Positions 1 through 64,000 of a stretch of DNA of 64,000 bases are shown piece after piece. Under the pieces are notes generated by a model that was not told the origin of the DNA, did no database searches, and was given only the letters and a program-made list of their open reading frames with translations. Origin of the DNA: Christiangramia sediminis (GTDB lineage Bacteria; Bacteroidota; Bacteroidia; Flavobacteriales; Flavobacteriaceae); contig NZ_JAJBZG010000004.1 of assembly GCF_020552705.1 (NCBI RefSeq), forward strand, positions 1-64,000, read 5' to 3'. Position 1 is the stretch's first letter. Every line of letters starts with the position of its first letter. The position numbers and the translations under genes are program-made.

Positions 1-10
1 AAAGCGGGTG

Positions 11-38
11 CAAATATAAAACGAGTTTTGCTCTCCAA
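11..38 (-). promoter_or_regulatory. Minus-strand promoter, proximal copy, firing out of the window
   Basis: Read on the minus strand this is TTG (38-36), a 17-base spacer, then TATATTTG (18-11), an exact match to the Bacteroidota sigma-A pattern TTG-N17-TAnnTTTG. The bases after the box (GCACCCGCTTT) match those after the second promoter at 145-176. The transcribed gene lies left of the window. Tandem strong promoters with a conserved start region suggest a tRNA or rRNA transcript, which is inference. Confidence 0.55.
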
Positions 39-144
39 CCAAATTAATTCCTAAAAAAATTAATTATTTTTTTCAAGCCTTTTCCTTGCTATTGCTTACT
101 CCCAGTACTCTCAGTGAACTTACGCCTCGCTCTCAAAGCGGCTG

Positions 145-176
145 CAAATATACACCAACTCATTGCTTTCTACCAA
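145..176 (-). promoter_or_regulatory. Minus-strand promoter, distal copy
   Basis: Minus-strand TATATTTG (152-145) is followed by GCAGCCGCTTT, nearly identical to the start region of the promoter at 11-38. The best -33 TTG is at 176-174, giving a 21-base spacer, longer than ideal. It would give a second, longer transcript of the same off-window gene. Confidence 0.4.
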
Positions 177-338
177 ATAATAATCAAGGTTTTTTAAGGA
201 AAATTAAAATAAATTATAAGCTATTGCTTTCCAGCAACTTCAGATTGAAGAAAATTCCAAAACACAATGATAAATACATTCCCTAGCCTATACCGAACTC
301 ATTCTTCAATTATAATATTACCTATATGTATATATGTA

Positions 339-369
339 TTGCGCAACCAAACTCAACACCTTATCTTTG
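339..369 (+). promoter_or_regulatory. thrS promoter
   Basis: TTG (339-341), 20-base spacer, TATCTTTG (362-369). Transcription would begin around 375, so the open frame upstream of 384 cannot be translated from this promoter. This supports a thrS start at 384 or 393. The leader is very short and there is no T-box. Confidence 0.6.
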
Positions 370-392
370 TGCCTTCGCAAAAAATGAATAAA

Positions 393-2345
393 ATGATCAA
401 GATTACTCTGCCAGACGGAAGTATTAAAGAGTTTGAAAAGGGCACTACTCCAATGGAGGTTGCTAAAAGTATAAGTGAAGGTTTAGCCCGAAATGTAATT
501 TCGGCTAAATTCAATGATGAAACAGTGGAAACTTCCACCGCATTAAACACCGATGGTAATCTTGTATTATTCACCTGGAATGATGAATTGGGGAAGAAAG
601 CATTCTGGCATTCTACTTCTCACGTAATGGCTCAGGCCATCCAGGATCTTTATCCCGGTGCGAAACTTACAATTGGACCAGCGATCGAAAGAGGCTTTTA
701 TTATGATGTAGATTTTGGAGAGCATAAAATTTCAGATAACGACTTTAAAAAGATCGAAGACAGAATGCTTGAGATTGCTAGAGGTAAACATGATTTCCAA
801 ATGAGAGAAGTTTCCAAGCAAGAAGCTCTTGAGTTTTATAAAGGAGAAAACAATCAATTCAAGGTTGAATTAATTGAAAACCTTACCGACGGTGATATCA
901 CTTTCTGCGACCATGATACCTTTACCGATCTATGTCGTGGCGGACATATTCCGAATACAGGCATCATTAAAGCGGTAAAATTGATGAGTGTAGCCGGTGC
1001 TTACTGGAGAGGCGACGAAAACAACCCTCAACTTACCCGGGTTTATGGAATCTCATTTCCGAAGCAGAAAGAATTGAAAGAATATCTGGAACTATTAGAA
1101 GAGGCCAAAAAAAGGGACCATCGAAAACTTGGAAAGGAACTGGAACTTTTCACTTTTTCTCAAAAAGTTGGACAGGGTTTACCATTATGGCTGCCAAAAG
1201 GAGCTGCTCTAAGAGAACGTCTGGAGAACTTCTTGAAAAAAGCACAGAAGAAAGCCGGATATGAGATGGTAGTTAGTCCACATATAGGAAGCAAGGAACT
1301 ATATGTAACTTCTGGTCACTATGCCAAATACGGTGAAGACAGTTTCCAGCCTATCACTACTCCTAATGAAGGGGAGGAATTCATGCTGAAACCCATGAAC
1401 TGCCCACACCATTGTGAAATGTATAACGCATCTTCATGGAGCTACAGAGATCTTCCAAAAAGATTTGCTGAATTTGGTACAGTATATAGATATGAACAGA
1501 GTGGTGAACTTCATGGGTTGACCCGGGTTCGAGGTTTTACTCAGGATGATGCTCATATTTTCTGCATGCCTGAACAACTGGACGAGGAATTTAAAAAAGT
1601 AATAGACCTTACCTTATATGTATTCCAGTCTTTAGGATTTAATGATTTCGTTACCCAGGTTTCTTTGAGAGATCCTGATAATAAAGAAAAATATATAGGT
1701 TCTGATGATGTTTGGGAAAAAGCCGAATCAGCTATTATTAATGCTGCGGAAGAAAAAGGACTTAATTATGTAATTGAAACCGGCGAGGCCGCATTTTATG
1801 GTCCAAAACTGGACTTTATGGTGAGAGATGCTTTAGGCCGAAGCTGGCAATTAGGAACGATACAGGTAGATTATAATTTACCTGAACGTTTTGACCTGAC
1901 ATATAAAGGAAGTGACAATGAGTCACACCGTCCGGTAATGATTCACCGGGCACCTTTTGGCAGCATGGAAAGGTTTGTGGCAATTTTACTGGAACATACC
2001 GGAGGCAACTTTCCGCTATGGCTAATGCCTGAGCAGGCTATTATTCTCTCACTCAGTGAGAAATATGAAAAATACTCACAAAAAGTTTTAACTTTGCTTG
2101 AAAATAACGAAATTCGCGCCCTTGTTGACAACAGGAATGAGACTATAGGTAAGAAAATCAGGGAAGCAGAAGTTAAGAAATTCCCTTATATGCTTATCGT
2201 TGGGGAGCAGGAAGCCAAAGATGGTACGATTTCTGTTCGTAAACACAGCGAAGGCGATTTGGGCACCATGAAGATCGAAGAATTTGCAGATTTGATAAAT
2301 TCAGAAATCAATAGTACCTTAAAGCCTTTTAAAACTGAAGTTTAA
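393..2345 (+). CDS. thrS: Threonine--tRNA ligase
   Basis: Cytosolic class II synthetase that charges tRNA-Thr; 650 residues from this start, the normal length. Order: TGS domain (about 1-62, opening MIKITLPDG), editing domain with an HxxxH motif (HSTSH near residue 72), class II catalytic core, anticodon-binding domain at the C end. The three zinc ligands expected in ThrRS are present: Cys337 in MNCPHHC, His388 in DDAHIF and His518 in MIHRAPFGS. The open frame extends upstream to 267, but the promoter at 339-369 rules that out; ATG 384 is an alternative start adding three residues. It is the first gene of thrS-infC-rpmI-rplT, with only 15 bases to infC. Confidence 0.96.
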
Positions 2346-2360
2346 TTTAAATTTTAAGCC

Positions 2361-2918
2361 ATAGCTATACGTAGAAGAAAACCGAACAGATTCGGCAGAC
2401 AAAAAGAAGAGCAACACCGAATCAACGAGAAAATCAAAGCAGACGAAGTGCGTCTGGTTGGTGATAACGTAGAGATGGACGTTTATCCTGTGAAACAAGC
2501 TCTTGCAATTGCAGAGGAACAGGGTCTAGATCTTGTGGAGATTTCTCCCAACGCGAAACCACCGGTCGTAAAGGTCATGGATTACAAGAAGTTTCTTTAT
2601 GAACAAAAGAAACGGGAAAAAGCCATGAAAGCCAAAGCCAGTAAAGTGGTTGTAAAAGAAATTCGTTTTGGTCCCAATACAGATGACCATGATTACGAGT
2701 TTAAAAAACGTAATGCAGAGAAATTCTTAAAGGACGGAGCAAAGCTAAAGGCTTTTGTGTTTTTCAAGGGACGTTCAATTGTTTTTAAAGATAAAGGAGA
2801 GATCCTTCTTTTAAGACTTGCTCAGGATCTTGAAGAATATGGTAAAGTAGAACAAATGCCGAAATTAGAAGGGAAAAGAATGACCATGTTCTTATCTCCA
2901 ACTAAGAAATCGAAATAA
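2361..2918 (+). CDS. infC: Translation initiation factor IF-3 (AUA start codon)
   Basis: IF-3 binds the 30S subunit and checks start-codon pairing. The frame reads ATA-GCT-ATA-CGT at 2361, giving (M)[13 protein letters not shown] and then [16 protein letters not shown], the expected IF-3 N-terminal domain. The only conventional-looking start, GTG 2448, would delete 29 conserved residues, and a stop (TAA 2355-2357) lies just upstream, so ATA at 2361 is the best start. Length is then 185 residues, normal for the family. Rare starts are known for infC in other bacteria (AUU in E. coli), where IF-3 represses its own mRNA by rejecting non-AUG starts; the same control is inferred here. Second gene of the thrS operon. 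Confidence 0.93.
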
Positions 2919-2926
2919 ACCTCTCC

Positions 2927-2966
2927 CAAAACTGCAATTGCAGTTTTGACCTCTCCAAAAGAGAGG
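2927..2966. repeat. Two adjacent inverted repeats between infC and rpmI
   Basis: 2927-2948 is a perfect 22-base palindrome (arms CAAAACTGCAA / TTGCAGTTTTG). It is followed by a second hairpin, CCTCTC (2950-2955), loop CAAAA, GAGAGG (2961-2966). The string ACCTCTCC occurs before and after the palindrome. No T-run follows, so this is not a simple terminator; it may be an mRNA processing or ribosomal-protein control site, or a mobile palindromic repeat. Confidence 0.6.
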
Positions 2967-3025
2967 ATATTGAAAGGTTAAAACATAAATAGAAATAAGA
3001 GAGTTAATTATAAAAAAGGACAGCA

Positions 3026-3223
3026 ATGCCTAAGATGAAAACTAAATCCAGTGCCAAGAAGCGTTTTAAGCTAACAGGTACAGGTAAGATTAAAAGAAAG
3101 CACGCGTTTAAGAGTCATATCTTAACAAAGAAGTCTAAGAAACGTAAGCTAGCCTTAACGCACAGTACTTTAGTTCATGATGCAGATAAGGACAATGTCA
3201 AACTTCAATTACGTTTAAAGTAA
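3026..3223 (+). CDS. rpmI: 50S ribosomal protein L35
   Basis: A 65-residue, highly basic protein starting [20 protein letters not shown], the diagnostic L35 beginning. It is a structural protein of the large ribosomal subunit. It lies between infC and rplT as in most bacteria. The 107-base gap before it holds two inverted repeats (2927-2966), a place where control within the operon could act. Confidence 0.97.
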
Positions 3224-3273
3224 TTTGAAGCTCTTGAGGTTTTAATAAATTATTTAACCATGGAGTTGGGCAA

Positions 3274-3298
3274 CACTTCGACTGCGCTCAGTGTGACA
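3274..3298. repeat. Dispersed repeat relic between rpmI and rplT
   Basis: Contains CTTCGACTGCGCTCAGTGTG, a string typical of a palindromic repeat family scattered through Flavobacteriia genomes; ACACT and AGTGT form short arms. It is related in style to the repeats at 13288, 19496, 21532 and 62383. It sits inside an essential operon without breaking a gene. Confidence 0.5.
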
Positions 3299-3358
3299 GT
3301 TTGAAGTTTAAGTTAAAAGTGTCGGTTATCGACCGCCTGCTACAAAAAAATGTAAAAT

Positions 3359-3703
3359 ATGCCAAGATCAGTAAACTCAGTTGCCAAAAGGGCACGTAGA
3401 AAAAAAGTTTTAAAGCAAGCAAAAGGTTATTTCGGACGTCGTAAAAACGTTTGGACCGTTGCTAAAAATGCGGTTGATAAAGCGATGCTTTATGCATACA
3501 GAGACCGTAAAGCCAAGAAACGCAACTTCCGTTCTTTATGGATAATGCGTATTAACGCTGCAGCCAGACAAGAAGGATTATCTTATTCTCAATTCATGGG
3601 GAAACTTAAAGTTAGTGAAATCGGTTTGAACCGTAAGGTTCTTGCAGATCTAGCGATGAATAACCCAGAGGCTTTTAAAGCAATTGTAGAAAAAGTAAAA
3701 TAA
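3359..3703 (+). CDS. rplT: 50S ribosomal protein L20
   Basis: 114 residues, starting [19 protein letters not shown] with the L20 signature [10 protein letters not shown] near residue 24. It nucleates 23S rRNA assembly and in many bacteria represses its own operon by binding a leader RNA; no convincing L20-binding mimic was seen here. It is the last gene of thrS-infC-rpmI-rplT. The 135-base gap to rpmI holds a dispersed repeat. A bidirectional terminator follows at 3727. Confidence 0.97.
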
Positions 3704-3726
3704 ACGATTACACTCTCTTATAAAAA

Positions 3727-3752
3727 AATCCTGCCTTTTGGCGGGATTTTTT
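3727..3752. terminator. Bidirectional terminator between rplT and yjbQ
   Basis: Stem AATCCTGCC / GGCGGGATT with loop TTTT, flanked by an A-run on the left and a T-run on the right. It can therefore end rplT transcription on the plus strand and the convergent yjbQ transcript on the minus strand. Confidence 0.85.
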
Positions 3753-3756
3753 GTTT

Positions 3757-4182
3757 TTATTCCCCAAATGCTGTGAGAACTAGTTTTCTTGAACCTCCAT
3801 GGTCTCGGTGTTCACAAAGATATATTCCCTGCCAGGTACCAAGATTAAGCTTTCCGTTAGAGATCGGGATCTGTACTGAAGTTCCCGTTAAAGATGATTT
3901 GATATGCGCAGGCATATCGTCTGGCCCTTCTGTGGTATGTTTATAATATGGCTGATTCTCCGGAACCATTTTATCAAAATGACTTCTGAAATCTTCGCGA
4001 ACTGTTGGATCTGCATTTTCGTTTATAGCCAGACCGGCTGAAGTATGCTTTATAAATATCTGAAGCATTCCAATATCTATATCTTCAATTTCTGAAAACT
4101 GATTAACGATCTCCTCGGTGATCAAATGAAAACCCCTCGGTCGGGGTTTGAGTCTAATTTCAGTTTGGTGAAATTCCATCAT
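3757..4182 (-). CDS. YjbQ family protein (UPF0047)
   Basis: 141 residues, the full length of the YjbQ/UPF0047 family, a small trimeric fold. The conserved segments HTSAGLAINENADPTVRED (near residue 46) and GTWQGIYLCEHRDHGG (near 116) are present. Some members have weak thiamine-phosphate synthase activity in vitro, but the physiological role is unsettled. Its ATG overlaps the stop of the upstream secreted-protein gene (ATGA, 4179-4182), so the two are translationally coupled. Confidence 0.88.
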   Translation of the reverse strand: MMEFHQTEIRLKPRPRGFHLITEEIVNQFSEIEDIDIGMLQIFIKHTSAGLAINENADPTVREDFRSHFDKMVPENQPYYKHTTEGPDDMPAHIKSSLTGTSVQIPISNGKLNLGTWQGIYLCEHRDHGGSRKLVLTAFGE

Positions 4183-5441
4183 GTCTTCTGTTCTTTTTTC
4201 TTAGCTGCCGGAAAAAGCACATTATTAAGAATAAGCCGGTAACCAGGTGAATTTGGATGTAATTGCAATTCAGTTTTAGGATCTCCTACCCTGTGCTGAT
4301 AATCTTCAGGATCATGACCTCCATAAAAGGTAAAGAATCCTTTTCCTTTTATTCCATGAATATATCTTGCTTCACCATTAAGTTTACTTTCTCCCATGAT
4401 CAAAACACCCGGTTTAATAGTATCGGGATCGTAACTGGTAGTTTGTCCCATGAATCCTTTTACCAAACGAGTATGGTTTTGGGTTAGCATGGTAGGCACC
4501 ACATCCCATTTGGCTGAATAATCCATTAAACTAAAATAATCGTTCTCTTTTTGGATCTGCCTTTTTTCGGTCATATCTATACTTGAGAATTCATATATCA
4601 TGGGGCTTCTTTCCAGTTCGAAATTTGTAAAAGCAAGGGTCTTATTAAAATCAATTTTGGCCTGATATCCCGGTTCACTTGGATCCCCGTCAAACATTGC
4701 TTCTGCAATATCAACTCCTTCCGCGGCGAGAGCTATATCAAAACTATCGGTAGCGCTGCACATGGCAAACATGAATCCACCACCAATGACATAATCTCTA
4801 ATTTTTACAGCTACGGCAAGTTTCTCTTCAGAGACTTTCGAATATCCAAGTTCTTGAGCTAAACGCTCGGCTTCACGTTTTTCCTCTATATACCAGGGAG
4901 TAGTTCTGAATGCACGATAAAACTTTCCATACTGGCCTGTAAAATCTTCATGATGCAAATGCAGCCAGTCATAAAGCACTAAGGCATCATTAAGCACCTC
5001 AGTATCATAAATGGTTTGGTAAGGGATCTCAGCGTAGGAAAGAGCCATGGTCACGGCATCATCCCAGGGTTTATTCCCGGTAGGACTATAAACGGCAATT
5101 TTAGGTGCCTTTTCCAATACGACAGATTCCATATTTTTCGAAGGACTGCTGATCTCCTCCAGAATTGAAGCAGACATATTATCACTGATCACCTCAAAAT
5201 CTACTCCGCGAATCTGACATTCCCTGCGGAGTTTATCTGAATCTGAGATCAAAAAAGCTCCCCCCCTGTAATTAAGAAGCCAGTTAACCGATAATTGATT
5301 TTCCAGGGAATAATAGACAATTCCGTATGCCTTCAGGTGGTTGCCCTGAGTTTCAGCATCCATCGGGATAAGGATCTTCGAGGCAAAAACCTGGGAACCC
5401 ATCAGCATAAAAAAAGAAAGCAGCAAAGTGGTTTTATACAC
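4179..5441 (-). CDS. Secreted protein of the family labelled 'asparagine synthetase B'
   Basis: The open frame runs up to 5531 inside dnaB, but a GTG at 5441 gives 420 residues beginning MYKTTLLLSFFMLMGSQVFA, a clear signal peptide cleaved before SKILIPMD. I recall close relatives in Bacteroidota being labelled 'asparagine synthetase B'; the protein has neither the N-terminal Cys of a glutamine amidotransferase nor an SGGxDSS PPi loop, so the label looks wrong. Conserved-looking blocks are AKGIVYY-like AYGIVYY, WLLNYRGGAF, YDWLHLHHEDFTGQYGKF and GGGFMFAMCSATDSFD. Function unknown; export to the periplasm or surface is predicted. The GTG lies inside a terminator-like hairpin (5417-5452). It is coupled to yjbQ. 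Confidence 0.72.
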   Translation of the reverse strand: MYKTTLLLSFFMLMGSQVFASKILIPMDAETQGNHLKAYGIVYYSLENQLSVNWLLNYRGGAFLISDSDKLRRECQIRGVDFEVISDNMSASILEEISSPSKNMESVVLEKAPKIAVYSPTGNKPWDDAVTMALSYAEIPYQTIYDTEVLNDALVLYDWLHLHHEDFTGQYGKFYRAFRTTPWYIEEKREAERLAQELGYSKVSEEKLAVAVKIRDYVIGGGFMFAMCSATDSFDIALAAEGVDIAEAMFDGDPSEPGYQAKIDFNKTLAFTNFELERSPMIYEFSSIDMTEKRQIQKENDYFSLMDYSAKWDVVPTMLTQNHTRLVKGFMGQTTSYDPDTIKPGVLIMGESKLNGEARYIHGIKGKGFFTFYGGHDPEDYQHRVGDPKTELQLHPNSPGYRLILNNVLFPAAKKKEQKT

Positions 5442-5452
5442 TTTGCTGCTTT
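5417..5452 (-). terminator. Terminator-like hairpin covering the GTG start of the downstream gene
   Basis: On the minus strand a perfect 14-base stem (AAAGCAGCAAAGTG / CACTTTGCTGCTTT) with an 8-base loop is followed by C and seven T residues. This is a textbook intrinsic terminator 50 bases after the dnaB stop. It also contains the proposed GTG start (5441-5439) of the secreted-protein gene in its 5' arm, so it could both end dnaB transcription and block translation of the next gene. Confidence 0.75.
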
Positions 5453-5502
5453 TAAAATTTTTAGATATGCTTATTCCTTTAGCTGAAATTAGCCGGTTTA
5501 GT

Positions 5503-7053
5503 TTAGAACGGAACATCATTGTCATCATCATCGCTATTCATTGAACTTCCAAAAGCTTCATCGGCACTTGGATTTGGTAAATTGAAATTCCCAAATTCAT
5601 TATCATCGCCACTATTCATACTTGACGGAATTTCAGATGGAAAATTAAAGTCTTCTAAATTATCAAATTTACCGAGTTCTCCAATGAATTTTAGACGGAT
5701 ATTTTCTAATCCCCCATTACGGTGTTTTGCTACAATAAATTCTCCCTGTCCCTGGGTAGGTGTTCTCTCTTCATCATCCCACTCTTCGATCTTATAATAT
5801 TCTGGACGATAAATGAAAGATACGATATCTGCATCCTGCTCGATCGCTCCGGATTCCCTAAGGTCAGAAAGTAATGGTCTTTTGCTTCCTCCACGTGTTT
5901 CCACCGCACGAGAAAGCTGGGAAAGTGCAATTACTGGAATTCCAAGTTCTTTAGCCAGGGCTTTCAGGTTTCGTGAAATTGTTGAAATTTCCTGTTCCCT
6001 GTTTCCTCCACCTTTTTGACTTCCTCCAGCCGTCATCAACTGCAAATAATCAACAACAATCATTTTAATACCGTGTTGGGAAGCAAGTCGGCGGGCTTTT
6101 GCCCTAAGATCGAAAATTGAAAGCGATGGGGTATCATCAATAAACAAAGGAGCTTTCTCAAGATCTTTTACTTTCACATTCAATTGCTCCCATTCGTGTT
6201 GCTCCAATTTACCGGTTCTTAGTTTTTCCGAAGAAAGACCGGTTTCAGAAGAGATCAAACGTGTGATCAACTGTACCGAAGACATTTCCAGGGAAAAGAA
6301 AGCCACAGGAATCCCCTGATCTACGGCAATATTACGAGCCATAGACAGCGTAAGTGCAGTTTTACCCATACCAGGACGCGCAGCTACAATAATCAAATCT
6401 GAAGGCTGCCAGCCCGAGGTAAGTTCATCCAGTTTATCAAAGCCGGACGGAACTCCACTAAGACCTTCCTTGTTGGAAATTTCCTGAATTTTCTTTTTCG
6501 CCTGAATAACCAAACTCTGAGCAGTTTCGGTAGAGCGTTTAATATTCCCCTGGGTAACTTCATAAAGTTTAGATTCGGCAGAATCCAACAGATCAAAAAC
6601 ATCTGTTCCTTCATCAAAAGCTTCTTCAATAATTTCATTGGAAATTTTGATCAAACTCCGCTGAATATATTTCTGAAGGATGATACGGGCATGAAACTCA
6701 ATATGCGCCGAGCTCGAAACCTTTTGCGTAAGTTGAATCAGGTAATAGTCTCCCCCTACTTTATCAAAAACCTTATCTTTTTTAAGTTGGTTAGAAACGG
6801 TTAATAAGTCAATTGCTTCAGATGCATCGAATAATTTTTTAATCGCATCATAGATAAGCTTATGACTGTTTTTATAGAAAGCTTCCGGGATTAGAATATC
6901 GATAATTTCATCAACCCCTTTTTTATCTATCATCATAGCTCCAAGCACAACTTCCTCTAAATCAACGGCCTGCGGCGGAACTTTTCCTTTTTCAAGACTT
7001 ACTACATTAGATTTTTTGTAGGTAATATTTTGGGGGGAGGTCATTTTTTCCAT
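5503..7053 (-). CDS. dnaB: Replicative DNA helicase DnaB
   Basis: Hexameric 5'-3' helicase of the replication fork, 516 residues. Order: N-terminal DnaB domain (about 28-130), linker, RecA-like motor with Walker A ARPGMGKT (about 225-232) and Walker B IVVDYLQL, then the conserved ALSQLSRAVETR and SDLRESGAIEQDAD segments. The C-terminal 60 residues are low-complexity and acidic, repeat SSMNSxDD twice, and finish DDDDNDVPF, closely resembling the C-terminal tip of SSB. A start three codons in (MTSPQN) is equally possible. An inverted repeat lies upstream at 7109-7138, and a terminator-like hairpin lies downstream. Confidence 0.97.
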   Translation of the reverse strand: MEKMTSPQNITYKKSNVVSLEKGKVPPQAVDLEEVVLGAMMIDKKGVDEIIDILIPEAFYKNSHKLIYDAIKKLFDASEAIDLLTVSNQLKKDKVFDKVGGDYYLIQLTQKVSSSAHIEFHARIILQKYIQRSLIKISNEIIEEAFDEGTDVFDLLDSAESKLYEVTQGNIKRSTETAQSLVIQAKKKIQEISNKEGLSGVPSGFDKLDELTSGWQPSDLIIVAARPGMGKTALTLSMARNIAVDQGIPVAFFSLEMSSVQLITRLISSETGLSSEKLRTGKLEQHEWEQLNVKVKDLEKAPLFIDDTPSLSIFDLRAKARRLASQHGIKMIVVDYLQLMTAGGSQKGGGNREQEISTISRNLKALAKELGIPVIALSQLSRAVETRGGSKRPLLSDLRESGAIEQDADIVSFIYRPEYYKIEEWDDEERTPTQGQGEFIVAKHRNGGLENIRLKFIGELGKFDNLEDFNFPSEIPSSMNSGDDNEFGNFNLPNPSADEAFGSSMNSDDDDNDVPF

Positions 7054-7108
7054 AAAACGAAAATAATTAATTTGTTAAGACAATCTTAATAAAATCGACC
7101 TAAGTTAC

Positions 7109-7138
7109 TTAACAGGTAATGAACATTCCACCTGTTAA
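7109..7138. promoter_or_regulatory. Inverted repeat upstream of dnaB, possible operator
   Basis: TTAACAGGT (7109-7117) and ACCTGTTAA (7130-7138) are perfect arms around 12 bases, 56 bases before the dnaB start. There is no T-run, and the geometry (two turns of symmetry) fits a dimeric regulator better than a terminator. The binding protein is unknown. Confidence 0.4.
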
Positions 7139-7164
7139 TAAGTAAGTTTTTCTGTTAATAAGAT

Positions 7165-7197
7165 AAAAAAATCCGGAAACATTTCCCCGGATTTTTT
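7165..7197. terminator. Terminator after accA
   Basis: AAAAAATCCGG / CCGGATTTTTT stem with a 10-base loop. It is A-rich on one side and T-rich on the other, so it works on either strand. It lies 25 bases after the accA stop and separates accA from dnaB. Confidence 0.85.
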
Positions 7198-7221
7198 AAT
7201 GATGTTGTATAGATAAAGAGC

Positions 7222-8175
7222 TTATCCTTTAAACACTCCCATGTTTAAATATTTATCCATTCTCTTTTCTACCAGTTCTTGTGGTGATAAGTTTTTGAAT
7301 TCAGAATAAGCATTGGAAATCGAAGATTTTACCGTATCAAAAATCACTTCTCTGTTGGCATGTGCTCCACCAAGAGGTTCTTTTACGATCTCATCTATCA
7401 ACCTCTGTTTCTTCATATCTATTGCAGTAAGCTTGAGTGCTTCTGCGGCTCTTTCTTTATATTCCCAGCTTCTCCAGAGGATTGAAGAACAGGATTCAGG
7501 CGAAATTACAGAGTACCAGGTATTCTCCAGCATCATCACCTTATCTCCCACACCTATACCCAGAGCGCCTCCACTGGCTCCTTCACCAATGATCACTACA
7601 AAGATCGGCACTTTAAGGCGAGTCATTTCCAGGATATTCCGGGCAATTGCCTCCCCCTGTCCGCGCTCTTCAGCTTCAAGGCCAGGATAGGCTCCAGGAG
7701 TATCTACGAAACAAACTACAGGAACGCCAAATTTTTCCGCAGATTTCATTAATCTAAGGGCTTTTCTATAACCTTCAGGATTTGCCATCCCAAAGTTTCT
7801 ATACTGTCTGGTTTTAGTATTGTAACCTTTTTGCTGACCAACGAACATAAAACTCTGATCGTCTATTTTTCCAAGACCACCAATCATGGCTTTATCATCC
7901 TTTACATTTCGATCTCCATGTAATTCAAGAAAAGTATCCCCACAAATAGCGTTAATATAATCTAAGGTATATGGTCGATTAGGATGTCTCGATAGTTGAA
8001 CACGCTGCCAGGGAGTCAAATTTTTATAGATCTCCTTCTTCTTTTCTATTAATTTCTTCTCGATCTGCTTACAGGTGGCGGTAACATCAACCTCGCTTTC
8101 TTCTCCAATATTACATGCTTTAGAATATTGGTCTTCAAGCTCTTTGATAGGTTGTTCAAAATCTAAATATTCCAT
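7222..8175 (-). CDS. accA: Acetyl-CoA carboxylase carboxyltransferase subunit alpha
   Basis: 317 residues, the normal AccA length. With AccD it transfers the carboxyl group from biotin to acetyl-CoA, making malonyl-CoA for fatty-acid synthesis. The start [14 protein letters not shown], the segment [18 protein letters not shown], and the crotonase-like core with [20 protein letters not shown] and [15 protein letters not shown] are diagnostic. It is monocistronic: a TATATTTG box lies 32 bases upstream (8207-8214) and a terminator follows at 7165-7197. accD, accB and accC are not in the window. Confidence 0.96.
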
Positions 8176-8206
8176 ACTTCTTATGGTAATTATTTTTTAT
8201 AGCTTA

Positions 8207-8214
8207 CAAATATA
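8207..8214 (-). promoter_or_regulatory. accA promoter -7 box
   Basis: Minus-strand TATATTTG, exact TAnnTTTG, 32 bases before the accA ATG. No good TTG was found at the expected distance, so only the -7 box is called. Confidence 0.4.
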
Positions 8215-8273
8215 ACAACTTTGAGAGGATAGATTTCCCCGATAAAGTTTAAATTTTGAAACGAATTTGTGAG

Positions 8274-9350
8274 CTAGCGTTTGGCGCGGAATAAAAGCAC
8301 TACAGCCAGTACGCCGAATACGATATTCGGAAACCATACAGCGATTAATGGGGAGAAGGTAGATTGCTCTGCCATGGTCCCAAAGACTTTATCAAAAAAG
8401 ATAAATATAAAGGCCAGGGTGATCCCTACAGCCAGATTCACGCCCATCCCTCCTCTTCTTTTAAAAGAAGCCACGGCAACGGCGATAATAGTTAAAATAA
8501 ATGCTGAAATTGGAATGCTCCAACGTTTATAAGCTACCACCAAATATCTGTTGATATTACCCGATCCTCGACGTCTCTCTTTTTCGATAAATTCGTTTAA
8601 TTCAGTATAATTAAGGGTTTCGGCGATATAAGATTCAGGGGTAAGCTCATCAAATTCAAACGGTAATATAGTATCCAGGGTTCTCATAAACATGATACTA
8701 TCTTCTTCTTTACCAATAATTCGCTTATCTACCCGGGTTAGTTTATAAAGACTATCTTCTTCGCTATATCTTAGGTTGGCTGCACTGATCTTGAATTTAA
8801 GCTCGTTCCCTTCAAAGTGTTCCAACGTAAAGTTTCTGGCAGATTTACTTTTGGGTTGGAAGTGACTTGCGTAAATATATTCATTATCATTAATCTGCCT
8901 ATAGACATCACTTGTTTCCTGAGTTTGCTCTCCCCGCTTCAGGTATTGATATTTGAATTCATTAAAACCTTTACTCGCCTGGGGAGCCAGGTACATAGCC
9001 AAAATTAAAGCACCTATACAAACGATAGTGGCACCTATAAGGTAAGGTCTCAAAAATCGATAGAAAGAAACTCCACTACTTAAAAAGGCAATGATCTCTG
9101 TATTCATCGCCAGTTTGGAAGTAAACCATATTACCGATAGAAAGAGGAAAATAGGAAATAAGAGATTGGCAAAATAGATCGTAAAATCTAGGTAATAATA
9201 GGCCACCTCTATAAAAGGAACTTCATTTTCCAGGATCTTATCTATCTTTTCAGCAAGGTTTACAGTGATCCCAATCGGAATAAAAAGAACCAACATCATC
9301 GTGAAGGTTCCCAGATATCTTTTAAGTATGTACCAATCGAGAATTTTCAA
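8274..9350 (-). CDS. lptG: LptF/LptG family lipopolysaccharide export permease
   Basis: 358 residues with the LptF/G layout: three N-terminal membrane segments (about 12-35, 55-75, 98-120), a periplasmic beta-jellyroll-like region (about 125-270), then three C-terminal membrane segments. It would work with the LptB ATPase (17891) to pull LPS from the inner membrane. The start MKILDWYILKRYLGTF is typical of the Bacteroidota proteins. It follows tgt by 9 bases, so the two form an operon. LptF versus LptG cannot be settled by eye. Confidence 0.88.
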   Translation of the reverse strand: MKILDWYILKRYLGTFTMMLVLFIPIGITVNLAEKIDKILENEVPFIEVAYYYLDFTIYFANLLFPIFLFLSVIWFTSKLAMNTEIIAFLSSGVSFYRFLRPYLIGATIVCIGALILAMYLAPQASKGFNEFKYQYLKRGEQTQETSDVYRQINDNEYIYASHFQPKSKSARNFTLEHFEGNELKFKISAANLRYSEEDSLYKLTRVDKRIIGKEEDSIMFMRTLDTILPFEFDELTPESYIAETLNYTELNEFIEKERRRGSGNINRYLVVAYKRWSIPISAFILTIIAVAVASFKRRGGMGVNLAVGITLAFIFIFFDKVFGTMAEQSTFSPLIAVWFPNIVFGVLAVVLLFRAKR

Positions 9351-9359
9351 ATTCCGGAA

Positions 9360-10490
9360 TTAAAGTCGTTTATCCATTTGTTTTACCATTTTATCTTTCC
9401 ATGAAGTAAAATCTCCGGCTAAGATATGTTTTCTCGCCTCTCTTACCAACCAAAGATAAAAGCTCAGGTTATGAATACTAGCAATTTGCCTGCCAAGCAT
9501 CTCATTAACGCTGAATAAATGCCTCACGTAGGCCTTGGAATATTCTGAATCTACAAAACTTACTCCCTCGGGATCTATGGGTGAAAAATCATCTTCCCAC
9601 TTTTTATTCTTGATATTAATGGTACCATGAGAGGTAAATAACATCCCGTTTCTACCATTTCTGGTTGGCATCACACAGTCGAACATATCTATTCCCAGGG
9701 CAATATTTTCAAGAATATTGATTGGAGTACCCACTCCCATTAAGTACCTAGGTTTATCTTCCGGAAGAATTTCGGTAACCACATCGGTCATGGCATACAT
9801 TTCTTCCGCAGGTTCTCCTACTGAAAGTCCGCCGATGGCATTTCCTTCAGCTCCGGCATTGGCTATATATTCCGCAGACTGTTTCCGCAGATCTTTATAA
9901 GTACTTCCCTGAACAATCGGGAAAAAAGTCTGTTTATAATCGTAAATTTCAGGAGTCTTTCCCAAGTGATTGATACATCTGTCCAGCCACCGATGTGTCA
10001 TATGCATCGACCTCTTGGCGTAATTATAATCACAGGGATAAGGAGTACATTCATCGAAAGCCATGATAATATCGGCGCCGATCGCTCTTTGTATTTCCAT
10101 CACATTTTCCGGAGTAAATGTATGATAGGACCCATCAATATGAGATTTGAATTTTACTCCTTCTTCCTTGATCTTTCTTCTGGCTGAAAGCGAATAAACC
10201 TGATAGCCTCCGCTATCGGTTAGAATATTCCGGTCCCAGTTCATAAATTTATGAAGCCCTCCGGCTTTCTTCAGAATTTCGGTTTTAGGCCTTAAATAAA
10301 GATGGTAGGTATTTCCCAGGATCACATCGGGATTTATATCTTCCTTTAATTCTCTCTGGTGTACTCCTTTTACTGAAGCTACCGTACCAACCGGCATAAA
10401 AATAGGAGTTTCAATTTCTCCGTGATCTGTAGTAATTTTTCCTGCACGTGCTCTACTACCGGGATCGGTAGTTAAAAGTTCAAAATCCAT
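9360..10490 (-). CDS. tgt: Queuine tRNA-guanine transglycosylase lacking zinc cysteines
   Basis: Exchanges the wobble guanine of GUN-anticodon tRNAs for a queuosine precursor. 376 residues from ATG 10490 (MDFELLTTDPGSRARAG). An upstream ATG at 10511 overlaps the promoter box and is rejected. The substrate and catalytic segments are present: DSGGYQV near residue 93, GGLSVGE near 222, and FDCVMPTRNGRNG with the nucleophilic Asp near 266. Where bacterial Tgt normally has the zinc ligands CxCxxC, this protein reads VSFVDS; the partner His in IASIHNLSFY is kept. It heads an operon with lptG. Confidence 0.94.
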   Translation of the reverse strand: MDFELLTTDPGSRARAGKITTDHGEIETPIFMPVGTVASVKGVHQRELKEDINPDVILGNTYHLYLRPKTEILKKAGGLHKFMNWDRNILTDSGGYQVYSLSARRKIKEEGVKFKSHIDGSYHTFTPENVMEIQRAIGADIIMAFDECTPYPCDYNYAKRSMHMTHRWLDRCINHLGKTPEIYDYKQTFFPIVQGSTYKDLRKQSAEYIANAGAEGNAIGGLSVGEPAEEMYAMTDVVTEILPEDKPRYLMGVGTPINILENIALGIDMFDCVMPTRNGRNGMLFTSHGTINIKNKKWEDDFSPIDPEGVSFVDSEYSKAYVRHLFSVNEMLGRQIASIHNLSFYLWLVREARKHILAGDFTSWKDKMVKQMDKRL

Positions 10491-10508
10491 AGTTAAATTT
10501 AATCGCTG

Positions 10509-10516
10509 CAAAGATA
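10509..10516 (-). promoter_or_regulatory. tgt promoter -7 box
   Basis: Minus-strand TATCTTTG, exact TAnnTTTG. It overlaps the in-frame ATG at 10511, which shows that translation of tgt must begin downstream at 10490. The -33 element is not clear. Confidence 0.45.
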
Positions 10517-10603
10517 CTCAAGTAAATATCAAATGGAAGCTCAATTATAGGTTAAGACTGTTAGTATTTTCGATAAAAAGTTAATAACTGCCCCATACTT
10601 GCT

Positions 10604-10633
10604 TTGCCAAAGCCTTTTAAAAAGTTATTTTTG
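10604..10633 (+). promoter_or_regulatory. Transketolase promoter
   Basis: TTG (10604-10606), 19-base spacer, TATTTTTG (10626-10633), 26 bases before the start codon. It drives the two-gene transketolase operon. Confidence 0.55.
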
Positions 10634-10659
10634 CCGCAATAAAACAACACAATTATAAA

Positions 10660-11505
10660 ATGCCAGACATCAACGAATTACAAGATTTTGCTACCCAGGT
10701 TCGCCGGGATATTCTAAGGCAGGTTCATAAAGTAAATTCCGGACACCCGGGAGGTTCTTTGGGCTGTACAGAATTTTTTACGGCACTGTACCAGGAAGTT
10801 ATGGAGCACAACACCAACTTTAATATGGACGGAAAAGACGAAGACCTCTTTTTCCTTTCTAACGGACATATTTCACCTGTTTTTTACAGTGTGCTTGCTC
10901 GTAGCGGATACTTTCCGGTAGAAGAACTGAATACTTTCCGCCTTATAGATTCAAGATTACAGGGTCATCCCACAACACATGAAGGATTACCGGGAATTCG
11001 AATCGCTTCGGGTTCTTTAGGACAGGGAATGAGCGTGGCTCTTGGTGCTGCTCAAACCAAAAAACTGAACAAGGATAAGCATATCATATACACTCTCCAC
11101 GGGGACGGCGAACTACAGGAAGGCCAGAACTGGGAAGCTATTATGTACGCCTCTGGAAATAAAGTAGATAATATTGTTTCCACAATAGATCTAAACGGTC
11201 AGCAGATCGACGGAAGTACTGAAACGGTTCTTCCATTGGGAAATCTAAAAGCTAAATTTGAGGCTTTTGGCTGGGATGTGATGGAAATAGAAGATGGTAA
11301 TGATCTGCAACAGGTTATAGACGGTCTTAAAGAAGCTAAAACCAGAACTGGCAAAGGAAAGCCGGTTTGTATATTAATGAATACGGTAATGGGTCACGGA
11401 GTAGACTTTATGATGCACACACATGCGTGGCATGGAAAAGCTCCAAACGATGAACAACTGGAAACAGGACTTTCTCAAAATCCTGAAACCCTTGGAGATT
11501 ATTAA
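10660..11505 (+). CDS. Transketolase, N-terminal (thiamine-binding) subunit
   Basis: 281 residues, equal to the first part of a full transketolase. It carries the thiamine-diphosphate/magnesium site: SGHPGGSLG near residue 28, GSLGQGMSVALGAA near 120, and GDGELQEGQNWEA near 150 followed by the Asn of NGQQ. The C end keeps HAWHGKAP. With the downstream subunit it forms transketolase (pentose phosphate pathway two-carbon transfers). The split into two adjacent genes is common in Bacteroidota. A gap of 27 bases separates the pair. Confidence 0.94.
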   Translation: MPDINELQDFATQVRRDILRQVHKVNSGHPGGSLGCTEFFTALYQEVMEHNTNFNMDGKDEDLFFLSNGHISPVFYSVLARSGYFPVEELNTFRLIDSRLQGHPTTHEGLPGIRIASGSLGQGMSVALGAAQTKKLNKDKHIIYTLHGDGELQEGQNWEAIMYASGNKVDNIVSTIDLNGQQIDGSTETVLPLGNLKAKFEAFGWDVMEIEDGNDLQQVIDGLKEAKTRTGKGKPVCILMNTVMGHGVDFMMHTHAWHGKAPNDEQLETGLSQNPETLGDY

Positions 11506-11532
11506 TCTGTAATTCATTACAAAAGAAGAATC

Positions 11533-12486
11533 ATGAAAGAATATAAAAATACAGGAAGTAAGGATACAAGATCTGGATTTGGAGCTGGTTTAACTGAACT
11601 GGGTAAAACCAATGAGAATGTAGTAGCACTTTGCGCTGACCTTACCGGATCACTTAAAATGGATGATTTCAAGGAAAATCATCCGGAACGATTTTTCCAG
11701 GTTGGAATTGCAGAAGCTAATATGATTGGAATGGCTGCCGGGATGACCATTGGCGGAAAAATTCCTTTTACGGGAACCTTTGCTAACTTTTCTACCGGAA
11801 GAGTTTACGACCAGATTCGCCAGAGTGTGGCCTATTCGGGAAAGAATGTTAAGATTTGTGCATCTCATGCCGGTGTTACTTTAGGAGAAGATGGAGCAAC
11901 TCACCAGATCCTTGAAGATCTTGGACTAATGAAAATGTTACCGGGAATGACGGTGATCAATACTTGCGATTTCAATCAGACTAAAGCGGCAACGCTAGCT
12001 ATTTCTGAACATAACGGACCGGTTTACCTTAGGTTTGGAAGACCGAAAGTGGCTAATTTCACTCCGGAAGATCAGAAATTTGAGATTGGAAAAGCCGTTA
12101 AGCTATACGAAGGAAGTGATGTGACCATTATCGCTACAGGTCATTTGGTTTGGGAAGCGATCCAGGCTGCTGTTGAACTGAACGAAAAAGGTATCAGTGC
12201 AGAAGTGATCAATATTCATACAATTAAACCTCTTGATGAAGAAGCTATTATTGCTTCAGCTAAGAAAACAGGTTGTGTGGTGACTGCTGAAGAGCATAAC
12301 TTCCTTGGCGGATTAGGTGAAAGCGTTGCACGAACCCTGGCAGAGAACCATCCAACTCCTCAGGAGTTTGTGGCCACCCAGGATACTTTTGGAGAAAGTG
12401 GAACTCCTGCGCAACTAATGGATAAATACGGTTTAAATGCAGCAGCAATTATTAAGGCTACTGAAAAAGTTTTAAAGCGTAAATAA
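11533..12486 (+). CDS. Transketolase, C-terminal (pyrimidine-binding) subunit
   Basis: 317 residues covering the Pyr domain and C-terminal domain of transketolase. RFFQVGIAEANMIGMAAGM near residue 54 holds the Glu that activates the thiamine ring, and SHAGVTLGEDGATHQ near 118 lies in the sugar-phosphate site. The C-terminal domain (about 195-317) contains AEEHNFLGGLGE. It needs the upstream subunit for activity. The transcript ends at the strong hairpin at 12507. Confidence 0.94.
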   Translation: MKEYKNTGSKDTRSGFGAGLTELGKTNENVVALCADLTGSLKMDDFKENHPERFFQVGIAEANMIGMAAGMTIGGKIPFTGTFANFSTGRVYDQIRQSVAYSGKNVKICASHAGVTLGEDGATHQILEDLGLMKMLPGMTVINTCDFNQTKAATLAISEHNGPVYLRFGRPKVANFTPEDQKFEIGKAVKLYEGSDVTIIATGHLVWEAIQAAVELNEKGISAEVINIHTIKPLDEEAIIASAKKTGCVVTAEEHNFLGGLGESVARTLAENHPTPQEFVATQDTFGESGTPAQLMDKYGLNAAAIIKATEKVLKRK

Positions 12487-12506
12487 TATTCTAATTATCA
12501 ATATTA

Positions 12507-12542
12507 TAAAAGCCTCTCAACCTATAAGTTGAGAGGCTTTTA
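12507..12542 (+). terminator. Terminator of the transketolase operon
   Basis: A 15-base stem, TAAAAGCCTCTCAAC / GTTGAGAGGCTTTTA, around a 6-base loop, with T-rich sequence following. It starts 21 bases after the stop codon. Confidence 0.88.
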
Positions 12543-12606
12543 TATTTTCCGGTAATAAACAATTACTAAACAACGTTATATTAGCCGAACGATAAATAAT
12601 TTGAAT

Positions 12607-13209
12607 ATGAAAAAGCTAATGTTACTGGCCGTGATCTTTGTAAGTGTAAACCTTTCTGCTCAAAATGCCAGCTTTGGCCTAAAAGGAGGATTAAACTACG
12701 GAGCTACCGGTGAATTTGAATCTTTTAGTCAGGTTGCTGGAGATTTCACCTCATCTTTTGAAGACGGGGAAAATAAAACCGGTTTTCACGCGGGGGTATT
12801 TGCTCAATTTGAAGTTCTGGGAATTTTTATTCAGCCGGAATTAATGTATACCGAACTAAACACAGAATACTCTGCATTCGATTATAAATTAAATAAAATA
12901 GATGCTCCGGTATTGTTGGGACTAAATGTTCTTGGTCCATTGAATATTAAAGCGGGACCATCTTTTCAGTATATTCTGAATAATGAAATAGAAGGGAGTG
13001 ATCTTGATATTGATGATGTTGAGAAAGATATTACCGTAGGCTATCAGCTGGGGGCAGGTCTCGATCTGGGAAGACTGGGCTTCGATCTTAGATATGAAGG
13101 TTCTTTCCAGGACAATTTTGCCAGTGGTGGCGACATCGCCGCAGATTCAGGCTTTACAATAGATTCCAGACCATCGCAATGGATCTTAAGTTTATCCTAC
13201 ACTCTTTAG
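12607..13209 (+). CDS. Outer-membrane beta-barrel protein (PorT/OmpW-like)
   Basis: 200 residues from ATG 12607; a TTG six bases earlier is in frame but would add residues ahead of the signal peptide. The signal peptide MKKLMLLAVIFVSVNLSAQ is followed by alternating-hydrophobicity strands typical of the Bacteroidota 'outer membrane protein beta-barrel' domain (SFGLKGGLNYG, GFHAGVFAQFEVLGIFIQPEL, ending WILSLSYTL). It predicts a small eight-stranded barrel without known substrate. It stands alone between two terminators. Confidence 0.82.
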   Translation: MKKLMLLAVIFVSVNLSAQNASFGLKGGLNYGATGEFESFSQVAGDFTSSFEDGENKTGFHAGVFAQFEVLGIFIQPELMYTELNTEYSAFDYKLNKIDAPVLLGLNVLGPLNIKAGPSFQYILNNEIEGSDLDIDDVEKDITVGYQLGAGLDLGRLGFDLRYEGSFQDNFASGGDIAADSGFTIDSRPSQWILSLSYTL

Positions 13210-13231
13210 CAGATAATAATGCTTCATATAG

Positions 13232-13257
13232 AAAAACCCGGAGATCCCGGGTTTTTT
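13232..13257 (+). terminator. Terminator after the beta-barrel gene
   Basis: AAAACCCGG / CCGGGTTTT stem, 5-base loop, then more T residues. It starts 22 bases after the stop codon. Confidence 0.85.
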
Positions 13258-13287
13258 TATGCAATAAACTTAAAATGAAATTATGTA

Positions 13288-13360
13288 TGTCATTTCGACC
13301 AATGGGAGAAATCTATTAGTTAATAAAATTTCTCAGTCTCCTTACTCTTTCGAAAAGACA
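13288..13360. repeat. Dispersed GTCATTTCGA-type repeat pair
   Basis: 13288-13313 reads TGTCATTTCGACC followed by GGGAGAAATCT. 13327-13360 is a diverged inverted partner (TTTCTCAG ... TTTCGAAAAGACA). The same family recurs at 19496, 21532, 62383, 62557 and 62614. It lies in the convergent gap between the barrel gene and recQ. Confidence 0.65.
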
Positions 13361-13411
13361 TATAAATAAGAATTATTTTTTTCTGAACCAGGCTTAAAGT
13401 TGCATTAATTC

Positions 13412-15610
13412 CTAGTTCGCAACCTGACTGATAAATTTGATCCGGTAAAGCCTTAGCTCTTCATCATCATAATCTCCATCAAATTCTTCCATGGCTTCAT
13501 CGATCTTATCGGTTTCTGCTTCCAGAAAATAATCGTGGATCTCTTCCTGCTGATCTTCATCAAGAATATCATCCAGCCAGTAATCTATATTGAGTTTTGT
13601 TCCGCTATAAACAATAGCTTCCATTTCCTTAATAAATTCAGGCATGGCCATTCCTTTTGCCGAAGCGATATCGGTTAAAGGTAATTTCCTGTCCACATTC
13701 TGGATAATATAAAGTTTTAAGGCAGAGTTGGCCCCGGTAGATTTCACTACAAAATCGTCAGGTCTAACAATATCATTATCCTCTACATACCTGGAAATAA
13801 GTTCTACAAACTCCTGCCCGTATTTCTTCGCTTTTCCCTCTCCTACTCCGTGTATATTACTTAGTTCTTCAATATTTACAGGATATTTCAAGGCCATATC
13901 CTCCAGGGAGGGATCCTGAAAGATCACAAAAGGAGGCAGATCTTTCTTTTTTGCGACCTTTTTCCTTAATTCCTTCAACATCTTTACCAGCTGGGCATCT
14001 ACTGAAGCTCCGCCTTTGTCAGCTTTGGCAACGGCCTCTTCTGTGGCAGCATTATAAATATGGTCTTCAGTCATCATAAAGGACACAGGTTTCTGAAGGT
14101 ATTGTCTTCCCTTGTCTGTTAATTTTACAACGCCATAAGTTTCAATATCTTTTTTCAGGTATCCGGCTACTAAAGCCTGACGGGTAAGCGCCATCCAGTA
14201 ATTGGAATCTCGATGTGCCCCTTTTCCAAAGAGCGGATGTTCATCTGTTTTATGAGAAAGAATAAGCGCGTTGGATTTCCCGATCATCGTTTTTACGACC
14301 TCCTTGGATTTATAAAGTTCATTGGTCTCTTTTATTGTTTTCAATAAAAGTTCCGCATCATCCTTAGCCTCATGCTGTTTCTTCGGATTCCTTACATTAT
14401 CGTCCATACTGGCACCTTCACCGGTTTCAGAATCAAATTCTTCCCCGAAATAATGCAGAATGAATTTTCTTCTGGACACCGAAGTTTCAGCATAGGCTAC
14501 TACTTCCTGAAGTAAGGCATGACCAATCTCCTGTTCTGCAACAGGTTTACCGCTCATAAATTTTTCTAACTTTTCAATGTCTTTATATGAATAGAAGGCG
14601 AGACAATGCCCTTCGCCGCCATCCCTGCCGGCACGACCTGTCTCCTGATAATAACTTTCAATACTTTTGGGAATATCATGGTGGATCACAAAACGAACGT
14701 CTGGTTTGTCAATTCCCATCCCAAAAGCAATGGTGGCCACCACCACATCTATGTCTTCCATCAAGAACATATCCTGGTGTCTGGACCTGGTTTTCGCATC
14801 CAGTCCCGCATGATAAGGCACTGCTTTTATACCATTTACCTGAAGCGTCTGTGCTAACTCTTCTACTTTTTTTCTGCTTAAACAATAAATAATCCCCGAT
14901 TTACCATCATTCTGTTTTACAAAACGGGTAATATCAGCCTCAATATTCTTTGTTTTCGGCCTTACTTCGTAATAAAGATTTGGCCGGTTAAAACTGGCTT
15001 TAAAAGTTTTTGCATCGGTGATCCCAAGGTTCTTCAGAATATCTTCCTGAACTTTGGGGGTAGCAGTAGCCGTTAGACCAATAATTGGGATATTGTCGCC
15101 AATCCTTTTCAGGATATGCCGAAGGTTCCGGTACTCAGGTCTAAAGTCATGTCCCCACTCACTTATACAGTGAGCCTCGTCCACGGCAAGAAATGCTATG
15201 GTCTGATTTTTAAGAAAATCAACATAATCTTCCTTGGTAAGGGATTCAGGGGCTACATACAGGAGTTTACAGATACCATTCTGGATATCAGATTTTACCT
15301 GATTAACTTCAGTTTTATTTAAAGAGGAGTTCAGCACATGGGCCACGCCATGTTCAGAGGAGATACTACGTATGGCATCTACCTGATTTTTCATTAAAGC
15401 TATAAGGGGCGATACGACAATAGCAGTACCGTCTGATATAAGCGCAGGGAGCTGGTAACATAGTGATTTACCTCCGCCAGTTGGCATTACCACAAACGTG
15501 TCGTTTCCTTTCACGATGCTGGTAATTACTTCTTCCTGAAGCCCCTTAAACTGACTAAATCCAAAGTACCTCTTGAGTTCTTTGTGTAAATCAATTTCGG
15601 TCAAACCCAT
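13412..15610 (-). CDS. recQ: ATP-dependent DNA helicase RecQ without zinc cysteines
   Basis: 732 residues. Superfamily 2 helicase core: Walker A PTGGGKSLCYQLPAL near residue 40, DEAH box with the RecQ aromatic loop DEAHCISEWGHDFRPEY, and motif VI QETGRAGRDG. After the core come the RQC winged-helix region and an HRDC domain (about 515-600), plus a C-terminal acidic extension. The RQC zinc-binding part keeps RRKFILHYFGEEF, but the four Cys ligands known in E. coli RecQ are replaced (SVSRR for the first; TGEGASMDDN in place of CxxCxxC). It unwinds recombination and repair intermediates. It is divergent from kdsD. Confidence 0.94.
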   Translation of the reverse strand: MGLTEIDLHKELKRYFGFSQFKGLQEEVITSIVKGNDTFVVMPTGGGKSLCYQLPALISDGTAIVVSPLIALMKNQVDAIRSISSEHGVAHVLNSSLNKTEVNQVKSDIQNGICKLLYVAPESLTKEDYVDFLKNQTIAFLAVDEAHCISEWGHDFRPEYRNLRHILKRIGDNIPIIGLTATATPKVQEDILKNLGITDAKTFKASFNRPNLYYEVRPKTKNIEADITRFVKQNDGKSGIIYCLSRKKVEELAQTLQVNGIKAVPYHAGLDAKTRSRHQDMFLMEDIDVVVATIAFGMGIDKPDVRFVIHHDIPKSIESYYQETGRAGRDGGEGHCLAFYSYKDIEKLEKFMSGKPVAEQEIGHALLQEVVAYAETSVSRRKFILHYFGEEFDSETGEGASMDDNVRNPKKQHEAKDDAELLLKTIKETNELYKSKEVVKTMIGKSNALILSHKTDEHPLFGKGAHRDSNYWMALTRQALVAGYLKKDIETYGVVKLTDKGRQYLQKPVSFMMTEDHIYNAATEEAVAKADKGGASVDAQLVKMLKELRKKVAKKKDLPPFVIFQDPSLEDMALKYPVNIEELSNIHGVGEGKAKKYGQEFVELISRYVEDNDIVRPDDFVVKSTGANSALKLYIIQNVDRKLPLTDIASAKGMAMPEFIKEMEAIVYSGTKLNIDYWLDDILDEDQQEEIHDYFLEAETDKIDEAMEEFDGDYDDEELRLYRIKFISQVAN

Positions 15611-15694
15611 TCAATTGTGTTACAATTTTACATACATTTGCATTACTAAATATACATATTTCTTTAGTACCTGCAATTCTTAATTTAATCTAAT

Positions 15695-16660
15695 TTGAAA
15701 CTTAGCGATCAAATCATTTCCACTGCCAAAGAAACCATTTCCAACGAAGCAGAAGCAATTGCCAACCTCGAAAATTTTATTGACGAAGATTTCACCAAAG
15801 CCGTGGAGATCATCTATAAATCTGAAGGTCGGGTTGTGGTTACCGGTATAGGAAAAAGTGCCATTATTGCCAATAAAATAGTAGCGACTTTAAATTCTAC
15901 GGGGACACCTTCTATCTTTATGCATGCCGCCGATGCCATTCATGGCGACCTCGGCATCGTTCAGGAAAATGATATCGTTATTTGTATTTCTAAAAGCGGA
16001 ACCAGTCCCGAAATTCAGGTCTTGGTACCCTTAATTAAGAATTTCCATAATACCCTTATTGCCCTTACCGGTAATAAAGAATCATTTTTGGGAAAAGAAG
16101 CAGATTATGTTTTGAATTGCTATATAGAAAAAGAAGCCTGTCCTAATAACCTGGCCCCCACTACCAGTACTACTGCTCAAATGGTGATGGGCGATGCACT
16201 TGCCGTATGCCTTTTAAATCTTAAAGGATTTAGTAGTAAGGATTTTGCCAAATATCATCCCGGTGGATCCCTGGGGAAAAAGCTTTATCTGCGTGTTAGA
16301 GATATCACTTCGCAGAATATGATCCCACAGGTTTCCCCAGATACAGATGTTGCCAATGCGATCATAGAGATTTCTGAAAAAATGCTTGGAGTAACCGCTG
16401 TTTTGGAAAACGATAAAATCCTGGGTATCATTACCGATGGAGATATTCGTAGGATGCTTAAAGATCATGAGGAAATTAAAGGCCTGAAGGCTAAAGATAT
16501 TATGAGTAAAAATCCTAAGACCATAGATCAGGATACCCTGGCTGTGGAAGCTTTGGATGTTTTGCAGAAAAACCAGATCTCGCAATTACTAGCGGTGGAA
16601 AACGGAAAATATGCAGGCGTGGTACATTTACATAACTTAATAAGAGAAGGAATTTTATAA
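15695..16660 (+). CDS. kdsD: KpsF/GutQ family arabinose-5-phosphate isomerase
   Basis: 321 residues with an N-terminal SIS sugar-isomerase domain (about 30-180; GIGKSAIIANKI near 51, HGDLGIV near 85, SKSGTSPEI near 102, HPGGSLGKKL near 188) and two CBS domains (about 205-321). It interconverts ribulose-5-phosphate and arabinose-5-phosphate, the first step to Kdo of LPS. The start is TTG at 15695, judged from the MKLSDQIISTAKETI beginning. A TACATTTG box lies at 15633-15640. Its stop shares a base with the tatC ATG, so it starts the kdsD-tatC-AhpD-like-lptB operon. Confidence 0.93.
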   Translation: MKLSDQIISTAKETISNEAEAIANLENFIDEDFTKAVEIIYKSEGRVVVTGIGKSAIIANKIVATLNSTGTPSIFMHAADAIHGDLGIVQENDIVICISKSGTSPEIQVLVPLIKNFHNTLIALTGNKESFLGKEADYVLNCYIEKEACPNNLAPTTSTTAQMVMGDALAVCLLNLKGFSSKDFAKYHPGGSLGKKLYLRVRDITSQNMIPQVSPDTDVANAIIEISEKMLGVTAVLENDKILGIITDGDIRRMLKDHEEIKGLKAKDIMSKNPKTIDQDTLAVEALDVLQKNQISQLLAVENGKYAGVVHLHNLIREGIL

Positions 16661-17493
16661 TGGATAAAATAGCCCCCCAGGAAGAACCCGGTAATGAGAT
16701 GTCTTTTCTAGACCATCTTGAAGAATTAAGATGGCATCTTATAAGAGCGGTACTGGCCATAGTTATAGCTGGTGGAATCGCTTTTATGCTAAAAAGCTTT
16801 ATTTTTGATGTGCTTCTTTTTGGCCCCTCCAGGGGTGATTTCTTTTCGTATGATATGCTTTGTCGGATTTCTACATATGTAGGTATAGACGGAGGCTTCT
16901 GTTTTGAGGAAATGCCTTTCCGTATTCAGAGTAGAACCATGGGCGGACAGTTCTCTGCACATGTATGGACTTCCATAACTGCCGGTTTTATCATTGCATT
17001 TCCCTATGTGATCTATGAATTCTGGAAATTTGTCGCTCCGGCTATGCATAGTACAGAACGTAAACATGCCAAAGGTTTTATTTTTGTGACCTCATTATTA
17101 TTCTTTATAGGCGTGCTTTTTGGATATTATGTGGTAACTCCGCTTTCCATTAATTTCCTCGGAAAATATCAGGTAAGTGAAACTGTTTTCAACGATTTTG
17201 ATTTAAGTAGTTATATAAGTCTGGTCAGGGCTTCGGTATTAGCCAGCGGACTCATTTTTGAATTACCTATTGTGATCTACTTCCTTACTAAAGTGGGTGT
17301 GGTCACTCCCCAGTTTCTAAGAAAATATAGAAAGTATGCGCTAATTATCGTGCTCATCCTTTCCGCAGTAATAACCCCGCCAGACATTGTAAGTCAGATA
17401 ATTGTTGCTATTCCCGTATTGATCTTATATGAAGTAAGTATTGTTATTTCCAGGATCATGTATAAAGAAGAAAAAGAAAAATTAAAAAATTAA
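16660..17493 (+). CDS. tatC: Sec-independent protein translocase subunit TatC
   Basis: 277 residues, multi-pass inner-membrane protein that receives twin-arginine signal peptides. The N-terminal signature MSFLDHLEELRWHLIRA is diagnostic. Six membrane segments can be seen, with the conserved FWKFVAPAM after the third and the ITPPD segment before the last. TatA/B genes are not in the window. It overlaps kdsD by one base and is followed three bases later by the AhpD-like gene. Confidence 0.95.
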   Translation: MDKIAPQEEPGNEMSFLDHLEELRWHLIRAVLAIVIAGGIAFMLKSFIFDVLLFGPSRGDFFSYDMLCRISTYVGIDGGFCFEEMPFRIQSRTMGGQFSAHVWTSITAGFIIAFPYVIYEFWKFVAPAMHSTERKHAKGFIFVTSLLFFIGVLFGYYVVTPLSINFLGKYQVSETVFNDFDLSSYISLVRASVLASGLIFELPIVIYFLTKVGVVTPQFLRKYRKYALIIVLILSAVITPPDIVSQIIVAIPVLILYEVSIVISRIMYKEEKEKLKN

Positions 17494-17496
17494 GCT

Positions 17497-17847
17497 ATGA
17501 TAGATAAGGTAGACGAATTCAATTCGTACCGCGCCAAAATGAACGACAAGATCTTGTCTGAAAATAATAAAGTTTTAAAACGAATTTTTAACTTAGATAC
17601 CAATGCCTTTGCTGAAGGTGCTCTGGATAAAAAGACTAAGGAGCTTCTTGGCCTTGTAGCCTCAACTGTTCTAAGATGTGACGATTGCGTGAAATATCAT
17701 CTGGAAGCAAGTCATAAAGAAGGCATCTCCAGAGAAGAAGTTATGGAAACTTTGAGTATAGGAACTCTTATTGGAGGAACCATTGTAATCCCGCACTTGA
17801 GAAGAGCATTTGAGTACTGGGAAGCTTTGGAAGATAATAAGCAATAA
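17497..17847 (+). CDS. Carboxymuconolactone decarboxylase/AhpD-like protein
   Basis: 116 residues forming one CMD domain. The redox motif CDDCVKYHLEASH (near residue 67; CxxC plus a His) is that of AhpD-type alkylhydroperoxidases, so a thiol-peroxidase role is more likely than a decarboxylase role. It sits between tatC and lptB with 3- and 43-base gaps and is probably co-transcribed. The substrate is unknown. Confidence 0.85.
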   Translation: MIDKVDEFNSYRAKMNDKILSENNKVLKRIFNLDTNAFAEGALDKKTKELLGLVASTVLRCDDCVKYHLEASHKEGISREEVMETLSIGTLIGGTIVIPHLRRAFEYWEALEDNKQ

Positions 17848-17890
17848 TTACGGTATAGTTTCTGTGTTATCAGAAATATAAAATCAGTTT

Positions 17891-18631
17891 ATGAAATTAC
17901 GTGCTGAAAATCTTGTCAAAACATATAAAGGAAGGGATGTTGTTAAAGGCATTTCAGTAGAAGTGAACCAGGGAGAGATCGTGGGATTACTGGGACCAAA
18001 CGGTGCGGGTAAAACCACTTCTTTCTATATGATCGTGGGTTTGATAAAACCTAACAGTGGTGATATTATTCTGGACAAACAGCAGATCACTAAATTTCCA
18101 ATGTATAAAAGGGCTCAGCACGGAATTGGATATCTCGCCCAGGAAGCTTCGGTATTCAGAAAACTTAGTATTGAAGACAATATTCTGAGCGTTCTGGAAC
18201 TTACCAGCATGTCTAGGAAAGAAAGACTTATGAAAATGGAATCTCTAATTGAAGAATTCGGATTAAATCATATCCGGAAAAATCGTGGAGATCTTTTGAG
18301 TGGTGGTGAACGTCGAAGAACTGAGATTGCCAGGGCTCTGGCTACCGATCCTAATTTCATTTTACTCGATGAACCTTTCGCCGGAGTAGACCCGGTGGCG
18401 GTAGAAGATATTCAGCGAATTGTGGCGCAATTAAAAGATAAGAATATCGGCATCCTGATTACCGACCATAATGTACAGGAAACTCTTGCTATTACAGACA
18501 GAACTTACTTAATGTTCGAGGGGAGTATTCTAAAACATGGAATTCCGGAAGAACTTGCCGAAGATGAAATGGTACGTAAAGTATACCTGGGCCAAAACTT
18601 TGAGCTGAGAAAGAAAAAGCTTTTTACTTAA
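17891..18631 (+). CDS. lptB: LPS export ABC transporter ATPase LptB
   Basis: 246 residues, a single ABC ATPase. Walker [10 protein letters not shown] near residue 37, signature [16 protein letters not shown] near 138, Walker [14 protein letters not shown] and the switch His in TDHNVQ. The LptB hallmark start [20 protein letters not shown] and the segment [19 protein letters not shown] separate it from other ATPases. It powers the LptFG permease (one copy at 8274). Its 3' end overlaps pssA on the other strand by four bases. Confidence 0.95.
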
Positions 18632-19377
18632 TCTACTGTTCTTCTATTCGAAATAATCGATAAAAGTACATAGAGTAATAATATCACTGGTATCGCTATA
18701 AATTTCAGGAAGATTATCAAAACTATACAACTGATTATAAAGAAATAGCGCAGTTTATTTTCTTTAAAACCCCAGTCGGAGAACTTTAAAGCGAACAAAG
18801 GAAGTTCAGCATTCAGCAAATAACAGCTTATCAAAGTTAAAACTACCAGAAACCATTCATTCAATAAAAGACCCGAAATAAAAGGCCCCGGCTGGTAAGT
18901 AAGAATTAAGGGTAAGCTCAAAATTAATAAAGCATTGGCTGGAGTTGGCAATCCAATAAATGAATCTGTCTGTCGCTCATCTACGTTAAATTTTGCTAGT
19001 CTATAGGCCGAAGCTAAAATAATCAGCAATCCTATTAAAGCGAATGGCTTCATCTGTATATCGAATACTGAAGAGTTCCAGTCAGCACCCAATCCGCCAC
19101 TGGCGGGTAAGGCTTTAGTCATTAACTGGTACATCACGATACCCGGCACTACTCCACTGGTCACCACATCGGCAAGAGAATCCAATTGAAGGCCCACTTC
19201 ACTCTTTACATCTAAAAGACGAGCTGCCAGGCCGTCAAAAAAGTCAAAAAATATTCCTGCAGCCACAAAAATTGCCGCCAGCACCAGGTTTCCTTTTACT
19301 GCAAAAATAACGGCAAGGCTTCCGCTAAACAGGTTGAGAAGCGTTATAAGATTGGGGATATGTCTTTTAATTCCCAT
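18628..19377 (-). CDS. pssA: CDP-diacylglycerol--serine O-phosphatidyltransferase
   Basis: 249 residues. It makes phosphatidylserine, precursor of phosphatidylethanolamine. The CDP-alcohol phosphotransferase motif DGxxAR...G...D...D is complete (DGLAARLLD, then GLQLDSLAD, residues about 49-71) in the first of about seven hydrophobic segments. The start [19 protein letters not shown] is typical. It is convergent with lptB, sharing four bases, so the two transcripts overlap at their 3' ends. Confidence 0.93.
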
Positions 19378-19495
19378 GGATTGGTTTTAGTTAGAATTCA
19401 CTAAGCTACTATTTTGAATTTAAAAACTTCTAAAAATTTGTTATATGTTGTCAGTAATCCGCAAGGAAAAGTTTTAATATACTTACTGCGTGGAA

Positions 19496-19577
19496 GAGAT
19501 TTCTCCCTACGGTCGAAATGACAACTTAGAATATAAACTGTCATTTCGAACGCAGCAAGAGCGAAGTGAGAAATCTC
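19496..19577. repeat. Head-to-head dispersed repeat pair
   Basis: The left copy GAGATTTCTC...TCGAAATGACA and right copy TGTCATTTCGA...GAGAAATCTC are in opposite orientation around 15 bases, so a transcript would fold into a long hairpin. It is the clearest copy in the window of the family also seen at 13288, 21532, 62383, 62557 and 62614. Confidence 0.75.
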
Positions 19578-19700
19578 ATTAAACTATTATCAACTTACGC
19601 TGAACTTTTTTCAGCATTTCTTTATAATAACTCCTTAAAAGACAAACCATGAACAATGACTATAAATTCACATGCTTATCTTATAATTGATACCTGGTAA

Positions 19701-19730
19701 TTGGTAACTGAACAGAGTTTCCTATTTTTG
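19701..19730 (+). promoter_or_regulatory. lnt promoter
   Basis: TTG (19701-19703), 19-base spacer, TATTTTTG (19723-19730), 16 bases before the lnt ATG. Confidence 0.55.
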
Positions 19731-19746
19731 AACACAGCTCTGCTCT

Positions 19747-21339
19747 ATGAAGAATTTTATTTATGCTAGTCTAACCGGAATCTTCCTGGCCATTTCCTGG
19801 CCTACCTACGGTTTTCCGTTATTTATATTTTTTGCTTTTGTCCCGCTGCTTTTAACGGAATTTCAGATAAGGAACCATTCAAAAAGCCGTATAAAACTGA
19901 AAGTCTTTGCGCTATCCTACCTGAGTTTTTTCATCTGGAATCTTATCACCACTTATTGGGTATCGTATTCTACGCTATTTGGAGGAAGCTTTGCCGTACT
20001 GGCAAATTCCCTTCTGATGGCCCTGGTTTTTTTACTCTACCATATCGTCGCTAAACGTACAGGCTTCAGTGCTGCTTCAGCCTTTCTGGTAAGTATATGG
20101 ATGGTCTTTGAAAAAATTCACCTCAACTGGGATTTCTCGTGGCCCTGGTTAAATCTCGGGAATGTCTTTTCTGAATATATCAGCTGGGTCCAATGGTATG
20201 AATTCACGGGAACTTTTGGGGGAACACTATGGATCTGGCTTGCCAATATTGCCATTTTTAAGGCCCTACTTCAGTATAGAGAATTCAGGGAAAAAAGCAT
20301 CATCTACAGAGCTGTTTTTAAACTTGCCCTACTCATTCAAATTCCAATTACTGGCTCGCTCATCCTTTACTACAATTACCAGGAACCTAAAGAAACCCTG
20401 GATGTCGTCATCCTGCAACCGAATATTAATCCCTATACTGAAAAGTATAACACTACCGATACCAGAATTGGTGAGCTGCTATTCGATCTTAGCAAAAAAT
20501 CGCTAACCGATTCTACCAATCTTATCATTGCCCCGGAAACCGTCTTTGCCGATGGTACCCAACTTTCAAATTTCAATAACTCTGAAGCTGTATTTTTCGG
20601 AAGGCAGATTAGCAGGATTCAACCCGAACTTAGTTTTCTGGGAGGTCTCAGTATGTATGATCGCTTTAGTGATCCCGCAAAAGTCAGAAAACAAACAAAC
20701 CAACTGGGGCCTAATGACTGGTATGATGACTATAATTCTGCGTTTCTGGTTAAAAATAATACTGATAATACTCAGCTTTATCATAAATCTAAACTCGTGG
20801 TAGGGGTCGAAAATTTCCCGTATCAGAATATCCTAAAACCTATACTGGGCAATATCATGATAGATCTTGGTGGTACCGTTGCTATGAAAACAACCCAGGA
20901 AGATCGCGAAGTATTATGGCTGAATGATAGCATTGGTACGGCTCCTATAATATGCTATGAATCGGTTTACGGTGAATATGTTACCGGCTATGTGCAAAAC
21001 GGGGCTGACTTTCTTAGTATTATTACCAATGACGCCTGGTGGGGTGATACACAAGGTCATCAACAACACCTAAGCTATGCAAGATTACGCGCTGTTGAGA
21101 ACAGACGTTATGTGGCCAGAAGTGCAAATACGGGTATCTCTGCTATTATAAATGCCCGGGGAGATATTGTTCAGAAACTTGGCTACGAAGAAAAAGGCAG
21201 TATCGTTGGCAGTATCGGACTCCTCTCTGAAAAAACATTTTATGTAAAGTATGGCGATTATATTCCCAGAATTGCTCAATTCCTGGCGCTTTTTATTTTT
21301 CTCTTTTCTATAGTTAAATTCAGAAGAAACCGGCCGTAG
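19747..21339 (+). CDS. lnt: Apolipoprotein N-acyltransferase
   Basis: 530 residues: about six N-terminal membrane segments (1-205), a nitrilase-type catalytic domain (about 215-505), and a last membrane helix. The catalytic triad can be placed: Glu in IAPETVFADG, Lys in YHKSKLVVG followed by the essential Glu of VENFPYQ, and Cys in PIICYESVYG. NDAWWGDTQGHQQHLSYARLRA is conserved. It adds the third acyl chain to lipoproteins in the inner membrane. A heptamer tandem repeat begins on the first base after its stop codon. Confidence 0.93.
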   Translation: MKNFIYASLTGIFLAISWPTYGFPLFIFFAFVPLLLTEFQIRNHSKSRIKLKVFALSYLSFFIWNLITTYWVSYSTLFGGSFAVLANSLLMALVFLLYHIVAKRTGFSAASAFLVSIWMVFEKIHLNWDFSWPWLNLGNVFSEYISWVQWYEFTGTFGGTLWIWLANIAIFKALLQYREFREKSIIYRAVFKLALLIQIPITGSLILYYNYQEPKETLDVVILQPNINPYTEKYNTTDTRIGELLFDLSKKSLTDSTNLIIAPETVFADGTQLSNFNNSEAVFFGRQISRIQPELSFLGGLSMYDRFSDPAKVRKQTNQLGPNDWYDDYNSAFLVKNNTDNTQLYHKSKLVVGVENFPYQNILKPILGNIMIDLGGTVAMKTTQEDREVLWLNDSIGTAPIICYESVYGEYVTGYVQNGADFLSIITNDAWWGDTQGHQQHLSYARLRAVENRRYVARSANTGISAIINARGDIVQKLGYEEKGSIVGSIGLLSEKTFYVKYGDYIPRIAQFLALFIFLFSIVKFRRNRP

Positions 21340-21399
21340 TGTGAAGTGTGAAGTGTGAAGTGTGAAGTGTGAAGTGTGAAGTGTGAAGTGTGAAGTGTG
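21340..21399. repeat. Heptamer tandem repeat (TGTGAAG)8
   Basis: Eight perfect copies of TGTGAAG from 21340 to 21395 plus a partial copy. It starts directly after the lnt stop TAG. It marks the left edge of the polysaccharide locus; a different heptamer repeat marks the right edge at 62254. Confidence 0.95.
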
Positions 21400-21731
21400 T
21401 TAAGTTGTTTATTCAAGAATCATTTCGCAAACTTTTTGGGCATTCTTCCAACTAAATTTCCAACAACGTCAACCTGAGCGTAGTCAAAGGTCGAATAAAA
21501 ATGGCCAATTACTTTACTTCTTATTACTGTTGAGATTTCTCCCTACGGTCGAAATGACTTAGAGACGAAAATCCTTTATAATTCCAAATAAAAAAAAGCT
21601 TTTGGCCTCATTTCGGATACGCAGTAAAGCCGAGTCAGAAATCTTCTTTTAATTGTCACTGCATGGAAATGAAATGACCGAAGCAGTCTCAATTCCTCCT
21701 GCAAACTGATCACTGTGAACTGCCTACTGAA
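21400..21731. repeat. Intergenic repeat cluster between lnt and the polysaccharide locus
   Basis: A gap of about 330 bases without genes. It holds an element near 21467-21493 (CGTCAACCTGAGCGTAGTCA), a clear GAGATTTCTC...TCGAAATGAC copy at 21532-21558, and a diverged reverse copy at 21608-21645. lnt and the next gene are convergent here; no convincing terminator was found. Confidence 0.65.
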
Positions 21732-23126
21732 CTACTGTCCCCTAAAGAAAATGACCGTACTTAATGTCTTCAGCAAAATACTAAGATCCAGAAAGATCCC
21801 GCGATGCTTAATATAATAAAGATCGTACTGTAACTTCTCCAGACTGTCCTCATAGCAATCTCCGTAATTAGCCATGACCTGGGCCCATCCGGTTAATCCG
21901 GGTTTAATGATATGCCTGGTATCATAGAACGGAATAAGTTTTGATAGATCCCTTACAAATACCGGTCTTTCCGGTCTTGGACCAATTAAACTCATCTCCC
22001 CCTTTAAAACATTATAGAATTGTGGAATCTCATCTATACGTGAACGCCGCAGAAACCTGCCAAACTTTGTGATCCTGTAATCGTTCTTTTGAGCATACTG
22101 CGGTCCCGTTGCCTCCGCATCCTTGGTCATCGTTCTTAGCTTCAGAATATTGAAAATAACCCCATTCTTTCCTACGCGTTCCTGACTGTAAAAGAGCTTC
22201 CCCCGGTTAGCTGTTAAATTTCCCAGGATGATCAGCGGACTAATAATAATCCCAAAAACAAGACCTAATAATGAAATAAAAATATCAAAAACCCTAAAGA
22301 CCAGAATATAAAACTTGTTCTGGTTACTTCTGCTAAACGGAAAATATCTGTAGAAATCTTTGTCTACATTCTGTACGGGAATCCTTCTGGTGATCTCTTC
22401 ATATACCTGCGTATAATCACGAATGGGAAAGCCTTTTTTCAAAAGATCGCTTAGCTGATTATATAAATTCAGCATCAATCCCTTTTGATAGGCACTGGCT
22501 ACCACGACTTCATTAATATGATTTTCCTTTATCGCATCCTGCAGCTCTTCTACCTCAAAACGCAGAAGATCTTCTCTTTCTAATTCGGTTTTAAATCTCT
22601 GATCGGTATTGATATACCCTACCACAAAATAATTAGGATCAGACTTCTGTAAAGATTCAGCAATTAATTTGATATCGAAAGAATCGCCCACTACCAGGAC
22701 TCTTTTATAAAATCTGGGGGAGGAAATAAGGTTGATATAAAGAAATCTCCAGATAAGAAGGGCTCCGGCAACCGAAAGAAAGAAGAACAGGATCTGCAAG
22801 CGGTTTTCCGGTAAGCTAGGCGTTAAAAACGGGGTAAGCATATAAAACAACACCGTTAAACTGGTTGTTAACAATACATTTTTAAGTACACTGTCAAATC
22901 GGTCGGCCTTTTGAAGGTCGTAAAGTTCAAAGATACTCGCAAACAAATTAAGGTAAACCAGAAATACGAGGGTCCATGTCCAGTTATGGCTATCTATACT
23001 GAAATAATCAAATTTAAAAATGATTCCCACCACGGCTAGGGTCAACAAAACCGCCACCATATCAAAGAGTCGCAAAAGTATTTTCCGCTCTGATATTTCG
23101 AAATGAAAAAGGGGTTTCTGAGACAT
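21732..23126 (-). CDS. Undecaprenyl-phosphate sugar phosphotransferase (WcaJ/WbaP type)
   Basis: 464 residues. Four N-terminal membrane segments (about 14-125), a Rossmann-like cytoplasmic domain (CoA-binding-like, about 140-260), a membrane hairpin near 285, and the C-terminal polyprenyl phosphotransferase catalytic domain with ILKLRTMTKDAEATGP, FLRRSRIDEIPQFYNVLKG and MSLIGPRPERPVFV. It loads the first sugar-1-phosphate onto the lipid carrier, starting repeat-unit assembly at the cytoplasmic face. The sugar cannot be told from sequence. It is the last gene of the minus-strand glycosyltransferase run. Confidence 0.93.
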   Translation of the reverse strand: MSQKPLFHFEISERKILLRLFDMVAVLLTLAVVGIIFKFDYFSIDSHNWTWTLVFLVYLNLFASIFELYDLQKADRFDSVLKNVLLTTSLTVLFYMLTPFLTPSLPENRLQILFFFLSVAGALLIWRFLYINLISSPRFYKRVLVVGDSFDIKLIAESLQKSDPNYFVVGYINTDQRFKTELEREDLLRFEVEELQDAIKENHINEVVVASAYQKGLMLNLYNQLSDLLKKGFPIRDYTQVYEEITRRIPVQNVDKDFYRYFPFSRSNQNKFYILVFRVFDIFISLLGLVFGIIISPLIILGNLTANRGKLFYSQERVGKNGVIFNILKLRTMTKDAEATGPQYAQKNDYRITKFGRFLRRSRIDEIPQFYNVLKGEMSLIGPRPERPVFVRDLSKLIPFYDTRHIIKPGLTGWAQVMANYGDCYEDSLEKLQYDLYYIKHRGIFLDLSILLKTLSTVIFFRGQ

Positions 23127-23164
23127 TACTGGTTAGGTTTCCGCTCGGGATAAATATATAAACT

Positions 23165-24172
23165 TTAACCTAGCAATTCTAACCAAAGTTCCTTTACCTG
23201 TGTCCAGTTAAATTTTTCAGCTTGTTTTCTTCCTTTAGTACTTAAACTTTCAGCAAGTTCCGGATTTTCTAGCAGTCTGTTTATGGCTAACGTCATCGAT
23301 TCCACATCCCTCGGTTTTACCAGAAGTCCGTTCTCTCCATGTGTGACCAGGTAGGGAATTCCGCCTACATCTGTAGAAACCACAGGCAATCCCAGGGCCA
23401 TCGCTTCAATAAGACTTACCGGTGTATTGTCTATTAGCGTGGTATTGATAAAAATATCATAGTCTTCAGAGACTTTTATCCATTCCGCCTTGCTGAGTTT
23501 TCCTTTAAATTGAATATTCAGACCTTTATCTTCTGAAATCCCTTTTAATTTGTGCAGACTCCCATCCTTATCTGGCCCAACCATGCAAGCCTCAATTTCA
23601 GGATAAACAAGGGATAGCTTTACCATGACCTCTAAAAGCATTTCAGGATGGTAAACCTTATCAAAGGCCCTTACCCATAATAATTTAGGTCTCACAGAAC
23701 TCCTTTTTTTAAAATCATAAGCTGAAAGCTCAATAGAATTAGGTAAAAAAACCATATTCCTGAACTGAAATCTTTTCAGTTTGTCTTTCAAAAAATGCGA
23801 GGGTACCACATTCGCTTTCGCATTTCTGAAAATATCCAGGATTTTTGTGGAAGACCTGGCAAACCTGTCTTCCAGATTCCCTCCATGCAGAATAAAAATA
23901 TACGGAGTATTAAAAAGCTGACAGGCCTTCGCGCTCAAAACAGCATACCAGAAATTGGAAGTACTATAGGTATCTATCATCACCAGATCTACATTCCTTT
24001 TCAGGAGTACGCTTCCCAGCATATGCATTAACCTCAGGGCCTTATTTTTAAAAGAGGAAACCGAATCTATTTTATATCCATCAGCTTTCAGCAACGGAGT
24101 AAGTGTATCAATACTCGTAGGAGCGCCCCCATGCTTTTCCAGTTTATTTCCTAAATAGAGAATTTTTTTCAA
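23165..24172 (-). CDS. Glycosyltransferase family 4-like protein
   Basis: 335 residues, GT-B fold. N-terminal acceptor half starts KKILYLGNKLEKHGGAPTS; the C-terminal nucleotide-sugar half has RPKLLWVRAF, the EX7E-type segment SLIEAMALGLPVVSTDVGGIP, and NGLLVKPRD. Cytosolic, adds one sugar to the lipid-linked glycan; donor unknown. It is a close paralog of the product of 24654, sharing the order and wording of nearly every block, so the pair arose by duplication. A 38-base gap separates it from the phosphotransferase gene. Confidence 0.88.
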   Translation of the reverse strand: MKKILYLGNKLEKHGGAPTSIDTLTPLLKADGYKIDSVSSFKNKALRLMHMLGSVLLKRNVDLVMIDTYSTSNFWYAVLSAKACQLFNTPYIFILHGGNLEDRFARSSTKILDIFRNAKANVVPSHFLKDKLKRFQFRNMVFLPNSIELSAYDFKKRSSVRPKLLWVRAFDKVYHPEMLLEVMVKLSLVYPEIEACMVGPDKDGSLHKLKGISEDKGLNIQFKGKLSKAEWIKVSEDYDIFINTTLIDNTPVSLIEAMALGLPVVSTDVGGIPYLVTHGENGLLVKPRDVESMTLAINRLLENPELAESLSTKGRKQAEKFNWTQVKELWLELLG

Positions 24173-24653
24173 GAGCGTCCTAAACTTTTTTAAATATATT
24201 AACTTAATAATAAAAACGATTATTTTTTTTGTTTGTCCGTAAAGTATCCTTAACTAAAAAAGAACGTCATTCTGAACTTGTTTCAGAATCTCATTTCAAT
24301 GTAAATCAATACTATATAGAGACCCTGAAATAATCTCGATAAAAATCGGGACAGGCTGACGAAAGAATTTTTAGGATAAAAAACGGATATGCATAATTTT
24401 TTTTAGTTTTTAATCGGCCTATCGAAAATTTATCTTCAAATTTGAAGTGATCGCACCGTGAAATTTTTGGCTGTTTGAGCCATAGGAATTATTTTTCTTA
24501 CCTGAATTTTTGAGGCGAGTTCCTAAAATTTAGGTGCTGAGCGATAAATTTAGTTAAGTTTCGTAAGTGGATTTTTTATTTCTCCTGAGCTTGTCGAAGG
24601 AACAGGCGATGGAAAAAATGAACAGTAATAATTTTTTAAGATAAAATTGTTCA
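24173..24653. other. Repeat-rich gap between two paralogous glycosyltransferases
   Basis: 481 bases without a gene. 24266-24292 (CGTCATTCTGAACTTG, then TTTCAGAATCTC) and 24581-24606 (CTCCTGAGCTTGTCGAAGGA) resemble dispersed Flavobacteriia repeats. Between about 24410 and 24570 lies a stretch rich in AAATTT-type words that reads like another interspersed element, with no open frame. Confidence 0.55.
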
Positions 24654-25667
24654 TTAATTAAGAACTTCGTTCCACTGGTCTTTTATATTATCCCAGTCAA
24701 AAGTTTCAACTTTTTCCCTCGCATTCATACATAATCTCTCTCCTTTTTCGGGATTCTCCAGGATCTCGGAAATTTCTCTCACCATGGCCTCTTCATCTTC
24801 TTCGGGAACCAGCACCCCGTCATGATTATTCTTGATCAACATGGGCATTCCTCCCACATCAGTACTGATAATAGCCAGTCCCAGGCTCATTGCTTCGATC
24901 ACACTAATAGGCGTATTATCTATGGAAGTGGTATTAATAAAAAAATCATAGTTAGTAGAAAGTTGTGCCCAGTGCTTCTTTTTAAGCTTCCCGGTAAAAC
25001 GGACATCCAGGTTATATTTTCTGGCTAGTTTTTTACAGGCAGCCATACTCCCATCCTTTTCCGGGCCTACCATACACAAACTCGCCCCGGGATATTTTTT
25101 TTGTAATCTGCTTAAAACATTTAAGGCCATTAGCGGATTGTAGCGTTTTTGAAAACGTCTTACCCACAAAAGTTTTGGTCTGAACTTCTTTCGTTGTTTA
25201 AAAGGATATTTATCAGTCCTGATCGCATTGGGGATGATCTGGGTATTCTCGAATCCGTAGGATCTAAAGATATCGTAGAGGAATTTAGAGGGCGCTATAT
25301 TTGCCTTCGCCTTTCCAAATAAACTCTGACTGAATTTTTTGGAATTTTCCAGTCTGTCTGGCAAATTTCCACCATGAAGTATAGGAATATATTCCAGATC
25401 GAACATTTCACAGGTTTTTCCAACCAGGTAAGCATAATAGAAATTCATCGCCCCGTAGGTGTCTATTAGAACTATGTCTGTAGAATTTTTGTACTTAGCT
25501 ATAAGTCCTAGCATTTCAGCAAGTCTAAGCGCCTTATTATTCCTTGTGGAAGCCGTTTTAACCTTATAGCCCTCCTTCCTTAGCATTTTACTAAAAAAGG
25601 AAATATAGGTAACTGTAAAACTATTGACCTGCAAGTCGTTTCCTATGTACAGGATTCTTTTTTTCAT
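24654..25667 (-). CDS. Glycosyltransferase family 4-like protein
   Basis: 337 residues, GT-B fold and clear paralog of the 23165 product: KKRILYIGNDLQ, VLIDTYGAMNFYYAYL, HGGNLPDRLENS, PKLLWVRRFQKRYNP, INTTSIDNTPISVIEAMSLG and STDVGGMPML match it block for block. The start is fixed by that alignment, so its first 47 bases overlap the end of the upstream polymerase-like gene, an unusually long overlap. It likely adds a sugar in the same polymer. Confidence 0.88.
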   Translation of the reverse strand: MKKRILYIGNDLQVNSFTVTYISFFSKMLRKEGYKVKTASTRNNKALRLAEMLGLIAKYKNSTDIVLIDTYGAMNFYYAYLVGKTCEMFDLEYIPILHGGNLPDRLENSKKFSQSLFGKAKANIAPSKFLYDIFRSYGFENTQIIPNAIRTDKYPFKQRKKFRPKLLWVRRFQKRYNPLMALNVLSRLQKKYPGASLCMVGPEKDGSMAACKKLARKYNLDVRFTGKLKKKHWAQLSTNYDFFINTTSIDNTPISVIEAMSLGLAIISTDVGGMPMLIKNNHDGVLVPEEDEEAMVREISEILENPEKGERLCMNAREKVETFDWDNIKDQWNEVLN

Positions 25668-26946
25668 CTACTATATATAATAAAGCAAGTCCATATACAA
25701 ATGCCGGCAAAGCAATACGCATGGCGGAGTGGTTGATGGTTAAAAACCAAAAAGCCACGAAAGCCATAAAATAATAATTGTTCTTGAACTTGAACCAGAA
25801 AACTATTGGGACAAATATAAGAATTAGGATCGCTAATAATCCGAATATGCCATGTTCAGATAAAAGTCTGCTTATTTCATTATGAGATGCAGTCTCAAAA
25901 CCTGTAGCTTCACTACGATATTCTTTAGCCTTTCCCACTCCTACGCCAATAAAGGGATTTTCGTAAAATCCCTGAAGTTCGCTAACTATTAATTCAGTTC
26001 TGCCAGTAGTAATATCATCTTCTAATTTGCCTGCGGCATCTCTGTTGGTATACCGATAATCAATAAGACCCTGTGTAAAAATTGAGGTTATAAACCAGGT
26101 TACAAATACTGCAGTAAATAAGAATATTATCTTTTTATTAATACTGGATTTCCCTTTACTAGACTGATTGTAATAGTAAAAAATCAAAAATAAAATAATA
26201 CAAATTAAAGCAGTTATAACGCCTCCACGAGAAAAGGTGACAATTGCCCGATAGCTTATCATTCCAAATAAAATTAAATCTATAAGATTAATTATTGGCA
26301 CTTTAATAATAAATAGCCGCGTGGCAAGAAGGAATGCACCAAGCCCCATCACTGTTGATATTTGGTTCGGACCAAAATAACCCGAGGCTGCATAATTAGA
26401 GTTGGTTCCACTGGATAATGACTCTCCTATACTCGGTGTATAAAGAAATAAATAAAACATATGACATACCAATGGTAAAAGCAAGAACATTAAAATATAA
26501 TTGAATTGCACCCCTGTGATCTTTTTATAATAACAGTATAAAGCTGCTATGCCCAGACAAACAGGCCCTGCCAGGTTAAAAGCTACTGCTTTTCTAAAAA
26601 CCACCTCATAATCCAGAGTTTGAGACGCCACAAGGATTCCAGGTATTAATATGATAAGATAGATCCAGAAAGGTGTTGTTTTAATAGAAGCACCTTTAAA
26701 AAACATACCTATTAATAAGAATAGGATTACCGAATATTTTCCCGTTTCATAGAAAATAATTCCTTCGGTCATTCGAAAAAGAACTTCAGCTCCTGAAATA
26801 TATGCTGCTGCCATTAAAGCTTCATTGTTCTTGTTTTTTCGAATAATAATAAATAGAATCCAAAAAATCCAAATGGCAGAAAATATAATGGTCGCGGAAG
26901 GACGAAATGAATAAAGTATTAATGCGATTACAAAATGTAAAAGCAC
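25621..26946 (-). CDS. O-antigen polymerase/ligase-like membrane protein (Wzy/WaaL type)
   Basis: 441 residues with about 11-12 hydrophobic segments and one large periplasmic loop (about 290-345). The loop-flanking segment GVGVGKAKEY followed by SHNEISRLLSEHGIFGLLA is characteristic of the Wzy_C family, which includes O-antigen polymerases and ligases. It would either polymerise repeat units at the periplasmic face or ligate glycan to lipid A core. Sequence alone does not separate Wzy from WaaL. Its 3' end overlaps the next gene by 47 bases. Confidence 0.82.
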   Translation of the reverse strand: MLLHFVIALILYSFRPSATIIFSAIWIFWILFIIIRKNKNNEALMAAAYISGAEVLFRMTEGIIFYETGKYSVILFLLIGMFFKGASIKTTPFWIYLIILIPGILVASQTLDYEVVFRKAVAFNLAGPVCLGIAALYCYYKKITGVQFNYILMFLLLPLVCHMFYLFLYTPSIGESLSSGTNSNYAASGYFGPNQISTVMGLGAFLLATRLFIIKVPIINLIDLILFGMISYRAIVTFSRGGVITALICIILFLIFYYYNQSSKGKSSINKKIIFLFTAVFVTWFITSIFTQGLIDYRYTNRDAAGKLEDDITTGRTELIVSELQGFYENPFIGVGVGKAKEYRSEATGFETASHNEISRLLSEHGIFGLLAILILIFVPIVFWFKFKNNYYFMAFVAFWFLTINHSAMRIALPAFVYGLALLYIVDEKKNPVHRKRLAGQ

Positions 26947-27088
26947 TAACTGTATATATTGTATTTGGGTGAGATTTTTAATGTCTTAAAACTTTATTTT
27001 ATTCGATTAAATCTAGTTGAAATAACTATGATCTTATCTTTAGAATTCAAAAAAAATAGTAGGTTACACCTTGTTTACATATAATAGA

Positions 27089-28168
27089 TCATTCTTTATT
27101 TTTAAAAATGGACTGAAAGAATTCAATCACTAATGGTATTGAATTTTTTTCTGAATAATTTTCAATGATCCTTTTTTGAAAATTATTTGCATCTTTTTTC
27201 ATTTCTTCAGGATTGCGCAAATAATAAGTAATACCTGCTGCAAAGGCTTTCGGATTCTCTTGTTCTACAACTATTCCATAGTTCCCAATTACTTCTTTAA
27301 TATCACCAACATTGGTGCAAACCACTGGTAATCCAGCAAGACCATACTCCAGAAGCGCCATAGGCAAACCTTCTGAGCTTGAAGATAACACTCCAATCGA
27401 TGCAGGATGTAACAACGAATTAATATTTTCTTTTTGACCATACATAAAAACGTTATCCTTCAAATTATTATCATCAATAAATTCTAAAAGCTTGGCAGTA
27501 TAATTTTTATCTGAATTATTACCTACAAGATGCAGACTAAGAGAAAATTTTTGATGATCTAAAAGAGAAAAAGCTTTTAGGAGGGTAATATGATCTTTTG
27601 GATGACGAAAATTTGCAACACAAATTATATTAATATCGCTATTACCCCGTAAATTAATATCTATAGAGCTAGTTTCCTCTAACCTTACAAAGTTTTTTAG
27701 TAAAAGCACTTCTTTACAGAGAAGGTTCTTTTTTGTCCATTCGTATAGATCTTGATTGACAACAATTATTCCATTAAAAAATTTAGACGCTATCTTTAGA
27801 AATCCCAAATTTTTATTATTTAGTGCTCTAGCTCCCAAATGATCATGCCATACTAGTTTAGTATTTGGGATCATTATTTTAATAAGAACACCCACAAAAA
27901 AAGAACTACCGTGTGCATGTATTAAATCAATTTTATATAATTTAATATAGTCCTTTAGCTTTAGTATGGCCCTTATGTCAAAAGTACCTTTACGATTAAG
28001 AAAAATATAATTCTCTTTATTTTTTATTTTTTTCTTTAAACTTCCTTCCAGCCTGGTACAACATAAATGGGAATCTACGATTTCTCCTGAAAACGAATTG
28101 GCATAATTTACAGCCATTTGCTCAGCCCCTCCGGGTCTCAATGAATCTATAAGCTGTAATATCCTCAT
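27089..28168 (-). CDS. Glycosyltransferase family 4 (GT-B)
   Basis: 359 residues. Starts MRILQLIDSLRPGGAEQMAV, the classical GT4 opening with the acceptor-side glycine loop. The C-terminal half has IICVANFRHPKDH, LHLVGNNSD, and the donor-binding SSSSEGLPMALLEYGLAGLPVV followed by VGDIKEVIG. Donor sugar unknown. It is separated from the polymerase-like gene by 142 AT-rich bases and follows the next upstream gene by 18 bases. Confidence 0.88.
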   Translation of the reverse strand: MRILQLIDSLRPGGAEQMAVNYANSFSGEIVDSHLCCTRLEGSLKKKIKNKENYIFLNRKGTFDIRAILKLKDYIKLYKIDLIHAHGSSFFVGVLIKIMIPNTKLVWHDHLGARALNNKNLGFLKIASKFFNGIIVVNQDLYEWTKKNLLCKEVLLLKNFVRLEETSSIDINLRGNSDINIICVANFRHPKDHITLLKAFSLLDHQKFSLSLHLVGNNSDKNYTAKLLEFIDDNNLKDNVFMYGQKENINSLLHPASIGVLSSSSEGLPMALLEYGLAGLPVVCTNVGDIKEVIGNYGIVVEQENPKAFAAGITYYLRNPEEMKKDANNFQKRIIENYSEKNSIPLVIEFFQSIFKNKE

Positions 28169-28186
28169 TAATTTAATTATAGTAGC

Positions 28187-29320
28187 CTAGGAATTACTAA
28201 GTAGGATTTTAATTCCATCTTCCAATTTTTCGAGAGTATATTCCTGAGACCATTCCGTCGCTGCTAAAGATTTTTCCCTCATTTCAACAGGATCCTTAAG
28301 AAGGTCTTTTATTTTTTTTAAAGTTTCCTTGGTAAATTCTGATTCAATTACTTCCTCTTTTGATATAAGTAAACCCCGACTTTCACCCCCTAGCATCCAC
28401 GATACACAGCTTACTTCACTTGCTAATGGTATACAACCAAAAAACATTCCTTCTGCCAGAGCTTTCGGCCAGCCTTCACTAATAGAGGGTAATATAGAAA
28501 AATGAGAATTCATATAAGCCTCCTTTAAAATCTGGCTATCGCGGTTACCATGAAGAATGACTGAATTTGTTAAATTATTTTCAGTAATATATGTATCCAT
28601 TTTTTCAAATTCTTGACCCCCTCCGTAAATATCGAGTTTAACAGGAAAGTTATCTTTAAGAAGTTCATGTATGATTTTAACAGCCATCAAAGGTCTTTTT
28701 CCTTGAGAAAGGGTACCGGCAAAAATAAACCTGTAAGGCGGAGAAAAATCTTTATTAATTTCAATTTTTTCGGAATCAGAGTAACTTGCGGTAAAAAAGG
28801 GAATTATATTTTCCCCCTGATTACTCCAATTTCCATATACAAGCACCTTTATATTCCTGGTTAGAAAACTGTTCCCTAAAATCCATTTTTGTAAGTTATA
28901 GCTCCAGGGTTGCTTACTTTTTGGGTCCCAATTCCCTGCATATTTAACTGATTTAGGTTTGCCTGGAAAAAATATCTGTACAATACAAGCTAATAAGCCA
29001 ACATTACCCGGGCAACGTATATGAACATGATCTGCCCAAATAAATGACCGAAAAATCTGTGAAAAAATTATTGGCAATAATAAAAATGATTTACAAATCT
29101 CCCATATATTCTTAAATGAGAAAAAAGGTAACTTAAATAATTTTATAGGTGTGTTAAAATCTGATAACAATATTTTTTCCGGATAAGTAGTAGGAGATGC
29201 TATTGCAACCTGCTCAACATGATCAAACCATAGTTCCATCTCGCGAACGTATGGACCATAAGAGGAGTATTTATTGCCTCTTTTGATTGTAGGAGCATTT
29301 GTAATTGTTAGAAACTTCAA
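28187..29320 (-). CDS. Glycosyltransferase family 4-like protein
   Basis: 377 residues, GT-B fold. Middle segment RFIFAGTLSQGKRPLMAVKI opens the donor half; KLDIYGGGQE and HFSILPSISEGWPKALAEGMFFGCIPLAS carry the family's ExxxxxxxE donor region. The N-terminal half contains DHVHIRCPGNVGLLA and KYAGNWDPKSKQPW. It abuts the acetyltransferase gene (stop and start next to each other), so they are co-translated. The sugar is unknown. Confidence 0.85.
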   Translation of the reverse strand: MKFLTITNAPTIKRGNKYSSYGPYVREMELWFDHVEQVAIASPTTYPEKILLSDFNTPIKLFKLPFFSFKNIWEICKSFLLLPIIFSQIFRSFIWADHVHIRCPGNVGLLACIVQIFFPGKPKSVKYAGNWDPKSKQPWSYNLQKWILGNSFLTRNIKVLVYGNWSNQGENIIPFFTASYSDSEKIEINKDFSPPYRFIFAGTLSQGKRPLMAVKIIHELLKDNFPVKLDIYGGGQEFEKMDTYITENNLTNSVILHGNRDSQILKEAYMNSHFSILPSISEGWPKALAEGMFFGCIPLASEVSCVSWMLGGESRGLLISKEEVIESEFTKETLKKIKDLLKDPVEMREKSLAATEWSQEYTLEKLEDGIKILLSNS

Positions 29321-29869
29321 TTATATATAATCTTGAGATGTTTTATTGCTAATTTTCGATGCAGGAACTCCTAATACCGTCGAATCTTTCGGAACATTTG
29401 TTATAACTAAAGAATTAGCTCCAATTACTGAATTGTCGCCAATTTCAATCGGTCCAGCTATTACAGAATTCACGCCTATATATACATTATTTCCAATCTT
29501 AGGAACTCCTCTATTATTCTTTCTCCCACTAACACCAATGGTCACTCCTTGAGAAACATTACAATTGTCACCGATAATTGCCCGGCTATTTATTATTACA
29601 CCCCCAAAGTGCCCGATATAAAATTCTTTTCCAATTTTAGCTGAATATGGTATAGAAATCCCCGTAAGAATTTCAATTATTTTCTGAAGAAAAACACCGG
29701 CAATTAACAGTATCCGTTTTAGAGGTTTTGGAAGGCTGGATTTAAAAATTCCGTTACTCATTCTATAAATAAAAATTGCCCAAAGACTTTGTTGAGTCAA
29801 TAAAAGAGTTATGGAAGATTTCCCACTATACTCTTTATATTTTTTTAAATCATCTCTAAAGCGCGGCAT
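29321..29869 (-). CDS. Serine acetyltransferase-like hexapeptide acyltransferase
   Basis: 182 residues. The C-terminal two thirds are left-handed beta-helix hexapeptide repeats (NCNVSQGVTIGVSG, NVYIGVNSVIAGPIEIGDNS, ending VLGVPASKIS) with the CysE-like HFGGVIINSRAIIGD. Relatives in polysaccharide loci O-acetylate sugars; in CysE the acceptor is serine. The position amid glycosyltransferases favours sugar acetylation. The N-terminal 60 residues contain a hydrophobic segment. Confidence 0.82.
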   Translation of the reverse strand: MPRFRDDLKKYKEYSGKSSITLLLTQQSLWAIFIYRMSNGIFKSSLPKPLKRILLIAGVFLQKIIEILTGISIPYSAKIGKEFYIGHFGGVIINSRAIIGDNCNVSQGVTIGVSGRKNNRGVPKIGNNVYIGVNSVIAGPIEIGDNSVIGANSLVITNVPKDSTVLGVPASKISNKTSQDYI

Positions 29870-29889
29870 TCAAAACTCAATTTTATATT

Positions 29890-30690
29890 CTACTTATTAC
29901 GCATTAAAATAGTTAAATGCATACAACTAAACATATATGAATCAGAATTTTGAGACCTTTTCCAATCTTCCACATGCCACTTTTTCCCCAGCAAATCTTT
30001 TTTCTTAGAAGATAGGGGTAATAATGAAATCATAAAGAACCATTTTGCTTTGCCTAATACAGCATGTCGCTCTTTGACATCAAATGCCTTAGCATATAAA
30101 TAATAAACTTTTCGGGAAAATGGCCATTCCCATTCTTTGTCACTTTGAAATGGTCTATAAATTCTTCTGATTAATTTTATAGGCAAACTTGTTTCTAAAG
30201 GATCATAACTTATAATCTCTCCCTTAGGTTTCAATTTTAGCTTTAATCTTTCAATTAAAAATTTAGTGTCCTTAAAATGATGTAAAACTCCATATGCATA
30301 TATTAGGTCAAATTCATTTTCCAAAAACTCTTCAGACAAAAAATCTACGGCAATAGCTCGAGCATGGGGAATATTTTCAAGTCTTTTACTGAATTTAGTT
30401 ATAGCAGATTCACTTAGGTCTATTGCTATATATTCTCTGGCATTCTGAGCTAAAAATATTGATAAGGCATTTCCTTCAAAACATCCAAGATCCAGAACTT
30501 TCTTATTTGACAAATCACCAAACCACACTTTATGGAGTTCATATATATCATTTTGGATTCCTATATTTTTTCTGGTTTTATTTAATAAGCCATTTCTGAA
30601 AAAAGACCATACTTTCGTAGGGAGATTCTTCTTTTTGGTTTCGTAAAATTCTTTTTGCTTATCTGTTAAATCTTTCTTTTCGGCCATCAA
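29890..30690 (-). CDS. Class I SAM-dependent methyltransferase
   Basis: 266 residues. SAM-binding motif I KVLDLGCFEGNALSIFLA (near residue 78), acidic loop YIAIDLSES, and motif IV-like FDLIYAYGVLHHFKD. The last third (about 180-266) is family-specific with basic and aromatic residues. Probably methylates a sugar of the lipid-linked glycan or an end group; the target is unknown. First gene of its minus-strand run, after a 400-base gap. Confidence 0.82.
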   Translation of the reverse strand: MMAEKKDLTDKQKEFYETKKKNLPTKVWSFFRNGLLNKTRKNIGIQNDIYELHKVWFGDLSNKKVLDLGCFEGNALSIFLAQNAREYIAIDLSESAITKFSKRLENIPHARAIAVDFLSEEFLENEFDLIYAYGVLHHFKDTKFLIERLKLKLKPKGEIISYDPLETSLPIKLIRRIYRPFQSDKEWEWPFSRKVYYLYAKAFDVKERHAVLGKAKWFFMISLLPLSSKKKDLLGKKWHVEDWKRSQNSDSYMFSCMHLTILMRNK

Positions 30691-31090
30691 ATTGCGTTTC
30701 CAGGTTTATCTAAAAATAATATTGTAATCATTAAGATTATATTCAATAAATGATTTCCAGTTTAATTTTCAATGGCCTCATTTTTATAAAATTGACAGGA
30801 GATTCTTTTCAAATCTATTCTTTTTTACTTAATCAATGATATGCAGTACAATAACTATAGCATTTTTTTTGAAAAGTTAAATATCACTTGCCTCCACTGA
30901 TCTAAGAAATTTTACTTTTGTTAAGTAGATCTTTTCTGTATATATTATTTAAAGGCTTAATTTTCTGAAGTGACGTTTCAACAGATTTAAAACCTATCTA
31001 TCATCCTTTTATTCCAGGAGAAAGAAAAGGATAACTGTTGTTGAACATTATTAAAGTAACACAATATATAGCAGTTAAAGTAAAAATGTT
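30691..31090. other. AT-rich gap without recognisable gene
   Basis: 400 bases. No conserved frame, tRNA or inverted repeat was found. A plus-strand TACTTTTG at 30913-30920 matches the -7 pattern but points into the antisense strand of the next gene and is probably chance. The gap coincides with a change between methyltransferase and GT2 genes and may be a scar of gene exchange. Confidence 0.5.
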
Positions 31091-32107
31091 TTACTGCATT
31101 TTTTCATTTTTCCTTGCAAAAGGTTTTTTAATCATTAAACTCCACCATCCTATAAATCTACCAAAACTCTCAGTTAAAGCTTCCATTCTATTTTTTGTAT
31201 TAAAAATATTACCTAACCTAATCAAAGAAAGTAAAAAAGAGGTGCTATTCCATTTTATTCTTGCTTTTAAGCTGGGATTTGGGTTTTTTACCCTCCAAAC
31301 ATACCAGCCATTTCTTACCACCATTTTTCCATACTTGAATTTATTTGGTCTGCCTGCTACATCATGATGATGTTCTATCCTAGCTGCAGTATTAACATAC
31401 AATTTTCCCATTCGAGAGGTACGTAAAGAAAAATCGGCATCCTCATATAAACCATAACCTTCAAAGTATTTAGAAAACCTAATTTTATCAAAGACTATTC
31501 TTTTGTAAGAGGCTATACCTCCCATAAGCAATTCAACCTCATAAATCTTATCGCTAGGGGGCAAAAAGCCTATTGAATATCCATGAGAAAAATCTGGCAT
31601 AATTCCTGGTTTTTCATCGGGTGCCAAACCAAATTTTCTTCGCAAAGAAAACCGGGCCCCTTCTTCTCTAACCCAGCCGTCAAAAAAATATTCCTTTTCG
31701 CAAGGTGTATAGCTTTCTTCAACTTTTCTCCATCTAGTTTCATTAGATATATAACCAGACACACCCAAAGCTTCGGGAACCTGTCGATACACTTTTAGTA
31801 TTTCCTCGAAGTAATGAGTTGAGACTACTGTATCATCATCCAGAAAAAAAATGATCTCAGATTTTATCGAAGTTTTAGAAATTCCAAAATTCCTTTGCCT
31901 GGTTAATCCCCGGTCTTTTTCTTTTACCTGGTAGTATTTTAAATTCGCATAGGACTGTTCATTAAGTATATTCTTTGTTCTATCATCCTCTGAACCATCA
32001 ATAATTAAAACTTCATTAGGATGCATAGTCTGAATGGACACTGATTCCAATAAATTAATCAAAGAGTGAGGTCTCTGATAAGTACAAATGATAAGACTGA
32101 AATACAT
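31091..32107 (-). CDS. Glycosyltransferase family 2
   Basis: 338 residues, GT-A fold. Starts FSLIICTYQRPHSLINLLES, with the metal-binding DDD in EIIFFLDDDTVVS (near residue 92) and the late acidic motif GLYEDADFSLR (near 225) typical of an inverting GT2 base. The C-terminal region is basic and aromatic, suited to membrane contact. Donor and acceptor unknown. 49 bases separate it from the next upstream gene. Confidence 0.87.
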   Translation of the reverse strand: MYFSLIICTYQRPHSLINLLESVSIQTMHPNEVLIIDGSEDDRTKNILNEQSYANLKYYQVKEKDRGLTRQRNFGISKTSIKSEIIFFLDDDTVVSTHYFEEILKVYRQVPEALGVSGYISNETRWRKVEESYTPCEKEYFFDGWVREEGARFSLRRKFGLAPDEKPGIMPDFSHGYSIGFLPPSDKIYEVELLMGGIASYKRIVFDKIRFSKYFEGYGLYEDADFSLRTSRMGKLYVNTAARIEHHHDVAGRPNKFKYGKMVVRNGWYVWRVKNPNPSLKARIKWNSTSFLLSLIRLGNIFNTKNRMEALTESFGRFIGWWSLMIKKPFARKNEKMQ

Positions 32108-32156
32108 TGAGAAATTCTAAAAATTAATTTTTGTAGGGAATGGTATTCTTTTGAAA

Positions 32157-33695
32157 TTATTCATATCTCACCCCCCTTTTATTAAGGTTCTGTGCATATA
32201 ACATTGAGCGATTGAATTGTAATATCTTAAAGGGCATTTTAAACACCCTTAATAAAAAGCTACGCCGTGGATTTTTGAAAAGATATAAAAAAAAGTATTT
32301 TGATCGATATTCCTTTATCTGACTTGAGTTAAAACGCTTTATTATACCGTAAAGAATTGTAGGACTTGGCACGGGTCTAATATAACGTACCGGCCTGTCT
32401 AATTCCCAGGCCTGTTTATTTCTTTTTTTCCCTAAGAGCTTAGATTGGATTCCCCAATGCCGATAACCACCTGATGGTGGTTTCAGATGCAGATTAGCCG
32501 AAAAAGGATTAAATACTACCATTGCTCCTTCATGGAATAAGGAAAAACCAAAATCGCTATCCTCTCCATAACCGCCATCAAAATTCACATCATTCCCACC
32601 TAGCCTTTCTACCCAGTCCTTTTTAACACATGAATTAGCATTGCTAAAAGTCTGTGCAGCTCCTACCTTCCAACGATTTTCACCTAGACTAATTAAGGCT
32701 TTTTCTAGTTCTTGAAGTCCATCTGTATGCTTATTAGCCATGATATCCAATCCATTGGTAGCGTTTGCCTTGTAGGTTTGAATTAGTTTAATGTGGTTTT
32801 TTGTAAAATCTGTAGGTATTCGTGTATCATCATCAGCAAAAATTATATAATCTCCCTGGCACCTTTGTATAGCTTCATTTCTAGCCTTACAACTACCCTT
32901 ACTTTTTTGCCAAAATATTTTAAGGTCAAAAGAAAATCTATTTTTAGTATAGATATCGTCCTTCCTGTCCTCCTCTGGTGTAGCATCTACAACAATGATT
33001 TCTTTTACAGGGTATTCCTGTTTATCATAGTCATGCAAAAGCTGTAAAGTATAATTCTGCCGTAACATAGTGGGGATTATTACGCTAATTTCAGGCTTAC
33101 CCTCAATTTCTGCTAATTTCCTGGGGGGAACTATTGGAAATACATTATTCAGCGATTCGGCATTCTTTACATTTAGATATGCATTAATCTCTTTGAATGG
33201 ATGTTTTAAACCTTCTTTCAACAACATGTTTAAAGCATGTTCTCTTTTAAAATTCTTTTTAAAGAACATATATCTATCAAAAGCTGAAATTTCTACGAAT
33301 TCGTTATATGCAGGGTAAAGGCCTTTTACATATAATGGAATACCACCTCCATATCGCAGCATTCGAAATCCCATATCTAATGCAGGCATAACCTCTGACC
33401 TATAATTCTCTGGAAACCCGTCAAAAAGCTCCCACACTTCTTTTCTTACTACAAATTGTTTTGGATTTATTCTCCAATTAACTGCGATTTTTAGATGCGT
33501 GATATCATTTAAGAACCACCAAAAAACAGCGATTTGATATACCAGTTCAGGGAAGATGTCTTTAAACCCCTGGTCGAGGGAACTATGCCACAAATCGCCT
33601 GGTCCTTTAGCCAGTTCATCAAGCATTTCTAATTGAGGATCACCACGGTATAGCAGGGTATTTCCGTTACTGGCCTTATATTCCTTAAGATCCAT
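32157..33695 (-). CDS. Glycosyltransferase family 2 with extra N-terminal half-domain
   Basis: 512 residues from ATG 33695 (MDLKEYKASNGN); an upstream start at 33737 would overlap the neighbour by 53 bases instead of 11. Residues about 200-430 form a complete GT2 domain: PEISVIIPTMLRQNY, DYIIFADDDTRIPTDF and YGEDSDFGFSLFHEG. The first 190 residues contain NPKQFVVRKEVWELFDGFPE and ALDMGFRMLRYGGG, which resemble the C-terminal half of a GT2 domain without the nucleotide-binding half. It may be a degenerate second transferase domain or an acceptor-binding module. Confidence 0.8.
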   Translation of the reverse strand: MDLKEYKASNGNTLLYRGDPQLEMLDELAKGPGDLWHSSLDQGFKDIFPELVYQIAVFWWFLNDITHLKIAVNWRINPKQFVVRKEVWELFDGFPENYRSEVMPALDMGFRMLRYGGGIPLYVKGLYPAYNEFVEISAFDRYMFFKKNFKREHALNMLLKEGLKHPFKEINAYLNVKNAESLNNVFPIVPPRKLAEIEGKPEISVIIPTMLRQNYTLQLLHDYDKQEYPVKEIIVVDATPEEDRKDDIYTKNRFSFDLKIFWQKSKGSCKARNEAIQRCQGDYIIFADDDTRIPTDFTKNHIKLIQTYKANATNGLDIMANKHTDGLQELEKALISLGENRWKVGAAQTFSNANSCVKKDWVERLGGNDVNFDGGYGEDSDFGFSLFHEGAMVVFNPFSANLHLKPPSGGYRHWGIQSKLLGKKRNKQAWELDRPVRYIRPVPSPTILYGIIKRFNSSQIKEYRSKYFFLYLFKNPRRSFLLRVFKMPFKILQFNRSMLYAQNLNKRGVRYE

Positions 33696-34830
33696 TACTA
33701 AGTATTTTTTTATAGAATTCAATATTTTGTGAAGCAACCACTTCAGCAGAAAATAATTCTTTAACTCTTTCTCTAGCTGCTTTCCCCATCAATCTGCTCA
33801 AATCTTCATTTTTTAGTAGCTCAAAAATCTTATCTGCATACTTATTATGATCTTTGGGATCTACTGCAAAACCTGTTTCTCCATTGATTATTACTTCTTT
33901 GGCCCATCCAATATCAGAAGTAACAAGTGGTTTTTCCATTGCCATTGCCTCCAGCCAGGTCATGGGTAAGGCTTCTGCAAAACTCGGCAAAACTACTACT
34001 CCGGCGCTATCCACCTGGTTAAGAACATCATGGTAAGATATTTCACCTAAAAATTTTACTTTCGCTATAGCTTCAGGAGAAAGTATTTGTTTAATAATGT
34101 TTATAGTTGAATTCGAGGTTTTTTTATCGACCACATCTTTTCCTGCAAATACCAATTCAGCTTCGGGTATAACTTTATTTACGATATTAAAAATTTCGGC
34201 CAGCTCAATAACTCCCTTTTTCCTAATGATACTTCCAAAATAAAGTATCCTATTTTTTTTAATATCATCAGTTATAGGCTTAAAAAATAGAGTATTAACA
34301 GAGTTCGGAATAACCACTATCTCTTTTTTCAACCTAAAAATTTCTCTGGTTTTCTCTGCTGTAAACTTACTTACAGAGATTAAGTGATCTGCACCCTTTA
34401 GAGCATTTTTTTCAAACCAGAAATTTTTTCTTTTCTGTTCTCTTTGCTCGAGATGACAAAAATAAGCATCGCTACCGTTCATTCTTATAACCAGAGAACA
34501 ACGAATTTTCATAAAGGCCGTAATACCTGTCCAATCTGGAGCTTCGATTGCATCTATCTTCTCAATTGTAATATATTTGTTTAGATAATTCTGAAGAAAT
34601 TTTCTATAAAGGTACCATCCCATCAATCGAAACCTGCGCTGCTTTATTAGATGAAATTTAATTCCATTTTCCTCAAAAACATCATCATCTTCCTGGCCGT
34701 ATATAAACAAAGAAACCCTAACCCCCTTCTTAACCAAAGATTCTACCATATTTTTGATACTTGTTCCTATTCCTGCGGCGGCATTAGTGCGAACGTGGGG
34801 ATATTCTGGAGTGAGAAAGCCTAAATGCAT
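33685..34830 (-). CDS. Glycosyltransferase family 4
   Basis: 381 residues, GT-B fold. LGFLTPEYPHVRTNAAAGIG opens the acceptor half; ISVSKFTAEKTREIF, VVIPNSVNTLFFKP and ILYFGSIIRKKGVIELAEIF mark the donor half; PSFAEALPMTWLEAMAMEKP carries the conserved Glu pair region. It has all segments of an active enzyme. It overlaps its neighbours on both sides by about 10 bases, so three genes are translationally coupled. Confidence 0.9.
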   Translation of the reverse strand: MHLGFLTPEYPHVRTNAAAGIGTSIKNMVESLVKKGVRVSLFIYGQEDDDVFEENGIKFHLIKQRRFRLMGWYLYRKFLQNYLNKYITIEKIDAIEAPDWTGITAFMKIRCSLVIRMNGSDAYFCHLEQREQKRKNFWFEKNALKGADHLISVSKFTAEKTREIFRLKKEIVVIPNSVNTLFFKPITDDIKKNRILYFGSIIRKKGVIELAEIFNIVNKVIPEAELVFAGKDVVDKKTSNSTINIIKQILSPEAIAKVKFLGEISYHDVLNQVDSAGVVVLPSFAEALPMTWLEAMAMEKPLVTSDIGWAKEVIINGETGFAVDPKDHNKYADKIFELLKNEDLSRLMGKAARERVKELFSAEVVASQNIEFYKKILSNGS

Positions 34831-35897
34831 GGAAGCAGTTTTAAGTGATTAGATAACATTTCCTCTAAATTGAATCTCTTTTCTATCAAATTGTGTACTG
34901 GCTGGCTTATCTCTTTTTTTCCTGTCATTATATCCTGTAAAATAACAATTAACTGTTCTGTATTTTTTGGCTCGAATATATAGCCATTCATATTGTCATT
35001 GATGATCTCCAGGTTACCTCCAACCGGAGTGGTAATAACGGGAACATTAGATGCCAGGCTTTCTAGAATAGACAGACTAAAACATTCCATATAGGTGGGT
35101 TGAATTAAAAAGGAATAATTTTGAAATAATTCTGGTAGTCGCGAAGTGCTACCTCGTAGTTCTATTATACCATTTAAGTTATTAAAAACCACCTGTTCTT
35201 TTAGTTCATTTTCTAATGGCCCTTCTCCATATACATCAATTTTCATTTTCTCTTTAATACCGTCAGGCAACCTCCCAACAGCCATAATCAGGTCTGAAAT
35301 ACCTTTTGATTTACGCAAATGTGAGGCGACTATAAACCTTCCATGATTTATCTGTTCCCTTTTTTTATAGCACTTGAAATCTATTCCATTATAAACAACA
35401 CTTGTCTTTTTCATTAAGGCTTTTCCATAATCCTTAATGATGGCATCGGCAGTATATTGGGAGACTCCTGCAAAATGATCTATATAAGAGGCGTAGAGCA
35501 TTCCTCTTACTTTGTTTTTAAGACGTTTTTTTTGGGAGAAACCTTCCAAAGGGCGCGGATTATGATCTACAGCAATAATATATGCTGGTGTTCTTTCTTT
35601 AATCTTTTTAAAGAAGGGCGTACATAATGCAATAAAATGGGTTACTACAACTGAGTAATCTTTTTTCAAGTGTAAATGTTTAGTAAAAAAGCTTTCCAAA
35701 GCTTCGGTTCCCGCTAGACTTACATCTAAGTCTGAATGAAAATCAGGATGATTATTCCCCGCGAAAAACCACTTTACATAACATCCTTTTCTTTTGAGTT
35801 CTTTATCGTAAGCTCTAAAGAACCTGTCCATTCCCCCTATTCGGTCAGGTTTTAATTCATAATTACAAACTACGGCGATATGTTGCTCACTACTCAA
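34821..35897 (-). CDS. Glycosyltransferase family 4
   Basis: 358 residues, GT-B fold. Segments: DRIGGMDRFFRAYDKELKRK near the N-terminus, HFAGVSQYTADAII, VYNGIDFKCYKK, GRFIVASHLRKSKGISDLI, and TYMECFSLSILESLASNVPV with TPVGGNLEII after it. Donor unknown. It overlaps the upstream gene by four bases and the downstream gene by ten. Confidence 0.88.
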   Translation of the reverse strand: MSSEQHIAVVCNYELKPDRIGGMDRFFRAYDKELKRKGCYVKWFFAGNNHPDFHSDLDVSLAGTEALESFFTKHLHLKKDYSVVVTHFIALCTPFFKKIKERTPAYIIAVDHNPRPLEGFSQKKRLKNKVRGMLYASYIDHFAGVSQYTADAIIKDYGKALMKKTSVVYNGIDFKCYKKREQINHGRFIVASHLRKSKGISDLIMAVGRLPDGIKEKMKIDVYGEGPLENELKEQVVFNNLNGIIELRGSTSRLPELFQNYSFLIQPTYMECFSLSILESLASNVPVITTPVGGNLEIINDNMNGYIFEPKNTEQLIVILQDIMTGKKEISQPVHNLIEKRFNLEEMLSNHLKLLPCI

Positions 35898-37309
35898 ACC
35901 TCTATTATCTTCTTTAATTTTTTTACAATTCGCATACTGGTTCCTTCCAGACTCTTACCTATTTGAAGATCCAGCAACTTCATTCGGTTAGCTTTATTAA
36001 GATGCGGATCCATAAGATAGGTATTGATCGCTTCAATAAGTTCCGCTTTATTTTTTGAAATTTGAACAGCTCCACTTTGCACTACTTTCTCATAATGACC
36101 AAACTTAAGAAAACGCTGGTCATTATATAGCCCATTTTCTTCGTTTCCAAAAACCGGATTGATAACCGGCTTATTGAACAACATAAAATCAAGGCTCATG
36201 GTAGAACACATATTAAGGTTCAGGTCTGTGTATTCCAGAAGTGCTCTTAGATCTTTAATATCCTGAACTCTGGGAATACGTTGTGACCATGGTTCAGGAT
36301 GTTCTTCCCTGGCAACAAACCAATCGGGGAAATTCCAGCTTATAAATGGATATTTTTCTTTTAAATAAAGAAATCTTTCAGGCTCTTCAGCAGGTGAAGT
36401 ACGCACAATGAAATTCACTTCCTCAGAAACTTTGTCTGCCTGTATCGCTGAAGCTATGGCTTCAATATAAAGCGCGTCATTCTGGCTGGTAGAAACATCT
36501 CCGCAGCTATAACAAATAGTTTTTTTTGTGGGGTCTAATTCAAATTTCTTAAAGAAATCATTTTTAGTTGATTCATATTCGGGCATTATATATGGTTCAA
36601 ATTGTGGGGTACCTACAACCTCCACATCGTCTGCCTTTGTAGCTGGGTAGAAATGAATCAACTCTTCTTTCATTAGATCACTCCATACCAGGTAAAAATT
36701 AAATCCCGCAGCCATACGACCTTTTGAAGCCAGGTTATCCCAACTAAAAATAAAAGAACTGGTTTTGATCCCAAGATTCTGAGCTGCAGCAACTAAAGGT
36801 ACTACATATGGGGGACGCTGATGGGTAAAAAAAAGAAGTCCTGGCTCATTATTCTTTAAAATGCCTAAGCATTCTTTGGTAACCTTATGATTTCTCAAAG
36901 ATCTCTGTTGTCTCTTTTCCAGAATCCTGATAAATTTTTCAGAATGAAATAAATTTGTGATCCTGTAAATAAGACGGATTGCCTTACCCCGGTTAGATTC
37001 GCTATTTGACTTATTAGCTTTTAAATTATCATTAATTCCGAAATAATCTTTGTGTAGTTGTAAATGTGCTACTTCTTTGAATTTTCTCCAAAACCAGGTT
37101 TGGAATGGCTCAACATACACCGGTAGCTCAGTTATTTTTAAATTATTATAACTATTGTGACTATATACTTTTTCTGGTAAACCGGAATAAATAATTACTT
37201 CTTCAAAATTTTTGACTGCCTCAGCAAGAAAATTACTTAAAATAAAATTTCTATAACCAACGCCATCTGTAATTACCAAACCGAGTTTTCCTGAGTTTTT
37301 TTCCTTCAT
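35894..37309 (-). CDS. Glycosyltransferase-like protein (CDP-glycerol transferase/GT-B superfamily)
   Basis: 471 residues. It does not match GT4 motifs. FTHQRPPYVVPLVAAAQNLG then SSFIFSWDNLASKGRM and VVGTPQFEPYI resemble surface-carbohydrate proteins with a GT-B fold related to CDP-glycerol glycerophosphotransferases; LRALLEYTDLNLNMCSTMSLD fits the donor-site helix. Role inferred: transfer of a sugar or polyol phosphate. It is the first gene of the long minus-strand run and has a TATTTTTG promoter box (37329-37336) 20 bases upstream. Confidence 0.7.
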   Translation of the reverse strand: MKEKNSGKLGLVITDGVGYRNFILSNFLAEAVKNFEEVIIYSGLPEKVYSHNSYNNLKITELPVYVEPFQTWFWRKFKEVAHLQLHKDYFGINDNLKANKSNSESNRGKAIRLIYRITNLFHSEKFIRILEKRQQRSLRNHKVTKECLGILKNNEPGLLFFTHQRPPYVVPLVAAAQNLGIKTSSFIFSWDNLASKGRMAAGFNFYLVWSDLMKEELIHFYPATKADDVEVVGTPQFEPYIMPEYESTKNDFFKKFELDPTKKTICYSCGDVSTSQNDALYIEAIASAIQADKVSEEVNFIVRTSPAEEPERFLYLKEKYPFISWNFPDWFVAREEHPEPWSQRIPRVQDIKDLRALLEYTDLNLNMCSTMSLDFMLFNKPVINPVFGNEENGLYNDQRFLKFGHYEKVVQSGAVQISKNKAELIEAINTYLMDPHLNKANRMKLLDLQIGKSLEGTSMRIVKKLKKIIEV

Positions 37310-37328
37310 TTTTTGGCAGGTGTTAAAG

Positions 37329-37336
37329 CAAAAATA
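37329..37336 (-). promoter_or_regulatory. -7 box of the minus-strand glycosyltransferase operon
   Basis: Minus-strand TATTTTTG, exact TAnnTTTG, 20 bases before the ATG at 37309. No TTG lies at the right distance. Confidence 0.4.
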
Positions 37337-37447
37337 GTAGAAATATTAACTTTACCTTCTTAGAATTAAAACTATTGTTTTCCATTCTTTAGATGAAAGC
37401 AGTTAATTGAAACTTTTCTATATTGCCCTTGGATTATAGCTATTAGT

Positions 37448-38296
37448 ATGACAACCGATTCACAATTAAACCAGGATAAAAATAAAGACTATTATGAAAA
37501 GCTTTATGATAATTATGATATAGAAGGAATTCTTTACTGGATAAAAAATTTAGAGGAAGTTCTTCCACGAATTATCAGTACAAATACTACCTGGAACGGA
37601 CTTTACAAATATAACTTCCAAAAATGTTTGAAAGGAAAAAAGGTCCTTGAGATGGGTTGTGGAGATTGCTCGAATGCTGCTGTTATGGCAGCACTTGGAG
37701 CGGAAGTATATGCTAATGATATTGCTTCTGCGAGCGGAATCATTGTTAATAAGCTAAATAACAATTATGATTTTAAACATCCAATTCGTTTTATCGAAGG
37801 TGATTTTTTAGAAAATTCTCTGGCATCGGGTAGCTTTGATTTTGTTATTGGCAAGGCTTTTTTACACCATTTAACCATACCGGTTGAAAAATCTTTTATT
37901 AAGGAAACTGCCAGACTTCTTAAAGCTGAAGGGGAAGCGCGTTTTTTTGAACCGGCCGTAAATAGTAAAATACTGGACGAGCTAAGGTGGCATATTCCCG
38001 TACCCGGTAGGCCATCAAAATTTAATAAAAAGGCATTTAGAATATGGAAAGAGCAGGATGTTCATCCAGACAGGTCCTTAAATTCCAGGCATTTTGAGAA
38101 TGTAGGCCGAAAGTTCTTTAAAGAAACTGAAATTATTCCTGTAGGCACCTTAGAAAGATTTCATAGAATAATTCCTGGAAACCGATTCAATTCAAGGTAT
38201 CGAAGATGGGCTTTAAAAAATGAGCGGTTTTTACCTAGTATCCTTAACATTGCGTTTGCAAGAAGTCAATTAATAATATACCGCAATAAACTTTAA
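37448..38296 (+). CDS. Class I SAM-dependent methyltransferase
   Basis: 282 residues. SAM motif I KVLEMGCGDCSNAAVMAALG (near residue 65), VYANDIASAS, and FDFVIGKAFLHHL. The C-terminal half is rich in Arg and aromatic residues (GRPSKFNKKAFRIWKE). It is a lone plus-strand gene between two minus-strand genes, divergent from the 35894 gene across 138 bases. Probable glycan-modifying methyltransferase; target unknown. Confidence 0.8.
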   Translation: MTTDSQLNQDKNKDYYEKLYDNYDIEGILYWIKNLEEVLPRIISTNTTWNGLYKYNFQKCLKGKKVLEMGCGDCSNAAVMAALGAEVYANDIASASGIIVNKLNNNYDFKHPIRFIEGDFLENSLASGSFDFVIGKAFLHHLTIPVEKSFIKETARLLKAEGEARFFEPAVNSKILDELRWHIPVPGRPSKFNKKAFRIWKEQDVHPDRSLNSRHFENVGRKFFKETEIIPVGTLERFHRIIPGNRFNSRYRRWALKNERFLPSILNIAFARSQLIIYRNKL

Positions 38297-38304
38297 AATT
38301 AATA

Positions 38305-39267
38305 TCAAACTTTTTCCAACCATAAATTACCTCCAAAATTTTTATAGCTTAAAGGCATTCTTAAAAAGGCGTCTTTATGATGGAGATGAAGATAGTGTGA
38401 AAAAAAACGAATTTTAAAATTTTTGTTATACATGAGAAAAGATTTTAAAAAATAAATTTCATTCCAATTTCTACCCTCAAGAACCCATTCCCTGGGATAT
38501 TCAAATGGATAGAAAATATCATGAAAATGAATGTAAACTCCATCTTTCAAAATGGGGAGAATTTCACTTATAATATAATTCACGTCACTACCCGTTTTAA
38601 CGACATGAGAACTATCAATAAAAAGAATATCTCCTTGCTCTAAATTCTTAAATGCATCTAAAGGTATAAGTTGTACATTCATCTCTTGTAAATGTACGTT
38701 CTCCCTTTTTTTATCTGAAATTAAGGATTTGAGTCTTTCAGGATATGGCTCAATAAAGTTGATTTGAATTTTACTATCAAAGAATATTCTGTTTACATCG
38801 ATCATAAGAGCTGAAGAAAAACCTGAACCAACTTCAATTATACTTTTAGGTTTCAAATACCTCATCATTGAATATAGTATGATTCCATCAGTATAAGAAT
38901 AAAACCCATTATCAAAATAATATTCTAATCCTTCTAATTTTGATGTAGTAAAAGGCATCTCCTCATAAAATTCTATAAATTTGTCCAGTAATTTAATCTG
39001 GTTATCTTCCTCCAAATCTATTCCGTTCAAATTAACACTAGAATTCCAGATTTTATCCTGATATTTTACTATTTCGCTTTTTAATATAATAGGAGAATAA
39101 AAGTGTCCTGGAAGATGACAAGAATTTTCAGAATGCTTCTTTCCTTCCTTCCATAACATATAGTTCTTATAAATAGTCGTTCTTTTTATTTTCTTCTTTA
39201 CATGTTTTTTAAACTTAATCATCATGATATTTTTCAACAAAAAGTTAATTTTATGACCTTTTAACAA
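38305..39267 (-). CDS. Class I SAM-dependent methyltransferase (Methyltransf_24-like)
   Basis: 320 residues. SIIEVGSGFSSALMIDV is the SAM glycine-rich loop, NFIEPYPERLKSLI the acidic loop, and GDILFIDSSHVVKTGSDVN the catalytic-site strand with an Asp-Ser-Ser-His. FHDIFYPFEYP follows. This arrangement fits the Methyltransf_24/cephalosporin-hydroxylase-like group. Convergent with the preceding methyltransferase gene, eight bases apart. MIKFKKHVKKK, 15-16 residues in, is a possible alternative start. Confidence 0.75.
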   Translation of the reverse strand: MLKGHKINFLLKNIMMIKFKKHVKKKIKRTTIYKNYMLWKEGKKHSENSCHLPGHFYSPIILKSEIVKYQDKIWNSSVNLNGIDLEEDNQIKLLDKFIEFYEEMPFTTSKLEGLEYYFDNGFYSYTDGIILYSMMRYLKPKSIIEVGSGFSSALMIDVNRIFFDSKIQINFIEPYPERLKSLISDKKRENVHLQEMNVQLIPLDAFKNLEQGDILFIDSSHVVKTGSDVNYIISEILPILKDGVYIHFHDIFYPFEYPREWVLEGRNWNEIYFLKSFLMYNKNFKIRFFSHYLHLHHKDAFLRMPLSYKNFGGNLWLEKV

Positions 39268-39411
39268 ATAAAGATTTTTTCATCGAATTTTAAATCATAA
39301 CCTAATAACTTTTATTCCTAAACCCCATTATCTTTTGCTACTCGAAAATTAATAGTTTTCTTGCATCTAAAATCATTATCTTTTTCAATTGCTAAAAAAT
39401 AAAAATCTAGA

Positions 39412-40674
39412 ATGATCTTAAAGGCCGAAAATATTTCCAAACAATATCGACTGGGGACAGTAGGCACGGGCACCTTAAAGCACGATGCACAGCGTTGGTG
39501 GGCCGGGATTAGAGGCAAAGAAGATCCTTTCTTAAAAGTAGGTGCAGTAAATGACCGCTCCAGCAAAGCCAGTGAAGACTATGTGTGGGCTTTAAAAGAC
39601 ATTAATTTTGAGGTTAAGCATGGTGAAGTTCTTGGGATCATTGGAAAGAACGGAGCCGGTAAATCTACCTTATTAAAAATATTGTCCCGGGTTACTTCAC
39701 CCACTACCGGGAGTATAAAAACAAAAGGACGAATCGCTTCCCTTTTAGAAGTTGGTACCGGTTTTCATGGCGAGTTAACCGGCCGGGAAAATATCTTTAT
39801 GAACGGAGCGGTACTTGGGATGACAAAAACGGAGATCAAAAATAAGCTGGATGAGATCATCGCTTTTTCCGGTTGCGAAAAATATATAGACACCCCGGTA
39901 AAGCGGTATAGTAGCGGGATGACAGTTCGCCTGGGTTTTGCCGTTGCCGCACATTTAGAGCCTGAAATTTTAGTGGTAGATGAAGTACTCGCCGTAGGAG
40001 ATGCCGAATTCCAAAAAAAAGCCATCGGTAAAATGCAGGATCTGTCTATTGGCGAAGGTAGAACAGTGTTATTTGTAAGTCATAATATGGCTAGTATAAA
40101 AAGTTTATGTACTAGTGGATTAGTTCTAAAAAATGGTAGCATATCTTACAATGGAAATATCAGAAAATGTGTAGAGAATTATCTCAATGATGATATTGAA
40201 CAAAAGTGGCACTTTACAAGCTTTCAAAATAACTCTAGTGCCTTTATAAAAAATGTATTTGTAAGAACCAGTTATAAAAATGGAATACATGACTTCCTTG
40301 AAACAATTAAAATAGAAATTGAAATATATTCAAATTCGACAATAAGAAACCCAGCGGTTTCATATCAAATTTTGAATAATGATAACCAACCGATTGTTCA
40401 TGAATTAATTTTAAATGAAGAAAAAGAATTTTGTCAAGATCAAGGTACCTTTAAGTTAATTTCCACTATTAATCAATTAAAACTGTACCAAGGTTTTTAC
40501 AAACTGAACGTGTTTTTTTCAGATTACAAATCAGGTATTTTAATAGATTCTTTAAATGAAATATGTAAATTTGAAGTTATTAATAGCAATAAACGTCCGG
40601 TCTACTGGGCCACCGGTTCTGCGGTATATAAAGAAAACTCCACGAATTGGCAAATTTTAAATATATCTAAGTAA
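39412..40674 (+). CDS. wzt: Polysaccharide ABC transporter ATPase with C-terminal glycan-binding domain (Wzt)
   Basis: 420 residues. ABC ATPase in the first 245: Walker A GKNGAGKST near residue 83, signature YSSGMTVRLGFAVAAHL, Walker B EILVVDEVLAVGD, and the switch His in SHNMAS. The long insertion before Walker A (LGTVGTGTLKHDAQRWW) is typical of Bacteroidota members. Residues about 260-420 form a Wzt C-terminal beta-sandwich, which in E. coli O8/O9a reads the finished end of the O-chain before export. Base composition changes near 40080: the ATPase part is like the core genome, the C-terminal part is AT-rich like the following genes. Its partner permease is at 58056, on the other strand. 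It starts the plus-strand operon. Confidence 0.92.
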   Translation: MILKAENISKQYRLGTVGTGTLKHDAQRWWAGIRGKEDPFLKVGAVNDRSSKASEDYVWALKDINFEVKHGEVLGIIGKNGAGKSTLLKILSRVTSPTTGSIKTKGRIASLLEVGTGFHGELTGRENIFMNGAVLGMTKTEIKNKLDEIIAFSGCEKYIDTPVKRYSSGMTVRLGFAVAAHLEPEILVVDEVLAVGDAEFQKKAIGKMQDLSIGEGRTVLFVSHNMASIKSLCTSGLVLKNGSISYNGNIRKCVENYLNDDIEQKWHFTSFQNNSSAFIKNVFVRTSYKNGIHDFLETIKIEIEIYSNSTIRNPAVSYQILNNDNQPIVHELILNEEKEFCQDQGTFKLISTINQLKLYQGFYKLNVFFSDYKSGILIDSLNEICKFEVINSNKRPVYWATGSAVYKENSTNWQILNISK

Positions 40675-41561
40675 TGGTAAGCCCCGTCAGTTTAAAATCT
40701 AACGATGCAGTACTTATAGAAGAATTTAATACTGAAAGTATTATTAATTCCTATAGGGAATTGGGATTAAATGTAAATCACTTTTTTAGTACTAAAAGCC
40801 TTTCTCTTTATAAGTGTAAATCTACCGGATATAGGTTTTATTATCCATATACCTCAATTGGGGATGCTCATTTCTACTCAGAATTATCAAAAGTTAGAAA
40901 AAATTACTATTCAACACGATGGGAACATCTTCAGTCTTTAGCATATTTAAAAAATAAAGAAAATGTATTGGAGATAGGTTCGGGATTTGGAATCTATTTA
41001 TCCTTATTAGCAGAAAATAAAATTAATGGAAAGGGGTTAGAGTTAAATCCTCAAGCAATAGAAAATAATAATTCACCTTATACAATTGAAAACAAATTGA
41101 TTGGGGAAGAATCGAAAGAAAATCCTAATAAATATGATGCTGTTGTTATGTTTCAGGTTCTGGAGCATGTCCCAAAAGTAAACAGTTTTATTACTGACGC
41201 CTTAAATTCGCTCAAGAAAGGCGGCAAACTTATAATTGGCGTTCCTAATAACAATCCTTATTTATTCATCAATGACAAACACCATACATTGAACCTACCC
41301 CCACACCATGCCGGTTTATGGAACAAAAAATCATTAAAATCTTTAGAAAAAGTTTTTCCATTAGAATTGGAGGTAATAGAGTTTGAACCATTAGAAGAAT
41401 CATATGATCAATTTATAAACCATCTATTATCTAATAAACAAAATTTTTATTATAGAAAGCTTGTTAACATTACCAGAAAATTATTTCCAAAATTATTGAA
41501 GAAAATTTTATGCCGATTAATTAAAGGTAGAAATGTTTTAGCCGTATTCACGAAAAAATAA
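40674..41561 (+). CDS. Class I SAM-dependent methyltransferase
   Basis: 295 residues. SAM motif ENVLEIGSGFGIYLSLLAEN near residue 99, KGLELNPQA, YDAVVMFQVLEHVPKVNSF, and GGKLIIGVPNNNPYLFI. The N-terminal 85 residues (LSLYKCKSTGYRFYYPY) look like the short leader region of bifunctional sugar methyltransferases. It overlaps wzt by one base and its own downstream neighbour by one base, so wzt and two methyltransferases are coupled; a role in modifying the chain end read by Wzt is inferred. Confidence 0.83.
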   Translation: MVSPVSLKSNDAVLIEEFNTESIINSYRELGLNVNHFFSTKSLSLYKCKSTGYRFYYPYTSIGDAHFYSELSKVRKNYYSTRWEHLQSLAYLKNKENVLEIGSGFGIYLSLLAENKINGKGLELNPQAIENNNSPYTIENKLIGEESKENPNKYDAVVMFQVLEHVPKVNSFITDALNSLKKGGKLIIGVPNNNPYLFINDKHHTLNLPPHHAGLWNKKSLKSLEKVFPLELEVIEFEPLEESYDQFINHLLSNKQNFYYRKLVNITRKLFPKLLKKILCRLIKGRNVLAVFTKK

Positions 41562-42268
41562 TGGAGAATTTTACTAATGTTAATTTAACGGTTTCTAATT
41601 TAGACAGGTATTTTATTAGAAAGAGTATCCTTGAGAATATAGAACTAATTTCTTCAAAGCTTACAGGGGAATTAATTGATATTGGCTGTGGAAAGATGCC
41701 TTATAAAAATTATATCCTTAAGAATTCTCAAGTTGAAGCTTATATTGGATTGGATATAGAAACCGCAATTAATTATGATGAAAATATAAAACCTGATTTT
41801 TACTGGGATGGCATAACGATGCCTTTTGATTCAAATTCTTTTGACTGTGCTTTAGCTACGGAAGTGTTGGAACACTGTCCGGAGCCGGAAGTTGTTTTAA
41901 AGGAAATATATCGTATCCTTAAAACAGATAGTATATTTTTTTTTACAGTTCCATTTTTATGGAATTTACATGAAGTACCTCATGATGAATATCGATACAC
42001 CCCTTTTTCACTGAAACGTCATTTAATGAATGCTGGTTTTGAAGATATAGAAATTAAAGCCACAGGAGGCTGGCATGCCTCAATGGCCCAAATGCTAGGA
42101 CTGTGGGCAAGAAGAAGCCCCATGACTTCTATTAAGCGAAAAATACTTTCTTATTTTTTAAAACCTGTAATACGCTATTTGATAAAAATGGACCAACCTA
42201 AAAATATAGAGTTTACAGAAGGTCAAATGATAACCGGACTCACGGGAACAGCAAAGAAAAAGGTATGA
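41561..42268 (+). CDS. Class I SAM-dependent methyltransferase
   Basis: 235 residues, Methyltransf_11 type: GELIDIGCGKMPYKNYIL near residue 37, YIGLDIE, FDCALATEVLEHCPEPE, and FFTVPFLWNLHEVPHDEYR, the last being typical of sugar methyltransferases in polysaccharide loci. Overlaps the previous gene by one base and the next by four. The target is unknown. Confidence 0.83.
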   Translation: MENFTNVNLTVSNLDRYFIRKSILENIELISSKLTGELIDIGCGKMPYKNYILKNSQVEAYIGLDIETAINYDENIKPDFYWDGITMPFDSNSFDCALATEVLEHCPEPEVVLKEIYRILKTDSIFFFTVPFLWNLHEVPHDEYRYTPFSLKRHLMNAGFEDIEIKATGGWHASMAQMLGLWARRSPMTSIKRKILSYFLKPVIRYLIKMDQPKNIEFTEGQMITGLTGTAKKKV

Positions 42269-43377
42269 TAAATACTGCAATAATTTCACCTTCACAGAAT
42301 GCATATTCTGAAACTTTTATCCAAGCTCACAAAAGGTTGGAAGGGAATATTTTTTACTATTACGGTGATAAATCATTCTTGCATTTAGAAGGTGAGGGTC
42401 CGCTTCCAAACATGCCTAAAACAACAATTTTGAAAGTAAAACGAAAGCTATTCAAAAAACCTTATTCATATCTTCAAGAGCAACTATTAATAAAATCATT
42501 TAAAAAAAATAATATTCAAGTAGTATTGGCGGAGTATGGAGTAACCGCCGCAATTCATCTACCGGCTATAAAACAGCTAAATTTGCCTTTAATCGTGCAT
42601 TTTCATGGTTACGATGCATCCCGTAAAGATATAATTAAAAGATACAATAACTATAAGGAGGTTTTTGATTATTCCAGCTATATCATAGTTGTCTCAAAAA
42701 AAATGCATGATGATATACTAAATATGGGATGTCGTGAAGAAAAAATTATCTATAACCCATGTGGTCCTCATGATAAATTTCTGGATATCTCTCCAAAATT
42801 TACAAACCAGCAGTTTATATCTGTCGGTAGGTTTGTAGACAAAAAAGCGCCTTATTATACATTATTAGCATTCTCTAAGATTTTAAACAACTATCCAGAA
42901 GCAAAACTTGTAATGGCTGGAGATGGTGTATTAATTAATACCTGTAAAAATATAGCGCAGTATCTGGGAATGGAAAGTAGTGTTTCTTTTCCTGGTATTA
43001 TAACACCTGAAAATTATAGAAAATATTTAGAAAATTCATTAGCATTTTTACAACATTCCATTACTGCAGAAAATGGTGATTCTGAAGGCACACCAGTAGC
43101 AATACTTGAAGCTAGTGGCGCGGGTTTACCTGTAATTTCTACAATTCATGCTGGGATACCCGATATTATTATAAATGGAACTACAGGTTTACTTGTAAAA
43201 GAACATGATGTTGATTCAATGGCTCAAAAAATGAAAGTACTTTTAGACAACTTAGAATTAGCAAAAGAAATGGGTAGGAAAGGAAAAAAGAATGTTTATG
43301 AAAATTACTCCATTGAAAAGCATTTAGAAAAAATCAACCATCTTATAAATTCTGCTGTAAAATTCAGAATGAATTAA
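42265..43377 (+). CDS. Glycosyltransferase family 4
   Basis: 370 residues, GT-B fold. VHFHGYDASRKDIIKRY and YIIVVSKKMHDDIL close the acceptor half; QFISVGRFVDKKAPYYTLLAF opens the donor half; AENGDSEGTPVAILEASGAG and HAGIPDIIING complete it. This pattern resembles colanic-acid-type WcaL/AmsK transferases that act on lipid-linked chains. Four-base overlap (ATGA) with the upstream methyltransferase gene. Confidence 0.88.
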   Translation: MINTAIISPSQNAYSETFIQAHKRLEGNIFYYYGDKSFLHLEGEGPLPNMPKTTILKVKRKLFKKPYSYLQEQLLIKSFKKNNIQVVLAEYGVTAAIHLPAIKQLNLPLIVHFHGYDASRKDIIKRYNNYKEVFDYSSYIIVVSKKMHDDILNMGCREEKIIYNPCGPHDKFLDISPKFTNQQFISVGRFVDKKAPYYTLLAFSKILNNYPEAKLVMAGDGVLINTCKNIAQYLGMESSVSFPGIITPENYRKYLENSLAFLQHSITAENGDSEGTPVAILEASGAGLPVISTIHAGIPDIIINGTTGLLVKEHDVDSMAQKMKVLLDNLELAKEMGRKGKKNVYENYSIEKHLEKINHLINSAVKFRMN

Positions 43378-43484
43378 TTTTTGAATATTTATTAGTCAAT
43401 TAATTTAAAGCCTGGGTTGTGGTAGAAAAACCTGACCGTATTTTAAAAAATCTAATCAAACTTTAATATCATAAATTGGAGTAG

Positions 43485-44393
43485 ATGAAATTTTCAATAC
43501 TTATTGCAAATTTTAATAATGGCGCCTTCTTTAAAGATTGTTATAGAAGTATTATAGATCAAACCTATAATAATTGGGAAGTCATCATTATTGATGATTG
43601 CTCTACAGACAACTCTGTCGAAAAAATAAAACATCTTATTGGAAATGACCCAAGATTTCAATTTTACACTAATAAAAAAAATCAAGGATGCGGTTATACG
43701 AAAAATAGATGTGTAGATCTGGCGAATGGAATAATATGCGGTTTTCTTGATTCTGATGATGCCTTAAAAAAAGACTCCTTAAAATTAATGGTCGAAACTC
43801 ATCAAAAATCTCCTAAGATAGCTATTGTTACTTCAAAATATATCATAGCCAATAAAGACATGGAAATTGTTGGGGAATGTTCTCATGGCAATGAAATCCC
43901 TTCAGGAATGTCATATTTAACCTACGGTAAAGGGGCTATGACGCACTTTGCTTCATTTAAAAAAGCAGCATATAATAAAACAATAGGTATTAATAAGAAT
44001 TATAAAAGAGCTGTAGATCAGGATCTTTATTATAAAATGGAAGAACAAGGCAACCATGTTTTTATTAATCAGTATTTATATATATATAGAAATCATTCAC
44101 ATAATATTTCTCTAGGTCAAAATAAATACAAAGCACATTACTGGCATTTTAGGGCAATATTAGATGCATATAAAAGAAGGAAGAAATTAAATTCAGATAT
44201 TGATAACTTTACTTCAAAAGCAATAAAAAAATATAAGTCAGATTATTACCTTAATCGTTTTGAGACATTTAAGAACTCTAAGAATTATTGTTCAAAATTT
44301 TATTTCCTATATCAATCCTTTATAGCTGCTCCATTTTACAGACCATTTTCTATTCTTAAAGGTTTAGTGTATATAACATTGAGAAAAATATGA
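43485..44393 (+). CDS. Glycosyltransferase family 2
   Basis: 302 residues, GT-A fold. FSILIANFNNGAFFKDCYRS, then VIIIDDCSTDNS, DxD-type FLDSDDALKKDS near residue 87, and the later AVDQDLYYKMEEQG acidic motif. C-terminal tail basic and aromatic. First of a run of GT2 genes (43485-51623). A 107-base gap precedes it. The donor cannot be told. Confidence 0.88.
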   Translation: MKFSILIANFNNGAFFKDCYRSIIDQTYNNWEVIIIDDCSTDNSVEKIKHLIGNDPRFQFYTNKKNQGCGYTKNRCVDLANGIICGFLDSDDALKKDSLKLMVETHQKSPKIAIVTSKYIIANKDMEIVGECSHGNEIPSGMSYLTYGKGAMTHFASFKKAAYNKTIGINKNYKRAVDQDLYYKMEEQGNHVFINQYLYIYRNHSHNISLGQNKYKAHYWHFRAILDAYKRRKKLNSDIDNFTSKAIKKYKSDYYLNRFETFKNSKNYCSKFYFLYQSFIAAPFYRPFSILKGLVYITLRKI

Positions 44394-45196
44394 ATACCCC
44401 GTTAGTTTCAATAATTGTCCCGTGTTATAATCAAGCTAAATATCTCGATGATGCACTGGAATCTGTGTTAAATCAAAAGTATTCTAATTGGGAATGTATT
44501 ATTGTTAATGATGGGAGTTCTGATAAAACAGAAATTATAGCTGCAAAATGGTTAAAAAAAGATGATCGATTCCAATATCTTTTTCAAAAAAATGCAGGTT
44601 TAAGTACGGCCAGGAATAATGGTATTGAAAAAGCTTCTGGTGAATATATTTTGCCATTGGATGCAGATGACATGGTTAGTTCTGATTATATAAATTCGGC
44701 TGTAAAATCTTTTATGGAAGATCCAGAATTAAAGCTAGTGTATCCCGAAGTAGAAAAGTTCGGAGAGGAAACAGGTTTACTCAGTGTTCCAGATTTTTCC
44801 AGGATTACATTAGCAAGGCAAAACATGATTATTTGTTCAGCACTCTTTAAAAAAAATGAGTGGAAAAAGGTTGGAGGATATGATCCTAACTTAATATATG
44901 GTTTAGAAGACTGGGAGTTTTGGATTGCAATCCTTCAAAATGGTGGTAATGTAAAAAAACTTCAAATTAGAGGAATTTACTATAGAATTAAAAAAATATC
45001 AATGTCTAAAGCTATCACAGCAGAAGAAATCCTTTGGACTGAAAATTATGTCCTTAAAAAACACCCCAGGTTTTTTATCTCCAACTATAATGCGATAGTA
45101 CAGGAATTACAAGATTTAGAATACCTTCTTAAAAGTGAAAAATTTCTTTTAAATTGCTTATTTAAAAGGATTCTGAATTTTACTTTTTTTAAATAA
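44390..45196 (+). CDS. Glycosyltransferase family 2
   Basis: 268 residues, GT-A fold. VSIIVPCYNQAKYLDDALES, IIVNDGSSDKTE, LPLDADDMVSSD near residue 90, and YGLEDWEFWIAILQNGG, the late ED motif of an inverting GT2. Overlaps the previous gene by four bases. Typical short enzyme, complete. The sugar is unknown. Confidence 0.88.
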   Translation: MNTPLVSIIVPCYNQAKYLDDALESVLNQKYSNWECIIVNDGSSDKTEIIAAKWLKKDDRFQYLFQKNAGLSTARNNGIEKASGEYILPLDADDMVSSDYINSAVKSFMEDPELKLVYPEVEKFGEETGLLSVPDFSRITLARQNMIICSALFKKNEWKKVGGYDPNLIYGLEDWEFWIAILQNGGNVKKLQIRGIYYRIKKISMSKAITAEEILWTENYVLKKHPRFFISNYNAIVQELQDLEYLLKSEKFLLNCLFKRILNFTFFK

Positions 45197-45249
45197 GATT
45201 GTAAAATTATTGTTTATATTTTTTTCTTCACTTCCATTTTAATCCTTCC

Positions 45250-46146
45250 ATGAGAAAGAATTCAACCTCAAAACATGCACCACTAGTTTCCATTTGCATA
45301 CCAACATACAATGGTGATAAATATCTAAAAGAGGCATTAGAATCAGTTCAAAAACAATCTTATGAAAATTTAGAAGTTATTTTTAGCGATGACAATTCTA
45401 AAGATCAAACAATGAAGATTATTTTAGAATTTAAGAAAAGATTTCATTCTCCAGTTTATATTTACCACCATACGCCCAAAGGAATTGGATCAAACTGGAA
45501 TAACTGTGTAAAAAGAGCGAATGGGAAATATATTAAATTTCTTTTTCAAGATGATATTTTACTCCCTGAATGCGTTGAAAAATTAGTTTTACTAGCAGAA
45601 AAAGATAAACAGGTAGGTCTTGTTTTTTGTAGAAGAAATTTCTTGTTTGAACAAGAAAAGAGTAAGTTCAACGCATGGCTCAAATATCATAAAGAATTAC
45701 ATGTTCATTGGAAGAGTATCATTTTTAGAGATAATGATATTATCAGTGGTAAAAAATTATTGAGGGACAACCATATTTTAAGTTTTCCACAAAATAAAAT
45801 TGGTGAACCATCTGCAGTTTTAATTAGAACGGAATGTTTTAACCGACTTGGATATTTTGAGGAGAGTTTACAACAGGCATTAGACGTGGAGTACTGGCTA
45901 CGAATAATGAAAAGATATAAAGTAGGTTTTTTAGAAGATCAATTGATAAGTTTCAGAATACATCAAGATCAGGCCACTCAATTGAATCAAAGCAAAGGAA
46001 TTAATGAAAAAGAATTATTAGAAAAGCTATGTTATAAAAGAGTTTTTTGGCACTTAAATTCTTCTGTTAGATGGAAACTATTTAAAAGCATAAACCGCAA
46101 CCACCCAATTCGCAGAATATCCTATCTATATAATAAAAAGAAATGA
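45250..46146 (+). CDS. Glycosyltransferase family 2
   Basis: 298 residues, GT-A fold. VSICIPTYNGDKYLKEALES, VIFSDDNSKDQT, FLFQDDILLPEC (the metal motif is QDD), and QALDVEYWLRIMKRY. Relatives with FQDD/DVEYW motifs are common in capsule loci. It ends four bases into the next gene. Highly AT-rich. Confidence 0.87.
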   Translation: MRKNSTSKHAPLVSICIPTYNGDKYLKEALESVQKQSYENLEVIFSDDNSKDQTMKIILEFKKRFHSPVYIYHHTPKGIGSNWNNCVKRANGKYIKFLFQDDILLPECVEKLVLLAEKDKQVGLVFCRRNFLFEQEKSKFNAWLKYHKELHVHWKSIIFRDNDIISGKKLLRDNHILSFPQNKIGEPSAVLIRTECFNRLGYFEESLQQALDVEYWLRIMKRYKVGFLEDQLISFRIHQDQATQLNQSKGINEKELLEKLCYKRVFWHLNSSVRWKLFKSINRNHPIRRISYLYNKKK

Positions 46147-47048
46147 TTGCCATTGTTATCCCCTACTTTAAAATTACATTTTTTAAAGAAACTCTGGCTT
46201 CTTTAGCTAATCAAAGTAACAAGGATTTCCACGTTTATATAGGAGATGACAATTCCCCTGAAGACCCATATCCACTGATTAACTTGTATAAGTCTAAATG
46301 CAACCTACAATATAAAAAATTTGATACCAACTTAGGAAGCATTTCGCTGGCTAAGCACTGGGAAAGGTGTATTGAGATGACACGAGATGAAGAATGGATA
46401 ATGCTTTTAGGTGATGATGATGTTCTTAGCTATAATGTCATTGATCAATTTTATAAGCAGTTGAATAAATCTGAAATAATGACAAACGTTATTCGTTTTG
46501 CAAGTTCACCTATTGATGCGAATGGTAAAGAAACCTGGAAGGTTTTTCAGCACCCTGAATATGAATCATCAATTGATTTCTTTTTTAGGAACAGAAGAAG
46601 TTCATTAAGTGAATATGTTTTCAATAAAAATGTATTAAAAGAAAAAGGTTTTCATGATTTTCCAATAGGATGGTGTTCAGATATCCTTGCGGTATTAGAA
46701 GTCTCAAATTTTTCAACTATCAATTCTATAAATAATGCTGTAGTTTACATTAGAAGCTCTTCTATGAACATCTCAAATAAAAAATATAAACAAAGAGAAA
46801 AAGCAATTGCAGCCAAAACCTTTTTACTTTATTTAATCAATAACAAATCTAAAAAATTTACTCGAAGTCAGAGATTAAAATTGATTATTGAGTTAGAAAC
46901 CGAATTAGGAAAGGATAAAAGCTTATCCTTCAAAGATTGGTTTAAATTATTTAGGTTACACCTTTATAATTTTCAATTTTTAACTTTTTTTAAATTTTCA
47001 AGAAGATTTTTCATGCACAGATGGAAATTAATAACCATTAAATGGTAA
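46143..47048 (+). CDS. Glycosyltransferase family 2, tandem paralog A
   Basis: 301 residues, GT-A fold. IAIVIPYFKITFFKETLASL, YIGDDNSPEDPYPLI, WERCIEMTRDEEWIMLLGDD and later GWCSDILAVLE. The next gene encodes a protein matching it through the whole N-terminal half, so the pair is a tandem duplication. The metal motif is LGDDDVL near residue 96. Confidence 0.87.
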   Translation: MIAIVIPYFKITFFKETLASLANQSNKDFHVYIGDDNSPEDPYPLINLYKSKCNLQYKKFDTNLGSISLAKHWERCIEMTRDEEWIMLLGDDDVLSYNVIDQFYKQLNKSEIMTNVIRFASSPIDANGKETWKVFQHPEYESSIDFFFRNRRSSLSEYVFNKNVLKEKGFHDFPIGWCSDILAVLEVSNFSTINSINNAVVYIRSSSMNISNKKYKQREKAIAAKTFLLYLINNKSKKFTRSQRLKLIIELETELGKDKSLSFKDWFKLFRLHLYNFQFLTFFKFSRRFFMHRWKLITIKW

Positions 47049-47050
47049 TT

Positions 47051-47953
47051 ATGAAGTTAGCAATCGTAATACCCTATTTTAAAATCGCCTATTTTCATCA
47101 AACTTTAGAAAGTCTTGAAAATCAAACTAATAAAAACTTTAATATCTATTTAGGTGATGACGCTTCACCAGAAGACCCTTTAGAACTAATAGATAAAACT
47201 AATTTAAGAATTACTTATAAAAGATTTTCTTCTAATTTGGGATCGACCTCATTAATTCAACAATGGGAAAGATGTATTGAGATGACAAGAAATGAAGAAT
47301 GGATAATGCTTTTAGGTGATGATGATGTTCTACAATCGAATGTTATCGAAAAATGGTATGAGAAATATAATTTTTTTATAGGCAAAGCAAATGTTGTAAG
47401 ATTTGCTTCAGTCAAAATTAATCACAAATCTTTTGTATATTCCGATCCATTTTTTCATCCTATTTGGGAAGCAGCAACCGATTCCTATTATAGAAGATTC
47501 AAAGGATGGACTAGAAGTTCATTATCTGAACATATATTTTCCAGAAACTCCTATAAGATGCATGGGTTTCATAACTACCCATTAGGTTGGCACAGCGATG
47601 ATCGAGCTTGGTTGGAGTTTTCAAATAATAAACCTATTTATTCTATCAACGATGCAATTGTTTCTATTAGAATTTCTTCTCTAAGTATTTCCGGAAGAAC
47701 AGACAACGATATTGAGAAACTCGTAGCTACAAAAAGTTTCTATGAGTATTTAATCTTAAAGAAGTTGTTTAAATTCCAGCAATATCAAAAAATTCAAATA
47801 GTAAGGAGATATAAAACTTTTCTAAAGGAAATAAAATCTTTCGAGTTTAGGGAAATAATGATTATTGGATATACCTATACTAGATATTTTAAGAGTCAGA
47901 CTTTTATAAAGTTTAAAAATAAAATTTTCCATAAAAAATTAACCCAAAAATAA
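47051..47953 (+). CDS. Glycosyltransferase family 2, tandem paralog B
   Basis: 300 residues from ATG 47051 (MKLAIVIPYFK); an ATG nine bases earlier (47042) would overlap the previous gene by seven bases and is possible. LAIVIPYFKIAYFHQTLESL, YLGDDASPEDPLELI and WERCIEMTRNEEWIMLLGDD parallel the upstream gene almost word for word. The C-terminal half is more diverged, as if substrate choice changed after duplication. Confidence 0.86.
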   Translation: MKLAIVIPYFKIAYFHQTLESLENQTNKNFNIYLGDDASPEDPLELIDKTNLRITYKRFSSNLGSTSLIQQWERCIEMTRNEEWIMLLGDDDVLQSNVIEKWYEKYNFFIGKANVVRFASVKINHKSFVYSDPFFHPIWEAATDSYYRRFKGWTRSSLSEHIFSRNSYKMHGFHNYPLGWHSDDRAWLEFSNNKPIYSINDAIVSIRISSLSISGRTDNDIEKLVATKSFYEYLILKKLFKFQQYQKIQIVRRYKTFLKEIKSFEFREIMIIGYTYTRYFKSQTFIKFKNKIFHKKLTQK

Positions 47954-47977
47954 TTTTTTTACTTTTATTATAAATAA

Positions 47978-48682
47978 ATGACACTTTATCAAATAAAACG
48001 ATTCTACCATCTATATTTTTCTTACAATACTTTTTTAACCACTTTACAAAAAATTTATCATATTCTAGAAAAAAAAGAATTTGAAGATGCAGTTACCATT
48101 ATTATTACAAGCTCGGGGCGAAAAGAATATTTGGTGCAAACTATCACCAGTCTGAGGAAAAATCTTATCTCTAAAAGAAAAGTATATTGGTATATCATTG
48201 ACGACAACCCTGTTTCTAATGAAACTCAAAAGTATATTCGGTCAATGAATTTTGATAAAATAATTTTAAATAAAAAAAACAGGGGCCTGGGCTACAGTTT
48301 AAATCGTATCTATAGAAGTGTTTTTACTAAATATATATTTCATTGTGAAGATGATTGGGAGTTTTTAAATGAAATTAACCTAGATCTAATTATATCTCAG
48401 TTAAAATCTAAAGAACAACTCATCTTAAACAGAAAACAGCCCCAAAAAGAAGCTCCTGATTTAATTAACGGAGAAGCATATTTAAGAAGATACTATAGTT
48501 TTAACCCTCATCTAGTTAAATATAAATCAATACTAAAAATACTTCCATTTTCTAATAAAAGTACGGAAAGAACCTTTTCAGACAGAGCTAGAGAAAACTC
48601 TATTAATTCAAGAATCTATAAGTATAATAAGATAGTATTTGTAAGTCATATTGGGGAGAAGCGAACAGTTAAGAAATATTAA
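47978..48682 (+). CDS. Short, atypical GT-A glycosyltransferase-like protein
   Basis: 234 residues. DAVTIIITSSGRKEYLVQTI opens a GT-A-like fold, WYIIDDNPVSNETQKYI replaces the usual DDxSxD loop, NRGLGYSLNRIYRSV follows, and HCEDDWEFLNEINLDLI gives an EDD metal motif near residue 128. It is shorter than its neighbours and lacks the late ED motif, so activity is uncertain. It stands between complete GT2 genes and is very AT-rich. Confidence 0.68.
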   Translation: MTLYQIKRFYHLYFSYNTFLTTLQKIYHILEKKEFEDAVTIIITSSGRKEYLVQTITSLRKNLISKRKVYWYIIDDNPVSNETQKYIRSMNFDKIILNKKNRGLGYSLNRIYRSVFTKYIFHCEDDWEFLNEINLDLIISQLKSKEQLILNRKQPQKEAPDLINGEAYLRRYYSFNPHLVKYKSILKILPFSNKSTERTFSDRARENSINSRIYKYNKIVFVSHIGEKRTVKKY

Positions 48683-48721
48683 TAGAAAAAAATAATTAAA
48701 CTGTTCTCATATTAAAAAGTT

Positions 48722-49663
48722 ATGAAGCCAACAATAAGTATAATTATTCCTACTTACAATCGAGCTCACCTTATTCTTGAGACACTAGAAAGTGTTAGAA
48801 ATCAAGATTTTAAAAATTGGGAGTGTTTGATAATTGATGATCATTCCACAGATAATACTAAAACTATCGTTTGTGATTTCATAGAAGAAGACAAAAGATT
48901 TCGGTATATCAATAAAGGCAAAGATATTAATCGAGGTGCAAGTATATCTAGAAATATTGGAATATCGATGTCTAAAGGTGAATATTTACAATTTTTAGAT
49001 TCAGATGACATCTTGGCCTCGAATAAATTGAAAGAACAGTTCGAAATATTATCAGCCTATTCTTCAAAATGCATTTCTACCTGTAAATGGGGTATATTTA
49101 ACTTTAAATCCGATCCTTTGGAGCTTTATGAGAATAAAGCAGATTATAAAACATTTTGTTCTCCAATAGAATATTTTGAAGTTATTGGAAAAGTTGGTGG
49201 ATTCTTTCCACCTCACTGCTTTTTAATTCATAAAGAACTACTATGCTATTCGGGCTATTGGAACGAAAATATAAGTCTAAATGATGATGGTGAATTTTTT
49301 TTTAGGATTATTTTAAATTGTGAAAAAATACTTTTTACAGAAAATACATATGTTAGATATAGAAATAAAAGTGAAAGAAAAGATAATTTAAGTATTTTAA
49401 ATACTTCGACAAAAGCTCAGGATTTACTAAATAGCTGGAAAATTATTGAAGCATTGTATTTTACTAAATATCCTAACAAAAAATCTACGTATTTAATCAA
49501 AAAAAAAGAAAGCGTATATTTTGAATTAAAGAAGGCCTATCCGCATCTAATTAAAAAAAACAAACGGTTTTTTCCACAAGAAATTAAAAATGACAATTTA
49601 TATGTGAAATATATGAAGGTTAAAAAAAAGATCATAAAAAAAATAAAGAGTTTTATCCAATAA
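48722..49663 (+). CDS. Glycosyltransferase family 2
   Basis: 313 residues, GT-A fold. ISIIIPTYNRAHLILETLES, LIIDDHSTDNTK, GASISRNIGISMSKGEYLQF, then LDSDDIL near residue 93 and LNDDGEFFFRIILN as late acidic motif. The C-terminal 60 residues are Lys-rich. Complete enzyme; sugar unknown. Six bases before the next gene. Confidence 0.88.
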   Translation: MKPTISIIIPTYNRAHLILETLESVRNQDFKNWECLIIDDHSTDNTKTIVCDFIEEDKRFRYINKGKDINRGASISRNIGISMSKGEYLQFLDSDDILASNKLKEQFEILSAYSSKCISTCKWGIFNFKSDPLELYENKADYKTFCSPIEYFEVIGKVGGFFPPHCFLIHKELLCYSGYWNENISLNDDGEFFFRIILNCEKILFTENTYVRYRNKSERKDNLSILNTSTKAQDLLNSWKIIEALYFTKYPNKKSTYLIKKKESVYFELKKAYPHLIKKNKRFFPQEIKNDNLYVKYMKVKKKIIKKIKSFIQ

Positions 49664-49668
49664 TTTAG

Positions 49669-50688
49669 ATGCGCCAAGGCTATAACCCTTATAAAGATAA
49701 TAAAACTAAACCATTACCTTTTTCCCATCAGGTGGTTATACCAGTTTATATTCCGCATCAAAAAGACTATTTTAAAGACTCTTTTCAAATTCTCAAATTA
49801 TGTATAGGTTCCATCTTAAAAACCAGTCATCCTAAAACTTTTATTAGTATTATCGATAATGGTAGTTGCAATGAAGTTTCTGAGTATTTACAAAACTTAC
49901 TAAACTCAGGTGAAATTCAAGAGTTAACCACCACGAAAAACATTGGAAAATTAAACGCTATAATAAAGGCTGTTGCCGGGCAAAATATTCCTTTAGTAAC
50001 CATTACCGATGCTGATATGCTTTTCTTGAGTAACTGGCAAAGTGAGACAGTAAAAGTTTTTAATGCGTTTCCAAAAGCAGGTGTTGTAGGTTTAATTCCA
50101 CAGTTCCTTACTTATCAAAACAAAAGCGAAAATCTGCTATTGGAGCATTTCTGGAATAAAAAACTTCGTTTTATTCCGGTTAAAAATCCGTTTGCCCTTG
50201 CAAAGTTTTACGAGAGTATTGGGTGGGAACCTAATTATTCCCGTGCCAAATTAGATTATATTTTAGGTCTTACCGCTGAAAATGGACATATAGCTTGTGT
50301 AGGTTCTGGACATGCCGTTGCAACATATAGAAGAGAACTATTTAATTTTGATTTTCCACTCTATAATCCTTATAAAATGGGCGGTGGTAGCGAACAAATT
50401 CTGGATGATCTCCCCTTAAAATATGGTTTATACCGTTTCACTACTTATGACAATTATGCATATCATTTGGGGAATGTTTATGAAGATTGGATGCAAAAAA
50501 AATTTTCTACATTAGATTCAGAAGAGAAAGAATTAACTTTAAAGGAAACCCCATTTACAAAAAAGACTGCTAGTGCTTTTTCTCAATTTAAAGAAAAGCT
50601 CATGAATAAAGCTTTAAAGAGTTTTAAAATAAGGATGGTATTTTTAAAACATAAAGGTTTGCCTAAAGAGGTTAGAAAATATTTTTAA
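49669..50688 (+). CDS. Glycosyltransferase family 2-like protein
   Basis: 339 residues. HQVVIPVYIPHQKDYFKDSF, SIIDNGSCNEVSEYL, LTTTKNIGKLNAIIKAVAGQ and VTITDADMLFLSNWQ (metal motif DAD near residue 110). GSGHAVATYRRELF and MGGGSEQILDDLPLKYG take the place of the usual late motif. It is less AT-rich than the genes just before. One-base overlap with the next gene. Confidence 0.83.
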   Translation: MRQGYNPYKDNKTKPLPFSHQVVIPVYIPHQKDYFKDSFQILKLCIGSILKTSHPKTFISIIDNGSCNEVSEYLQNLLNSGEIQELTTTKNIGKLNAIIKAVAGQNIPLVTITDADMLFLSNWQSETVKVFNAFPKAGVVGLIPQFLTYQNKSENLLLEHFWNKKLRFIPVKNPFALAKFYESIGWEPNYSRAKLDYILGLTAENGHIACVGSGHAVATYRRELFNFDFPLYNPYKMGGGSEQILDDLPLKYGLYRFTTYDNYAYHLGNVYEDWMQKKFSTLDSEEKELTLKETPFTKKTASAFSQFKEKLMNKALKSFKIRMVFLKHKGLPKEVRKYF

Positions 50689-51623
50689 TGAATAAAACTA
50701 ACCACATTCCCCAAATTGAAAATATCACCCTTGTTATTTCTACAAAGGATCGTATTGATGAATTAAGAGAAACACTTGATAAATTAAGCTTATTATTAAA
50801 GGCCGGAATGCCGGTAATAATTTGCGATGATGGTTCAACAGATGGGACTTCTCATTTTTTAAAAGCCAATTATCCTGAAATTAGAGTTATATGCAATATT
50901 GAAAGCCGGGGCTTAATCTTTAGCCGTAACAGGTTACTAAATATGGTTGAAACAGACTTTGCTATTTCACTAGATGATGATGCTAATTTTTTGAGTGATC
51001 ATCCTCTTTTGGAAATAGGTAAGTATTTTGATGCAAATCATAATTGTGCGGTGACCTCTTTCCGGATATTTTGGTCCAGGGAAATTCCTGAAGTCACTTA
51101 TTCGACGGATAAACCTATAAGGGTCAAAAGTTTTGTTGGTTGCGGTCATGCCTGGCGTATGAAAGCTTGGAGAGATATCCCCAATTATCCAGACTGGTTT
51201 ATTTTCTATGGTGAAGAGGATTTTGCCTCCTATCATCTTTTTAAAAAAAACTGGGAAGTTCATTACCTACCACAAGTTTTAGTGCATCACCGGGTGAACG
51301 TAAAGGCAAGAAGAACTGAAAAAGATTATAGTCAAAGATTAAGATATTCTTTAAGAGCAGGATGGTTCTTGTATTTGCTTTTTTTACCATTAAAGTTCAT
51401 CCCAAGAAAATTAGCCTACTCTATTTGGATTCAATTAAAAATAAAAGTTTTTAAAGGTAATAAGCAGGCTCTGAAAAGTCTTCTGCTGGCAGGAAAAGAT
51501 CTTCTCTTTAACCTACCTAGGTTAATAGCTTTTAGAAAAAAGCTGTCCGCAAGAGAATATAATATCTATATTGGTTTATCGGATACAAAAATTTATTGGC
51601 ACCCATCCAGGGAAAAAAGATGA
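50688..51623 (+). CDS. Glycosyltransferase family 2
   Basis: 311 residues, GT-A fold. NITLVISTKDRIDELRETL, PVIICDDGSTDGTSHFLK, FAISLDDDANFLSD near residue 93, and FYGEEDFASYHLFKK near 180. HHRVNVKARRTEKDY and a hydrophobic helix follow, suggesting membrane contact. Stop and start with the FkbM-type gene overlap (ATGA). Confidence 0.88.
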   Translation: MNKTNHIPQIENITLVISTKDRIDELRETLDKLSLLLKAGMPVIICDDGSTDGTSHFLKANYPEIRVICNIESRGLIFSRNRLLNMVETDFAISLDDDANFLSDHPLLEIGKYFDANHNCAVTSFRIFWSREIPEVTYSTDKPIRVKSFVGCGHAWRMKAWRDIPNYPDWFIFYGEEDFASYHLFKKNWEVHYLPQVLVHHRVNVKARRTEKDYSQRLRYSLRAGWFLYLLFLPLKFIPRKLAYSIWIQLKIKVFKGNKQALKSLLLAGKDLLFNLPRLIAFRKKLSAREYNIYIGLSDTKIYWHPSREKR

Positions 51624-52534
51624 AAAAACAACTTCTAAAATATATTCTTCCATCGAGTGTACAAAAAAGACTTGCATTAAGAATAAACCATTGGAAGCAT
51701 TGCTTTTTTTTAAATGATCTAAGAAGGAAAATAATTACTTACTATAGCGCTAGAAAGCATTTGACATTAGAAGAAAAAGAGATTCTGAATTTTCTAAAGC
51801 TAAATCCACTCCATGTCTTTCCATATAGTTTTGTAAAAAAATATAATTTTAATGAAATTCAAATATTTTATGATGAAATTAAGGATTTGAAATACGTCAA
51901 TTATTATCAAAAAAAATTATATTTTAAAAGAAGAATGTCAGAGCAGGCAATAAAAAGTTTATTTATTGGATTACTTATTGATCAAGATGAGAATTCTCCA
52001 CATAGATACTTAGATAAAAAATTCCAGGTTGATAATACAGATATTGTTGTGGATGCCGGTGCGGCTGAAGGTAACTTCTCCCTTTTGATTATTGATTACG
52101 TTCAAAAAATTATTCTTTTTGAATCTGATCCAGAATGGATAGAACCTTTAAATGCTACTTTTGAGCCATGGAAAGACAAGGTTGAAATTATTCAAAAAAA
52201 AATATCTGATAAAACTGATGAATTTGAAATAAAACTCGATGACTTTTATGAGCACGAAAAATTTACTTTTATTAAAGCAGACATAGAAGGCTACGAATCT
52301 AAATTAATTGAAGGACTAAGAGGCACGCTAAAAAAAGAAATACCACTAAAGCTAGCCATTTGCACATATCACCAACAGGAAGATTTTATGAGTTTTTCTC
52401 GTATTCTACAAAAAAATCATTTCTATTTAAGTAGTCCCAGAGGTTATATGATATTTTATTATGACAAGGATATCCAGCCACCTTTTCTTAGAAAAGGGAT
52501 TTTAAGAGCTGAAAAAGAAATAGCCAGTACATGA
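51620..52534 (+). CDS. FkbM-family methyltransferase
   Basis: 304 residues from ATG 51620, the start set by the ATGA overlap with the previous stop; a start 24 bases earlier (51596) is open but overlaps more. DIVVDAGAAEGNFSLLIID (near residue 142) is the SAM loop; FIKADIEGYESKLIEGL near 222 is the FkbM signature with DIEG. FkbM enzymes O-methylate small molecules and sugars. The first 120 residues are Lys- and Tyr-rich and unfamiliar. Overlaps the next gene by four bases. Confidence 0.8.
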   Translation: MKKQLLKYILPSSVQKRLALRINHWKHCFFLNDLRRKIITYYSARKHLTLEEKEILNFLKLNPLHVFPYSFVKKYNFNEIQIFYDEIKDLKYVNYYQKKLYFKRRMSEQAIKSLFIGLLIDQDENSPHRYLDKKFQVDNTDIVVDAGAAEGNFSLLIIDYVQKIILFESDPEWIEPLNATFEPWKDKVEIIQKKISDKTDEFEIKLDDFYEHEKFTFIKADIEGYESKLIEGLRGTLKKEIPLKLAICTYHQQEDFMSFSRILQKNHFYLSSPRGYMIFYYDKDIQPPFLRKGILRAEKEIAST

Positions 52535-53340
52535 TAAAAGAAACAACTGCCTTAATAACATCCGTTTCTAATTTTGATCTTTATCAAAAAACTTCTCAAT
52601 TTTTCCCTAATAATATCCCTCATTACGTAATAGATGGAAGAAATGGCATGCATGGTCTGGCCAGCATTTTTTACACCTTCAAAAAATTAAAAAATAAAGG
52701 TATTGAATGGCTTATAATGGCAGATGAAGATGTGATCTTTCAAAAATCTGAACAAGTTTTTGAATTAATTGAATACATGAAAGAAAACGATTATCGAGTA
52801 GCAGGAGTTCGGGAAGGTGGAGTTATTTCTCATAAACCTTTTAATCCTTACGCGATAAATACTTTTTTTTCTATTCTTCATTTTTCCGAAATTGAAAAAA
52901 TTTTTAATAGAAGAGAAATTAAAAATCAACAATATATCGAACCAAATGAATTCAATGATGAATTGAAAGGTCTAAAAATGGATTTCGATATTGAAAGTTT
53001 ATATGAGCCCTATTATTGTTTTTATTTCTGGTTAAAAAGGAAAGGATTTAAATTTCTATATCTTAATGTAAGTACTGACTTTCCCCATGACAATTTTACT
53101 AGTTCGGTCTATGATCCAGCTGGAAATCTATTATTATACCATACCTGGTATGCCAGAGCTTATGGCCAAAATGAAAAACATACAAAACGTATAAACAAAA
53201 TTTTAAATACAATCCCAAAATCTGCAAGGTCTTCTTTTTCCCCGGTTGTATTTAAAGATCCGCATTTCAGGTGGAAACTTAGAATGAAGAAGAATTTTAG
53301 AAAAATTAAAATGAAATTAAACAAATTAGGATGTTACTAA
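52531..53340 (+). CDS. Unassigned protein coupled to neuB; possible glycosyltransferase
   Basis: 269 residues, not assigned to a family by eye. Starts KETTALITSVSNFDLYQKTS; WLIMADEDVIFQ (near residue 70) looks like the DxD strand of a GT-A enzyme; YRVAGVREGGVISHKPFNPY and YYCFYFWLKRKG follow; NLLLYHTWYARAYG and a Lys/Arg-rich tail end it. No signal peptide. It overlaps neuB by ten bases and the FkbM gene by four. A role in transferring the nonulosonic acid is an inference from this coupling. Confidence 0.6.
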   Translation: MIKETTALITSVSNFDLYQKTSQFFPNNIPHYVIDGRNGMHGLASIFYTFKKLKNKGIEWLIMADEDVIFQKSEQVFELIEYMKENDYRVAGVREGGVISHKPFNPYAINTFFSILHFSEIEKIFNRREIKNQQYIEPNEFNDELKGLKMDFDIESLYEPYYCFYFWLKRKGFKFLYLNVSTDFPHDNFTSSVYDPAGNLLLYHTWYARAYGQNEKHTKRINKILNTIPKSARSSFSPVVFKDPHFRWKLRMKKNFRKIKMKLNKLGCY

Positions 53341-54326
53341 TAGCGGAAATAGCACAGGCACATGAAGGCAGCCTTGGAATTGCCCATTCTTATATTGATG
53401 CCCTTGCAAAAACTGGCGTAGACGCGGTAAAGTTTCAAGTACATATCGCTGAAGCTGAAAGTAGCATCTATGAGCCTTTCCGTATTAATTTTTCCAAACA
53501 GGAGAATAGCCGTTATGATTATTGGAAGCGTATGGAATTTTCTACTGAACAATGGCGGGAATTAAAAACTCATTGTGATAAAGTTAATATTGAGTTTATG
53601 GCTTCCCCTTTCAGTAATACCGCTGTTGACCTTCTTGAAGAACTTGACGTAAAACGTTATAAAATTGGTTCTGGTGAGGTTAATAATTTTTTATTACTAG
53701 AAAAAATTGCGAGGACTGGCAAACCGATTATCCTATCTTCTGGGTTGAGCTCTTTTGAGGAACTGGATGATACCGTAAAATTTTTAAAAAATAAAAATAT
53801 AGAGTTTTCTATTTTGCAATGCACCACCTCCTACCCCACCGTACCTGAGAACTATGGTCTTAATGTAATCAAGGAGATGAAAAAAAGGTACGAAGTCCCC
53901 ATTGGATATTCCGACCACTCCGCAAAATTAGAAACCGGTATTGCAGCGATCACGCTTGGCGCAGAAATTCTTGAATTTCATGCAGTATTTAATCGGGAAA
54001 TGTTTGGCCCCGACGCCTCTTCTTCTCTGGAATTAAATGAAATCAAACAATTGGTATCTTCCATAAGAAATTTAGAAAATGCCCTGCAGCACAAAGTAGA
54101 CAAGGATGATAACTCCTCCTTATTGGATTTAAAGGAAATTTTTGAGAAGTCATTGGCAGTAAATAAAGATTTACCATTGGGTCATATAATCACTTTTGAA
54201 GATCTGGAATCAAAGAAACCAAGAGGATATGGAATTCCTGCTTTTCAATTTCAACAAGTAATAGGGAAAAGTATAAAGAGTGAATTAAAAAAGTGGGATT
54301 TCCTAAAGGAAGATCATATTCATTGA
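53331..54326 (+). CDS. neuB: N-acetylneuraminate (nonulosonic acid) synthase
   Basis: 331 residues. NeuB family: condenses phosphoenolpyruvate with ManNAc (or a modified hexosamine) to a nine-carbon acid. TIM barrel: IAEIAQAHEGSLGIA, DAVKFQVH, FMASPFSNTAVDLLEELDV, KIGSGEVNNF, ILSSGLSS, LQCTTSYPTVPENYGLN and GYSDHS are the family hallmarks. A short SAF/antifreeze-like domain (about 275-331, KKPRGYGIPAF) closes it. It follows the unassigned 52531 gene with a ten-base overlap. Confidence 0.92.
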   Translation: MLLIAEIAQAHEGSLGIAHSYIDALAKTGVDAVKFQVHIAEAESSIYEPFRINFSKQENSRYDYWKRMEFSTEQWRELKTHCDKVNIEFMASPFSNTAVDLLEELDVKRYKIGSGEVNNFLLLEKIARTGKPIILSSGLSSFEELDDTVKFLKNKNIEFSILQCTTSYPTVPENYGLNVIKEMKKRYEVPIGYSDHSAKLETGIAAITLGAEILEFHAVFNREMFGPDASSSLELNEIKQLVSSIRNLENALQHKVDKDDNSSLLDLKEIFEKSLAVNKDLPLGHIITFEDLESKKPRGYGIPAFQFQQVIGKSIKSELKKWDFLKEDHIH

Positions 54327-54412
54327 GATGTACAAGTTTCTCACTTATATGCCAGTCCAATACATATTTACTACTTTAGCTTAATTGAAATTTTTTCGAT
54401 AACAAACAGCTT

Positions 54413-55570
54413 ATGCCCAAACGAAAGATATGTGTTGTAGTAACCGCCAGGCCTTCATACAGCAGGATAAAGACTGCACTTACTGCCATTCAGGCACATC
54501 CAGAACTGGAACTTCAACTGGTAATTGCTGGCTCTGCACTACTTGACAGGTATGGAAACGCTATCGATTTTATCGAAAAAGATGGGTTTCCAATTGCTGC
54601 CAAAGTATTTATGGTGCTCGAAGGAGAAAACCCAACCACAATGGCAAAAACTACAGGTCTGGGAGTTATGGAATTAACCAATGTTTTTTATAATCTTAAA
54701 CCAGATGCCGTAATTACGATTGCTGATCGTTTTGAAACCATTGCTACATCCATAGCCGCAGCCTACCAGAATATTCCATTGGTCCACCTTCAGGGAGGAG
54801 AAGTTACCGGTAGTATAGATGAAAAAGTTAGACATGCCAACACAAAACTTGCAGATCTGCATTTGGTATGTACAGAAGATGCAAAGCAAAGAGTAATTAA
54901 ATTGGGTGAATATCCTCATAAGGTTATTAATACTGGCTGTCCTTCTATAGATCTCGCAAAACAGGTTGCCCAGGATCCTGAGCTTGATTTTGATCCGGTA
55001 AAAAAGTATGGTGGTGTTGGACCAGAATTTTCCTGGATAAATGGATACATGGTAATAATGCAACATCCGGTAACTACAGAGTATAAAGACGCAAAAGCCC
55101 ATATTTTGAAAACTCTGAAAGCAGTGAAAGCTTCAGGTTATCCTGCATTTTGGTTTTGGCCTAACGTGGATGCAGGTTCTGATGGAACCTCAAACGGAAT
55201 CAGATCTTTTCGCGAACTGGAGAAGCCAGAAAACATACATTTTTTTAAGAATATGAATCCCATAGATTTCTTGAAATTAATGAAGAATGCCAGGGTTTTG
55301 GTTGGAAATTCCAGTGCCGGAATAAGGGAATGTTCTTATCTTGGTATCCCAGTAGTAAATATAGGCAACCGTCAAAATCGTAGAAAACGTGCGCAAAATG
55401 TTACAGATGTTGATTACAATGAGCGTCAAATTCTTTCAGCGATAGAGGAAGGAATTAACAGGGAACATTATCCAGCTTCAGAAATATATGGCGTTGGAGA
55501 GTCGGGAAATAAGATTGCTGAGATACTTGCAACCGTAGAGCTATCGTTCTCCAAGACAATTTCATATTAA
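54413..55570 (+). CDS. neuC: Hydrolysing UDP-N-acetylglucosamine 2-epimerase (NeuC/LegG type)
   Basis: 385 residues, GT-B-like fold. It converts UDP-GlcNAc to ManNAc plus UDP (or the analogous legionaminic step). RKICVVVTARPSYSRIK starts it; DAVITIADRFETIATSIAAA, LVHLQGGEVTGSIDEKVRHA and NVDAGSDG...R, then LVGNSSAGIRECSYLG are diagnostic. Second gene of neuB-neuC-neuA; 86 bases after neuB. Composition is closer to the core genome than the GT2 block. Confidence 0.92.
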   Translation: MPKRKICVVVTARPSYSRIKTALTAIQAHPELELQLVIAGSALLDRYGNAIDFIEKDGFPIAAKVFMVLEGENPTTMAKTTGLGVMELTNVFYNLKPDAVITIADRFETIATSIAAAYQNIPLVHLQGGEVTGSIDEKVRHANTKLADLHLVCTEDAKQRVIKLGEYPHKVINTGCPSIDLAKQVAQDPELDFDPVKKYGGVGPEFSWINGYMVIMQHPVTTEYKDAKAHILKTLKAVKASGYPAFWFWPNVDAGSDGTSNGIRSFRELEKPENIHFFKNMNPIDFLKLMKNARVLVGNSSAGIRECSYLGIPVVNIGNRQNRRKRAQNVTDVDYNERQILSAIEEGINREHYPASEIYGVGESGNKIAEILATVELSFSKTISY

Positions 55571-55602
55571 ATTAATCATCATTAAGCATTAAAAAAAATA
55601 AC

Positions 55603-56298
55603 TTGAAAATCTTAGGAATTATACCGGCGCGTGGAGGAAGCAAAGGTATCCCGGGCAAGAACATTAAGCTTCTGGGAAAGAAACCACTCCTGGAGTACAC
55701 TGTTGATGCCGTAAGATCATCCAGTCTTCTAGATCGTTGTATTCTTAGCTCTGAAGATAATAATATTATCCAGATTGCCCATCAGCTTGGACTGGATGTA
55801 CCTTTTAAGCGTCCAGAGAACCTTGCAGATGACAATAGTACTTCACTGGATGTCATAAGACATGCTATCGATTTTTTCGAATCAAAGAATGATTTTTTTG
55901 ACGCAGTTTGCCTATTACAGGTAACCTCACCTTTCCGGGAAAAATCCCTTATCGATAAGGCTATTTTAAAATTTATAGAATCCCGGGCTGATTCCCTTAT
56001 TTCAGTCAGGGAAGTTCCTTCAGAATATAATCCACACTGGGTATTTGAGGAAGCTGAAACTAATCTTTTGAAGATTGCCACCGGGGAATCAGAAATTATT
56101 TCACAACGACAAAAACTACCAAAAGCCTATCATAGGGATGGTTCTATATACTTAAGCAAGACTTCTGTGATAAAAAATCAAAACTCCCTATATGGTGAAA
56201 AAATTTCATTCATCGATAATACCGGAAGTAGTTATGTAAATATCGATGAGCCTGCGGACTGGAAAAAGGCGGAAAACTTATTAAAATCGATAAGATAA
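55603..56298 (+). CDS. neuA: CMP-nonulosonic acid synthetase
   Basis: 231 residues from a TTG start (55603), chosen because it gives MKILGIIPARGGSKGIPGKN, the exact family beginning. It activates the sialic-type acid with CTP. LLQVTSPFREKSLIDKA, LISVREVPSEYNP and RDGSIYLSKTSV match CMP-NeuAc synthetases. The last base of its stop is the first of asnB. With NeuC and NeuB it completes the route from UDP-GlcNAc to a CMP-activated acid. Confidence 0.92.
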   Translation: MKILGIIPARGGSKGIPGKNIKLLGKKPLLEYTVDAVRSSSLLDRCILSSEDNNIIQIAHQLGLDVPFKRPENLADDNSTSLDVIRHAIDFFESKNDFFDAVCLLQVTSPFREKSLIDKAILKFIESRADSLISVREVPSEYNPHWVFEEAETNLLKIATGESEIISQRQKLPKAYHRDGSIYLSKTSVIKNQNSLYGEKISFIDNTGSSYVNIDEPADWKKAENLLKSIR

Positions 56299-58004
56299 TG
56301 TGTGGTATTGCAGGAATTATTTCAGAAAACCCTAAAGAAACAGCTTTAAAAACCATGTTGAAAAAGCAGTCTCATCGGGGTCCAGACCATACGGGAGTAT
56401 TTATGGACAAGGGTTTTGCTAGATTAGGACATAATCGCCTCTCCATAATTGATCTCTCCCCAGAAGCTAATCAACCATTTTGTGATCTATCTAAAAGATA
56501 TTATCTCACTTTCAATGGGGAAATTTACAACTATAAAGAGCTAAAACTGGAATTAAAACATGTTTATAGATTCCAGACCTCCTCTGACACAGAAGTATTA
56601 TTAGCCGCATTTATGCACTGGGGAAAAGAATGCCTTCATAAATTAAATGGAATGTTTTCTTTTGCAATTTGGGATACTCAGGAAAAGACCTTATTCGCTG
56701 CAAGAGACAGATTTGGAGTAAAGCCTTTTTATTATTTTTCAGGTAATGGGTTTTTTTATTTTGCCAGTGAAATTAAGAGTATACTATCCGTGACCAAATT
56801 TAATTCTCCAAATAAAAAGGTCTGGGCGAATTATTTTAAATATGGATCCTATGGCATGTCCCATGAAACTTTTTATAAAGATATAAATCAACTTCCGGGA
56901 GGCTATTCCCTTGAATATTCTAAAGGAACCTTATCTATATCCAGATGGTACAATTTTGAGGCACGTATTAAAGACACCCCTAATAACTACGAATTCCACC
57001 AGGCAAAAGAATATTACCTTGAAATGCTTCGCGATAGTATTACACTCAGATTTCGAGCCGATGTTCCTGTCGGTTTCAATATTAGCGGTGGGGTAGATAG
57101 TTCTCTTCTTTTAGCACTTGTAAATCTATCCAAGGAAAAAAGCAATATCAATGCCTATACTTTTTATACCGGAGATAAACGCTATGATGAATTACCCTGG
57201 GTTAAAGAAATGATCTCATATACAGATAACCCTCTCCATAAGGTGAAATTTGTAGCCTCAGAGGTTGAAAAGGATAACGAATTTATCAGTAAAATTCAGG
57301 ATGAACCTTTTGGAGGTATACCTACCCTGGCTTACTCCAAAATTTTTAAGCAAGCTCATAATGATGGTATTAAAGTTCTTCTGGATGGTCAGGGGATGGA
57401 TGAGCAATGGGCCGGATATGATTATTATTTAAATTCAAGAAATACTACAATTCAGGGAACAGGAAATTTGAGCCCATTCCGCAAAAATGTATTAAACCCG
57501 GAATTTGCTAAATATTCGGTAAAACCTGAATATCCTGAACCATTTGAAAATAGACTACAGAATCTCCAATATCGTGATCTATTTTACACAAAAATACCAA
57601 GAGCTCTAAGGTTTAATGATCGGGTTTCCATGGCTTATAGCACTGAACTAAGAGAGCCTTTTTTAGATCATCGCCTGGTAGAATTCGCATTTGCTCAGCC
57701 CCAAAATTTTAAGATTAAAGGGGAAGTCCAGAAATTTTTAATCAGAGAAATATTAAGCCAAATTACCTCGAGAGAGATCAGCCATGCTCCTAAACGCCCA
57801 TTACAAACCCCGCAAAGGGAATGGCTGGGGGATGAACTTAAAAAGTATGTTTCTGAAAATCTTGAAAATCTTAAATCATGTGTTTTAGCAGATTGGTTTG
57901 ACCATCAGGAAATTGAAAAAGAATGGAAAAAATATCTGGCCGGTGATAATTATAGTAGTTTTCATATCTGGCAGTGGATTAACGCTGCGCAACTTTTGGC
58001 TTAA
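56298..58004 (+). CDS. asnB: Asparagine synthase-type amidotransferase in the polysaccharide locus
   Basis: 568 residues. Class II glutamine amidotransferase with nucleophile Cys2 (MCGIAGIIS), SHRGPDHTG and FNGEIYN, then a synthetase domain with ISGGVDSSLLLAL (near residue 262) and YDELPWVKEM. All catalytic elements are present. Paralogs in glycan loci are thought to amidate uronic acids or other carboxylated sugars rather than aspartate, and the locus makes an acidic sugar; which one applies here is unknown. It is the last gene of the plus-strand operon, converging on wzm across 51 bases. Confidence 0.88.
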   Translation: MCGIAGIISENPKETALKTMLKKQSHRGPDHTGVFMDKGFARLGHNRLSIIDLSPEANQPFCDLSKRYYLTFNGEIYNYKELKLELKHVYRFQTSSDTEVLLAAFMHWGKECLHKLNGMFSFAIWDTQEKTLFAARDRFGVKPFYYFSGNGFFYFASEIKSILSVTKFNSPNKKVWANYFKYGSYGMSHETFYKDINQLPGGYSLEYSKGTLSISRWYNFEARIKDTPNNYEFHQAKEYYLEMLRDSITLRFRADVPVGFNISGGVDSSLLLALVNLSKEKSNINAYTFYTGDKRYDELPWVKEMISYTDNPLHKVKFVASEVEKDNEFISKIQDEPFGGIPTLAYSKIFKQAHNDGIKVLLDGQGMDEQWAGYDYYLNSRNTTIQGTGNLSPFRKNVLNPEFAKYSVKPEYPEPFENRLQNLQYRDLFYTKIPRALRFNDRVSMAYSTELREPFLDHRLVEFAFAQPQNFKIKGEVQKFLIREILSQITSREISHAPKRPLQTPQREWLGDELKKYVSENLENLKSCVLADWFDHQEIEKEWKKYLAGDNYSSFHIWQWINAAQLLA

Positions 58005-58055
58005 AAATTCAATTCATTCAATTACACCAATCAAATTTTATTCTTCTACTTATTC

Positions 58056-58913
58056 TTAAACAGTATCTATAAAATTCTTTTCTGTGCGGTTAAAAATTAT
58101 CAAACCAATTAGGAACAGTAAAACTGAAATTCCTAGAGTATAAAAGAATCCGGACCAGGTAAATATTCCTGAATCAAGGATCATAAACCTGAATCCCTCT
58201 ATGATCTGGGTTAAGGGATTATATTTTACAATCCAGTCCCATTCCGGCATTTTTTTCGAGACTTCACTCAGAGGATAAGGCACTGCAGAAATATACATCA
58301 ATAAAGAAGTAGCAAAACCTATTAATACGCTTAGATCTCTGTATTTTGTAGTGAGCGCTGAAATTATCATTCCTGCTCCGAGTCCCAACAACGCCATCAT
58401 TAAAACATACACAGGAAATAAAAATAAATTGGAATTGGGATTTATATCATAGCCTCTCCAGATAAAATAAAAATAAAAAACAATTAATATTATAAGTTGG
58501 ATTCCAAATTTAAAAAGATTGGAAATTACAGTCTTTAAGGGCATAATAACCCTGGGAAAATAGACCTTCCCAAATATTCCTGCATTGGCAGCAAAAGTAT
58601 TGGAAGTTCCTGTAAGACATTGATTAAAATAATTCCAGGCCGTTATCCCGGTTAGATTAAAAAGAAAAGATGGCACATTCCCGGTAGGAATACTTGCGAT
58701 ATTATTAAACACCAACGTAAAAATGATAGAAGTAAATAATGGTTGAATAAAAAACCAAAGGGGTCCTAGAATAGTTTGTTTATAAACTGTAACAATATCC
58801 CTTTTGACAAAAAGAACAAGCAAATCCCGGTATCTCCAGATCTCCCTAAAATTAAGATCAATAAGTTTTCTCTTAGGACTTATTTCATATAACCATTCCT
58901 CATCTTTCTGCAT
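58056..58913 (-). CDS. wzm: Polysaccharide ABC-2 transporter permease (Wzm)
   Basis: 285 residues, six membrane segments in the ABC-2 pattern. N-terminal cytoplasmic part with LIDLNFREIWRYRDLLVLFVKRD; VYKQTILGPLWFFIQPLFTS is the family hallmark before TM1; the C end has YNPLTQIIEGFRFMILDSG. It pairs with the Wzt ATPase at 39412, which is 18 kb away and on the other strand. Twelve bases after wzc, so it belongs to wza-wzc-wzm. Confidence 0.92.
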   Translation of the reverse strand: MQKDEEWLYEISPKRKLIDLNFREIWRYRDLLVLFVKRDIVTVYKQTILGPLWFFIQPLFTSIIFTLVFNNIASIPTGNVPSFLFNLTGITAWNYFNQCLTGTSNTFAANAGIFGKVYFPRVIMPLKTVISNLFKFGIQLIILIVFYFYFIWRGYDINPNSNLFLFPVYVLMMALLGLGAGMIISALTTKYRDLSVLIGFATSLLMYISAVPYPLSEVSKKMPEWDWIVKYNPLTQIIEGFRFMILDSGIFTWSGFFYTLGISVLLFLIGLIIFNRTEKNFIDTV

Positions 58914-58925
58914 AATACAAATGAA

Positions 58926-61391
58926 CTATTCGAAGTTTCGCATGAATTTTCTCCAGGAATCTTTCAATTGGGCAGTTCGGGAAGGAGCTGCACCATAATA
59001 ACCTTTAGCATAACGATTATATCCGTAACCATAACCGTAGCCATAACCATAGCCATAACCATAGCCGTATTTGGCACTATGTACAAAATGGTTCAATACA
59101 AAACTGATATTCTTGATCTCTCCCTTATCGTATTTTTGATTGATGGTTTCCAGCATTCCTCTTTTGGTATAATCCTGCCTTATCATATATAGAGTTGCAT
59201 CGGCATGTTTAACTAAATTAAGTGCATCAGCTACCATCCCGATTGGCGGGGTATCAAGAATTATGTAGTCATAATCTTGTTTAAGATCTTCAATTAATTT
59301 ATCCATTTTCTCTGTTAAGAGTAATTCAGAAGGATTTGGCGGCACCGGTCCCGAGGTGATTACATCTAAGTAAGGTATCTTACTCTTCTGTACTATCTCT
59401 TCTGATGTTGCCTGATCTATTAGGTAATTAACAATTCCCAGATCATTATTCAATTCAAAATCGTCGAATATCTTCGGCTTCCTAAGATCCACTCCAACCA
59501 GTACCGTTTTTTTCTCACTTAAGGCGAATACTGTAGCCAGGTTCATAGCGCAGAATGTTTTTCCTTCACCCGATACCGAAGAGGTGATCATAACGGTTTT
59601 GGAGCCAGTTACACCCTGCCTTTTATACATAAATTGTAAACTCGATCTGAGACCTCGGAAACTCTCGGCTATCGAGGATTTTGGAGAATTAAATACTGCC
59701 AGGTTTCCGTCCATCTTATTTTTACCTATTAGCCCTAGAATGGGGATGGGTGAGAGTCGGGTAATTTCCTGGGCATTATGAATATTTGTGTTTAAAAATA
59801 CTAAAAGGAATACAAATATTAAAGGTATAACTCCACCTACCATTACCGCCATCACATAATTCAATTGTGTATTAGGCCCTATTCGCCCTCCACCAGTATC
59901 CTTGGCTTTATCAATTATTAATACGTCACTTACATTTGCTGCCTTTATAAGTCCTGCTTCGCTGCGCTTTTCAAGAAACATATTGTAAGTTTTCTCATTT
60001 ATCGCATACTTTCTTTGAATCTTAAGAAGGTCCTGTTCCTCTTGGGGTAATTTTCGAACTTCATTTTCAAGTCTGCCTATCTGCCCATTTATATTATTTA
60101 ATTCAGTACTTAGAAGCCCCTTTGAAGAACTAATATTTTCTAAAAGAATCGATTTGACCGAATTGATCTGACGATCAATATCATCAAATATTGGAGAATT
60201 TTCTTTTAGCGTATACTGATAATTTTGACGTTCTTCAGCCAGTTGAATAATCTTGGATACACCACTAGAAATACTAACTTCGCTTATTCCAGCCACAGAT
60301 GGCGCAGGAACATTGGAGTAATCAGTTCTAGTCTGTAAATAATCTTGTAGGTTATCAAAATATGCTAACTGTCGCCTAACTTCTTCTTTTCTAACATCAA
60401 GATTCGCTAATTTGTTAGATAGTTCACTACTTTCAGCTGATATATCAAGAATTGAATTATTGTTCCTAAAATTATTAAGTTCGTTTTCAACCTGTTTTAA
60501 GGAAATAGCCTGAACCGCCAAACTACTATCTATGAATCTTATCGTCTTGGTAGCGAATAAATTCTTTCGTTTCAGCATATTTCCACTCAACACATTTACC
60601 GATCCATTGAGATAATCTACCAGGCGGTCCTTATTTAGTCCCACCTGACTTAAATTGAGTACCGAGGAACCATTAGATTCAGGATTTACACTTATAGTGT
60701 TATATTTCCCCACTGACTCATCGAATGGAGTAAAACTAATATAAAAGCTTTTAAGTTGAATAGGTTTATCACTAAGTTTCAGATGTCCTGAAAAAAAAGG
60801 AAGTTTTATATGTTCCCCTATCTTAAAAATTCTATTAAACTCTCTCGCCTCAACTATGCGAGAATCAGTTTCTTTGGTTTTATAATTAGTTCGGGATAAA
60901 TTCTTAGGAACATTAGCGCGTAAATTAAAGCTTGTTGCATCCAGCATTTGGATTTCTATAATAACATTATTGGCCTGAAAAGCAGTAGTGTCTGCAATTA
61001 CTATAAAAGGTGTTTTCCCATAGGCATCAACTCTTTGATATTCACCATCCTCGAGATATTTAATATAGAATTGAAGTTTTTCTACTACTTCTTCATTATG
61101 CGACCTGGACCTCAGAATTGTCATAGCCGTGTTTACTTTATCTGAAGTCCCACCCCAGTTAAAAGTTAAACTGGTATTGGAAGTGAAAAAGGGATTTTGA
61201 TCATCCTTTATAGAAATGGTATTCCATAAACGGTATACCGGCAACTTACGAACATTATTATAATAAGCTACTGCAAGACTTATACCTACAGAAAGAAGGA
61301 TCAACTTCCAGTAGCTAATCACTTTAAGAATAAATCCTTTAAAATCAAAGGTGGAACCTACCTCTGATATATGATCATCTTCATGTGCCAT
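58926..61391 (-). CDS. wzc: Polysaccharide co-polymerase with tyrosine kinase domain (Wzc)
   Basis: 821 residues. Wzz-type region with membrane helices near 28-45 and 520-540 and coiled-coil segments (about 290-480) between; then a BY-kinase domain: Walker A SSVSGEGKTF near 610, Walker A' VGVDLRKPKIF, Walker B YIILDTPP, and the family's PPNPSELL. It controls polymer length and export by cycles of autophosphorylation. The tyrosine tail is unusual: eight YG pairs in a row then YNRYAKGYYG (59023-59069 in DNA), about 13 tyrosines in all. Overlaps wza by one base. Confidence 0.93.
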   Translation of the reverse strand: MAHEDDHISEVGSTFDFKGFILKVISYWKLILLSVGISLAVAYYNNVRKLPVYRLWNTISIKDDQNPFFTSNTSLTFNWGGTSDKVNTAMTILRSRSHNEEVVEKLQFYIKYLEDGEYQRVDAYGKTPFIVIADTTAFQANNVIIEIQMLDATSFNLRANVPKNLSRTNYKTKETDSRIVEAREFNRIFKIGEHIKLPFFSGHLKLSDKPIQLKSFYISFTPFDESVGKYNTISVNPESNGSSVLNLSQVGLNKDRLVDYLNGSVNVLSGNMLKRKNLFATKTIRFIDSSLAVQAISLKQVENELNNFRNNNSILDISAESSELSNKLANLDVRKEEVRRQLAYFDNLQDYLQTRTDYSNVPAPSVAGISEVSISSGVSKIIQLAEERQNYQYTLKENSPIFDDIDRQINSVKSILLENISSSKGLLSTELNNINGQIGRLENEVRKLPQEEQDLLKIQRKYAINEKTYNMFLEKRSEAGLIKAANVSDVLIIDKAKDTGGGRIGPNTQLNYVMAVMVGGVIPLIFVFLLVFLNTNIHNAQEITRLSPIPILGLIGKNKMDGNLAVFNSPKSSIAESFRGLRSSLQFMYKRQGVTGSKTVMITSSVSGEGKTFCAMNLATVFALSEKKTVLVGVDLRKPKIFDDFELNNDLGIVNYLIDQATSEEIVQKSKIPYLDVITSGPVPPNPSELLLTEKMDKLIEDLKQDYDYIILDTPPIGMVADALNLVKHADATLYMIRQDYTKRGMLETINQKYDKGEIKNISFVLNHFVHSAKYGYGYGYGYGYGYGYGYNRYAKGYYGAAPSRTAQLKDSWRKFMRNFE
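59023..59069 (-). repeat. In-frame Tyr-Gly codon repeat in wzc
   Basis: Near-perfect 6- and 12-base repeats (TATGGT, TATGGC on the minus strand) encode eight successive Tyr-Gly pairs. Copy number changes in steps of six bases would keep the frame and change the number of phosphorylatable tyrosines. Confidence 0.85.
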
Positions 61392-62179
61392 TATCTAGTT
61401 GTTATTAAATAAATAGAGGTAACCAGGGTTACTAAACTAACTACCGTCCTGAAAACCTCTATTCCGGTCGTTCCAAGGCCCAATGCTTTTCTGGGTAAAG
61501 GATTCACCACGATCATATCATTAGGTTGAATATAATAATAGGGACTGCTTAGTGCATCAATATCTGTAACATCAATAGTATGAACCTCTTCGCCCTGCGG
61601 ATATTGCCTGATGATCTGTACATTTTCCCGGTCTCCATAATCTGTGATCCCTCCGGCATTGGCAATAGCCTCCATGATGGTGAGTTGTTCTTTATAAACA
61701 ACCTGGCTGCCCTGACTAATTTCACCCAAAGTAGTGTAGCGAATCCCGGCAAGTTTTACGGTCACGAATATATTTGCCTCCTCCTTAAAATATTCTTCGA
61801 GTAACTTTTTCTCTATTTTCTCCCGAACTTCCTTTTCGGTAAATCCCAAAACATTGATCTCTCCCATCGTGGGTACCCGAATATTTCCATGGTCATCTAC
61901 GGTAAAGCCATCAAAATAAACATTCTGTTCTGTTGTTGCATTTGGATTAGCTTCACTAATTGGATTAAACATTCCCACAAGTTCCTGGTCCAGGGCTTTA
62001 ACTCTTATGCTTAATAGATCTCCTACCTGTATCCGGTAGGGTTTGCGCAATCGCTCAACCTGGATTATGCTGTCTGCCTCTTCTTCATATTCCTGAAGAT
62101 AAGACATCTGCTTGGTAGATACGCAGGAGGTTAAGGCTAGTATTGCAGCGAATAAAAACAAAAAAGATTTAAATCGCAT
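61391..62179 (-). CDS. wza: Outer-membrane polysaccharide export lipoprotein (Wza)
   Basis: 262 residues from ATG 62179; a GTG at 62191 is also open but lies within a few bases of the predicted transcript start. Lipoprotein signal MRFKSFLFLFAAILALTSC with the lipid-bearing Cys. Poly_export domain from YRIQVGDLLSIRVKALDQEL; then RVPTMGEINVLGFTEKEV and an SLBB-type domain (VKLAGIRYTTLGEISQG). A C-terminal hydrophobic helix (ending SIYLITTR) would span the outer membrane as in E. coli Wza. First gene of the wza-wzc-wzm operon. Confidence 0.92.
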   Translation of the reverse strand: MRFKSFLFLFAAILALTSCVSTKQMSYLQEYEEEADSIIQVERLRKPYRIQVGDLLSIRVKALDQELVGMFNPISEANPNATTEQNVYFDGFTVDDHGNIRVPTMGEINVLGFTEKEVREKIEKKLLEEYFKEEANIFVTVKLAGIRYTTLGEISQGSQVVYKEQLTIMEAIANAGGITDYGDRENVQIIRQYPQGEEVHTIDVTDIDALSSPYYYIQPNDMIVVNPLPRKALGLGTTGIEVFRTVVSLVTLVTSIYLITTR

Positions 62180-62201
62180 AAAGGGCTTCACATTGTTTTA
62201 A

Positions 62202-62230
62202 CAAATATAGTTTTTACAGGCAAATATCAA
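62202..62230 (-). promoter_or_regulatory. wza operon promoter
   Basis: Minus-strand TTG (62230-62228), 18-base spacer, TATATTTG (62209-62202), 23 bases before the wza ATG. A heptamer tandem repeat begins 24 bases upstream of the -33 element (62254). Confidence 0.6.
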
Positions 62231-62253
62231 AACTTTAGAAAGGAATTAAGTTA

Positions 62254-62330
62254 TTGTCTGTTGTCTGTTGTCTGTTGTCTGTTGTCTGTTGTCTGTTGTC
62301 TGTTGTCTGTTGTCTGTTGTCTGTTGTCTG
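62254..62330. repeat. Heptamer tandem repeat (TTGTCTG)11
   Basis: Eleven perfect copies of TTGTCTG. It lies directly upstream of the wza promoter and at the right edge of the polysaccharide locus. The repeat at 21340 has another sequence but the same period. Confidence 0.95.
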
Positions 62331-62807
62331 GTAAAGTTTATCAAAATTTCTTAACTCGTACTTTGTAATTCATTTTTTTTAATGTCATTTCGAACGAAGT
62401 GCAGCGAAGTGAGAAATCTCATGCTAAAAATTCGAATAACGCTCAATAGAAGAACCAAATTCCGTTTAGTAAGAGACTCTTCGTTGCACTCAGAGTGACA
62501 ATTAACAACCAAACAAAGATCCAACATAGAGAATAGGGATCCAGATAACTTTTTACTGTCATTTCGAAGGAGCATAGCGACTGAGAAATCTCAATAATTT
62601 GACTCACTCGAAAGAGATTTCTCCCTACGGTCGAAATGACAACTCAGATATAAGAGGTGGGAGATTTTGAAATAAATGCAGGGTTATATTTTTTGTTCCA
62701 TCTATTCCTCCGTCATGCTGAACTTGTTTCAGCATCTTAACAGATAACCTATAACTGCTTATTGATCATTGTTTATTGATTATTACTAATTGATTAATCT
62801 TACTTCG
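62331..62807. repeat. Cluster of dispersed repeats between wza and the ABC-F gene
   Basis: Five elements in about 350 bases: 62383-62421 (TGTCATTTCGAACG...GAGAAATCTC), 62471-62500 (AGACTCTTCGTTGCACTCAG), 62557-62593 (CTGTCATTTCGAAGG...GAGAAATCTC), 62614-62641 (GAGATTTCTCCCTACGGTCG, reverse orientation) and 62711-62737 (CGTCATGCTGAACTTG). The first, third and fourth belong to the 19496 family. No gene is present. Confidence 0.7.
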
Positions 62808-62815
62808 TACTTTTG
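62790..62815 (+). promoter_or_regulatory. ABC-F gene promoter
   Basis: TACTTTTG (62808-62815) matches TAnnTTTG; the nearest TTG (62790-62792) gives a 15-base spacer, rather short. The ATG follows 38 bases later. Confidence 0.4.
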
Positions 62816-62853
62816 AAACCAGAACGGAAAACATACAACCGAGAACATAGAAC

Positions 62854-64000
62854 ATGAATTACCTCTCAGTAGAAAACATAGCTAAATCCTACGGCGAACG
62901 CAGGCTTTTCGAAAATATCAGCTTCGGAATTAACAAAGACCAAAAAGTTGGCTTTGTAGCTAAGAATGGAACCGGTAAAACCAGCCTTTTAAATATTCTC
63001 GCAGGCACCGACTCCCCCGATGAAGGCCAGGTGATCTACCGTAACGATATTCGCGTAGCTTTCCTTTCCCAGGAACCCAACCTTGATCCCGAGCTTACCA
63101 TTGAACAAAGCATCTTTACCAGTGAAAACCCAACGCTTAAGGTAGTGGAACAATACGAAAAGGCCATGCTGAATCCGGAAGATGCCGATGCCCTTCAAAA
63201 AGCCATGGATGCTATGGAAGCAAATAACGCCTGGGATTTTGAGACCGAATTCAAACAGATTCTGTACAAGCTTAACCTGGAAGATCTTCAGGCGGTAGTA
63301 AAGAACCTTTCCGGCGGACAAAAAAAACGTCTCGCCCTGGCCAGAATGTTGTTGAAAAAACCGGATTTTATAATCCTGGATGAACCTACCAACCACCTTG
63401 ATCTGGATATGATAGAATGGCTGGAAGATTATTTTAAAAAGCAGGACTTCACCATTTTTATGGTCACTCACGACCGCTATTTCCTGGAAAGGGTCTGTAA
63501 TGAGATCATCGAACTGGAAGATGGCAAGCTTTATACTTATAAGGGAAACTACTCTTATTACCTCGATAAAAAGGAAGAAAGACATCAGCTGGAGGCTACA
63601 AATACCGATAAAGCCCAGCAGTTATATAAGAAAGAACTGGATTGGATGCGTCGCCAGCCCAAGGCCCGTACCACGAAATCCAAGTCACGTATCGAGGATT
63701 TTCATGAAATAAAGCATAGGGCAAGTCAGCGAAGACAGGATCATAAAGTTCAACTTGAACTTAATATGGAACGTCTGGGAAGTAAGATCGTGGAAATTCA
63801 TAATATCTCGAAAGAACTGGGTGGTAAGGAGCTAATAAATCATTTCAGCTATACTTTTCAAAAAGGTGAGCGCCTTGGGATCATAGGTAAGAACGGAACT
63901 GGAAAATCCACCTTTTTGAATATGCTTACCGGCAATATGAAACCAGACACGGGCAAAATAGTAATTGGCGAGACGGTCAAATTTGGTTATTATACCCAGA
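62854..64000 (+). CDS. ABC-F family ATPase (Uup-like), 5' part
   Basis: 382 codons before the window ends, no stop reached. Soluble protein with two ABC ATPase domains and no membrane segment. The first domain starts MNYLSVENIAKSYGERRLFE, with Walker A KNGTGKT near residue 34, signature NLSGGQKKRLALARM near 151, and Walker B FIILDEPTNHLDLD. The linker QQLYKKELDWMRRQPKART is the Uup-type P-site tRNA-interaction motif region. The second domain starts near 305 with Walker A KNGTGKST. ABC-F proteins act on ribosomes; Uup relatives also affect precise excision. Not part of the polysaccharide locus. Confidence 0.9.
   Translation, partial: MNYLSVENIAKSYGERRLFENISFGINKDQKVGFVAKNGTGKTSLLNILAGTDSPDEGQVIYRNDIRVAFLSQEPNLDPELTIEQSIFTSENPTLKVVEQYEKAMLNPEDADALQKAMDAMEANNAWDFETEFKQILYKLNLEDLQAVVKNLSGGQKKRLALARMLLKKPDFIILDEPTNHLDLDMIEWLEDYFKKQDFTIFMVTHDRYFLERVCNEIIELEDGKLYTYKGNYSYYLDKKEERHQLEATNTDKAQQLYKKELDWMRRQPKARTTKSKSRIEDFHEIKHRASQRRQDHKVQLELNMERLGSKIVEIHNISKELGGKELINHFSYTFQKGERLGIIGKNGTGKSTFLNMLTGNMKPDTGKIVIGETVKFGYYTQ

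Follow-up and report, generated by a model that had tools for sequence, protein, structure and literature searches.

The gene at positions 52531-53340 (forward strand) of the window, i.e. the whole 64,000-nucleotide stretch of Christiangramia sediminis DNA analyzed here, very probably encodes, as judged from its predicted structure, a GT-A glycosyltransferase that is probably metal-dependent and belongs to a small undescribed bacterial family. The reading that we consider likely is that this protein (hereafter “the target”) transfers an ordinary sugar from a nucleoside diphosphate (NDP) donor onto a surface glycan bearing a nonulosonic acid (NulO), and that the acid itself is more likely attached via f5, a TagB-like GT-B protein encoded elsewhere in the window. 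This removes the false lead that the neuB-coupled gene is the NulO transferase, and supplies both an undescribed GT-A family from NulO-containing glycan loci of flavobacteria and, in f5, a NulO transferase candidate that accompanies NulO synthases across much of the Flavobacteriaceae and some other families of the class.

Genomic context

The target gene is an intact ORF of 269 codons with an ATG start. As described in the initial annotation, it overlaps neuB by exactly 10 bases (53331..53340, + strand), the neuB ATG lying at 53331-53333 and the target stop codon TAA at 53338-53340, and its product carries both the stretch MADEDVIF (residues 63-70) and a basic, Lys/Arg-rich tail. Just upstream, and sharing 4 bases with the target, is a gene for an FkbM-type methyltransferase (51617..52534, +; an alternative TTG start at 51596 is possible) that scores above the cut-offs of both TIGR01444 (42.2 bits; cut-off 37.7) and PF05050 (24.7 bits; cut-off 22.7). 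Two GT2-type glycosyltransferases (49669..50688 and 50688..51623, both +) and a further GT2 enzyme at 46143-47048 all match PF00535. With its row of GT2 enzymes and its neuB-neuC-neuA genes, the neighborhood is a surface-polysaccharide locus, which also includes an AsnB-like gene, an ABC permease, and Wzc-like and Wza-like proteins, all named from ORF translations only.

The target is followed, in this order, by homologues of NeuB, a NulO synthase (53331..54326, +; 308.5 bits against NeuB_NnaB of NCBIfam, below the cut-off of 399.65), NeuC, a UDP-GlcNAc 2-epimerase (54413..55570, +; NCBIfam score 389.3 bits, above the cut-off of 235.9), and NeuA, a CMP-sugar cytidylyltransferase (55603..56298, +; best model PseF at 149.5 bits, below the cut-off of 205.7). 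The initial annotation considered the CMP-sugar pathway complete, which holds for gene content; these model scores, with the window NeuB below the NeuB_NnaB cut-off, do not fix which acid the pathway yields. Adjoining neuA is the gene for the AsnB-like amidotransferase (56298..58004, +), a candidate acid modifier on account of its position and of the Tannerella forsythia cluster: by analogy, it may modify the acid with an amide or amidino group, a role proposed for T. forsythia Tanf_01265 in the available text of PMC6120980. Strong matches to this family were found in 22 of the 40 neuB-centered loci described below, and in many loci the AsnB-like gene sits between neuA and f5.

Outside the window, the same genome encodes a second NeuB-like synthase (contig C3:149498-150478) with 33% identity to the window NeuB; the organism may therefore make a second NulO or a further glycan. 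At 29%, the G+C content of the target gene is lower than that of the window (35.5%) and of neuB and neuC (37-40%), hinting at a separate acquisition.

Predicted fold and conserved residues

The AlphaFold2 model of the target adopts a GT-A fold with high confidence (pLDDT 94.9, pTM 0.91). The Foldseek matches listed were led by LARGE1, majastridin, LH3, and MNT2, with E-values from 3.5e-6, and the best 50 VIA rows listed, which include the chondroitin synthase CHSY3, fringe, LARGE1, LgtC, and B3GalT, spanned Z-scores of 10.1-12.2 over 149-198 residues at 5-15% identity (best match listed: Z 12.2, rmsd 3.6, 182 residues). Matches listed by the two tools were mostly GT-A glycosyltransferases, several with UDP and Mn named in their titles, and we take most of them to use UDP-sugars and to have a DXD metal site. 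A comparison with known glycosyltransferase folds had been proposed in the initial annotation, and it places the target in the GT-A class, nearest to metal-dependent, mainly UDP-sugar transferases. Solved sialyltransferases were absent from the 50 target rows listed by each of Foldseek and VIA, which excludes nothing.

Across a 32-sequence family alignment, 29 columns are invariant, including D65, E66, D67, E159, H204, W206, and R209. The DXD motif D65-E66-D67 (codons 52723..52731, +) follows the hydrophobic strand WLIMA, and a strand is predicted at residues 60-64, directly before the motif, as expected of a DXD. This motif is invariant in 32/32 sequences, with D.D at the same alignment column throughout, and also in the 14/14 sequences of another alignment. 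Invariant in both alignments as well are E159 (codon 53005..53007, +; within EPYYCFYFW), a candidate catalytic base, and H204 (codon 53140..53142, +; within HTWYAR), a candidate C-terminal metal ligand; a conserved C-terminal His is presumably common to the target and to GT-A DXD transferases of UDP-sugars. The assignment as a GT-A transferase follows from the confident fold and the invariant DXD, and the predicted fold, the DXD, E159, and H204 together bear out the word “transferase” in the initial annotation.

LARGE1, LH3, fringe/B3GalT, majastridin, and LgtC hence share with the target the predicted fold and a DXD after a hydrophobic strand, but at only 5-15% identity in the rows listed and without any significant sequence match. 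Searches of the target against Pfam, NCBIfam, and PHROG models returned no match up to an E-value of 1, and nothing significant was obtained against the PDB either by sequence or by profile. PF00535 matched a single one of 14 family members up to E 1 (E 0.14), and not the window protein. The GT2 enzymes of the same locus (46143-47048, 50688-51623) belong to the same class and cluster, and the best local profile alignments laid the target DED on the DXD of each of three GT2-type sets drawn from target loci, but profile similarity to these sets was not significant (probability 0.7-1.5%).

Distribution of the target family

A scan of species genomes identified 30 target loci at 42-56% identity, all in genera of the Flavobacteriaceae or in unassigned Bacteroidota or Flavobacteriales; given these homologues and the 29 invariant columns, the target is a real gene and not a chance ORF. 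It was detected in 5 of 198 genomes of relatives (a sample that includes its own genome), 17 of 397 genomes of the family (four of them short marginal matches), 6 of 395 genomes of the order (three short and marginal), and 3 of 395 genomes of the phylum. In the samples searched, the target family is nearly confined to Flavobacteriaceae.

A phage or plasmid origin was considered and set aside, as tblastn gave no match in phages or plasmids, and none of 86 pattern hits to the target in viral contigs was confirmed. The best viral fold matches of the target model were two uncharacterized phage proteins from Myoviridae sp. ctgsk7, A0A8S5PYD0 (E 5e-14, 20% identity, TM 0.66 by query length) and A0A8S5PY24 (E 2e-9), both closer than any solved structure among the matches listed.

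Linkage to nonulosonic acid synthesis

Combining the species scan (30 loci), a further set (18 loci), and the window, and dropping three duplicates (L065, L067, and L069), we obtained 46 non-redundant target loci. A NeuB homologue lies within the stretch read in 41 of these, and the target therefore belongs to the same glycan locus. Among the five others, L025 and L030 lie on contigs some 4 kb long, the latter still with NeuA; L019 (14.8 kb) reaches a contig end on one side and has f5; L074 has no neu genes nearby and neuB-like genes elsewhere in its genome; and L077 holds a distant homologue, whose surrounding ORFs include no visible glycan gene and whose genome gave no neuB match. This distant homologue (L077:9631-10401, minus strand) retains the DED and the stretch HTWHSRYY, and adjoins a urocanase-like gene. 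Because other glycosyltransferases share the linkage to NeuB, the families of the window proteins at 50688..51623 and 49669..50688 being found in 29/46 and 20/46 target loci, respectively, linkage indicates membership of the locus and not action on the acid.

The initial annotation reasoned from the coupling to neuB that the two products act together, an argument weakened by the finding that only 4 of 48 target-family copies have neuB as the next gene downstream. The gene immediately before the target is methyltransferase-like in 22 of the 48 copies, with an overlap in 13, so that coupling would implicate the methyltransferase no less than NeuB. Of seven of these upstream proteins compared with Pfam, three scored at or above the cut-off of a methyltransferase model, and the other four gave matches under it.

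f5 as a candidate nonulosonic acid transferase

The protein f5 (35894..37309, minus strand; 471 aa) is a TagB/PF04464-like GT-B protein. Its PF04464 score of 15.6 bits and that of the copy in L014 (21.4 bits) are both below the cut-off of 22.1; TagB itself belongs to PF04464 (PMC11666461, available text). The AlphaFold2 model of f5 (pLDDT 90.8) displays a GT-B fold, with matches that include TarL (Z 20.3), TagF (19.3), and WaaA (18.7), while NeuC/WecB-type epimerases scored higher (to 23.4). No sialyltransferase appears among the 50 structure rows listed for f5, which excludes nothing, and a profile comparison between the target and f5 families gave no similarity (probability 0.2%).

Among the 198 genomes of relatives, f5 was detected in 61, of which 59 have neuB (Fisher p = 9e-20, uncorrected for relatedness). 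Of the 62 f5 hits, 54 have a neuB-like gene no more than 12 kb away. A set of 40 neuB-centered loci was drawn from target-negative genomes, and the absence of the target there is by choice; in 35 of them the NeuB is at least 60% identical to that of the window, two of the 37 available target-less NeuB hits with at least 56% identity having been left out. f5 is present in 29 of these 35 loci, which is a fairer count than 34/40 because the other five (L152-L156) were chosen knowing that they carry it. In a sample of 203 genomes from the phylum, 19 encode f5. Across the 18 f5 loci outside the genome under study, for which 20 kb was read, a neuA/B/C-like gene (>50 bits) was found in 16 and NeuB (>50 bits) in 14, two of them outside the family of the window (L173, L178); the target was found in none of the 18. 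By contrast, a neuB-like gene, distant synthases included, is present in 102 of the 198 genomes, and the target is missing from 97 of these. All five target-bearing genomes also have neuB, and where NeuB shares 56% identity or more with that of the window (41 genomes), the target is present in 4 and missing from 37. Because f5 tracks the NulO synthase more closely than the target does, it is, by analogy with the enzymes discussed next, more likely to be the NulO transferase, and is the strongest candidate in the window.

TagB-domain proteins occur beside NulO genes (PMC7439481, available text). Deletion of T. forsythia GtfS or of its UB4 counterpart led to loss of the terminal acid, according to the available text of PMC6388019 and PMC6120980, and these proteins (GtfS, 445 aa; TFUB4_00887, 442 aa) resemble f5 in length and type. 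Like Bacillus subtilis SpsB, they are encoded in a gene neighborhood similar to that of the target, but are GT-B/TagB-like and not GT-A. Several observations stand against f5 as the NulO transferase. Legionaminic acid (Leg) was still present after deletion of SpsB, a TagB-domain protein encoded beside the Leg genes, which is therefore dispensable for Leg transfer (PMC7439481). From SpsB and its T. forsythia counterparts (PMC7439481, PMC6388019), f5 would be expected to share D/E-D/E-G and HP motifs, but these are not conserved in the f5 family ([DE][DE]G in 3/27 members; HP in at most 5/27 at any column), nor is (K/R)XHP (6/27, at most four at one column), which is missing from the window copy. 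In addition, no f5 match was obtained in 43 of the 102 genomes that have a neuB-like gene, and f5 lies within 12 kb of only 22/95 more distant NeuB-like hits, vs 32/41 close NeuB hits. To our knowledge, transferases for bacterial NulOs outside the classic sialyltransferase families are still poorly mapped, which makes f5 a more useful lead than the target. A literature search on flavobacterial NeuB loci returned no paper, and we do not deny that such papers exist.

In the window, the genes at 21732-37309 (minus strand) and 37448-58004 (plus strand) form two divergent blocks, while relatives keep neuB/C/A, asnB, f5, f9, f6, f8, and f14 together, suggesting a rearrangement.

Donor, acceptor, and alternative functions

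The initial annotation proposed that the target is itself the NulO transferase, and this we consider improbable. Such an enzyme would use the CMP-NulO made by the neuABC products, and would represent a new kind of GT-A, DXD-bearing NulO transferase. The glycosyltransferase fold, the adjacency to neuB, and the presence of NeuB in nearly all target loci are all in its favor, as is the lack of a classic enzyme for the task: the initial annotation had seen no recognized sialyltransferase, and searches of the genome with the Pfam models Glyco_transf_52, CST-I, PM0188, and A-2_8-polyST, which we take to represent GT52, GT42, GT80, and GT38, respectively, found nothing, although the first three of these negatives are weak because only the A-2_8-polyST search had a working positive control. 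Against it, bacterial sialyltransferases and Kdo transferases of GT29, 38, 42, 52, 80, 99, and 107, which would act on the neuABC product, have a conserved (K/R)XHP motif for CMP binding (available text of PMC12887879), whereas the target has a DXD and none of its 32 family members carries (K/R)XHP; bare HP occurs in 2/32, at two different columns, and D/E-D/E-G, a motif defined for bacterial sialyltransferases (PMC6388019, available text), in at most 2/32 at any one column. The (K/R)XHP motif is not absolute, its K/R being replaced by Ser in the Kdo transferase of PMC12887879. The available text of PMC6388019 also describes DXD enzymes as working with nucleoside diphosphate sugars and divalent cations, and the motif as usually absent from sialyltransferases, but since T. 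forsythia NulO transferases carry a DXD as well, its presence does not exclude a CMP-NulO donor. The absence of the target from most neuB-like genomes and from all 18 f5-centered loci, 16 of them with a neuA/B/C-like gene, likewise weighs against the proposal, and f5 provides a better candidate within the same window. A narrower version, in which a metal-dependent DXD GT-A CMP-nonulosonate transferase would act alongside f5, or in its place, and form a second NulO linkage in some flavobacteria only, is about as improbable; we know of no metal-dependent GT-A/DXD architecture for a CMP-nonulosonate donor.

The strong one-way association of the target with neuB would also be consistent with action on the acid, and the target may alternatively use the NulO as its acceptor, adding a neutral sugar onto an acid that would then be internal in the repeat. 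This would agree with a near-constant location in NulO loci and with a fold typical of NDP-sugar enzymes, but we regard it as unlikely: other glycosyltransferases of the locus are equally linked, so that linkage does not single out the target, and the agreement between the target tree and NeuB type is hardly closer than with shuffled labels. On this tree, the larger NeuB group required 13 changes (shuffled mean 15.1; 88/500 shuffles as low) and the window-like group 10 (shuffled mean 12.1; 52/500), with 23/200 shuffles as low for all NeuB groups together, and a quicker tree gave 66/500 and 21/500 for the two groups, respectively. Close relatives of the target therefore sit with different synthases. 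The f5 tree follows NeuB type only somewhat better (larger group, 8 changes, 24/500; window-like group, 8 changes, 102/500; short type, 1 change, 1/500), and NulO type was dropped as a discriminator between the target and f5, as it neither separates them nor favors f5. The NeuB of L001, in a group far from that of the window, passes the NeuB_NnaB cut-off (400.8 vs 399.65). Finally, the target could be something other than a sugar transferase acting on a glycan, such as a nucleotidyltransferase-like protein, a regulator, or a protein that modifies the acid. It has no annotated domain, and the matches listed include nucleotidyltransferases, namely the CMP-Kdo synthetase KdsB (VIA, Z 10.2) and GMPPA/GMPPB (Foldseek), so that the fold alone is no proof of an NDP-sugar transferase. 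With a confidently predicted GT-A fold, mostly glycosyltransferases among the matches listed, and an invariant DXD, Glu, and His, we nevertheless find this extremely improbable.

We thus favor an ordinary NDP-sugar transferase, as the invariant DXD points to such a donor and (K/R)XHP is missing throughout the family. The distant homologue with DED and HTWHSRYY also supports an ordinary sugar, since its own genome gave no neuB match. The target would then transfer a sugar from a UDP-, GDP-, or dTDP-sugar to an oligosaccharide under construction by the surface-polysaccharide locus, presumably the same glycan that receives the NeuB/NeuC/NeuA acid. D65 and D67, probably with H204, would hold the metal-diphosphate, and E159 is a possible base. 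The methyltransferase-like protein encoded next to the target in many relatives may O-methylate the same sugar or a neighboring one, and the NulO would be attached by f5 rather than by the target.

Some glycan loci encode more than one member of the target family, with two paralogues in L004 (3959-4882, 7989-8792) and three in L016 (697-1524, 7995-8792, 9493-10308). Several paralogues per locus fit glycosyltransferases making different linkages, as expected.
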